A DNA stretch of 30,180 nucleotides from a virus (IMGVR_UViG_3300025168_000419:1-30180), one strand, 5' to 3'; shown: positions 1-30,180, counted from the first letter of the stretch. A program made the numbers and translations. The notes: generated by a model not told the origin, from the letters alone.

Positions 1-189
1 GTCGCGTTGTATATCTCCGATACTTGTGTAGATGTTAGAGCTGTGTTCCAGATTGCAAATTCATCAATATTTGCTCTTATTGCACCTGCATTTGTTGCGT
101 CTTTACCTATGTTAAAGTTTGAAGTAGCTGTAAATGTTGCACCTGAAATAGATGATGTTATAGCTGTTCCATTATCAACATATCCTTTC
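1..189. repeat. Left copy of imperfect terminal direct repeat
   Basis: These bases recur at 29992-30180, a constant offset of 29,991. The copies are identical over positions 1-126, and differ at 127, 177, 183 and 189. Three of the four differences fall in third codon positions of the minus-strand LamG gene; the one at 127 changes Ala338 to Val. The arrangement fits the redundant ends of a circular or circularly permuted genome assembled from a mixed population. A duplicated LamG module is the alternative. Confidence 0.9.
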
Positions 190-1139
190 GCAGTAGTGCC
201 ATCATAAGTAATTACTAAATGATGCCATTGATTTGTAGTAAATGTATTTGGTGGGAAATCTACAGTTCCAGTTCCAGTAGAAGATGTTAAATAAAAAGCT
301 GCAAATTTTGTAGTTGGATTTCTACCAAATTCAAGACCTACACCCCTAAATATGTTTGTAGAATCTCTATTGCCGAACAAACTTTTAAACGCATTTTGCC
401 AATTATATTTAAACCAAACTGAAATAGTAAATTCTGTTGCTCCGCTCATATTTGTTAACAAGCCAGCATCAATGTAATCATCTGTTCCATCGCAGCTTAT
501 ACTGTACACATTTGAAGTACTAGCCAAAGCAATATCTACTGTCTGAGTAGATGTATTTGGACAAACACTTGAACCACTTGAAGTAGTATCATAAGTAATA
601 GTATGACTCGCAACAGTAGAAGCACTTAAATCTATTTCACCAGTAGTTGAATTAATTACTAATCCTGTAGTTCCGCTAAACGTTCCGCCAGTTAAACCTG
701 TTATAGTTGGTGTTGGGTCTGCATCTGTTGGTTCAAAACTACTTGCAGAATAAGCAAAAGCAGCATTATCAAGATTAAGTATTACAACAGTAGCTGTTGC
801 GGTATCTGCATCTGTATCTGTATAAGTAACAACATAAGAACCAGCAGTTGATGTATTAGTATTTATAACACCAGTATTTGTATCAATTATAAGACCAGCA
901 GTAGATGCAAAAGTCCCTGAACCTGTATTATTACTAACTGTTGGCTGTGGTGTGTTTCCACTATCATCACAATAATTATCAGCACTATAAGAAATTGATA
1001 AAGCAATAAGGCCTACAATATCAGTTTGTCCAGCATAACTAGTTTTTTGAGATTCACCCCAATTATTAGTTGCACTACCAGCAGCTTGTCCCCAACCTAT
1101 GTTGTTATTTGCTGCACCTTTCCCCCAAGTATTACTCAT
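1..1139 (-). CDS. LamG-domain tail fibre / receptor-binding protein, N-terminal part (runs off left edge)
   Basis: The gene starts at ATG 1139 and has 379 codons before the window edge. Residues 1-45 carry W-G motifs (NNNIGWGQ, NNWGES), a probable virion-attachment segment. About residues 55-120 and 125-203 are two related beta-rich Ig-like repeats sharing the pattern T-GL-I-TTG-I. From about 210 there is a LamG/concanavalin-like lectin domain, with hallmarks WHHLVITYDG near 305 and IDEFAIWN near 358, so glycan binding at the virion surface is likely. The reading frame continues exactly into 29820-30180 when the ends are joined, predicting about 436 aa. It follows the connector gene by 13 bases at the end of the head operon. 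LamG is clear; the receptor-binding role is inferred from the domain and position. Confidence 0.8.
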   Translation of the reverse strand, partial: MSNTWGKGAANNNIGWGQAAGSATNNWGESQKTSYAGQTDIVGLIALSISYSADNYCDDSGNTPQPTVSNNTGSGTFASTAGLIIDTNTGVINTNTSTAGSYVVTYTDTDADTATATVVILNLDNAAFAYSASSFEPTDADPTPTITGLTGGTFSGTTGLVINSTTGEIDLSASTVASHTITYDTTSSGSSVCPNTSTQTVDIALASTSNVYSISCDGTDDYIDAGLLTNMSGATEFTISVWFKYNWQNAFKSLFGNRDSTNIFRGVGLEFGRNPTTKFAAFYLTSSTGTGTVDFPPNTFTTNQWHHLVITYDGTTAKGYVDNGTAITSSISGATFTATSNFNIGKDATNAGAIRANIDEFAIWNTALTSTQVSEIYNA

Positions 1140-1152
1140 TTCTTTTTATTTT

Positions 1153-1659
1153 TTAAAGTACCCAACCGCCAAAATCTGCAACATCATCTGGATACATATC
1201 CGCTTGTGTATTGCTGAAATATTCTGGAAAATTTGCAGGTGCTATTCCACTTGTCATATAATCAATAAATCTATTTGTGTAAAACTGTGCTGTTGTTCTG
1301 CTTCTTTCAATTAAGCTGTCAACGTGTTCTTTTGTTAATGCTGTGCTATTTTCAGGATTCTTTGTATATATACCACCATTAGCAATATTAACACCAGCAT
1401 AAGGTAAATATTCAACTAAACTCCAGTGTAAAAGCATATCTTTTATATAGTCATTTAGTAAAGATAAATATGGGTCAACTAATGTATTAGCAACAATCTC
1501 TGCTTGTATTTTATTATACAAATCTGTTCCAAGATAATTTTGAATGTGAATATCTTGCGCTTGGTTTATAAATGGTAAGATTTTATCATTATCTATATTA
1601 CCATTAGCAGCAGTAAAAACTGATATATCGTGTCTAGTTACAAATAGTGCTTTACTCAT
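1153..1659 (-). CDS. Putative head-tail connector (DUF6712-like)
   Basis: This 168-aa, mostly alpha-helical protein starts at ATG 1659 and overlaps the end of the portal gene by four bases (ATGA). It has a conserved-looking centre (INQAQDIHIQNYLGTDLYNKI) and a Trp/Pro-rich tail. It resembles the DUF6712-type proteins of Bacteroidota phages that sit next to portal, and its size, helicity and position suit an adaptor of the gp6/gp15 connector class. No catalytic motif is visible. The connector role is inferred from family resemblance and neighbours. Confidence 0.55.
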   Translation of the reverse strand: MSKALFVTRHDISVFTAANGNIDNDKILPFINQAQDIHIQNYLGTDLYNKIQAEIVANTLVDPYLSLLNDYIKDMLLHWSLVEYLPYAGVNIANGGIYTKNPENSTALTKEHVDSLIERSRTTAQFYTNRFIDYMTSGIAPANFPEYFSNTQADMYPDDVADFGGWVL

Positions 1660-3458
1660 TTCTTAAAACCTTTTTCATTCCAATACGCGGCAGTATATCC
1701 AGCATATTTCATATTTTTTGGTGCAATAGATACTTTCTTTGCATTTGTTTGAGGTTTAAAACCTCTTTTAATAGCTTGTGTTGTGCTTATTGCTTCGCCT
1801 AAACTTCTGCCACCTTTTTTAGCATAAAGCTTTCTTGTCCATCTATGGTTACATCTTGCGCCGCCTTTCCATAACCAAATTGAATATGTATCAGAACCTC
1901 CTTTTCCAAAGCCAGCATTAACAGGTTTTTTGCCCATTTCAATAATATCTTCTTTACGATATACTTTTTTAGCAGCTATCATTTTATCGCAAAAATCTCT
2001 TGAACTTTGAGCTGGGTTCGGTGCTGTGTCATACATATATCTAACTAAAAACTCAGTTTCTTTTTCACTTTCTTTTTTTGATTTACCATCTTGTTTGCTA
2101 TCTCTATAAGGTTTTGCACTTCCTGTGCTTGCAAACTCTTTTTTAGTAGTTTTATTTATTTCAGTAACTACAAAATCAAGTTCTTCTTCTAAATCGTAAT
2201 CAACTTCTTCGCTGTGTACAAGTTCATATTCTTGCAATAAATCTTTTTCATTAACACCTAAATCAATCAATTCATCTAAAGCAGTTTTTTTAGCATTAGC
2301 AGCCATTAACTCTAGTTCTGTATTTTCTTCTTCTTCGTCCTTAATTCCTGTTTGTTCTTCAACCGCTTCTTCACCTTCTACATTCTCTAAATCCATAAAC
2401 TCTAACGGTTCAATAGTTTTAAAATAAAGATTTAAACTAATATCATTAACCGATAAAATCGTTTCTAAGCAATCGATTAAAAGGTTTTGGTATGGTTGTA
2501 TAACAACGTTGTTAAAAAGTCGTGAGGCATTCTCTATTTCATCAGCATTAGAAGAAAAACCATTTGCAGAAGATAGCCCAAGTAATAAAGGTGAAGTCAC
2601 TCTGTGAGTTAACATAATCTTTCTTGAACATTCTGTACTTAAATATTCATAATGTTGCGGTGCATTATCAAGTGGTATATTTTCAACGCTTGTTTTGCTT
2701 TCAGCATTATTGTTAAATGCGACAATTACGCGTTCTCCATAACTGCCTGTGAGCTTGTTCATCACATCATTTTTAATAGCTAATTGTTTCTCGCGATCAG
2801 GCACACCATTGTTAAAATTTACAACCTTTGTACCACTGAAGCCATTTTGAGTATCGTTAATTAAATAACAAGCAATTTCATTTTCAAGAGTTGCATAAGC
2901 TGTATTATAATCTGCAGGTGAATAATAATAAAAACCTGTTACATATCTTTTAATAATATAAATTTCATTTTGTGCGCCACTACCGAAAACAGGAAACTTT
3001 TTTAGTTTAGTATTTTTAGTAACTTTTGACCAATCAGCAGAATAAAAATAATTTTTTACTTCACCTTTATCATTCATTTTTTCAGCTCTTAGCGTTTCTC
3101 TTGGAAAATGCGTTATTGCTGATATTTTAGAACCATTATAAGTAATTTGAAAAGAAGCTTCGCCAAGTAATTTTAAATCTTGACAAACATTTCTTAAATC
3201 GTGCGGCTTTATTAAACTTCTCATTTGAGCATATTGCTCTGGTTTTTGCGATGAATCAGTTGCATCTAATCCTTTACCATAAATCTGATTAACAACACTA
3301 TTTATTACAGCATTGTTTGTAGTACTGTCCATATAAGCATTAATTAAACTTTGGTAATAATCATTATTATCACCTATTGAAACCCAGTCCTTGTTTCTTT
3401 CTTCTGTAATTGTTGGCCGCTCGTATTGATTTAATTGTATTAAGTGTAAGTTATCCAT
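1656..3458 (-). CDS. Phage portal protein with C-terminal Cys/His extension
   Basis: About 600 aa. ATG 3458 is preferred over an upstream TTG at 3467; it overlaps the previous gene by eight bases. The first 340 residues or so look like a portal: an N-terminal segment with NNAVINSVVNQIYGKGL, then a helical stem/crown region containing RVTSPLLLGL. The portal would form the dodecameric DNA channel at one capsid vertex. Residues about 370-460 are strongly acidic and low-complexity. The last 140 or so form a separate domain with a conserved-looking FCDKM, KEDI, GFGKGG, SIWLWKGG and C-x-H-x-W pattern, of unknown function. A portal so distant from terminase is unusual. The portal call rests on overall resemblance and on the capsid-module setting. 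Confidence 0.75.
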   Translation of the reverse strand: MDNLHLIQLNQYERPTITEERNKDWVSIGDNNDYYQSLINAYMDSTTNNAVINSVVNQIYGKGLDATDSSQKPEQYAQMRSLIKPHDLRNVCQDLKLLGEASFQITYNGSKISAITHFPRETLRAEKMNDKGEVKNYFYSADWSKVTKNTKLKKFPVFGSGAQNEIYIIKRYVTGFYYYSPADYNTAYATLENEIACYLINDTQNGFSGTKVVNFNNGVPDREKQLAIKNDVMNKLTGSYGERVIVAFNNNAESKTSVENIPLDNAPQHYEYLSTECSRKIMLTHRVTSPLLLGLSSANGFSSNADEIENASRLFNNVVIQPYQNLLIDCLETILSVNDISLNLYFKTIEPLEFMDLENVEGEEAVEEQTGIKDEEEENTELELMAANAKKTALDELIDLGVNEKDLLQEYELVHSEEVDYDLEEELDFVVTEINKTTKKEFASTGSAKPYRDSKQDGKSKKESEKETEFLVRYMYDTAPNPAQSSRDFCDKMIAAKKVYRKEDIIEMGKKPVNAGFGKGGSDTYSIWLWKGGARCNHRWTRKLYAKKGGRSLGEAISTTQAIKRGFKPQTNAKKVSIAPKNMKYAGYTAAYWNEKGFKK

Positions 3459-3804
3459 AATATACAAATTTGTTATCTCCTGTACTTTGTTCTATATAAA
3501 CCCCATTACTGATTGAGTAATCTGATAGCGTTTGATCTGAACAGTACATTTTATCTTTAAAAATTATTGCGTTATCTGTTGTATTCGTGATTGTAATAGT
3601 ATAGTAATTATTTTCAACTAATGCTTGTGTAGTTGAATATTGGTAATAGTAATCCAGTTCAGAAAATGTTGCTGCATTATCTGTTAAAATAACTTTATTT
3701 TGAGCTTCTGACTTTATCACTAATTTATAAGTTTTACTTCCTGAGATAGTTTCTCTTGGTATGAAGTTAATAATTCGTGCGCCACTTGTAGTTAATATTT
3801 GCAT
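3451..3804 (-). CDS. Small beta-rich structural-module protein, function unknown
   Basis: This 117-aa protein is rich in Thr, Tyr and Asn with alternating hydrophobics, suggesting a beta sandwich. No signal peptide, membrane segment or catalytic motif is visible. ATG 3804 lies just after a strong hairpin-T-tract on the same strand, so it is probably expressed by read-through or from an unseen promoter. It overlaps the portal start by eight bases, which suggests translational coupling. Position between the probable tail tube and portal suggests a minor head or neck protein, but nothing in the sequence proves it. Confidence 0.6.
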   Translation of the reverse strand: MQILTTSGARIINFIPRETISGSKTYKLVIKSEAQNKVILTDNAATFSELDYYYQYSTTQALVENNYYTITITNTTDNAIIFKDKMYCSDQTLSDYSISNGVYIEQSTGDNKFVYYG

Positions 3805-3814
3805 ATTTTTAAAT

Positions 3815-3846
3815 AAAAAAAGAGGTGGTTAATCACTCCCACCTCT
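3815..3846 (-). terminator. Rho-independent terminator after the capsid/tube genes
   Basis: On the minus strand AGAGGTGG pairs with CCACCTCT (3839-3846 with 3821-3828), an 8-bp stem with a loop of about 10 nt, followed directly by TTTTTTA. It lies between the 182-aa gene and the 117-aa/portal genes, inside the head module. This would attenuate portal transcription relative to major capsid and tail tube. Confidence 0.85.
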
Positions 3847-3897
3847 CCAATCAAACTATATATTATGAATCACACAATTAATTTAATCGCGTATTTT

Positions 3898-4446
3898 TTA
3901 ACTATTTGTTCCCACAGTAACGGTAACAGTTGCAGAACTCATTCCAGCAAAAGGGTCAGCAGCAGTTCCACCAGCAATAAAGTTAGCTGGTTCAAGCTCT
4001 TGTCCTGTAAGTGTTAAAGTGTAACCGCTCATATCACCGAAAGCAGTACCTGTAGCAATTGTTCCACCAGTAACATCCATTCCGTGTTCTAAACCGCAAA
4101 GCATAAAATTTCCATTTCGGTCTTCTACAGCTATGTGGGGTCTTCCGTATGCCATTAGTTTCAATTCTACGTTATCTTCCTTAGATAATTTAGGTAATCC
4201 TAAAGTTAATGTTTCTTCAAAAAAGGTTGTTCCGTTTTCTCTTGAACTGGTTATTGCAGTTTCAAGTGAATTAGTGCCTTTTAAATCGTATTGAAAGCAA
4301 GTAAATGTTCCAGATAAATCAGTAATTTCATCAGCAGTTTTTGTTACAGTTCCTAAGTCGCCAAAGTCAACGAACCAAGCTCTAACTATACCACCAATTA
4401 CGTCTTTACACGGTACTTTACGTCCTTTTGTTAAATCGCAAGCCAT
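3898..4446 (-). CDS. Probable major tail (tube) protein
   Basis: This 182-aa, beta-rich protein starts at ATG 4446 and begins MACDLTKGRKVPCKD. It continues with segments typical of tube-like beta hairpins: SSRENGTTFFEETLTL near residue 67, GRPHIAVEDRNGNFMLCG near 101 and GYTLTLTGQE near 141. Similar proteins are common next to the capsid gene in Bacteroidota phages. It lies directly downstream of the major capsid gene and upstream of a strong terminator, the layout expected for a high-copy virion protein. Capsid decoration protein is the alternative. Confidence 0.5.
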   Translation of the reverse strand: MACDLTKGRKVPCKDVIGGIVRAWFVDFGDLGTVTKTADEITDLSGTFTCFQYDLKGTNSLETAITSSRENGTTFFEETLTLGLPKLSKEDNVELKLMAYGRPHIAVEDRNGNFMLCGLEHGMDVTGGTIATGTAFGDMSGYTLTLTGQELEPANFIAGGTAADPFAGMSSATVTVTVGTNS

Positions 4447-4464
4447 TTGTTTTTAATTTAAATT

Positions 4465-4486
4465 AAGGGAGCATTACAGCCCCCTT
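4465..4486 (-). other. Hairpin between capsid and tube genes
   Basis: AAGGGAGC and GCCCCCTT form a stem of eight pairs with one mismatch around a 6-nt loop. On the minus strand it is followed by AATTTAAATT rather than a T-tract. It is a poor terminator and more likely an RNA-processing or stability element between two highly expressed genes. Confidence 0.45.
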
Positions 4487-4502
4487 GTTATTATTTTATT
4501 TC

Positions 4503-5429
4503 TTAAGCGTGGTAAAGAACAATATCAGAACCTATTCCGTAATTTACAGCACTTGTATATCTCATTACAACTCTAACGTTCTGACTTCCGTCAAGGTCAG
4601 CCATATCAAGAACTTTAACTTCATTCATATCATTTAGTAAACCAGTACCAAAATATAAGTTACTTCTTTGAGCAGCCATTGCTGTATCGTCATTAAGACC
4701 ATTAGCAACGAATAATTTAACACCATCAAAAGAAAGTGCGCCATCACCGTACCACATATGAGATTGTGCATTAACACCACTATTAGTAGCAGCGAATCCA
4801 CCTAAAGCTCTTACGTAAGCTCTTGCAATGTTTTGTGAAATGTAAATATGTACATCTTCTTTACCATAAAGAGCAGCTGGAATTGAATCAACAATTTCTC
4901 CTAATTGTGCAACAACATTTGCAGCAGTGACAGCAGCGTGGTTTGGTGCATCAATTACATCAGCATCAGCTAAAGCTAAAGTTACAAGGCCATCAAATTC
5001 GCCAGCGTTAGCATTAGCACCTTCCCAAATATTTTTTTCAGTTTTTTCAGCTACTAAACCAGCTACGTGGCCAATAATGAAATCTGAAAATTTTGGTGGT
5101 AAGTTATCAAAAGCAGAAATTCCCATTTGAACAGCTTCCCAATCCGACTGGAAATCTTGCTTGCAAAATTGTAAGTTTACTTGAAATTCCTCTGGTTGTA
5201 GTAATCTTTCAGTTAAAGTTACAGTTGCAGTTGCATCAAAATCACAAGAAGCGTTTTTAATTACATTTGCATCAGTAGCAACTTTTTTCATTGTAGATTT
5301 ATACTTGATATTTGGCATTACTTCAATGCCTCCTTTATCAATAGTGTTTGCAGAAAGTAAAGCACTAGAAATGTATTTTCCAGCAAACTCTCCAGCATAC
5401 GTTGTAGTTATGTTAGTGGTTGTAGCCAT
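4503..5429 (-). CDS. Major capsid protein (HK97-fold candidate)
   Basis: This 308-aa protein starts at ATG 5429, eleven bases after the scaffold-like gene. It has a flexible Thr-rich N-terminus (MATTTNITTTYAGEFAG), an extended acidic/beta region with LTERLLQPEEFQVNLQFCK near residue 74, and a helical spine including HIYISQNIARAYVRALGG. It ends with YTSAVNYGIGSDIVLYHA. Length and arrangement suit an HK97-like capsid subunit. Gene order protease, scaffold, capsid is the classical order and supports the call. No separate cleavable delta domain is obvious, in keeping with the distinct upstream scaffold gene. Confidence 0.75.
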   Translation of the reverse strand: MATTTNITTTYAGEFAGKYISSALLSANTIDKGGIEVMPNIKYKSTMKKVATDANVIKNASCDFDATATVTLTERLLQPEEFQVNLQFCKQDFQSDWEAVQMGISAFDNLPPKFSDFIIGHVAGLVAEKTEKNIWEGANANAGEFDGLVTLALADADVIDAPNHAAVTAANVVAQLGEIVDSIPAALYGKEDVHIYISQNIARAYVRALGGFAATNSGVNAQSHMWYGDGALSFDGVKLFVANGLNDDTAMAAQRSNLYFGTGLLNDMNEVKVLDMADLDGSQNVRVVMRYTSAVNYGIGSDIVLYHA

Positions 5430-5439
5430 TTTTTATTTA

Positions 5440-6024
5440 TTAATTATTGTTAAAAATTTTATCAAAAACCCTGTCTCTAGTTGTTTTTACTCTATTAGCT
5501 GATATTTTAAAATTTATTTTATTATCAACTATAGCTTCAGGATTATGTTTTACAGGTTCAGGAGCAACAGCAGAAAGTTCTTCTTTTGTTTCTTCAATTA
5601 CTTCTTCCTTCATTTCTTCTTTGTCACCAAGTTTTTCTTCAATCATTGCTTTGATTTCATCAACAGCAACTGCAAATTCTTCTTTAGTAACGTATTTCAT
5701 TTCTTCTTTTTCTTCTTCTTTTAAGTCAGTTTCTTCTTCTTCAACTGCTTCTTCTTCTTCAGCAGCTTCTTTAATACTGTCAATCAAACCTTCTTCTGTA
5801 ACAACTAAAATTTTGCCTTCTTCTAATTCATATTCACCAACAGGTAAAGCAACTTGCTCATCATCTGTTTTTATAAATATAGATTCACCAGCTTCAAAAG
5901 ATTCTGCAACAAGTACAGTACCATTTTCTAAAACCATTTCAGCCATTTCAATTTTATTTTCAGAAAGTTCAACTTTTTCACCAACAATATTTTTTATTTT
6001 GTTTAGTATGTCGTTTGCTTTCAT
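5440..6024 (-). CDS. Putative capsid scaffolding protein
   Basis: This 194-aa protein is highly charged. Residues about 1-90 look like a small folded domain (MVLENGTVLVAESFEAGESIF). Residues 85-155 are almost continuous Glu/Lys-rich coiled-coil sequence, followed by a basic C-terminus (NRVKTTRDRVFDKIF). A long acidic helix with a basic capsid-binding tail is typical of scaffolds that guide procapsid assembly and are then removed. It sits between the protease and capsid genes. A TATAAC-N16-CGTTTATA element ends 17 bases before its ATG. The strong Glu bias creates a long spurious Ser-rich frame on the opposite strand. Confidence 0.6.
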   Translation of the reverse strand: MKANDILNKIKNIVGEKVELSENKIEMAEMVLENGTVLVAESFEAGESIFIKTDDEQVALPVGEYELEEGKILVVTEEGLIDSIKEAAEEEEAVEEEETDLKEEEKEEMKYVTKEEFAVAVDEIKAMIEEKLGDKEEMKEEVIEETKEELSAVAPEPVKHNPEAIVDNKINFKISANRVKTTRDRVFDKIFNNN

Positions 6025-6040
6025 AATTTGAGTATATACC

Positions 6041-6070
6041 TATAAACGTTTGAAAAGCTTTACTGTTATA
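6041..6070 (-). promoter_or_regulatory. Putative phage late promoter/operator, head-operon copy
   Basis: The minus strand reads TATAAC, then 16 bases, then CGTTTATA. It lies in the only sizeable gap of the head module, directly before the scaffold gene (ATG 6024). Copies with the same two boxes and the same 16-bp spacing are at 15767-15796 and 18632-18661. The boxes are also an imperfect inverted repeat of each other, so a dimeric-protein operator is possible. Confidence 0.6.
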
Positions 6071-6089
6071 TTTTTTTGCAACTTTTTTT

Positions 6090-6245
6090 TTAAGATGGTG
6101 TTTTTGTTATGTTTCCAATACCTTGAGCTTGCAAACTTCCATCACAACATTTACTGCTGTATCTTTTACCATCTGGACAAATACAACCGCGCTTACTATT
6201 TTTAGGCGATGTATTACTTGGTGTTTTAAATTTTTTACTTTTCAT
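6090..6245 (-). CDS. 51-aa Cys-motif protein, function unknown
   Basis: ATG 6245 lies one base after the protease stop codon. The basic N-terminus (MKSKKFKTPSNTSPKNSKRG) is followed by a compact Cys cluster: C21-x-C23-PDGKRY-x3-C33-C34-DGSLQAQGIG. Four Cys residues so close together suggest a small zinc- or disulfide-stabilised knuckle. I recall similar CPDG...CCDGSL peptides in flavobacterial phages, but no function. Its place between protease and scaffold hints at a capsid-assembly role. Confidence 0.65.
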   Translation of the reverse strand: MKSKKFKTPSNTSPKNSKRGCICPDGKRYSSKCCDGSLQAQGIGNITKTPS

Positions 6246-6246
6246 A

Positions 6247-7464
6247 TTATTTCTTTTTAACGCAATTAGGTCTTTTTTTTCCGTTTATAGTTTGCCAACC
6301 CTTTTGTTCATATCCATCCCAGCAAGGAGATTTAGTTTTTTTAGCATCAATTATATGTTTTTCGCAAGGCATATACCATTCTTTATCTTCAAACTCGTGT
6401 ATATGAAAACCTTTACAACCTATATTTTTAGCCATCTGTTCTGCTTTTTCTCGCGTGCTATAAGCTAACCTATCATCAATTATTGCAAAGGTTTCATCAA
6501 CTACCATAGAAGAAAGATCAATTTCACCAAGTTCTTTTAACTTACTTCCTGACCATTTTAAACCAGCTTTACCACCCCACAATAAATAACTAATAGTACC
6601 ACACGCTTCTTTATCTCCTTCATCATAATACTCTTGCGCTCTTGATAAATAAGAATACATTCTTTTTAAAGTTGATAAACTAATATTTTCTTTTTGTGCT
6701 AATTGCTGCGCTCTTATTTTACCAACTTGAGTTGCGCATTTATTATTAACTTTTTCATTTAGTTCTATACCTTTTTTAGCATTATTACTAACAGCTTGCG
6801 GGTAATCGTTATAAGTTTCTAATTCTGTTCTTTTACCTGAATTAGTTCTTTTATCTTTTTTAATTAATGCTTTTATATTACTTAGCATAAATTCAGCTTC
6901 TTCTTCTTCAATAGCTGCTAACTCTGCTTTTAAATCTTCATTTCTTACTTGTGCTTTGTCAGCAAAAAACCCTTCAATGCTAAAGCCCTTTACTTTACCA
7001 GTTTTCACATAATCGTTCCATACTTCATCATTTTCAACTTTCATTGAAATCATCCAAGTACCGTTCGGTACATTTAACCCGTACTTCTTAGATTTATCCA
7101 TTTCAGTATCTTCAACAATCCACGATTCAACAACAGTTAAATTGTTAATTTCCATTTCGTGTTCTAAGGTTGCATTGTTCTGCATACTGTTTTGAAAGAA
7201 CAATTCACTTGCTCTCCTTACTGTTTTTTGTGAAAAGTAAACGTAAAAAGTATTATCTCCATTCTTTCTAAATATTGGTTTGTTAGGTATTAAAGCTGCT
7301 CCCATTAACAGTCGCTTTTCATCATCTATTTTTGCCAATTTTATTTCCTGTTCTGATAGTGTTACAAAGTCAGATTCTATTGCTGGCATCTCAACAATGC
7401 TCACAGCTTCGATTCCAGTTAACCCTTCACTATCCTCATCTAGTATTAATTCTATTATATCCAT
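6247..7464 (-). CDS. XkdF-like prohead protease with two C-terminal modules
   Basis: This 405-aa protein starts at ATG 7464. Residues about 1-175 match the XkdF-type phage serine-protease domain: LLMGAALIPNKPIFR, a HEMEINNLTVVESWIVED segment near residue 101, VPNGTWMISMKV, and GKVKGFSIEGFF near 157. It probably processes scaffold and capsid during head maturation. Residues about 205-315 form a helical module (ETYNDYPQAVSNNAKKG, LKRMYSYLSRAQEYYDEGD, ISYLLWGGKAGLKW) known from other Bacteroidota phage proteases. The end, PCWDGYEQKGWQTINGKKRP then NCVKKK, is a short conserved tail. Catalytic His/Ser assignment is my inference. It directly precedes the scaffold and capsid genes. Confidence 0.7.
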   Translation of the reverse strand: MDIIELILDEDSEGLTGIEAVSIVEMPAIESDFVTLSEQEIKLAKIDDEKRLLMGAALIPNKPIFRKNGDNTFYVYFSQKTVRRASELFFQNSMQNNATLEHEMEINNLTVVESWIVEDTEMDKSKKYGLNVPNGTWMISMKVENDEVWNDYVKTGKVKGFSIEGFFADKAQVRNEDLKAELAAIEEEEAEFMLSNIKALIKKDKRTNSGKRTELETYNDYPQAVSNNAKKGIELNEKVNNKCATQVGKIRAQQLAQKENISLSTLKRMYSYLSRAQEYYDEGDKEACGTISYLLWGGKAGLKWSGSKLKELGEIDLSSMVVDETFAIIDDRLAYSTREKAEQMAKNIGCKGFHIHEFEDKEWYMPCEKHIIDAKKTKSPCWDGYEQKGWQTINGKKRPNCVKKK

Positions 7465-7475
7465 TATTTTTTATT

Positions 7476-10112
7476 TTAAAAAGTTGCTTGTTGTATTGTG
7501 TTATTTTCTAATTGTTGTGCGGTTGTTATATCTCCAGATACTACAAATGCTTGTGCTGGTGGTTGACTGCCTAAAGCTCCAGCCACTTGATTAAAACCTG
7601 ATTGACCTACTACGTTAAAATTTGGCGCTTGACTTGCAGATGCTCCACCTCCTCCGCCAGTAGATACAGGGCTTGGGCTTGGGCTTGTACCGCCACCATT
7701 AAATTTTTGTTCTTTAATGCTTTTTACTTGTAACAATCCAGCGGTTACTGCTGCGGCTGCGGCAGCACCACCTAAAACAGGACCAACCACAGGAATACCA
7801 GCAAGCGATTTATAAGAATCAATTGCTGATTGTGCTGTGCTAATTAATGTTTGCGATATTGATACTGCTTTTTGTATTTTAAATGCTTTCCTTTGTTGTT
7901 TCTCACTTTCACCAGCAAATAGTTGCGCTATATTTGATACTGCAGATAATGTGTCCATTACGCCTTGTACCTTTTGTTGATTTAATTGTTTTTCGTTTTC
8001 TTTTTTTTCTGCTGCAAATTTATCATCAATATCTTTTAATTCAGATTGTCTTGCTTCTTCTAGTATCTTAGTGTCTTCACCATAAATAATAGCTTGTTGT
8101 ATTAAATTATCATATTTACTTTTAACAGCATTTTGTTCTTGTTCTATGTTGCTTAATAAACTATTTGCATATTGATCTTCTAAACCTTTTTTTGTTTCTA
8201 AAAACTTTTTTAAATCATCAGCATCTTTTTTCTCTTTTGCTAACCTTTCATTTTCTGCTTTCTTTTCTGCTGCTAATCTTGCAGCTTCTTCTTTCTTTTC
8301 TTTTGCTAATCTTGCATCTTCTGCTTTTTTATCAATTACAGCTTGTCTTTTTTCTTCAAGCTCAATTAATTTATCAGAATAAAATTTATCAATTAATAAT
8401 CTTGCTTCTGCTTTCTTTTTGCTTGAAGCCCTTAAAGCATCTAATTCTTTTAAATCTCTTTCTTTCTGTCTTGCAAGTTTTTCTTCTTCTGTTTTATCAT
8501 CAAAATCTTCTTGTCTTTTTTCTAATTTATTTCTAAATGCTAAAAATTTTGCGTAAGCTTCTTTTCTTTTTTTAATTGCTTCTTCATCTAACTTCGCTTG
8601 TTTATCTGCTGCTACTTTTTCATCTTTTGCAATTTTATCAAGTACAATTTTATTTTCTGATACTTTTATTCTATTAGCAACCCTCTCCATAAAAGTACCT
8701 TCTTCACGTCTTGCTGCTGCATCTTTTTGTAATTTAACAGCTTCTGCTGTTAATTGACTGTAAGTGTTTTTAATATTTTTTACATCTTGATCAAGTTGTT
8801 TTTTATCTATTGCTTTACCAATAAAAGGTATTCCAGATATTATTTTTTTTACTGCTAATAAACCTAATTTAAAATTTGTAAAAGTTAATTTAAAAGCTAC
8901 ACCATAAGTTTTAAAAAAGGCAGTTGATGCTTCAAATTCAGCAGTAAATGCGCCAAAAGTTCTTGACATACTTGTTATTCTACTTATTATAGCTGTTAAC
9001 CCTTGAATAAAAGCCCTTGATATTTGTGTAAAGATTCCATTACCATCTTCTAATGATAATAAAAAACCTTCCCAAGCAGAGCTTAATTTAGTAGTGTCAC
9101 CCTCTAAATTATCAAGTCGAATTTCTGCCATTGCTTTTGCAGCTCCACCAGAGTTTTCTAAAGTTGTTGTTAATTTGTTAATAGCTTCTTCACTATTAGC
9201 TAAATTCAAAAGAGATTTTGCGCCAATTTCACCAACTAATTCTTGAGCAACCCCTAGTTTGTCTGTACTATTATTTACTTTGCTATAAGCTTCTTCAAAG
9301 GTTAACCCCTTTTTATTAAGCTCACTCATTACTTTACTAAGCCCTGTACCTGCTAAACTACCCTTAACACCATTGTCAGCCAAAACACCAAGCAATCCAG
9401 CGGTTTCTTCTATTGATTTACCAGTAGCTCTTGCAATAGGAGCAGCCATCTTTAAAGATTCTGTTAACAAGCCAAAATCTAAAGAAGAAGAACTTGTACT
9501 TTTAGCTAATACATCAACAACCCTTTGCGTATCGCTTGCTTGTAAACCAAAAGAATTAACAACAGAACCAGCTAGCGTTGCAGCTTCAGCCAAACCTACT
9601 TCCAAAGATGCAGCTAAATCAAGAGTTGCTTCTGTTGCAGCTAATATTTCAGGTGTTGTTTTACCAAGTTTGGCATATTCTGTTTGTAGTTGCGCAACTT
9701 CTACTGCTGTAAATTGAGTTGATGAACCAAGCTTTTTTGCTGACTCAGATAGCGCCTCCATTTCTTCATTTGAAGCTCCAGAAACAGCTCTTAATGTAGA
9801 TAATTGTTTAGCAAACTCAGAACCTTTTTTAGTAGCAGATATAAAAAGAGTTACTAAAGAACCAGCAGCAACAACTAATGCTCCAATACCTGTTGATATT
9901 AAAGCAACTTTTAATGCCTTTAAACCGCCTATAACCCCTTGTATAGATTTAGGCATAAAACCTAAAGTATTATTTAAACCATCAAAAGATTTATTTGCTG
10001 TCTTGCCAGTTTTTGCTACTTGCTTATCAGTTTTTTCAAGGTTTTTATTTATCTTATTTATAGCAGGAGTTGCAGAATCTTTAACCTGTATTTCTATAAT
10101 TTTAGTTTCCAT
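7476..10112 (-). CDS. Tail tape measure protein (TP901 family)
   Basis: This 878-aa protein sets tail length and is ejected with DNA. It has an N-terminal coiled coil and a strong membrane segment at about 64-95 (LKALKVALISTGIGALVVAA). The TP901 core spans about 95-350, with SGASNEEMEALSESAKKLG, FTAVEVAQLQTEYAKLGKT, ATEATLDLAASLEVGL and LGVLADNGVKGSLAGTGLSK. A very long Lys/Glu/Ala coiled coil follows at about 460-720, then a second hydrophobic region (GIPVVGPVLGGAAAAAAVTA). A Gly/Ser/Pro linker lies near the C-terminus. No peptidase or lytic domain is visible. If about 1.5 angstrom of tail per residue holds, the tail is roughly 130 nm, which points to a siphophage. Confidence 0.9.
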   Translation of the reverse strand: METKIIEIQVKDSATPAINKINKNLEKTDKQVAKTGKTANKSFDGLNNTLGFMPKSIQGVIGGLKALKVALISTGIGALVVAAGSLVTLFISATKKGSEFAKQLSTLRAVSGASNEEMEALSESAKKLGSSTQFTAVEVAQLQTEYAKLGKTTPEILAATEATLDLAASLEVGLAEAATLAGSVVNSFGLQASDTQRVVDVLAKSTSSSSLDFGLLTESLKMAAPIARATGKSIEETAGLLGVLADNGVKGSLAGTGLSKVMSELNKKGLTFEEAYSKVNNSTDKLGVAQELVGEIGAKSLLNLANSEEAINKLTTTLENSGGAAKAMAEIRLDNLEGDTTKLSSAWEGFLLSLEDGNGIFTQISRAFIQGLTAIISRITSMSRTFGAFTAEFEASTAFFKTYGVAFKLTFTNFKLGLLAVKKIISGIPFIGKAIDKKQLDQDVKNIKNTYSQLTAEAVKLQKDAAARREEGTFMERVANRIKVSENKIVLDKIAKDEKVAADKQAKLDEEAIKKRKEAYAKFLAFRNKLEKRQEDFDDKTEEEKLARQKERDLKELDALRASSKKKAEARLLIDKFYSDKLIELEEKRQAVIDKKAEDARLAKEKKEEAARLAAEKKAENERLAKEKKDADDLKKFLETKKGLEDQYANSLLSNIEQEQNAVKSKYDNLIQQAIIYGEDTKILEEARQSELKDIDDKFAAEKKENEKQLNQQKVQGVMDTLSAVSNIAQLFAGESEKQQRKAFKIQKAVSISQTLISTAQSAIDSYKSLAGIPVVGPVLGGAAAAAAVTAGLLQVKSIKEQKFNGGGTSPSPSPVSTGGGGGASASQAPNFNVVGQSGFNQVAGALGSQPPAQAFVVSGDITTAQQLENNTIQQATF

Positions 10113-10245
10113 ACTTCATTTTAATTTGTTGAACACCCTCTTTAAATGTCATCGGTACTTTATTAATTCCTAATGCGATATTTATATGTTTATCATATAA
10201 TTTATTTTCTTTGCAAAATTCTAATGCTTCTAATATTGTTTTCAT
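10102..10245 (-). CDS. 47-aa protein between baseplate and tape-measure genes
   Basis: Two adjacent ATG codons (10248 and 10245) follow each other; the first overlaps the upstream stop as ATGATGA. The reading frame ends inside the tape-measure start, an 11-base overlap, so all three genes are coupled. The peptide (MKTILEALEFCKENKLYDKH...) looks helical with a short basic end. I do not recognise it. A tail-assembly chaperone fragment is conceivable by position only. Confidence 0.5.
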   Translation of the reverse strand: MKTILEALEFCKENKLYDKHINIALGINKVPMTFKEGVQQIKMKYGN

Positions 10246-12686
10246 CATGTAGGTTCGTTTAATAATTCAAATGATGTTTCTCCACTTTGTAATTTAGTAG
10301 TCATTTTATTAATTGTATAAGCTCTTGTTCCAACAATAATTAAATCATCTAATGTTAAATTCAATAAAACTTTTAATGGTAGTATTGCTGAAAATTTAAA
10401 TATTCTTGTTCTTTTATTAAATACTCTTGTGATATAATTTTGATAATATAATTGAAATAAACTATTTGTATTACCGCCATAATCAGTAAGTGTATATGTA
10501 TTTATTTCGCTACCAAAATTTAAACTATATGCAGGAGCAGTTGTGCTTGTTCCTAATTCATTGTTCATACTTGGTATCCAATAATCTTGCAAAGTGTAAT
10601 TTGTTCCAACTGGACATAAAGCACCATAAGTTTCTGGTCTTGTACTATCTAAAAAATTTATCCAAGAATCAGCAGATACATTTTCTTGGTATATTCCATA
10701 AAATAATAATGGTTGACCTATACTTGGTTTTAATTCAGTATCTAAAAAACTACCAATTTGAACAGCTGTAAATGCACCGCTTGTTATGTCTTGCAATCTT
10801 TCAAACAACATATGCTCAAAAGGTAATTTAATTTGATAAATGCTTTTTTTACTTGCATCACTTAAATAATTTAATTCACCATATTTTTGATTATTAGCAT
10901 TAAAAAATGTTTCTGCTAAAATGCTTTTTGGTGCTGCGTATTCAAAATCAACTTCACTAAACGGAATTGTTTCACCAACTGTATGTTCATCAGTTTTAAC
11001 AAATTCAGTTATATTAAAAGTATCTCCACCAGCATAAAAACTATCTAAAGTTTTAACAACTATTTCACCATTAAAATTTGTAAAAGCAGTTAAATTAAAT
11101 TGTCTAAATAAACCATTTAAAAAATCTTTAACTTTTAATTTTGGCATCTGTTCTGTCATTACAACATATTTATCTTGAGGTTCTAAAACAGCAGAACTAC
11201 TTGTAAAAGTTGCTGTATTATTATAAGTTGTTGTTGTGCCATCATTAGTTACAAAACTTACTTTTCTATTAATAATGAATTTTGCTTGAAACTGTATAGA
11301 AGATTCAGAGCTTAATCTCCCTACCCATTGAATACCATTAAAAATATCATAAGCAAAAAGCACATCATTATCTAAACCATTTGCAGTACCAATTTCTAAC
11401 GTAACAGAACTTGTTCCTGAATTGTTTTGACTAATTGCAAAAGATTCCCAATTATTAGCGCGTACAATTTCTAAATCATATTCAACACCAGTATATGCGC
11501 CAGCAGGCACAACTTCAAAAGTAATTGTTGTTTCATCTTCTGTTACAGTAACGCTACTATCAATATATTTTTTCCATAAGAATACACCAGTATTTAAAGT
11601 AAAATAACCATACAGGTTTGCTGTATTTGTTAGCTCAGTACAATTACCAGTACAAGTATAAGTATCGCTATTACCAACCCAAGTACCAGCACTAATTAAT
11701 TTTCCTTTTTCTCTATGTAACCACATAAACAAATTATTCATAACAGCTGAATCTAAAAACTCACCTGTTTTAAATGTTATGTTATATTGTTGCTCAATAG
11801 CTTTTATTATATGTTTTATTAATATAGCTGGTTTCAAATCTTCAGGAAGCACACCTCTTTGGTTAAGCTTAAAACCTGTACTGCATATGTTTAATCCTGT
11901 TGTATCATATATAATATAATTTTGACCATTACTCATAATGTCAGAACTCAAGGTGACTGCAGTATTGCTATCTATTGCTGTAACTGCTGCTATTGAATTA
12001 GTAGTTGTATTTTTAACAACGTCACCAACAATAACTACATTTGTAAAGTTTTCTGAAGTGTCAACAAGTTTATCATTTGCTGAAGAAGTAGCAGTTCCAG
12101 ATAATTTAATATTGCTTGATGTATTAAAAACATAGCTTTGTGAATGAGCTATTAAAGGATATATTACAGCATCATTATAAGCAACAGAATCTATTGTGAA
12201 GTTTAAACCATTTTCAAGGCCATCTTTTACATTTGTTAAATTACCGCTATGATTAAAATTATTTAACCAAACCAAATCAGATAATTGGTCTTCATTAATA
12301 AGGTTTTTAAAACTAACTGTATTACCAAAGAATGTTACTTTATACATTGATGGTTCATTGTGTTTCATTACAACTTCATTCAATTGTATTTTGCCAAACC
12401 TAAAATGTAAGTGATTTAATTCTATTCTTGATTGACAAAATATATTAGCATCAAAACCATCAATATCTGGATTGTACCAATGTTTAAAAATCTTGTTATT
12501 TGTTTTGCTTGCTGGTAAATTAAAAGTTCTTGAATAGTCAGTAAATAATTTATCTATATCACTTACATCTTGTATGACCTGAGTTAAAGAAATAAGCTCT
12601 GCTTCCATTAAATCAACTCTAACAAAATCTTGCGTGTCAGATGATGTTCTTAACTGCGGTTGTATATATAGAATTAATTGCTGCAT
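10245..12686 (-). CDS. Large tail/baseplate structural protein
   Basis: This 813-aa protein starts at ATG 12686, sharing TAATG with the upstream stop. The N-terminal 140 residues resemble a conserved domain of Bacteroidota phage tail proteins (DFVRVDLMEAELISLTQVIQ, LFTDYSRTFNLPASKTNNKI, FRFGKIQLNEV). The middle, about 190-500, is Thr/Asn/Val-rich beta sequence suggesting carbohydrate-binding or Ig-like modules. The C-terminal part (LPLKVLLNLTLDDLIIVGTR...) looks like a compact hub domain. Position before the tape measure and after a smaller distal-tail candidate suggests a hub or tail-tip protein. No enzymatic motif is evident; function is inferred. Confidence 0.55.
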   Translation of the reverse strand: MQQLILYIQPQLRTSSDTQDFVRVDLMEAELISLTQVIQDVSDIDKLFTDYSRTFNLPASKTNNKIFKHWYNPDIDGFDANIFCQSRIELNHLHFRFGKIQLNEVVMKHNEPSMYKVTFFGNTVSFKNLINEDQLSDLVWLNNFNHSGNLTNVKDGLENGLNFTIDSVAYNDAVIYPLIAHSQSYVFNTSSNIKLSGTATSSANDKLVDTSENFTNVVIVGDVVKNTTTNSIAAVTAIDSNTAVTLSSDIMSNGQNYIIYDTTGLNICSTGFKLNQRGVLPEDLKPAILIKHIIKAIEQQYNITFKTGEFLDSAVMNNLFMWLHREKGKLISAGTWVGNSDTYTCTGNCTELTNTANLYGYFTLNTGVFLWKKYIDSSVTVTEDETTITFEVVPAGAYTGVEYDLEIVRANNWESFAISQNNSGTSSVTLEIGTANGLDNDVLFAYDIFNGIQWVGRLSSESSIQFQAKFIINRKVSFVTNDGTTTTYNNTATFTSSSAVLEPQDKYVVMTEQMPKLKVKDFLNGLFRQFNLTAFTNFNGEIVVKTLDSFYAGGDTFNITEFVKTDEHTVGETIPFSEVDFEYAAPKSILAETFFNANNQKYGELNYLSDASKKSIYQIKLPFEHMLFERLQDITSGAFTAVQIGSFLDTELKPSIGQPLLFYGIYQENVSADSWINFLDSTRPETYGALCPVGTNYTLQDYWIPSMNNELGTSTTAPAYSLNFGSEINTYTLTDYGGNTNSLFQLYYQNYITRVFNKRTRIFKFSAILPLKVLLNLTLDDLIIVGTRAYTINKMTTKLQSGETSFELLNEPT

Positions 12687-13831
12687 TATCTAATATTATT
12701 TACTAAACTAAATGACTTTTCAAAATTCATTGTGTAATTAATTAACCTATCATTTAAACCTGTTTTATAAGTAAATGAACTTTCTTTTAAATTAACTGGA
12801 TAAATAACATTATTTGAATCTGTTAACCATACATACTCACTAACCATTAATTCTTCAAATTGTTCATTCATTAACTCACTAACAAAACCTGTATTTAAAT
12901 TTATGCTTTCAGTTCCGTTTGTGTTAAATGTTTTTTTAGAATGTGCTGTTGTAGAATATGAATTATAAGTTAAAGATTCTTGACACGCTTCACCAGCTTC
13001 TTCTGGCGGGTCTAGCTGTACGCTTCTTGCGCTAAATATACTTGCATTAAAATTCTCTCTTTTTGTTTCTAAGCTTTCTGTTGACTTCTTAAAAAAGAAT
13101 ATATCCTGCATTGCCCCCCATCTATTTAAAAAAGTTATTTTATTTACTGGGTATTTACATTCTTCAGTTGGTGCTAATGTAATGGTAGTAGTGCTGCCAC
13201 TATCATAAGTTATTAAAGCATTATCTAATAATGTTGTACTTGTAAATTGCGAATACTGTATTTTTTGATTTTGGTTGCCGTTATCTGAAAAAGTATCTGT
13301 TTCTCTTACTCCTGCACCTGAACGCCACTGAACAGAAGTTACTCTTTCAACATTTACTGGCAATGTTGCTGTGCCATTTCTATCATACTGTAAATAATTA
13401 CCGCTAATCATAGCAATAGGTTCTGTTGTATAATTAACACCCTCTTTAAATTTGTTAAAACCTTCTTGCGCTAAATAAGTATTTGATGTTGATGAACCAA
13501 TAATTGTTCCTGTGCTTACTCTTGCAGATGTTTCAACAGTTACCCAGATTGATTGCCTAGCAGATGAGGCAGCGTGATTACCAGTAAATATTTGTTCTAT
13601 ATGGTCATTTACTATTTCACTTATATCTAAAGTAATAGAACCTTCGCTTCCTAATGGTTTTTTTTGTAATGAATAAGTTGCTCTTAAGTCATCACATACT
13701 TCTGTTGAATTACTTAAACCACCAAACACAGTTATATTAATTTGAAAATAACTTAGTATTGTTAAGCCGCTACCCGTTACTTGCGGGGTTCTTATGAAAA
13801 ATGGGCTTCTTGTTCTAATTATTGTACTCAT
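12686..13831 (-). CDS. Distal tail structural protein, function not recognised
   Basis: This 381-aa beta-rich protein starts at ATG 13831 with an ATGA overlap to the gp10-like gene. It begins MSTIIRTRSPFFIRTPQVTG and contains hydrophobic/Thr-alternating stretches throughout, plus repeated aromatic pairs near the C-terminus (TYKTGLNDRLINYTMNFEKS). The two ends read like a phage tail-tip or distal tail protein. It forms a translationally coupled chain with the 159-aa and 813-aa genes, supporting a joint role in the tail tip. No signal or catalytic motif is visible. Confidence 0.5.
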   Translation of the reverse strand: MSTIIRTRSPFFIRTPQVTGSGLTILSYFQINITVFGGLSNSTEVCDDLRATYSLQKKPLGSEGSITLDISEIVNDHIEQIFTGNHAASSARQSIWVTVETSARVSTGTIIGSSTSNTYLAQEGFNKFKEGVNYTTEPIAMISGNYLQYDRNGTATLPVNVERVTSVQWRSGAGVRETDTFSDNGNQNQKIQYSQFTSTTLLDNALITYDSGSTTTITLAPTEECKYPVNKITFLNRWGAMQDIFFFKKSTESLETKRENFNASIFSARSVQLDPPEEAGEACQESLTYNSYSTTAHSKKTFNTNGTESINLNTGFVSELMNEQFEELMVSEYVWLTDSNNVIYPVNLKESSFTYKTGLNDRLINYTMNFEKSFSLVNNIR

Positions 13832-14307
13832 TCTATTTTTAATTTGTCATTTAAAAAACCTTCAACTATTTCATCACCATATAAATCTAAGCCACGTTCA
13901 AAAGGTTTTGTAAAAAATAATGTTGCTTTAATTCCTTTTTTATAAATACTTCTTGCTATTAAAAAATTTAAAGATTGTCTACTGATAAACCTACCTTTTT
14001 TATCTCTTGGTGCTATTCCTTTTTTGACTGTCCATTTATCAAATGCTTTAGATGGCGGCTGTTTATTAGTATATTTAAAAGGGCTTGCAGAGCTTTCAGG
14101 ATATGTTGACTTTGCACCCTTTACTCCTTTATCAATAAATGGTCCGTAATCTTCACTAGTAAAAGAAATTTTATCTCCTTTAACAGAATACTCTAAACTA
14201 TTATACAAAGCTTTAGAAGCATTATTTTTCTTTTTAGTCAAATTACTTCTTGACTGTTGAATAACATACTTTGCGTATTTCTCTAATGCTTTTTTAAATT
14301 CACTCAT
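13828..14307 (-). CDS. HK97 gp10-like tail completion/neck protein
   Basis: 159 aa. ATG 14307 shares TAATG with the upstream stop and is preferred over a TTG two codons earlier. It has an N-terminal helix (ALEKYAKYVIQQSRSNLTKK) followed by NASKALYNSLEYSV, then DYGPFIDKGVKGAKSTYPES and SPFKYTNKQPPSKAFDKWTV. The pattern continues through LNFLIARSIYKKGIKATLFF to a final TKPFERGL. This helix-plus-beta plan is typical of the gp10 family joining tail tube and head connector. It sits directly after the terminator-like gene, as in many siphophages. Confidence 0.65.
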   Translation of the reverse strand: MSEFKKALEKYAKYVIQQSRSNLTKKKNNASKALYNSLEYSVKGDKISFTSEDYGPFIDKGVKGAKSTYPESSASPFKYTNKQPPSKAFDKWTVKKGIAPRDKKGRFISRQSLNFLIARSIYKKGIKATLFFTKPFERGLDLYGDEIVEGFLNDKLKIE

Positions 14308-14762
14308 TAGCAATAAGTCATTTCATCTTTAGTGCCGCAATCAAAAGTAACCGCCCAGCCAGCAAGCATATTGTCAAAACGCTCAGTGAACGGTTCACAA
14401 CTTGCAGGATTAATCAATTCAAATTTATCTCTATATAAATCACTCTTTTGCAATACTCGCATAACTCTTGTTGCTAATGCTAACTGAGTGTTTAATATAT
14501 CTTGCCTGTTGTCATTGCCTCTATATAAATCTGTAACTTGTTCATTGCTCACATCTACTAAATCCATAAAGAAAATAGTAATATTAAATGTTACATAGTT
14601 ATTATTAATTGTGCTATTATTAATCATAACGTGAGCTAATGGAAATAAGCTTTGCTTTTTTAAATCAATATCAGCAATATCACCAAATGTTATTTCATTA
14701 TTAAATGGTTCTGCTGTGACAACTTCTTTTATTTTATCTATTATATTGTAAAAACTGTTCAT
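14307..14762 (-). CDS. Putative tail terminator protein
   Basis: This 151-aa protein starts at ATG 14762 (ATGA with the upstream gene). It begins with an amphipathic helix (MNSFYNIIDKIKEVVTAEPF), then FGDIADIDLKKQSLFPLAHV and a beta strand VTFNITIFFMDLVDV, and ends with WAVTFDCG. Alpha-beta plan, length and adjacency to a gp10-like gene match gpU/gp17-type tail terminators that cap the tail tube. Sequence similarity to any named family cannot be established by eye. Confidence 0.5.
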   Translation of the reverse strand: MNSFYNIIDKIKEVVTAEPFNNEITFGDIADIDLKKQSLFPLAHVMINNSTINNNYVTFNITIFFMDLVDVSNEQVTDLYRGNDNRQDILNTQLALATRVMRVLQKSDLYRDKFELINPASCEPFTERFDNMLAGWAVTFDCGTKDEMTYC

Positions 14763-15025
14763 ACTATTTTTATATATCTTGGTGTGTGATTACCTAAATC
14801 TTGTTCTATAAATTCATCAAGAGAATCAATAGCATTATCAAAATCTAAACCCTCTCTTTGTATTAAAATATCTAAGCAAACCCAGTAATCATAAATTGCT
14901 TGTATTGGGTTATTTGCTGTAATACCAATAAATGCTTCTTCAAAGCCATCAACTAAAATAATATGGTCGTTCACAAGTAATAAATCCCTTTCAGTTAATT
15001 CTTCTAATATATCTTGCTTTGTCAT
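14759..15025 (-). CDS. Small acidic tail-module protein, function unknown
   Basis: This 88-aa protein starts at ATG 15025 and overlaps both neighbours by four bases (ATGA each side). It is acidic with two hydrophobic patches (DLLLVNDHIILVDGFEEAFIG, AIYDYWVCLDILIQ) and no membrane segment. It is encoded just after the chaperone-like protein and before the terminator-like protein, so a tail-assembly helper is a reasonable guess. I recognise no domain. Confidence 0.6.
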   Translation of the reverse strand: MTKQDILEELTERDLLLVNDHIILVDGFEEAFIGITANNPIQAIYDYWVCLDILIQREGLDFDNAIDSLDEFIEQDLGNHTPRYIKIV

Positions 15026-15090
15026 CTTCTATTGTTTTTTAATATCTGTTGTTCTAATTCATATTTATCTTTTTCAAATGCTAAATGCAT
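15022..15090 (-). CDS. 22-aa mini-ORF, possibly a coupling peptide
   Basis: The ATG at 15090 overlaps the preceding stop as TAATG, and its stop overlaps the next start as ATGA. The peptide is a charged helix (MHLAFEKDKYELEQQ...). Its perfect placement suggests it keeps ribosomes moving between the 223-aa and 88-aa genes. It may be functional only as a translational bridge. Confidence 0.35.
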   Translation of the reverse strand: MHLAFEKDKYELEQQILKNNRR

Positions 15091-15761
15091 TAAGCAGCTG
15101 TGGAGTTTAGATTTGGTAATTTCATTGTATTTGAGAATGTCTCCATTAGTAAGTCCGTAGATAGATTGATACCAGCCCCATTTAGCAGCGAATCCTGCAG
15201 ATGCTGTGGAAGCTCTATCTCCTTTTGTGTTGCTAAATAACTCAGGATAGTTTTCTGTAATTCGTTCCTTAAACTGTAAAAAAAAACAAGCGAACCAAAT
15301 ACAACATCTAATGTAGTTTCTGTCATATCGTATTTATCAGAGCTTTCATAATCTTCTATTAAATACTGATTCTTTTTTTTGTATGTTATTGGTCTAAATA
15401 AAACACCCATTGCTTTGTTCATCATTTCCCAGTCAGCAAGGTATGTATCAAGGTCAACAAATTCACCAAATGAAATATCATCTAGCTTTGGTATAAAACC
15501 AAACTCTTTTTCATTCATTGTAAACCTATCTATAAATTTAGGTTCTTTAGTAAATAGTTTTGATAGCTGCTCACAAATTTTATTTATATCAATTGCTTTA
15601 ATTTGTAACACATTCTTAAGTGGTATATTACAAAATATCTCCACCATCTTTTGTTGTAAAAATGAATCGAGTTCTTTACCATCAGCAATTTTTAACCATT
15701 TCTGGTATTGCTTTAAAGTAACCTCATTAAGTGTTTCTGGTATATTGATTGTTAACTTCAT
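15090..15761 (-). CDS. Tail-assembly-chaperone-like protein, first gene of the tail operon
   Basis: This 223-aa, mainly helical protein starts at ATG 15761. It contains KLTINIPETLNEVTLKQYQK at the start, ISFGEFVDLDTYLADWEMMN near residue 95 and VLFRPITYKKKNQYLIEDYE near 119. A hydrophobic stretch VVFGSLVFFYSL lies near 155. Proteins of this plan are commonly called tail assembly chaperones in Bacteroidota phages. No slippery heptamer suggesting a gpG/gpGT-type frameshift was found at its end. The element TATAAC-N16-CGTTTATA ends five bases before the ATG, so this gene probably opens a late tail transcript. Assignment is by position and loose resemblance. Confidence 0.5.
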   Translation of the reverse strand: MKLTINIPETLNEVTLKQYQKWLKIADGKELDSFLQQKMVEIFCNIPLKNVLQIKAIDINKICEQLSKLFTKEPKFIDRFTMNEKEFGFIPKLDDISFGEFVDLDTYLADWEMMNKAMGVLFRPITYKKKNQYLIEDYESSDKYDMTETTLDVVFGSLVFFYSLRNELQKTILSYLATQKEIELPQHLQDSLLNGAGINLSTDLLMETFSNTMKLPNLNSTAA

Positions 15762-15766
15762 TTATA

Positions 15767-15796
15767 TATAAACGTTTTAATTAGTGAATCGTTATA
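15767..15796 (-). promoter_or_regulatory. Putative phage late promoter/operator, tail-operon copy
   Basis: The minus strand reads TATAAC-N16-CGTTTATA, followed by TATAA and ATG 15761. If CGTTTATA is a -10 box, transcription would begin at or beside the start codon, giving a leaderless or nearly leaderless mRNA; alternatively this is an operator. The CG-extended boxes form the dyad TATAAACG-N15-CGTTATA on the plus strand. The element matches the 18632-18661 copy across most of 35 bases. Confidence 0.6.
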
Positions 15797-15805
15797 TACA
15801 AATAT

Positions 15806-15845
15806 AAAAAAAAGTAGGCAATGCTCTTTTGCAAATACCTACTTT
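15806..15845 (-). terminator. Rho-independent terminator before the tail operon
   Basis: On the minus strand AAAGTAGGTA (15845-15836) pairs with TGCCTACTTT (15820-15811), with an upper TGC/GCA stem and an AAAAGA loop. It runs into eight T. It lies just upstream of the tail promoter-like element and insulates it. A TATATTTG box (15799-15806) abuts it, but lacks a well-spaced -33 partner. Confidence 0.85.
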
Positions 15846-15988
15846 AACCAAAACGCAAATTACATTGGCAATAATTCGCATAATCAAATATAATAAATTT
15901 CTGAGGACTTACGCTAATAAATCGGCTGCCTCTTATATATCTTTTCTTATCTTATCTAAATGCTTAAGGGTGGCTTAAGCGTGGCTAT
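15846..15988 (-). other. Non-coding segment between two terminators; possible small RNA
   Basis: No reading frame of note occupies this stretch. It is bounded by two minus-strand terminators (15989-16017 and 15806-15845) and contains a perfect hairpin at 15962-15980 and a TATATTTG box at 15885-15892. A short transcript ending at the downstream terminator is possible, but no convincing -33 element precedes the box. It could equally be a packaging or regulatory region. Confidence 0.3.
15962..15980. repeat. Perfect inverted repeat GCTTAAG-N5-CTTAAGC
   Basis: Seven-base arms enclose a 5-base GGTGG loop. It follows directly after the downstream AGCCAC copy discussed at the neighbouring terminator, on the minus strand. 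It could be an RNA hairpin or a dyad protein-binding site. Confidence 0.6.
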
Positions 15989-16017
15989 AAAAAAAGCCAC
16001 TTTTTACGGTGGCTCTT
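15989..16017 (-). terminator. Terminator of the 78-aa gene, with alternative pairing
   Basis: On the minus strand AGCCAC (16014-16009) pairs with GTGGCT (16000-15995) around an 8-nt loop, followed by seven T. A second AGCCAC lies downstream (15986-15981), so GTGGCT can pair either way. It ends transcription 20 bases beyond the stop codon at 16037. Confidence 0.85.
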
Positions 16018-16036
16018 AAATTAAGATTTTTATTTT

Positions 16037-16273
16037 TTAATATCCCAAAGCTTTTATCATACCCTCAGCTAAATAATCTAAGTAATGAAAAACATCACCG
16101 TTTGAAAAATCAATCTTTACTAAAGTAGTTTTTATTTGGTTGTGATATTCTTTTGCTTCGGCTATATAATCAATTAACATATTATAAGTTAATCCAAAGT
16201 GACCGTCAATATTTATAGTAGTTTCTAAATCTACTCCTTTTTCAGTTATTAAGTTTTTTAAGTAAGTTTTCAT
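16037..16273 (-). CDS. 78-aa protein in a single-gene transcription unit, function unknown
   Basis: ATG 16273 is chosen over an in-frame ATG at 16324, because the intervening codons coincide with a promoter-like box and an A-rich leader (AACAAAAACCAAAACAAA) like those of other genes here. The protein begins MKTYLKNLITEKGVDLETTI and is mixed alpha/beta, acidic, and without membrane segments or recognised motifs. It has its own promoter-like sequence and its own terminator, between the terminase and tail operons. This isolated arrangement is typical of early host-interaction or 'moron' genes, an inference from context only. Confidence 0.65.
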   Translation of the reverse strand: MKTYLKNLITEKGVDLETTINIDGHFGLTYNMLIDYIAEAKEYHNQIKTTLVKIDFSNGDVFHYLDYLAEGMIKALGY

Positions 16274-16301
16274 TTTGTTTTGGTTTTTGTTAATTACAAT
16301 G

Positions 16302-16332
16302 TAAATATAAGTATAATTATTCAACTACAAAA
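16302..16332 (-). promoter_or_regulatory. Bacteroidota-type promoter of the 78-aa gene
   Basis: On the minus strand TTTTG (16332-16328), 18 bases, then TATATTTA (16309-16302) resembles the Bacteroidota sigma consensus TTTG-N19-TAnnTTTG, with A instead of the last G. The start codon at 16273 lies about 28 bases downstream. The box plus flank, TATATTTACAT, is shared with the region before the gene at 27015. Confidence 0.55.
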
Positions 16333-16383
16333 CTTTTTTACAACTTTTTTTAATTTTTTTTGTTCTACCTCTGTAAATTTTTT

Positions 16384-17595
16384 TTAATAAATGTGATATT
16401 CTCCTAAACTTGGATTCTGTAATTGATAACTAACTGCATACCTCAACGCATCAATAGCGTGATTAAAATTATCTACTGGTGTTTGTGATTTCTTTTCTAA
16501 CCAACAATAGTTATTTAACTCTTTTATTAATTCTGTACTATCTTCAGTTATTACTAAATCATAATCTTGTAATAAACTAATACCAAATGTTATTGAACCT
16601 TGACCTTTGATAGCTGGTACTACATTACAATCTCTGCTTAGTTCTGTTATTAATCTTGGTTCTGCTGAATCACCTACTATTAAATTATCTGCTGCAAACT
16701 TCTTATTTAATTGTAATATCTCGCTTGTAGTTAATTTAGTTTGGTAAAAGCATAGTTGTATATAGATAACTTTATTCTCTTTGTCTATGCTTGTTTTAAC
16801 TAATGTTGAGGGGTCATTACTAAAACCATAATCTTGGCCATAAACAACTTTACCTACTTGTTTAAATTCTCCTATACTCCAATCAGTAAATATAACACCT
16901 TCAGCTTTGTCCAGCCAAGCACCTTCTATTGTATGCTTGTATCTGTTTGGTCGTCTAACCTTCATTGTTTCAATCTGCTTAATATAGCTTTCTGAAAGGT
17001 TATCAATATTATCTAAATATGTTGTGTGAATGTAAGTAGTATCTTCTTTTGTTATATTACTACCAGCAGCAACTCCTCTATCTTCAAACCAACGTTTATA
17101 AATGAAATGTTCTTTAGTTGTTGGGTTAAGAATTAATATAACTCTATTATCTTGTATTTTATTTCTTACAGATAAATCTATTTTATCAAATATATCTTCA
17201 TCATTTAATTCTTCTGCTTCATCCATTACCCAAGTAGTAATACCAGTTAATGATTTAAGATTTGCTGTCTGGTCTCCTGAGCTTGTTTTGATACCCCTAA
17301 ATATTATCTTGCTGCCATTGCCTTTATTTATTATTTCATCTTTAGTTATTTTAAACCTATCGATTAAATTTAATATTTCTAACTTTTCAATAAATTCTGG
17401 AATAATACTAATGCTTGCAGCTCTTAAAGTGAATCGCGTAAATAGTATTGTGTGACCAGCTTGGTAGGTAAGTAATAATAGTATTGAATTAACAGCAAAT
17501 GATTTACCAGAACCACGACCACCAGTCACTATAAAGTATCTAGCAAAGGATTCTTTAAATACTAAATATTTTTTATTGAGATTTAATTCTACCAA
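16384..17595 (-). CDS. terL: Terminase large subunit
   Basis: This 403-aa motor packages DNA into proheads and cuts it. The N-terminal ATPase shows Walker A GGRGSGKS at residues 25-32, Walker B VMDEAEE near 123-129 and a coupling motif LNPTT near 156-160. The C-terminal RNase H-like nuclease shows QDYG (D255), GDSAEP (D309) and HAIDALRY (D382). Length is typical. The only plausible start is TTG 17595, overlapping the small-subunit gene by 23 bases; a stop codon lies immediately upstream in frame and the next Met is far inside. No other capsid gene is adjacent, which is unusual. Confidence 0.92.
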   Translation of the reverse strand: MVELNLNKKYLVFKESFARYFIVTGGRGSGKSFAVNSILLLLTYQAGHTILFTRFTLRAASISIIPEFIEKLEILNLIDRFKITKDEIINKGNGSKIIFRGIKTSSGDQTANLKSLTGITTWVMDEAEELNDEDIFDKIDLSVRNKIQDNRVILILNPTTKEHFIYKRWFEDRGVAAGSNITKEDTTYIHTTYLDNIDNLSESYIKQIETMKVRRPNRYKHTIEGAWLDKAEGVIFTDWSIGEFKQVGKVVYGQDYGFSNDPSTLVKTSIDKENKVIYIQLCFYQTKLTTSEILQLNKKFAADNLIVGDSAEPRLITELSRDCNVVPAIKGQGSITFGISLLQDYDLVITEDSTELIKELNNYCWLEKKSQTPVDNFNHAIDALRYAVSYQLQNPSLGEYHIY

Positions 17596-17914
17596 TTACT
17601 TCTCTAAAATCAAAATTAACTTCTTCTGTAGTGTTTACATCAACAGTATCTTTTAAGTTACCGTAAGCATTATTATATATAGCATTAAAAGCATTCACAT
17701 CACCTTTTTCAATTACTTTATTAATTAAAGCTTCTGCCATTAAATATTCTTTACTTTGCCAAACTGCATCACCAGTATTAGCATCAATTTTCTTAACCAT
17801 TAAATCAAGTATCTCTCTAATGATTGTGCTTCTGTTTCTTGAACCTTTTGGTTTACCTTTAGGATTACCGCTCTGACCTTTAGTCCAGCTTTTTAAGTTT
17901 TGTTCTCTTGACAT
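17573..17914 (-). CDS. terS: Terminase small subunit-like protein (DUF5681)
   Basis: This 113-aa protein starts at ATG 17914. Its N-terminus matches the DUF5681 pattern (WTKGQSGNPKGKPKGSRNRS), a basic motif common in proteins encoded beside terminases. The rest is helical (REILDLMVKKIDANTGDAVW, EALINKVIEKGDVNAFNAIY), suiting an oligomeric DNA-recognition subunit. It overlaps terL and is preceded by an 11-bp tandem repeat that could be its binding site. Small-subunit function is inferred from position, size and the basic motif. Confidence 0.7.
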   Translation of the reverse strand: MSREQNLKSWTKGQSGNPKGKPKGSRNRSTIIREILDLMVKKIDANTGDAVWQSKEYLMAEALINKVIEKGDVNAFNAIYNNAYGNLKDTVDVNTTEEVNFDFREVIGRIKSQ

Positions 17915-17936
17915 TTTTCACTGTATTTTCACTGTA
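17915..17936. repeat. 11-bp tandem direct repeat before terS
   Basis: TTTTCACTGTA occurs twice head to tail and ends at the terS start codon. On the minus strand it reads TACAGTGAAAA twice, then ATG. Tandem short repeats beside terS are often recognition sites for the small subunit (cos/pac type), which is the working inference here. Confidence 0.7.
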
Positions 17937-17964
17937 TTTATTTAAAAACATTATTAGCTTTCTT

Positions 17965-18342
17965 TCAATTGCTTTTATTTTCTCTTTCGTATTCATATTC
18001 ATTATATAATCTTTTCATTGTATCAACTAAACCTTTTACACAAGAACCGCAGCTTGATGTTTCTCTATTTGTCTTAAATACTCTATTGTGAATCTTTAAT
18101 AGTTCTTTTTGTTCTATGTTGTTAACTATGTTTTTATTAATATGAAAGAATCCTTTTAAATATATGTATTCATTTTCAGTTAAGCATTCAGGGTTTTTGT
18201 AAGGAAACATAGAATTTAATTTAGCTTTTCTACTTTCACACCCGCAATCTTTTCCAAGTTTATCAAATATCCAATCAGTAGCTTGTTTTATTCCTGTGGC
18301 TTTTGTTATCTTTTCTACTGTATCACCTAAACCTTTACTCAT
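17965..18342 (-). CDS. Cys-pair protein upstream of terminase, function unknown
   Basis: This 125-aa protein starts at ATG 18342, overlapping the sigma-like gene by eight bases. It has two Cys pairs, CGC near residue 33 (GKDCGCESRK) and CGSC near 98 (SSCGSCVKGL), which could bind a metal together. The centre is helical (LTENEYIYLKGFFHINKNIV). Similar proteins lie just before terminase in other Bacteroidota phages as I remember them, but no function is known to me. It is likely cotranscribed with terS and terL. Confidence 0.6.
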   Translation of the reverse strand: MSKGLGDTVEKITKATGIKQATDWIFDKLGKDCGCESRKAKLNSMFPYKNPECLTENEYIYLKGFFHINKNIVNNIEQKELLKIHNRVFKTNRETSSCGSCVKGLVDTMKRLYNEYEYERENKSN

Positions 18343-18841
18343 TAATCTTTTTTTTTATTTCTTTAATACAATTGTTTATAGTTCGCCACACAACTACGTG
18401 AGATATATTAGTTGCTGCTGATAGTTTTCTAATGCTGTGGAATTTCTTTCTATATAAATTAAATAGCTTTTTATCAAACCAGTAAAATTCATTTACAATT
18501 TCATCAACTACTTTTTCAATATCAATGTAAGGTTCATTATCTGCTTCTATAATGTTTTTTAGTTCTTTATCAATTAATATATCTTTATCATTTCTAATAT
18601 TATCAATAAATAAATTTAGCATCATCTTATATATAAACGCTTTATTTAAAGAATCGTTATACAGAATATCATTAATTTTTACTTTACCATTATTTATTTT
18701 AGTATGTAAAGCAATATAAAAGTCGTGTAATAAATCTTTTGCTGGAACTTTACTGTTGCTGCTTATTTCTTCAGCCATACTTAACCAAACTCTTTCATCT
18801 CTTACTAAAATTTGTAGTATATTATCTACTTCGGAACTCAT
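18335..18841 (-). CDS. Sigma-70-like / helix-turn-helix transcription factor
   Basis: This 168-aa protein starts at ATG 18841 and overlaps its upstream neighbour by 20 bases. The N-terminal half (KDLLHDFYIALHTKI, then NKAFIYKMMLNLFIDNIRND) resembles sigma region 2. The C-terminal half (FNLYRKKFHSIRKLSAATNI, SHVVVWRTINNCIKEIKKKI) has the layout of a region-4 helix-turn-helix. The length fits an ECF-type sigma. It could direct host RNA polymerase to phage late promoters; the TATAAC-N16-CGTTTATA element inside this gene and before the head and tail operons is the natural candidate target. A DNA-binding protein of other function remains possible. Confidence 0.5.
   Translation of the reverse strand: MSSEVDNILQILVRDERVWLSMAEEISSNSKVPAKDLLHDFYIALHTKINNGKVKINDILYNDSLNKAFIYKMMLNLFIDNIRNDKDILIDKELKNIIEADNEPYIDIEKVVDEIVNEFYWFDKKLFNLYRKKFHSIRKLSAATNISHVVVWRTINNCIKEIKKKINE
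18632..18661 (-). promoter_or_regulatory. Putative late promoter/operator inside the sigma-like gene
   Basis: The minus strand has TATAAC-N16-CGTTTATA, embedded in the codons for YNDSLNKAFIYK. It matches the tail-operon copy in both boxes, in spacing and in much of the spacer. A transcript from here would carry the 125-aa gene, terS and terL, so the terminase unit would be expressed together with head and tail units. Coding constraint makes the close match more notable. Confidence 0.5.
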
Positions 18842-19172
18842 CTAATTCTAATAAAATATTTACAAAGTCATCATACTTTAAAGAAATATAATCATCTTCA
18901 AAGTTTTTAGTAAATACAACGACAGGTGTTTTTAAAGTTCCTCTTGCATCTCCTTTACTTTGTTCCAGTGCCTTCCAGATGTTTAGTTTCTCTTGGTTCT
19001 TACATTCCCAACTATATTCAGATAGTATGCCGCTTGTTGTTAGAATGTCTCCTTTTATACTTAGGCCGCCACTGTTTGGTGTTCTTCTTATATTGGTATC
19101 AAATTTCTTAGCAAGATCTTTAGCAATTTTTAGCTCAAATCTTTTACCTTTTTGATTTGCGTTTAAACTCAT
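18822..19172 (-). CDS. PD-(D/E)XK nuclease, Holliday-junction-resolvase-like
   Basis: This 116-aa protein starts at ATG 19172 (ATGA with the 53-aa gene). The fold signature is visible: FE near residue 13 in a first helix, RRTPNSGGLSIKGDIL with the active-site D near 42, and E-C-K near 54-56 (YSWECKN), then a helix and VVVFTKN. Small archaeal-Hjc/RusA-like nucleases of this layout resolve branched DNA before packaging. Its location between replication and terminase genes supports that role. A restriction-like nuclease is the alternative. Confidence 0.65.
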   Translation of the reverse strand: MSLNANQKGKRFELKIAKDLAKKFDTNIRRTPNSGGLSIKGDILTTSGILSEYSWECKNQEKLNIWKALEQSKGDARGTLKTPVVVFTKNFEDDYISLKYDDFVNILLELDEFRSR

Positions 19173-19330
19173 ATTTTTTGAAAATGTTTTCTAATTACTT
19201 TGCCTAGTTCAGCATCGTTAGGATATAGCCGACACAAGAAATTAATACCATACTCAGCAGGAGTATTAGCACTAATATAATGCGAGTCCTTTGTTTGTCT
19301 ATATTCATTTAATGTTCTTTTTTTACTCAT
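19169..19330 (-). CDS. 53-aa basic protein, function unknown
   Basis: ATG 19330 to a TGA that overlaps the next start (ATGA). The peptide begins MSKKRTLNEYRQTKDSHYIS and ends with a basic helix (AELGKVIRKHFQKI). It has one Cys and no recognised motif. Overlaps on both sides place it inside the early operon. Confidence 0.6.
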   Translation of the reverse strand: MSKKRTLNEYRQTKDSHYISANTPAEYGINFLCRLYPNDAELGKVIRKHFQKI

Positions 19331-19412
19331 TGTAAAGTAAATATATTATAAAAGCTCCAGTTGCAAAACTTAATAAATGTGTGATTATAATAATTAATAA
19401 TACCCCGTTCAT
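19323..19412 (-). CDS. 29-aa single-pass membrane peptide
   Basis: ATG 19412 overlaps the preceding stop (ATGA), and its own end overlaps the next start by eight bases. Nearly the entire peptide is a hydrophobic helix (MNGVLLIIIITHLLSFATGA...) with a short polar end. Such micropeptides can act as superinfection-exclusion or membrane-perturbing factors, but function here is unknown. The double coupling argues that it is translated. Confidence 0.5.
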   Translation of the reverse strand: MNGVLLIIIITHLLSFATGAFIIYLLYNE

Positions 19413-19672
19413 TTTTTAAAAGTATTAAATTTTTTCTTAAGTTCAGCAGTTTCTTTATATGCTTTTACATTTTGCATTGTTAATAATGTTTGTTTGTTTT
19501 TCATTTCATCAATCATTAATCTAAGCTCTAACATACACTTTAAGCTGTCTTGCAGCGTTTCTACCGCATCTAATTTGCTTTGTGTTACTTTACCCACTTT
19601 TAAACCTTCTTGTGCCTTTAAAAGTAATATTTCTAATTTGTTTTTTGTAATTGTATAATCTAAATCTGTCAT
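19409..19672 (-). CDS. 87-aa coiled-coil protein, function unknown
   Basis: ATG 19672 (ATGA with the upstream gene). The sequence is almost entirely helical with heptad-like spacing (ITKNKLEILLLKAQEGLK, LQDSLKCMLELRLMIDEMKN). It ends with a Lys/Phe-rich tail. It lies between the helicase-linked 79-aa gene and small membrane peptide. No domain is recognised; a replication accessory role is only positional inference. Confidence 0.6.
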   Translation of the reverse strand: MTDLDYTITKNKLEILLLKAQEGLKVGKVTQSKLDAVETLQDSLKCMLELRLMIDEMKNKQTLLTMQNVKAYKETAELKKKFNTFKK

Positions 19673-19908
19673 TGTTTTAAATCTTCAGAGTATAACAATT
19701 CATCACCTAACTTTTTATCTAGTGATTTTATTGTTCTGTAAATTTCTATGCTTTTTCTTTTAACTTCTTCTTTTTCTGCTTTTGTAGAATCAGTTCCTAA
19801 GTGCGCATATAAACTACAATCAATCTCAAGTAATTTATCTATTTTTTGTTTATCAGTCCAAGTTTTAAACTCCATAAACTTTTGTATGTCTTCATATTTA
19901 TATCTCAT
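19669..19908 (-). CDS. 79-aa helical protein beside the ATPase gene
   Basis: ATG 19908 overlaps the stop of the ATPase gene (ATGA). It begins MRYKYEDIQKFMEFKTWTDK and is charged and helical throughout, with no Cys cluster, membrane segment or catalytic motif. Tight coupling to the RecA/DnaB-like ATPase suggests a partner of that protein, perhaps a loader or modulator. I do not recognise the family. Confidence 0.6.
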   Translation of the reverse strand: MRYKYEDIQKFMEFKTWTDKQKIDKLLEIDCSLYAHLGTDSTKAEKEEVKRKSIEIYRTIKSLDKKLGDELLYSEDLKQ

Positions 19909-20762
19909 TGTTTTTGTTTTAATACGTTATTACCACCAATTGTAAAACCTAACCCACCATTATAATCAAAACATAACGGCTTATCTAAAGTTGGTGTTCC
20001 CCCAGTTTCTTTGTCTTTTATTTTTTCTACTCTTACTTGTGTCATCATCCAGCTTTCAGGTGAATTAATAAACCTATGTATCGAAAGAAAAGAATCGCAG
20101 CGATTCGCGAAAACTTGACCTCCCTCAACATCTGATTTTCTTGGTGGTTGTATATAACCAGCATATTCGTGATTTGGTGGATAAACCCTTCTTGCTGCCT
20201 CTGTCATTGGGTGTGTCATTATATATATTGATTTACCTGTTGTGTTGCAAAAATCTCTTATATCATTGCATATTAAATAATTACGTTCATATTGGTTAAC
20301 TCTTCTATCGTGGTTTAAACCTGTAAAGGGGTCAAGAGCAAATGAATCGCAATTACTTTGTTTAAATATCTTTAATAAATCTTTATGGTTATACATTTTT
20401 TTATTACTAACAAACGTAAACCAATCAGAAATTTTATTATTGTATTTATCAATTTTATCTTTACTCAATTCATTTAATTTACATTGTGCATACATTTGTA
20501 TTAAATCTCTTGTTAATTGTCCAGAACTATTTTCACCAGACCAAATACACCATTTAACATTGTGTTTAATACTTAAGCATAAAAAGTACCATAACATAAA
20601 AAAAGTTTTACCTACGTTGTCAAGTCCTACAATTACTGTAAAGCTGCCACGCTTATGAACATACCACTTATCAAACTCGTTACCAATTTCTAAACCACTT
20701 TTAATTTTACCTTCTTTAAAAGCGTATAGGTATTTTAAATTATCTTCTTTATTAACTATCAC
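19905..20762 (-). CDS. RecA/DnaB-like ATPase (replicative helicase or Sak4-type)
   Basis: 285 aa from a GTG start at 20762 (GTGA overlap). Walker A is GLDNVGKT near residues 46-53 and a Walker B-like strand is SFALDPF near 140. A later strand YIMTHP followed by a motif region EGGQVFANRCDSFLSIHR resembles DnaB helicase motif H4/arginine-loop areas. There is no N-terminal DnaB domain, so this is a RecA-core-only protein. It could unwind the phage replication fork with host DnaG, or act in recombination like Sak4. No phage DNA polymerase or primase is visible, so host replication proteins must be used. Confidence 0.7.
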   Translation of the reverse strand: MIVNKEDNLKYLYAFKEGKIKSGLEIGNEFDKWYVHKRGSFTVIVGLDNVGKTFFMLWYFLCLSIKHNVKWCIWSGENSSGQLTRDLIQMYAQCKLNELSKDKIDKYNNKISDWFTFVSNKKMYNHKDLLKIFKQSNCDSFALDPFTGLNHDRRVNQYERNYLICNDIRDFCNTTGKSIYIMTHPMTEAARRVYPPNHEYAGYIQPPRKSDVEGGQVFANRCDSFLSIHRFINSPESWMMTQVRVEKIKDKETGGTPTLDKPLCFDYNGGLGFTIGGNNVLKQKQ

Positions 20763-21139
20763 TTTATAAATGTTGTAGTTAAATAAGGGTCTTTAAATTT
20801 TACACCTTCTTCTTTCTCTTTCTCTTTTACTTTCTCTTCTACTTCTACTTGTTGCTTAGGGGCTTGCTTAGGGGCTTGCTTAGGGGCTTGCTTAGGGGCT
20901 TTACATAGGTTGTCACCTGTTTTTGTTTCATAACCTTTTACTTGGCTATCAATACTATTAGTTTGACTTATATAAGCAAATTTTGCCATACCTTTTAGAT
21001 TAATAGGTTTTACACCTAAAAACTGTCTATTAAGTAATGCTTCAATAAATTGTAATTTGTCTTTATCTTTTTCTAATTCGTTATAAACATCGTAATAACT
21101 TCTAAAAAAATTAAAACCTTTTCGTTTTGTTAGTTTCAT
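20759..21139 (-). CDS. DUF6291-like protein with (APKQ)4 tail
   Basis: This 126-aa protein starts at ATG 21139, coupled by ATGA to the gene upstream and by GTGA to the ATPase downstream. Residues 1-75 (KGFNFFRSYYDVYNELEKDK, then FIEALLNRQFLGVKPINLKG) resemble the DUF6291 domain found near phage replication initiators. Residues about 81-97 are four exact APKQ repeats, followed by a Glu/Lys-rich segment. A helicase-loader or initiation role is plausible by context. The repeat probably forms a flexible linker. Confidence 0.6.
   Translation of the reverse strand: MKLTKRKGFNFFRSYYDVYNELEKDKDKLQFIEALLNRQFLGVKPINLKGMAKFAYISQTNSIDSQVKGYETKTGDNLCKAPKQAPKQAPKQAPKQQVEVEEKVKEKEKEEGVKFKDPYLTTTFIK
20852..20899. 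repeat. Four exact 12-bp tandem repeats (APKQ-coding)
   Basis: The unit TTGCTTAGGGGC is repeated four times without mismatch. On the minus strand it encodes APKQ, in frame, in the linker of the DUF6291-like protein. The lack of silent variation suggests recent slippage expansion, so copy number may vary between related phages. Confidence 0.95.
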
Positions 21140-22344
21140 AATTCAGATTCTATTTTTCTTTTATATTTAATTGATTTATATTTTTCGTATGCTTCAGATT
21201 TAGGTTGTGTTTGACCTAATCCTTTACAATAGTAATCGTTTCTTAAAATACATCTAACCATTCTTTTCCAAGATGGAGCCCAACATTTTACTTCTAAATC
21301 GTGTGGAGCTTCATCAGGTATTTTTTTATACCCTCTTTTTTTCCATCCAACTATAAACTTTTTAAATTTTTCTTTATAATGACTTTGCATTTTATTTGGT
21401 AATGATTTAAGTAAATAATTACAATAACTCTCCCAAGTGTGATTATTTGGTTTTGTAACATTATTATAACCATTAATATTACCTTTTTCATTAATGTACA
21501 GTGACCCACTATTAACACCGCTAACTCTATTTAAAAGTTTATACCAAGTATCACTTTCTAAAATATGATACAACCACAATCCTCTTTTTTGGTCATCACC
21601 ATAAGGTTGACATAATCTTTGATTACTTAGTTTAACACCTGCCATTGTCATTAAATCATAAATTTTATTATGACATAAGTTTTTATATTTTGAGTGAAAA
21701 ATCCATATATCTTCAGTTCTCCAATCATATATAGGGTAAACATTAAATAAGGTTTTATTTAGTTTTGTAGTCCATTTATAATTATTGTGTGTAAGATTTT
21801 TTTTATTAGATGTTATCGCCCTATATCTATGTAAACTTTCATCAGACCTTATTCCAATAAACCCAGCAGTTAATTTATCTTTAGCATACCATTTACCAAA
21901 TAAAACCATAAATTCTTCAAATTCCATTTTAGGAACATAAAAATCATATTGAGATAAATTACTTGCTTTATCTGGTTTATCTCTTACCCAAATATTTTTA
22001 TTTTCTTCATCCCAACAAATCCATTTTGGTTGAAAATCACTAACAGCATTTCTTAATAATAACTCACCACAAAACCAATGTAAATCAATATTATCTTTGT
22101 ATTTTTCTATTATTTCTTCAATATGTTCTATTGTATTTTTATATTGAGCTTCTAAATCTATTATTAATAATCCAACCTTTTTATTTCTTTTTTTTGCTTC
22201 TTCTAAAACTAAATGTGTCATAACTGTTGAATCTTTGCCACCAGAAAAACTTATATAGAGTTTTTCAAAATCATTAAAAATTTTAGCTATTCTTTCTTTT
22301 GATGCTTCTAAAACATTTTTATTTATGTAAAATTTTGTTGCCAT
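21136..22344 (-). CDS. PAPS reductase-family protein (DUF3440, IbrA-like)
   Basis: This 402-aa protein starts at ATG 22344, two bases after the ParB-like gene. The PP-loop SGGKDS lies at residues 34-39, as in adenylyl-PPi-using enzymes such as PAPS reductase and DndC. Further family-like features are AGFIGIRSDESLHRY near 160-175, YPIYDWRTEDIWIF near 205 and QRLCQPYGDDQKRGLWLYH near 245. The C-terminal part corresponds to DUF3440. IbrA of Escherichia coli has this architecture and works with the ParB-like IbrB. The exact reaction is unknown; nucleic-acid or nucleotide modification and transcriptional regulation are both candidates. Confidence 0.8.
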   Translation of the reverse strand: MATKFYINKNVLEASKERIAKIFNDFEKLYISFSGGKDSTVMTHLVLEEAKKRNKKVGLLIIDLEAQYKNTIEHIEEIIEKYKDNIDLHWFCGELLLRNAVSDFQPKWICWDEENKNIWVRDKPDKASNLSQYDFYVPKMEFEEFMVLFGKWYAKDKLTAGFIGIRSDESLHRYRAITSNKKNLTHNNYKWTTKLNKTLFNVYPIYDWRTEDIWIFHSKYKNLCHNKIYDLMTMAGVKLSNQRLCQPYGDDQKRGLWLYHILESDTWYKLLNRVSGVNSGSLYINEKGNINGYNNVTKPNNHTWESYCNYLLKSLPNKMQSHYKEKFKKFIVGWKKRGYKKIPDEAPHDLEVKCWAPSWKRMVRCILRNDYYCKGLGQTQPKSEAYEKYKSIKYKRKIESEL

Positions 22345-22346
22345 AA

Positions 22347-23480
22347 TTAATATAATTCAATTTGTCTATTAATATTTAAACCTTCTTCTATATTTACTTT
22401 TGATAAATTATTTTTATCTAACCATATATTTAAATATTTATCAGCTATTTTATTAGCTGTGTTTTGTTCTTCTACATTTAATTTACCCCAAGCAGTAGAA
22501 TATTTTGAAGGAACACCAGAAGATATACAAACTGCAGCTTGACCTAACCAAGCAATTCTATTCATTGCTTTATTTGTTAGGTAATGTTCACAACTGTATT
22601 TCCATTCATTTATAACTCTATTTAAAGCATCACTAAATAATTTTTCATTTGTCATTATTTCAATAAACTTTTGTTCACAATCTTTATGTGATAAGTTTTC
22701 TAATTTACTTTTATAAAAACCAGCTTTATAACATTCCCATTTATTGTAAGTGTGAAAAATTCTTTCTTTATCATCTTCAAGTGGTATCTTATATAAGTCA
22801 ATAACATCACTTACATCATCAGTCAATAATTCGTAATTAGTTTCTATATAATCAGATGATTCCCAAGCTTGTGAAAAATCTTTATCATTAAATAAATGTT
22901 CTAATCCACTTACTTGGCATAATCTTAAAACTTCTTCTTCATCCATTCCTAATTGTTTTGATATTCTTTTATTTGTCCAGTTCCTGTTTTTTAATTCAAT
23001 AACTATCTCACTCATTGCATTTACTTGATGCTTACCTCTCGCTCTATTGTGCCTTATTGTTGAAGCAATTCTGTCATTTTTACTTGATTGTTCTTTTCTT
23101 ATGTTAACAACAGGTAAATAACCATTAATTCTTTTATTTATAATTTTTGATTCCTTACCAACTCTATTTCTATGAAAACCATCAATAACTTCAATTTTAT
23201 TTTTTTCGTGATTATCCCAAGTGACGATTGGTTGTGTATAACCATCATTCATTATTGAAACTTCTAAAAGCTCCATTTCAGGTGGTGCTACTTTGTTTGG
23301 GTTGTAATCATTTGAAACTACATCCTCAGATTTAACCCAAGAAACATAATCTACAGGTTCATTTTTAAAAGGACTATTTTGATGTAAAAAAAATTTAACA
23401 TCGTTTATATATTTAACCTTTTCATCAAATATTAAATTATCTAATTCTTTTTTTATTTTGTTTTTAATTTTATCATTCAT
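22347..23480 (-). CDS. ParB-like nuclease-domain protein (IbrB-like)
   Basis: About 377 aa. ATG 23480 overlaps the HTH gene by eight bases and is preferred; an in-frame ATG at 23528 would overlap 56 bases. The ParB/sulfiredoxin-like fold is shown by NPNKVAPPEMELLEVSIMND, then TQPIV and VIDGFHRNRVGKE with DGFHR at 100-104. A helix-turn-helix-like section follows (NWTNKRISKQLGMDEEEVLR), as in ParB. The remaining 190 residues are helical. Together with the next gene it forms an IbrB/IbrA-like pair. ParB-fold proteins can bind CTP or act as nucleases; neither is shown here. Confidence 0.75.
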   Translation of the reverse strand: MNDKIKNKIKKELDNLIFDEKVKYINDVKFFLHQNSPFKNEPVDYVSWVKSEDVVSNDYNPNKVAPPEMELLEVSIMNDGYTQPIVTWDNHEKNKIEVIDGFHRNRVGKESKIINKRINGYLPVVNIRKEQSSKNDRIASTIRHNRARGKHQVNAMSEIVIELKNRNWTNKRISKQLGMDEEEVLRLCQVSGLEHLFNDKDFSQAWESSDYIETNYELLTDDVSDVIDLYKIPLEDDKERIFHTYNKWECYKAGFYKSKLENLSHKDCEQKFIEIMTNEKLFSDALNRVINEWKYSCEHYLTNKAMNRIAWLGQAAVCISSGVPSKYSTAWGKLNVEEQNTANKIADKYLNIWLDKNNLSKVNIEEGLNINRQIELY

Positions 23481-23784
23481 AATATGCTTTGTTTTTTTGT
23501 TCGTATTTATAATAAGCAAGTAGCTCATTTTCGTTTAGTGATTCTTCTGTATATAATTTATCGAATGTGAAGGACACCTTTTTAATGTCCTCCACTTCTT
23601 TTTTATATTGTATATAATCAAAGTATTTAAAATTTTTCTTTTGTATCTTATATGCTTGTACAAGAGAAATATATTCTATTTTATACTTCTTTGCTATCTC
23701 TGGCATTGTGTAACCGTTCATCAACATATTTTGTATATCCTGTGAGGTCAAACCCAATGCTTCTAAGATTTTGGATTGCTTCAT
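23473..23784 (-). CDS. Helix-turn-helix protein upstream of the ParB-like gene
   Basis: This 103-aa protein starts at ATG 23784. Residues about 12-50 form a likely HTH (LTSQDIQNMLMNGYTMPEIA, then KKYKIEYISLVQAYKI). The rest is charged and Tyr-rich (NELLAYYKYEQKNKAYYE). It overlaps the ParB-like gene by eight bases and lies five bases after the SSB-like gene. A DNA-binding regulator or a partner of the ParB/PAPS-reductase pair is likely from position. Confidence 0.55.
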   Translation of the reverse strand: MKQSKILEALGLTSQDIQNMLMNGYTMPEIAKKYKIEYISLVQAYKIQKKNFKYFDYIQYKKEVEDIKKVSFTFDKLYTEESLNENELLAYYKYEQKNKAYYE

Positions 23785-23789
23785 TATAT

Positions 23790-24053
23790 TTAAAAGGGTA
23801 AATCGTTTGAAGTTTCATTAACAGCAGCTTTTGGTGCTTCTGCATCTGGCTTCCAAGTATCTACACTAATACTTACATCTTTACCATATTGGTCAGCTTC
23901 ATCTTTTAAATTAATATTTAGTTTGATGAATTTGTTACCATTATATTCTTGTATGTAATCAGCAATTTTACTGGGATTAATAGTAACTTTTAACCATTTA
24001 GGATTCATAACTTTACCACTTCCGCAATATATTGTTTCTTCTTTTTTATTCAT
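23790..24053 (-). CDS. SSB-like protein with DLPF C-terminal tip
   Basis: This 87-aa protein starts at ATG 24053. It has a small beta-rich core (WLKVTINPSKIADYIQ, KFIKLNINLKDEAD, DVSISVDTW) suiting an OB-like fold, and a disordered linker. It ends with ETSNDLPF, which closely matches the acidic D-(I/L)-P-F tip of bacterial SSB that recruits replication and repair proteins. Phage-encoded small SSBs with this tip are known in Bacteroidota phages. It is shorter than E. coli SSB (about 178 aa). Confidence 0.65.
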   Translation of the reverse strand: MNKKEETIYCGSGKVMNPKWLKVTINPSKIADYIQEYNGNKFIKLNINLKDEADQYGKDVSISVDTWKPDAEAPKAAVNETSNDLPF

Positions 24054-24074
24054 TGTTATTTGTTTTTGTTGTTT
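24051..24074 (-). promoter_or_regulatory. Duplicated A-rich translation leader, copy 1
   Basis: The 24 bases ending in the SSB-like start codon are identical to those at 24856-24879. On the minus strand they read AAACAACAAAAACAAATAAC then AATG. No Shine-Dalgarno is present; such A-rich leaders fit Bacteroidota initiation. Confidence 0.7.
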
Positions 24075-24075
24075 G

Positions 24076-24858
24076 TTAAAATCTTAAATTAACTTTAATT
24101 TTTCTTCTGTAATTGTATATCTCTTCAATAAGCTCAAGGTATTGTTTTGTGTTTATACAATGTTGTAAAGAATTAGGTCTGTTTTTTAATTTTAATAAAA
24201 ATTCTTTCATTGAAAAAACATCTTGCTTATTTTTTATTAAAAATAAAATAGCTGATATAAATCTTCTTCTTTTAAAACCATCATAATAAGGAGCTATTAA
24301 ATGTATTGTTTCTGCATATCTACAAGCAAGATTATAATCTTTTACTTTAAAAGTTCCTTTTTTAAATTTTTCATTTTCAATATGGCTTGTGTTATTACAT
24401 AAAAGAGTAATATTTATTTCGTGTGAAAAATCATATTTATTTTTAAATCTTTTATAATCAATATAATTTTGGTCACCTAATACCACACCACTATTTAAAT
24501 AATTTTTAGGTATCCAATTTTTATTAATTGCATTTAATCTTTGCATTTCTTTTATACCATAATTTTTTTTAATACAATAATATACTGGCAGCCTTAAGTC
24601 AATACAAGCGTGTAACCTGTGTTGACCATCAATTACTTCATATTTATCGTTAACAATTATTGGTGTTATTAAAAAGTTTTGCTGCATTGATTTTTTTATG
24701 TTTTCAATGTGATTTTTATTAACTTCTCTATTTGCTTTATGCATCTTAAATTTATCATAATTTTTTGTCTTTCTAATTTCTGGTATTTCAGTGTCTAATT
24801 GTATTTTTGCTTGATTGTTTTTTGGCCACATTTTTGGCCATTCTAATTGTGTTTTCAT
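24076..24858 (-). CDS. ParB-like DGQHR-motif protein
   Basis: 260 aa from ATG 24858, chosen because the bases before it repeat the SSB-gene leader exactly. An in-frame ATG at 24915 that shares TAATG with the upstream stop is a serious alternative and would add 19 residues. The ParB-like core shows HIENIKKSMQQNFLITPIIV, then EVIDGQHRLHACIDL with DGQHR at 77-81. A helical C-terminal region follows (FISAILFLIKNKQDVFSMKE). DGQHR/ParB proteins act in plasmid segregation, DNA modification control (DndB-like) or as nucleases. It is the second ParB-fold gene within 2.5 kb. Confidence 0.7.
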   Translation of the reverse strand: MKTQLEWPKMWPKNNQAKIQLDTEIPEIRKTKNYDKFKMHKANREVNKNHIENIKKSMQQNFLITPIIVNDKYEVIDGQHRLHACIDLRLPVYYCIKKNYGIKEMQRLNAINKNWIPKNYLNSGVVLGDQNYIDYKRFKNKYDFSHEINITLLCNNTSHIENEKFKKGTFKVKDYNLACRYAETIHLIAPYYDGFKRRRFISAILFLIKNKQDVFSMKEFLLKLKNRPNSLQHCINTKQYLELIEEIYNYRRKIKVNLRF

Positions 24859-24879
24859 TGTTATTTGTTTTTGTTGTTT
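24856..24879 (-). promoter_or_regulatory. Duplicated A-rich translation leader, copy 2
   Basis: Identical over 24 bases to 24051-24074 and likewise ending in ATG. It supports ATG 24858 as the true start of the DGQHR gene, or shows that the leader was copied between neighbouring genes. Confidence 0.7.
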
Positions 24880-24914
24880 ATAATCTGACATCCATAGCCA
24901 TTCTTTTTTTATCA

Positions 24915-25070
24915 TTAAAATTTATATGTTATTCCTATTGCTACAAAAAAACTTCCTGTAGCTATTGCAAATGTATTAGGGTTTAAATTTAACTTTTGTT
25001 TATGCCAAACTAAGTTAGTAGTACCAGCAGTCATTAAAGATAAACCACCTATTATTGCAAACTTTTTCAT
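24915..25070 (-). CDS. 51-aa two-segment membrane protein
   Basis: ATG 25070 overlaps the nuclease-gene stop (ATGA), and its stop shares TAATG with a possible start of the next gene. Two hydrophobic segments, about residues 4-20 (FAIIGGLSLMTAGTT) and 34-48 (FAIATGSFFVAIGI), flank a basic loop. It is probably an inner-membrane protein. A holin-like or exclusion function is possible; I do not recognise it. Confidence 0.6.
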   Translation of the reverse strand: MKKFAIIGGLSLMTAGTTNLVWHKQKLNLNPNTFAIATGSFFVAIGITYKF

Positions 25071-25795
25071 AATATTTCCTCTACTTCTGTTTTTACTTCT
25101 ACTATATCACTTGAGTAGCCCTGTGGTTTTCCGTTCCACTCTTTAAATTTATCTGTGTAATAATCATAATCCATCCAACCTTTAAACAATAAACTATCAT
25201 CTAATTTATATATCTGTACATTAAATGGTGTTGTAGTTTCTATTGCTACTATATAAGCATCAGTATCTTTATCGTATTGGTCTTGATACATTGCTAACTG
25301 CATTTTATAATCATTATAATATAAATCACGTTCAAAGCGTTTACCAGCATCATTAGTGGTTTTTATATCTACAACACACTTTCTACCATTAAAGGTTGTT
25401 AAAAGGTCTGCAAACCCTTTAAAATTAACTTCTTTATGCTGCCAATCAAGTTTAACTTCTTTATCAATCGCGTTTTGCATCATTTCAGTAAGTACTGGAT
25501 GTAACATTGCGTTGTTAATTATTTTGTTTGCATCGTCTAACTCTTGCTGCTTAATTAGTGTTTTACCTTCGTTCTGTTCTTTAAACTCTATCCATTGTTT
25601 GCCAGCTCTTCTTGCACCTTCAAATATTGCAAACTCTTTACTAAATGTATCTGGTTCTAATAACATCTTATGTATTATTGTTCCAAACTGCATTGCATCA
25701 GTAGTTTTTAATTCTTTATTCCAGTAAGCTAATAAATGATTAGGAGATTTTTTAAACTGGCATAAAGCCGAGTAACTTAAGTGATTTTTTTTCAT
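25067..25795 (-). CDS. PD-(D/E)XK exonuclease (DUF3799, RecE-like)
   Basis: This 242-aa protein starts at ATG 25795. It begins HLSYSALCQFKKSPNHLLAY, then DAMQFGTIIHKMLLEPDTF, the typical start of the DUF3799/RecE-C nuclease family. Catalytic residues are visible in NFKGFADLLT (D near 128) and VVDIKTT (D-x-K near 140-142), followed by a QLAMYQD helix motif. It probably degrades one strand of double-stranded DNA to give 3' overhangs for recombination, with the 124-aa protein just upstream as a candidate annealing partner. Length agrees with the family. Confidence 0.8.
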   Translation of the reverse strand: MKKNHLSYSALCQFKKSPNHLLAYWNKELKTTDAMQFGTIIHKMLLEPDTFSKEFAIFEGARRAGKQWIEFKEQNEGKTLIKQQELDDANKIINNAMLHPVLTEMMQNAIDKEVKLDWQHKEVNFKGFADLLTTFNGRKCVVDIKTTNDAGKRFERDLYYNDYKMQLAMYQDQYDKDTDAYIVAIETTTPFNVQIYKLDDSLLFKGWMDYDYYTDKFKEWNGKPQGYSSDIVEVKTEVEEIL

Positions 25796-25811
25796 AATAT
25801 ATAGTTTTAAT

Positions 25812-25904
25812 TTATTTCTTTTTTATTAGAGTTCCGATTACTAACCCTAAAGTGATACATAGCAAAGCTAGCTGTAGCACCTCTACAATATTTGTTTCTA
25901 TCAT
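25812..25904 (-). CDS. 30-aa single-pass membrane peptide
   Basis: ATG 25904 overlaps the stop of the 124-aa gene (ATGA). The peptide is one hydrophobic helix (VLQLALLCITLGLVIGTLI) with an acidic N-terminus and three terminal Lys, which predicts an N-out/C-in orientation. It parallels the 29-aa membrane peptide in the same operon. Confidence 0.5.
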   Translation of the reverse strand: MIETNIVEVLQLALLCITLGLVIGTLIKKK

Positions 25905-26275
25905 TGTTTTTTAAAATTATCTGCTTCTGAATCTGAGTATATTGAATATTGATAAGCATCTATTAATTTAAGTACTAATCTATCTTTCAACCTCTTTTCG
26001 GCCATTGCAAACGGATATGGGGCTTTACAGTTCTTTGGCGATGCTTCACCAGTTGACCAAATAATCTTATTACCACGTTTTGCATCTCCTACTATTGCAA
26101 CATCTGTATTACTATCTCTGTATATTGTAGGCGCACCAAATTGTATATTTTCTTGTGCTGCTATCTTTTCGCAAGCATCGTGAGTAATAATCCACATACT
26201 TCTTGTGCCTCTTTTTAATTCCCAAAAGTCATCTTTTGATAATTTATATTTTTCTGCTAATTGTTTAATTTTCAT
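25901..26275 (-). CDS. Conserved early protein, possible ssDNA-annealing protein
   Basis: This 124-aa protein starts at ATG 26275. Its centre (IQFGAPTIYRDSNTDVAIVG, IIWSTGEASPKN) and the helix YPFAMAEKRLKDRLVLKLI recall Rad52/ERF-type annealing proteins, in which a GEAS...P...AEKRAKDRA segment is common. The N-terminal KLSKDDFWELKRGT may contact DNA. It precedes a RecE-like exonuclease by one tiny gene, the usual partner arrangement. The protein is shorter than most annealing proteins, so the assignment is tentative. Confidence 0.4.
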   Translation of the reverse strand: MKIKQLAEKYKLSKDDFWELKRGTRSMWIITHDACEKIAAQENIQFGAPTIYRDSNTDVAIVGDAKRGNKIIWSTGEASPKNCKAPYPFAMAEKRLKDRLVLKLIDAYQYSIYSDSEADNFKKQ

Positions 26276-26597
26276 AATTATTGTGTTTTAATTTTTGTGT
26301 ATTTATTATTGATTGTTTGATTGTTTCAATCCTACTTGGATTGTATTGTATGTTTATTTCTTTTAAGTGTTTAGAAATATTATTTAATTCTACTAAATAA
26401 CCTTCCATTCTTGATTCGTGAATTTCTAAATCGTTATTAGTTAAGTTCCAACCAGTTGTAACTCTTCTTTGCCATTTAGTTTTAACTATTAAATTTCTTA
26501 ATCTATCTTGTAAATAATTATTTGTTTCGTATGCCCACCATTCTTTTATGTTTTCATTATGATGATGTTCATTGTGTGGATGTGGGTAATGTATCAT
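26265..26597 (-). CDS. 110-aa protein with His-rich N-terminus
   Basis: ATG 26597 overlaps the RHH-like gene stop (ATGA), and its end overlaps the next gene by 11 bases. Residues 1-15 contain seven His (MIHYPHPHNEHHHNE), possibly metal-binding. The rest is helical with charged residues (LEIHESRMEGYLVELNNISK, HLKEIN). I recognise no family. It is cotranscribed with early DNA genes. Confidence 0.6.
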   Translation of the reverse strand: MIHYPHPHNEHHHNENIKEWWAYETNNYLQDRLRNLIVKTKWQRRVTTGWNLTNNDLEIHESRMEGYLVELNNISKHLKEINIQYNPSRIETIKQSIINTQKLKHNNYEN

Positions 26598-26749
26598 TGT
26601 TCATTATATTTTTCCATTAAACTAAGTAATACTTCAGAATAAGAACGATGTCCATTCTCTTTGCATTTGCCTTGAAATTCTACCAGCGTATCAATTTTAT
26701 TTGCTGGTACATAAAAGGTTCGTGTTGTATATGATATTTCTCTGCTCAT
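26594..26749 (-). CDS. 51-aa ribbon-helix-helix-like regulator
   Basis: ATG 26749 to a TGA overlapping the next start. A basic N-terminal strand (SREISYTTRTFYVPA) is followed by two helices (KIDTLVEFQGKCKENG and YSEVLLSLMEKYNEQ), the CopG/Arc-type plan. Such proteins bind DNA as dimers. It is the first gene of the long early block, so control of that block or of the dyad sites nearby is plausible. Confidence 0.55.
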   Translation of the reverse strand: MSREISYTTRTFYVPANKIDTLVEFQGKCKENGHRSYSEVLLSLMEKYNEQ

Positions 26750-26778
26750 AATTGTTTTTTTTATTTGTTTGTATAAGA

Positions 26779-26800
26779 AAGGGTGCTTTTACACACCCTT
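26779..26800 (-). terminator. Probable terminator of the 68-aa gene
   Basis: On the minus strand AAGGGTG pairs with CACCCTT around an 8-nt loop, followed by TCTTATAC. The T-tract is poor, so termination may be partial, allowing read-through into the early operon. Confidence 0.55.
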
Positions 26801-26808
26801 GTTTGTTT

Positions 26809-27015
26809 TTATTTTACTGTATAAATTTTAAAATTATTAATTCCTTTTTTTAGCTCTTCAATAGTAAAACTTGATTCTGGATAGTTTTTATTTTTCATGT
26901 TTATAATAATATTTCTTGGATATAAATATTCATTAAAATATTTAAGAGCTTTATCCTCAGTTGTAAATTGTCCTTCAATAGTTTTAAAATATAAGTCTCT
27001 TATTTCGTAGTACAT
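26809..27015 (-). CDS. 68-aa protein in a single-gene unit, function unknown
   Basis: ATG 27015 (MYYEIRDLYFKTIEGQFTTE) is chosen over an in-frame ATG at 27078 because the upstream codons coincide with a promoter-like TATATTTACAT box. The protein is small, mixed alpha/beta, aromatic and basic, without a recognised motif. It has its own promoter-like sequence and a hairpin 9 bases after its stop. Isolated early genes of this kind often act on the host, an inference only. Confidence 0.6.
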   Translation of the reverse strand: MYYEIRDLYFKTIEGQFTTEDKALKYFNEYLYPRNIIINMKNKNYPESSFTIEELKKGINNFKIYTVK

Positions 27016-27040
27016 AATAATAGTTTTTAAGTTTATGATG

Positions 27041-27074
27041 TAAATATATATATAATTATAATACAAATTACAAA
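27041..27074 (-). promoter_or_regulatory. Bacteroidota-type promoter candidate of the 68-aa gene
   Basis: On the minus strand TATATTTA (27048-27041) lies downstream of two TTTG boxes, at 27067-27064 and 27074-27071, with spacers of 15 and about 22 bases; neither is ideal. It shares TATATTTACAT with the promoter-like site at 16302-16309. Confidence 0.45.
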
Positions 27075-27091
27075 ACACATTAAAAACTTTA

Positions 27092-27109
27092 TTAACAACT
27101 AAATGTTAA
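27092..27109. repeat. Dyad TTAACA-N6-TGTTAA, operator candidate
   Basis: Perfect 6-base arms lie just before the promoter-like box of the 68-aa gene and just after the phosphoesterase stop. A near-identical dyad lies at 28174-28190 before the phosphoesterase gene. The pair may be repressor sites or weak hairpins. Confidence 0.5.
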
Positions 27110-27111
27110 TT

Positions 27112-28173
27112 CTAAAATAAATGTGTTATTCTGGCTACTTGGCCGTTGTTTTTAGAGAAAATAAACCCTTCAATTGCTTGATTGTTAGATGAAGTATAAC
27201 CCATTTTATGATGCCAACTGTCAGCAGGTGATGGACTTCTTAAACTTTCTAAACTACAACCGATTAAATCTTTACTTACTTTGTGGTGAACGTGATGCGC
27301 GAACATATATCTATATTTAGTTTCACTCCATTCTTTACATTCATCCGCCATTAATAAAGGTAATAAATCCCATTTAGCACCATCTCCGTGAGTGCTACCA
27401 ATTAAATTATTATAATAACTATAATACTTTCTATGCTGTAAACTAATATCAAAAGTTATATTCTTGCTATTTCTAAAATATGTAGCAATAGTGTCTGCCA
27501 AGCAAAAGCCAGTTAAATAGTCGTGGTTACTACTATTATAAACAACGTGTAAATCTGGATAAAAACTAACTAAAGTTTCAATAATATTTATATATAATCT
27601 TTTAGCAATATGAAAATGCTCAAAAAACATTCCATCAACATCCTGAACAGTACCTTTTGTCGTTTTACCGCCGCTTGGTGTGTCAATATGGAGAACATCA
27701 TTACCAATACAAAGTATTAATTTATCTATATTAAAACCATTACTTTTTTGTAATATACCATCAACAGCTTCTATTGTTCTTTGTACTGCAATTTGTTTAT
27801 TATATTCTTCACCACTAACAAAAGATTTGCATAATTTACCAATATGAATATCAGCTGGAGATATTAACAAGCAGTGGCCATCGTTTATTTTAGGTTTAAC
27901 AACCTTTTCAAAGTTTGGTGAATATTCTTTTAAGTCGTTTAATAATTGTTGCTTAAACTCTTTTAAATCGTTTTTCTTAAAATTTGGGTTTTTAAAATAT
28001 AAACTAGCTTTTTTGTTTTTTATCCAGCCGCTATGAATGTCATTAGGGTTTAAACCTTCTGCTTCTGCTTCTTGTTTTAATCTGCGATAATCATTAATAA
28101 TTTGCGCTTCATCAGTGTTTAATCGATAACGCGGATTACCTTTATCTTTCCACCTTTTGTTGTGTGATTTCAT
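27112..28173 (-). CDS. Calcineurin-like metallophosphoesterase
   Basis: This 353-aa protein starts at ATG 28173. An N-terminal helical region (RYRLNTDEAQIINDYRRLKQ) may bind DNA. From about 100 the five metallophosphoesterase motifs are visible: D108-x-H110 (PADIHIGK), GND near 157-159, NHD at 216-218, H262 (GSTHGDG) and HVH at 294-296. These bind two metal ions. Substrates in this superfamily include nucleic acids and cyclic nucleotides, so DNA repair, host-nucleic-acid degradation and signal removal are all possible. It is located between lysis and early genes and flanked by TTAACA dyads. Confidence 0.8.
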   Translation of the reverse strand: MKSHNKRWKDKGNPRYRLNTDEAQIINDYRRLKQEAEAEGLNPNDIHSGWIKNKKASLYFKNPNFKKNDLKEFKQQLLNDLKEYSPNFEKVVKPKINDGHCLLISPADIHIGKLCKSFVSGEEYNKQIAVQRTIEAVDGILQKSNGFNIDKLILCIGNDVLHIDTPSGGKTTKGTVQDVDGMFFEHFHIAKRLYINIIETLVSFYPDLHVVYNSSNHDYLTGFCLADTIATYFRNSKNITFDISLQHRKYYSYYNNLIGSTHGDGAKWDLLPLLMADECKEWSETKYRYMFAHHVHHKVSKDLIGCSLESLRSPSPADSWHHKMGYTSSNNQAIEGFIFSKNNGQVARITHLF

Positions 28174-28192
28174 TTAACAGTTTTTGTTAAAT
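28172..28192. repeat. Dyad ATTTAAC-N7-GTTAAAT overlapping a start codon
   Basis: Seven-base arms overlap the ATG of the phosphoesterase. The core TTAACA-N5-TGTTAA matches the dyad at 27092-27109. It could be an operator or a translation-blocking hairpin. Confidence 0.5.
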
Positions 28193-28213
28193 ATAATAAA
28201 AAAAAATTATTTG

Positions 28214-28651
28214 TTATTTTTTAGAGCTTGTACCATAGTAAAAAGCAAATATGTTCCCAATTACTACTCCCTCAACCATTCCCATTAAATGAATAAAAAG
28301 TTCATTATCTAGCACTGTCGGAATATATACAACAGAATAAACAATAAAAACAAAACAAGTCAAACCAATAATTCCTGTAATGTTCATCATAAAGTCATTA
28401 CCACCAGCTTTAGTAATTTCAACTTCACGCTTTCTAGCAGAATCTCTATCTCTAACTTCTAATTCATAAAGCTCTACTAATTGTTGATGTATTTGCTCTT
28501 TATCTTCTTTTGATAAATCAGATTGTGTAATTAAATTTTTAACAACACCTAACAAACCAGCATCAGGTAAAAGATTTTTTGCAACCTGAAAAACTTGCGG
28601 TGCTTTTTCCTTTAATAATATTCCTATTTTAGTATCTTTTATTTTTTTCAC
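28214..28651 (-). CDS. Membrane protein, holin candidate
   Basis: 145 aa from GTG 28651, which overlaps the preceding stop as GTGA; a TTG at 28669 is less likely. The N-terminal half is soluble and charged (LSKEDKEQIHQQLVELYELE). Two strong membrane segments follow at about residues 90-112 (ITGIIGLTCFVFIVYSVVYI) and 121-140 (LFIHLMGMVEGVVIGNIFAF). This plan resembles the gene-transfer-agent-type holin family. It lies within the amidase lysis cassette and would permeabilise the inner membrane. Confidence 0.6.
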   Translation of the reverse strand: MKKIKDTKIGILLKEKAPQVFQVAKNLLPDAGLLGVVKNLITQSDLSKEDKEQIHQQLVELYELEVRDRDSARKREVEITKAGGNDFMMNITGIIGLTCFVFIVYSVVYIPTVLDNELFIHLMGMVEGVVIGNIFAFYYGTSSKK

Positions 28652-28764
28652 CCTGAACAGCTTTCGCAAGTTTCATTCTCAATATTACAAGTTCTTTCTG
28701 GTACTGGTAAATTTTCCAGTTTTTTAATTAAATCTTCTAAATTAGTTTGATTGTTTTTTTCCAT
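28648..28764 (-). CDS. 38-aa Cys-containing peptide in the lysis cassette
   Basis: ATG 28764 overlaps the amidase end by 23 bases, and its TGA overlaps the GTG of the next gene. It has a helix (NLEDLIKKLENLPVPERTC) followed by C-x2-C (TCESCSG) at the end, three Cys in all. The tight overlaps argue for real translation. A metal-binding or disulfide role is possible. Confidence 0.5.
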   Translation of the reverse strand: MEKNNQTNLEDLIKKLENLPVPERTCNIENETCESCSG

Positions 28765-29257
28765 TTAATTTATCTTTTGCTTTTTTTGATTTTGCTTTAA
28801 ATGATTTCGGTTGTAAATCTAAGTACTCAAGTTCCGCGTTAAAACAAGGACACATTTTCATAAATTCGTGTTTCTCAACTCCATCGCCATCTCTGTCAGG
28901 TGAGTAGTCTCGATGGCCGTGAATACTTGCTTCAGGATAAATATTTTTTAATACTTTAAGTATTTTAATTAGTGATGCTTTTTGTGCTTCAGTTCTTGTA
29001 TCTTTTGCTTTTCCGTTAATATCTAAGCCACCTGTGTATGCTAGGCCGATGCTAGTGCTATTGCCATTCTTCACGTGTGCGCCTGCTCTTGATACTGGCC
29101 TGCCAGCGTTAATTTTTCCTTCGATACCTATAATATAGTGGTAGCCAATATCTGAAAAACCTCTGTTTAAATGCCATCTTTTTATAGTGGCTGGACTTAC
29201 ATTATTACCTTCTTTAGTAGCAGTACAATGTATTACTATTTTATTAACTTTTCTCAT
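28742..29257 (-). CDS. N-acetylmuramoyl-L-alanine amidase (amidase_2 endolysin)
   Basis: This 171-aa enzyme cuts the bond between N-acetylmuramic acid and L-alanine in peptidoglycan, releasing progeny. The amidase_2/T7-lysozyme fold is clear: zinc ligands H10 (IVIHCTAT), H115 (HGHRD) and C136 (CPCF), and the catalytic-type Tyr near 39 (GYHYIIG). GAH near 61 and IGLAYTGGLD near 70 agree. There is no signal peptide or cell-wall-binding domain; the basic C-terminus (KAKSKKAKDKLNGKK) may aid membrane or wall contact. It is part of the lysis cassette. Confidence 0.92.
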   Translation of the reverse strand: MRKVNKIVIHCTATKEGNNVSPATIKRWHLNRGFSDIGYHYIIGIEGKINAGRPVSRAGAHVKNGNSTSIGLAYTGGLDINGKAKDTRTEAQKASLIKILKVLKNIYPEASIHGHRDYSPDRDGDGVEKHEFMKMCPCFNAELEYLDLQPKSFKAKSKKAKDKLNGKKQSN

Positions 29258-29567
29258 CTTTTCTTTTATTTACTTTTTTCTTAGCACTACTAATCAAGCG
29301 CGCCTCCATCTTAACAACTTTAACCCTTAACTGTATATTTTCTTCAATTAATAATTCTATTTTAGTTTCTAATTGTTGTATCTTATTACTAAGAATTGAG
29401 ACCTGTTGAGCATATAAACTGTCCTCTCTTTCGTCTTTCTGAGCTGTTACATCAATTTTCTTTTTCCATATACTCCAAACTTCTTTAAGTCCTATTGCGG
29501 ATATTAAAGCAGTTACAGCCATTAATATACTGTGGTCATCCATTCTTATACTTTTTAAATAATTCAT
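29244..29567 (-). CDS. Membrane-anchored coiled-coil protein (spanin- or holin-like)
   Basis: 107 aa from ATG 29567 (ATGA overlap). One membrane segment lies at about 13-30 (SILMAVTALISAIGLKEVW), followed by a long coiled coil (LYAQQVSILSNKIQQLETKI, ELLIEENIQLRVKVVKM) and a basic end. The plan, one N-terminal anchor and a periplasmic coil next to an amidase, recalls i-spanins. No lipoprotein partner was found, so a pinholin or amidase-anchoring role is equally possible. Confidence 0.6.
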   Translation of the reverse strand: MNYLKSIRMDDHSILMAVTALISAIGLKEVWSIWKKKIDVTAQKDEREDSLYAQQVSILSNKIQQLETKIELLIEENIQLRVKVVKMEARLISSAKKKVNKRKDEKS

Positions 29568-29809
29568 TCTGGCATTGGTTCACTCCAATCGCTGCCCGCT
29601 AAAATCTCTAATATTTCATCGTAATTATAAGTCCCAACAGGAACTAAACTCCCATCAGTTATAAAACTTGGCTCTGTATTGTACTTTATAATAAACTGTG
29701 ATTTATCTAAACTTTTTCTAATTGTATCTGCACTTGTTTCATAAATTTGAGAAAAGTCAATATTTTCTAAATCTGATATATTTATTATATTATATGTTAA
29801 ATTATTCAT
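29564..29809 (-). CDS. 81-aa acidic protein at the start of the lysis cassette
   Basis: ATG 29809 lies 10 bases after the LamG gene stop. The acidic protein ends AGSDWSEPMPE and includes DKSQFIIKYNTEPSFITDGS. It has no membrane segment or recognised motif. It may be a fibre chaperone or a minor tail protein, given its place between the fibre and lysis genes. Confidence 0.6.
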   Translation of the reverse strand: MNNLTYNIINISDLENIDFSQIYETSADTIRKSLDKSQFIIKYNTEPSFITDGSLVPVGTYNYDEILEILAGSDWSEPMPE

Positions 29810-29819
29810 CTTTTTAATT

Positions 29820-30180
29820 TTATGAAGGTGTATCGTTTACAATGTCACTTGAAGTCATATTTGTCATTGTTCCATCATTAGAACCTGCATTGTCGGTAAT
29901 AGTTGGGAATGTGTCACCATCGCCCATTCTGTACCAAACTTTTAAATTGCTTGATTCAATATTAGATAATGTTTCTGTAACATTTGTCCCTGTCGCGTTG
30001 TATATCTCCGATACTTGTGTAGATGTTAGAGCTGTGTTCCAGATTGCAAATTCATCAATATTTGCTCTTATTGCACCTGCATTTGTTGCGTCTTTACCTA
30101 TGTTAAAGTTTGAAGTAACTGTAAATGTTGCACCTGAAATAGATGATGTTATAGCTGTTCCATTATCTACATACCCTTTT
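29820..30180 (-). CDS. LamG-domain fibre protein, C-terminal part (runs off right edge)
   Basis: This is the end of a LamG gene whose N-terminal part would be at 1-1139 if the window closes into a circle. Bases 29992-30180 encode the last LamG strands (IDEFAIWN, then EIYNATGTN). A tail of about 55 residues follows (NLKVWYRMGDGDTFPTITDN and on to VNDTPS), ending TAA 29820. The tail motif is typical of flavobacterial phage fibres as I recall them. The frame agrees with that of the left part: 1139 plus 172 bases is exactly divisible by three. Confidence 0.8.
   Translation of the reverse strand, partial: KGYVDNGTAITSSISGATFTVTSNFNIGKDATNAGAIRANIDEFAIWNTALTSTQVSEIYNATGTNVTETLSNIESSNLKVWYRMGDGDTFPTITDNAGSNDGTMTNMTSSDIVNDTPS
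29992..30180. repeat. Right copy of imperfect terminal direct repeat
   Basis: Matches 1-189 at a fixed offset with 185 of 189 bases identical. All four differences lie in the last 63 bases, so the copies agree perfectly toward the C-terminal coding side and diverge toward the ligand-binding side. Confidence 0.9.

Follow-up and report, generated by a model that had tools for sequence, protein, structure and literature searches.

A two-box element, TATAAC-N16-CGTTTATA, occurs in three exact copies in the window (the whole 30,180-base stretch of viral DNA analysed here) and is very probably a late promoter of the head, tail and packaging units, read by an ECF-type sigma factor that the phage itself encodes (Table 1). 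Nearly all genes in the window lie on the minus strand, and its portal, capsid, scaffold-like, protease, tape measure and terminase genes are those of a tailed phage; a DNA similarity search of the window against named phages gave no match. All three copies are on this coding strand. Copy 1 lies 16 bases before the scaffold-like gene and heads the head unit, copy 2 lies five bases before the first tail gene, and copy 3 falls within the sigma-like ORF, upstream of the terminase genes. These are the places, distances and 16-base spacers described in an earlier note made from the sequence alone, which had also remarked on the similar spacers of copies 2 and 3; indeed, both contain TATAACGATTC and share the flank CGTTTATATATAA.

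Table 1. Copies of the element and neighbouring features in the window.
Feature	Position	Strand	Details
Copy 1	6041..6070	(-)	-35-like box 6065-6070, -10-like box 6041-6048; exact match
Copy 2	15767..15796	(-)	-35-like box 15791-15796, -10-like box 15767-15774; exact match
Copy 3	18632..18661	(-)	-35-like box 18656-18661, -10-like box 18632-18639
Scaffold-like gene	5440..6024	(-)	flanked by protease and capsid genes; first to follow copy 1 (ATG at 6024); part of phrog_24921, a family that also covers the protease
First tail-unit gene	15090..15761	(-)	phrog_32199 E 2.7e-16; weak phrog_166 tail protein; ATG at 15761
TATATTTG	15799..15806	(-)	fits TAnnTTTG, the housekeeping -7 box of Bacteroidota; lies just before copy 2
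Intrinsic terminator-like hairpin and U-tract	15803..15845	(-)	folds at -15 kcal/mol, z -3.15
Terminase large subunit	16384..17595	(-)	PF04466 E 1.1e-35; unit downstream of copy 3
Probable terminase small subunit (DUF5681)	17573..17914	(-)	PF18932 E 3.7e-13; unit downstream of copy 3; role probable from position
First full gene downstream of copy 3	17965..18342	(-)	by coordinates; no family assigned; start overlaps end of sigma gene
Phage-encoded ECF-type sigma factor, 168 aa	18335..18841	(-)	profile and fold
Putative short product, 96 aa, sigma4-like half only	18335..18625	(-)	would start at an in-frame ATG, 6 bases past copy 3

No fourth copy is present in the window, again as the note had it: a weight matrix built from sites of the closest relatives (class A, below) scores 34-38 for the three sites and 3.9 for the next best, a gap of ~30 bits. 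The shuffling proposed in the note yielded no copy of the element in 1000 dinucleotide shuffles of the window. Counts of mismatched copies are uninformative, as allowing three mismatches gives 12 sites against 9.1 by chance, which is no excess. In a post hoc count of any 6+8-base gapped word with three distant copies, the window holds 17 and the shuffles ~1 each. Since three-copy gapped words therefore also arise in shuffled sequence, copy number alone is only moderate evidence, and we judged chance by conservation in relatives, which settles that the element is real. A search of the whole viral collection with the pattern placed 43 of 103 distinct loci at genes of this family; the others are most simply chance matches to 14 fixed bases.

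Relatives were collected by a terminase search that returned 80 viral contigs, many of them fragments. Those with a closely similar sigma-like protein (class A) carry the element at all three of these places, again with an N16 spacer. Counting only loci collected without use of the pattern, 25/25 class-A loci have the tail site with at most one mismatch, always starting 34-36 bases before the ATG, and the scaffold site is exact in all seven class-A loci that include it together with the sigma gene. The element is thus found before syntenic genes in close relatives, where the note had suggested looking for it. Copy 3 is likewise exact in 27/27 class-A sigma genes.

By profile and fold, the gene that contains copy 3 encodes an ECF-type factor, having sigma2 and sigma4 only (~residues 1-84 and ~105-168, respectively) joined by a linker (87-104), and it is predicted to bind polymerase. 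All 27 clade representatives match TIGR02937 (sigma70-ECF, NCBIfam), the window protein with E 1.2e-5 and 25 bits against a curated cut-off of 42.9, and 24 of them match phrog_1740 (PHROG RNA polymerase sigma factor); Pfam Sigma70_r2 gives no match to the window protein. In its predicted structure (mean pLDDT 82.6), helical domains flank a low-confidence or disordered linker, and its top PDB fold matches are the ECF sigma factors sigmaE, SigH, SigW, AlgU, RpoE and CnrH. The domains are oriented differently, which keeps whole-chain TM-scores low (0.3-0.4), whereas the sigma4-like part fits region 4 of E. coli sigmaE bound to -35 DNA (2h27) at 1.7 A over 60 columns. The element itself has the layout of an ECF-type promoter (AAC in the -35 box, a spacer of ~16-17 bases and CGT in the -10 box).

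Relatives in which the sigma-like protein is only 23-42% identical lack the window's element, and in most of them a two-box element of another type precedes these tail and scaffold genes. This is ATAACACT-N14-ACATTA in clade B and, with other flanks, in clade D; TATAACAA-N14-CATTTATAT in clade C; TATATCA-N15-CGGATAA or CGGATTA in clade E, with a -10-like box CGACTTA or CGAATTA in members seen at the tail site only; ACA-N14-TTATTGTA in clade F; GTGGA-N15/16-TATTGTA in clade G; and ATAACACT-N13-CGTT in L240. A -35-like box, invariant in class A, is present in every clade with a recognisable element, and departures from the AAC/CGT layout include the ACATTA, CGGATAA and TATTGTA boxes. Within a genome the tail element matches the scaffold element, but both change from clade to clade (permutation p = 5e-5, 14 clusters); in one of the 14, L237, no shared element was seen. 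In L277 and L076, an additional small ORF lies ~100 bases upstream of the tail gene, with the element immediately before the ORF's own ATG; the element therefore heads a unit rather than one particular gene or start codon. In clades B, C, D, E and G, a search around the terminase found no third copy; clade F has a further copy before the small terminase gene in five genomes and before the protease gene in some.

The element type follows the sigma protein. Terminases 86-88% identical to that of the window occur alongside a sigma of only 29-36% identity and an element of another type, as in L042 (terminase 87%, sigma 34% identical); L060 and L061, with an 82% identical terminase and an 87-90% identical sigma, have the window's element. 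Terminase identity is accordingly a poor guide to element type. With terminase and tail gene taken into account, region 4 correlates with the -35 box (partial Mantel r = 0.46, p = 0.001) and region 2 with the -10 box (r = 0.14, p = 0.005), these p-values coming from permutations and not from a full phylogenetic model; because region 4 also correlates with the -10 box, the co-variation does not split cleanly box by box. Region 4 helices ISHVVV, ISHATV and LGHVTV pair with ATAAC, ISYKVV/ISYKTV with ATATCA, ISSKAV with GTGGA and ISWVSI with TATACA, a sharper pairing than that between region 2.3-2.4 and the -10-like box. One pair of relatives, L276 and L071, by itself separates the two: the tail gene is 92% and region 4 is 90% identical with the same -35 box, but region 2 is only 53% identical and the -10 boxes are CGGATAA and CGACTTA. 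The element thus stands on the coding strand ahead of late units and changes together with a phage sigma factor, as expected of a late promoter and in support of the note's proposal that the phage's own sigma-like protein reads it, a proposal that the ECF profile and fold also favour.

Similar elements are found in two cultured phages, P12024S and P12024L (Inhavirus) of Nonlabens (Persicivirga), in which the syntenic gene (gp33/gp35) is annotated as Sigma-70 region 2; gp33 of P12024S scores 25.2 against Pfam Sigma70_r2 (cut-off 24). In P12024S, each of seven annotated gene starts, the ATGs at 179, 3031, 5412, 21280, 23961, 25201 and 26802, has an AAC-N16/17-CGTTA element, whose AAC begins 31-32 bases before the ATG. 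These phages resemble the window in the syntenic sigma gene and in having two-box elements at late gene starts, but differ in the greater number of copies, in the -10 box CGTTAATA, and in a terminase only ~52% identical to the window's; the literature searched yielded no description of their promoters. A search of host genomes for the tail gene found two Bacteroidota bins only, which together with the Nonlabens phages point to Bacteroidota as the hosts of the group.

Two other readings keep the element as a regulatory site but assign it a different role. In the first, also raised by the note, it would be an operator at which a dimeric repressor or activator binds half-sites two helical turns apart, the late units being transcribed from other promoters. 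TATAAC does match the reverse complement of CGTTTATA at 5/6 bases, and a TAnnTTTG-like host box stands just upstream of copy 2, where such a box is frequent but not universal in relatives. The dyad is not conserved, which disfavours an operator: in 7/8 other clade types the best dyad match is only 3-4/6 while the two-box layout is kept. Moreover, every copy at the tail, scaffold and terminase sites has the same orientation, on the coding strand, the co-varying helix-turn-helix protein also has a sigma2-like domain, and a host-type -7 box, looked for before copies 1 and 3, is absent there; we consider an operator very improbable. In the second, the sigma-like protein would not be a true sigma subunit but an activator that binds DNA and recruits polymerase with the host's own sigma factor. 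Phage late activators provide a precedent, the window protein falls below family cut-offs (Pfam, NCBIfam), and a 'positive control sigma-like factor' model has weak matches to 8 of the 27 members. Against this stand the full sigma2-linker-sigma4 layout with ECF sigma factors as top fold matches, the complete two-box promoter geometry with the start codon at the expected start site, and, here too, the missing host box at copies 1 and 3, leaving little credence for positive control.

Copy 3 could also be questioned separately, as a coding coincidence (YNDSLNKAFIYK) beside two functional copies, given that the segment in which it lies encodes sigma region 2.3-2.4, whose amino acids are under constraint. 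Among the 27 class-A sigma genes, chosen for this comparison by protein identity only, synonymous difference at codons keeping their amino acid is 0.027 inside copy 3 and 0.244 outside. Copy 3 is the lowest of 157 twelve-codon windows, and such invariance has a probability of about 2e-5 by random codon draws. Suppression of synonymous variation indicates that the DNA here is constrained beyond the protein code and, with TATAACGATTC and its flank shared between copy 3 and the intergenic copy 2, makes coincidence a most unlikely explanation.

We therefore return to a late promoter read by the phage sigma factor. Host core polymerase carrying this factor would recognise TATAAC as a -35-like and CGTTTATA as a -10-like box. 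The factor is presumably made in early or mid infection and would then switch on the late units, terminase from copy 3, tail from copy 2 and head from copy 1. The hairpin directly upstream of copy 2 would shield the tail unit from upstream transcription, and TATATTTG may be an extra, host-read promoter for the same unit. Taking the A of the tail ATG as +1, TATAAC occupies -35 to -30 and CGTTTATA -13 to -6, so that the start codon sits at the expected transcription start. For the tail gene and the seven P12024S elements, transcription would begin at or a few bases from the ATG, and leaderless late mRNAs are therefore predicted. The almost leaderless mRNA that the note had envisaged for copy 2, were it a promoter, thus fits a geometry repeated at the tail gene in nearly every clade, and most elements of the group are predicted to start the mRNA at or beside an ATG. 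By the same geometry, the mRNA from copy 1 would not be leaderless, its ATG lying too far downstream; its leader would be ~11 bases. An in-frame ATG 6 or 9 bases after copy 3 is kept in 27/27 class-A sigma genes, and a 96-aa product comprising the sigma4 half could possibly be made from it (Table 1). More tentatively, and as a combination that we regard as rather doubtful, the group may make its late mRNAs systematically leaderless through its own fast-evolving ECF sigma factor, with a leaderless copy 3 transcript giving the sigma4 half first, either as feedback on the sigma factor or to load ribosomes for the overlapping terminase genes.

Such a promoter would explain how late genes are controlled in a group of marine Bacteroidota phages that is abundant but has received little study. 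To predict leaderless mRNAs is out of the ordinary in Flavobacteriia, which have few of them: they are rare in Flavobacterium (5.5%; PMC9723704), and form a small share of host mRNAs (PMC9723704, PMC6847099). How ECF sigma factors choose their promoters is an open question on which this phage family bears, and because sigma factor and promoter have diverged together into ~10 recognisable types, the family is a natural data set for it; with signal and sigma changing together across related phages, the recognition code becomes directly testable. The family also supplies small, orthogonal sigma-promoter pairs for Bacteroidota, a phylum in which host promoters are unlike those of E. coli.

Phage sigma factors that redirect host polymerase to late genes include gp28 and gp33-gp34 of SPO1 and gp55 of T4, where late transcription also requires the sliding clamp. 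These belong to other sigma families and use other promoters than the window's. The Bacillus sigmaW promoter is TGAAAC-N16-CGTA, and bacterial ECF promoters of this kind resemble the window's element in the AAC of the -35 box, the CGT of the -10 box and a spacer of ~16 bases. CGT in the -10 box is also shared with motif SM6 of Flavobacterium psychrophilum, in which it marks an ECF regulon (PMC9723704). Bacterial ECF regulons serve host stress and secretion, often under anti-sigma control, whereas the genes at issue here are phage late genes and no anti-sigma gene was identified. Closer in kind are phiEco32, 7-11 and SU10 (Kuravirus-type), whose ECF-family sigma factors have their own middle or late promoters (PMC4281155, PMC4331800, PMC7881722) and which likewise combine a phage ECF-family factor with a conserved low-copy motif before late genes. 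Their promoters are described as an extended -10 motif, tAATGTATAtA, with no recognisable -35 element (PMC4281155, PMC5333181), an arrangement that the window's element does not share. In the group described here, both boxes stand at fixed spacing, the hosts are Bacteroidota, most starts look leaderless and one putative promoter lies inside the sigma gene. The literature searched, consisting of openly licensed papers, contained no earlier description of promoters of this type. Phage ECF sigma factors themselves are known; what appears to be new is one whose promoters have both boxes and come close to those of bacterial ECF factors.

Only two bases separate the host-type box TATATTTG from the downstream copy 2 of the putative late-promoter element, which precedes the first tail gene, and boxes of the TAnnTTTG type are common, though not universal, upstream of this site in relatives. 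Judged from sequence, copy 2 and the adjoining box possibly constitute a double promoter, which would be read by host sigma plus phage sigma. Terminase genes differ in history from the sigma/tail block when L060/L061, relatives carrying the window-type sigma gene and element, are compared with L042-L050 (L042 having a different sigma type and element), with the terminase apparently swapped from one sigma type to another.

Coordinates of features in the window and of apparent fusion genes
Sequence	Feature	Position	Strand	Remark
Window	TATATTTG	15799-15806	-	perfect match to host -7 box TAnnTTTG
Window	short tandem repeat, unit TTAGGGGCTTGC	20856-20903		inside ORF 20759-21139
Window	PAPS-reductase-like gene	21136-22344	-	with DUF3440
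Window	ParB_N-like gene	22347-23528	-	adjoins PAPS-reductase-like gene
Window	additional ParB/GmrSD-like gene	24076-24915		
L196	apparent protease/scaffold-like fusion gene	179-1228		
L285	apparent protease/scaffold-like fusion gene	17801		

The ends of the record (1-190 and 29991-30180) form a near-identical terminal repeat of ~190 bases, broken by a few mismatches. This could mean that the record is an almost complete, circularly permuted genome with strain variation; alternatively, the repeat may reflect one structural gene with a repeated domain.

The cultured Nonlabens phage P12024S (L196) and a Bacteroidota bin (L285) each have a gene headed by the element in which protease and scaffold-like protein are apparently fused.
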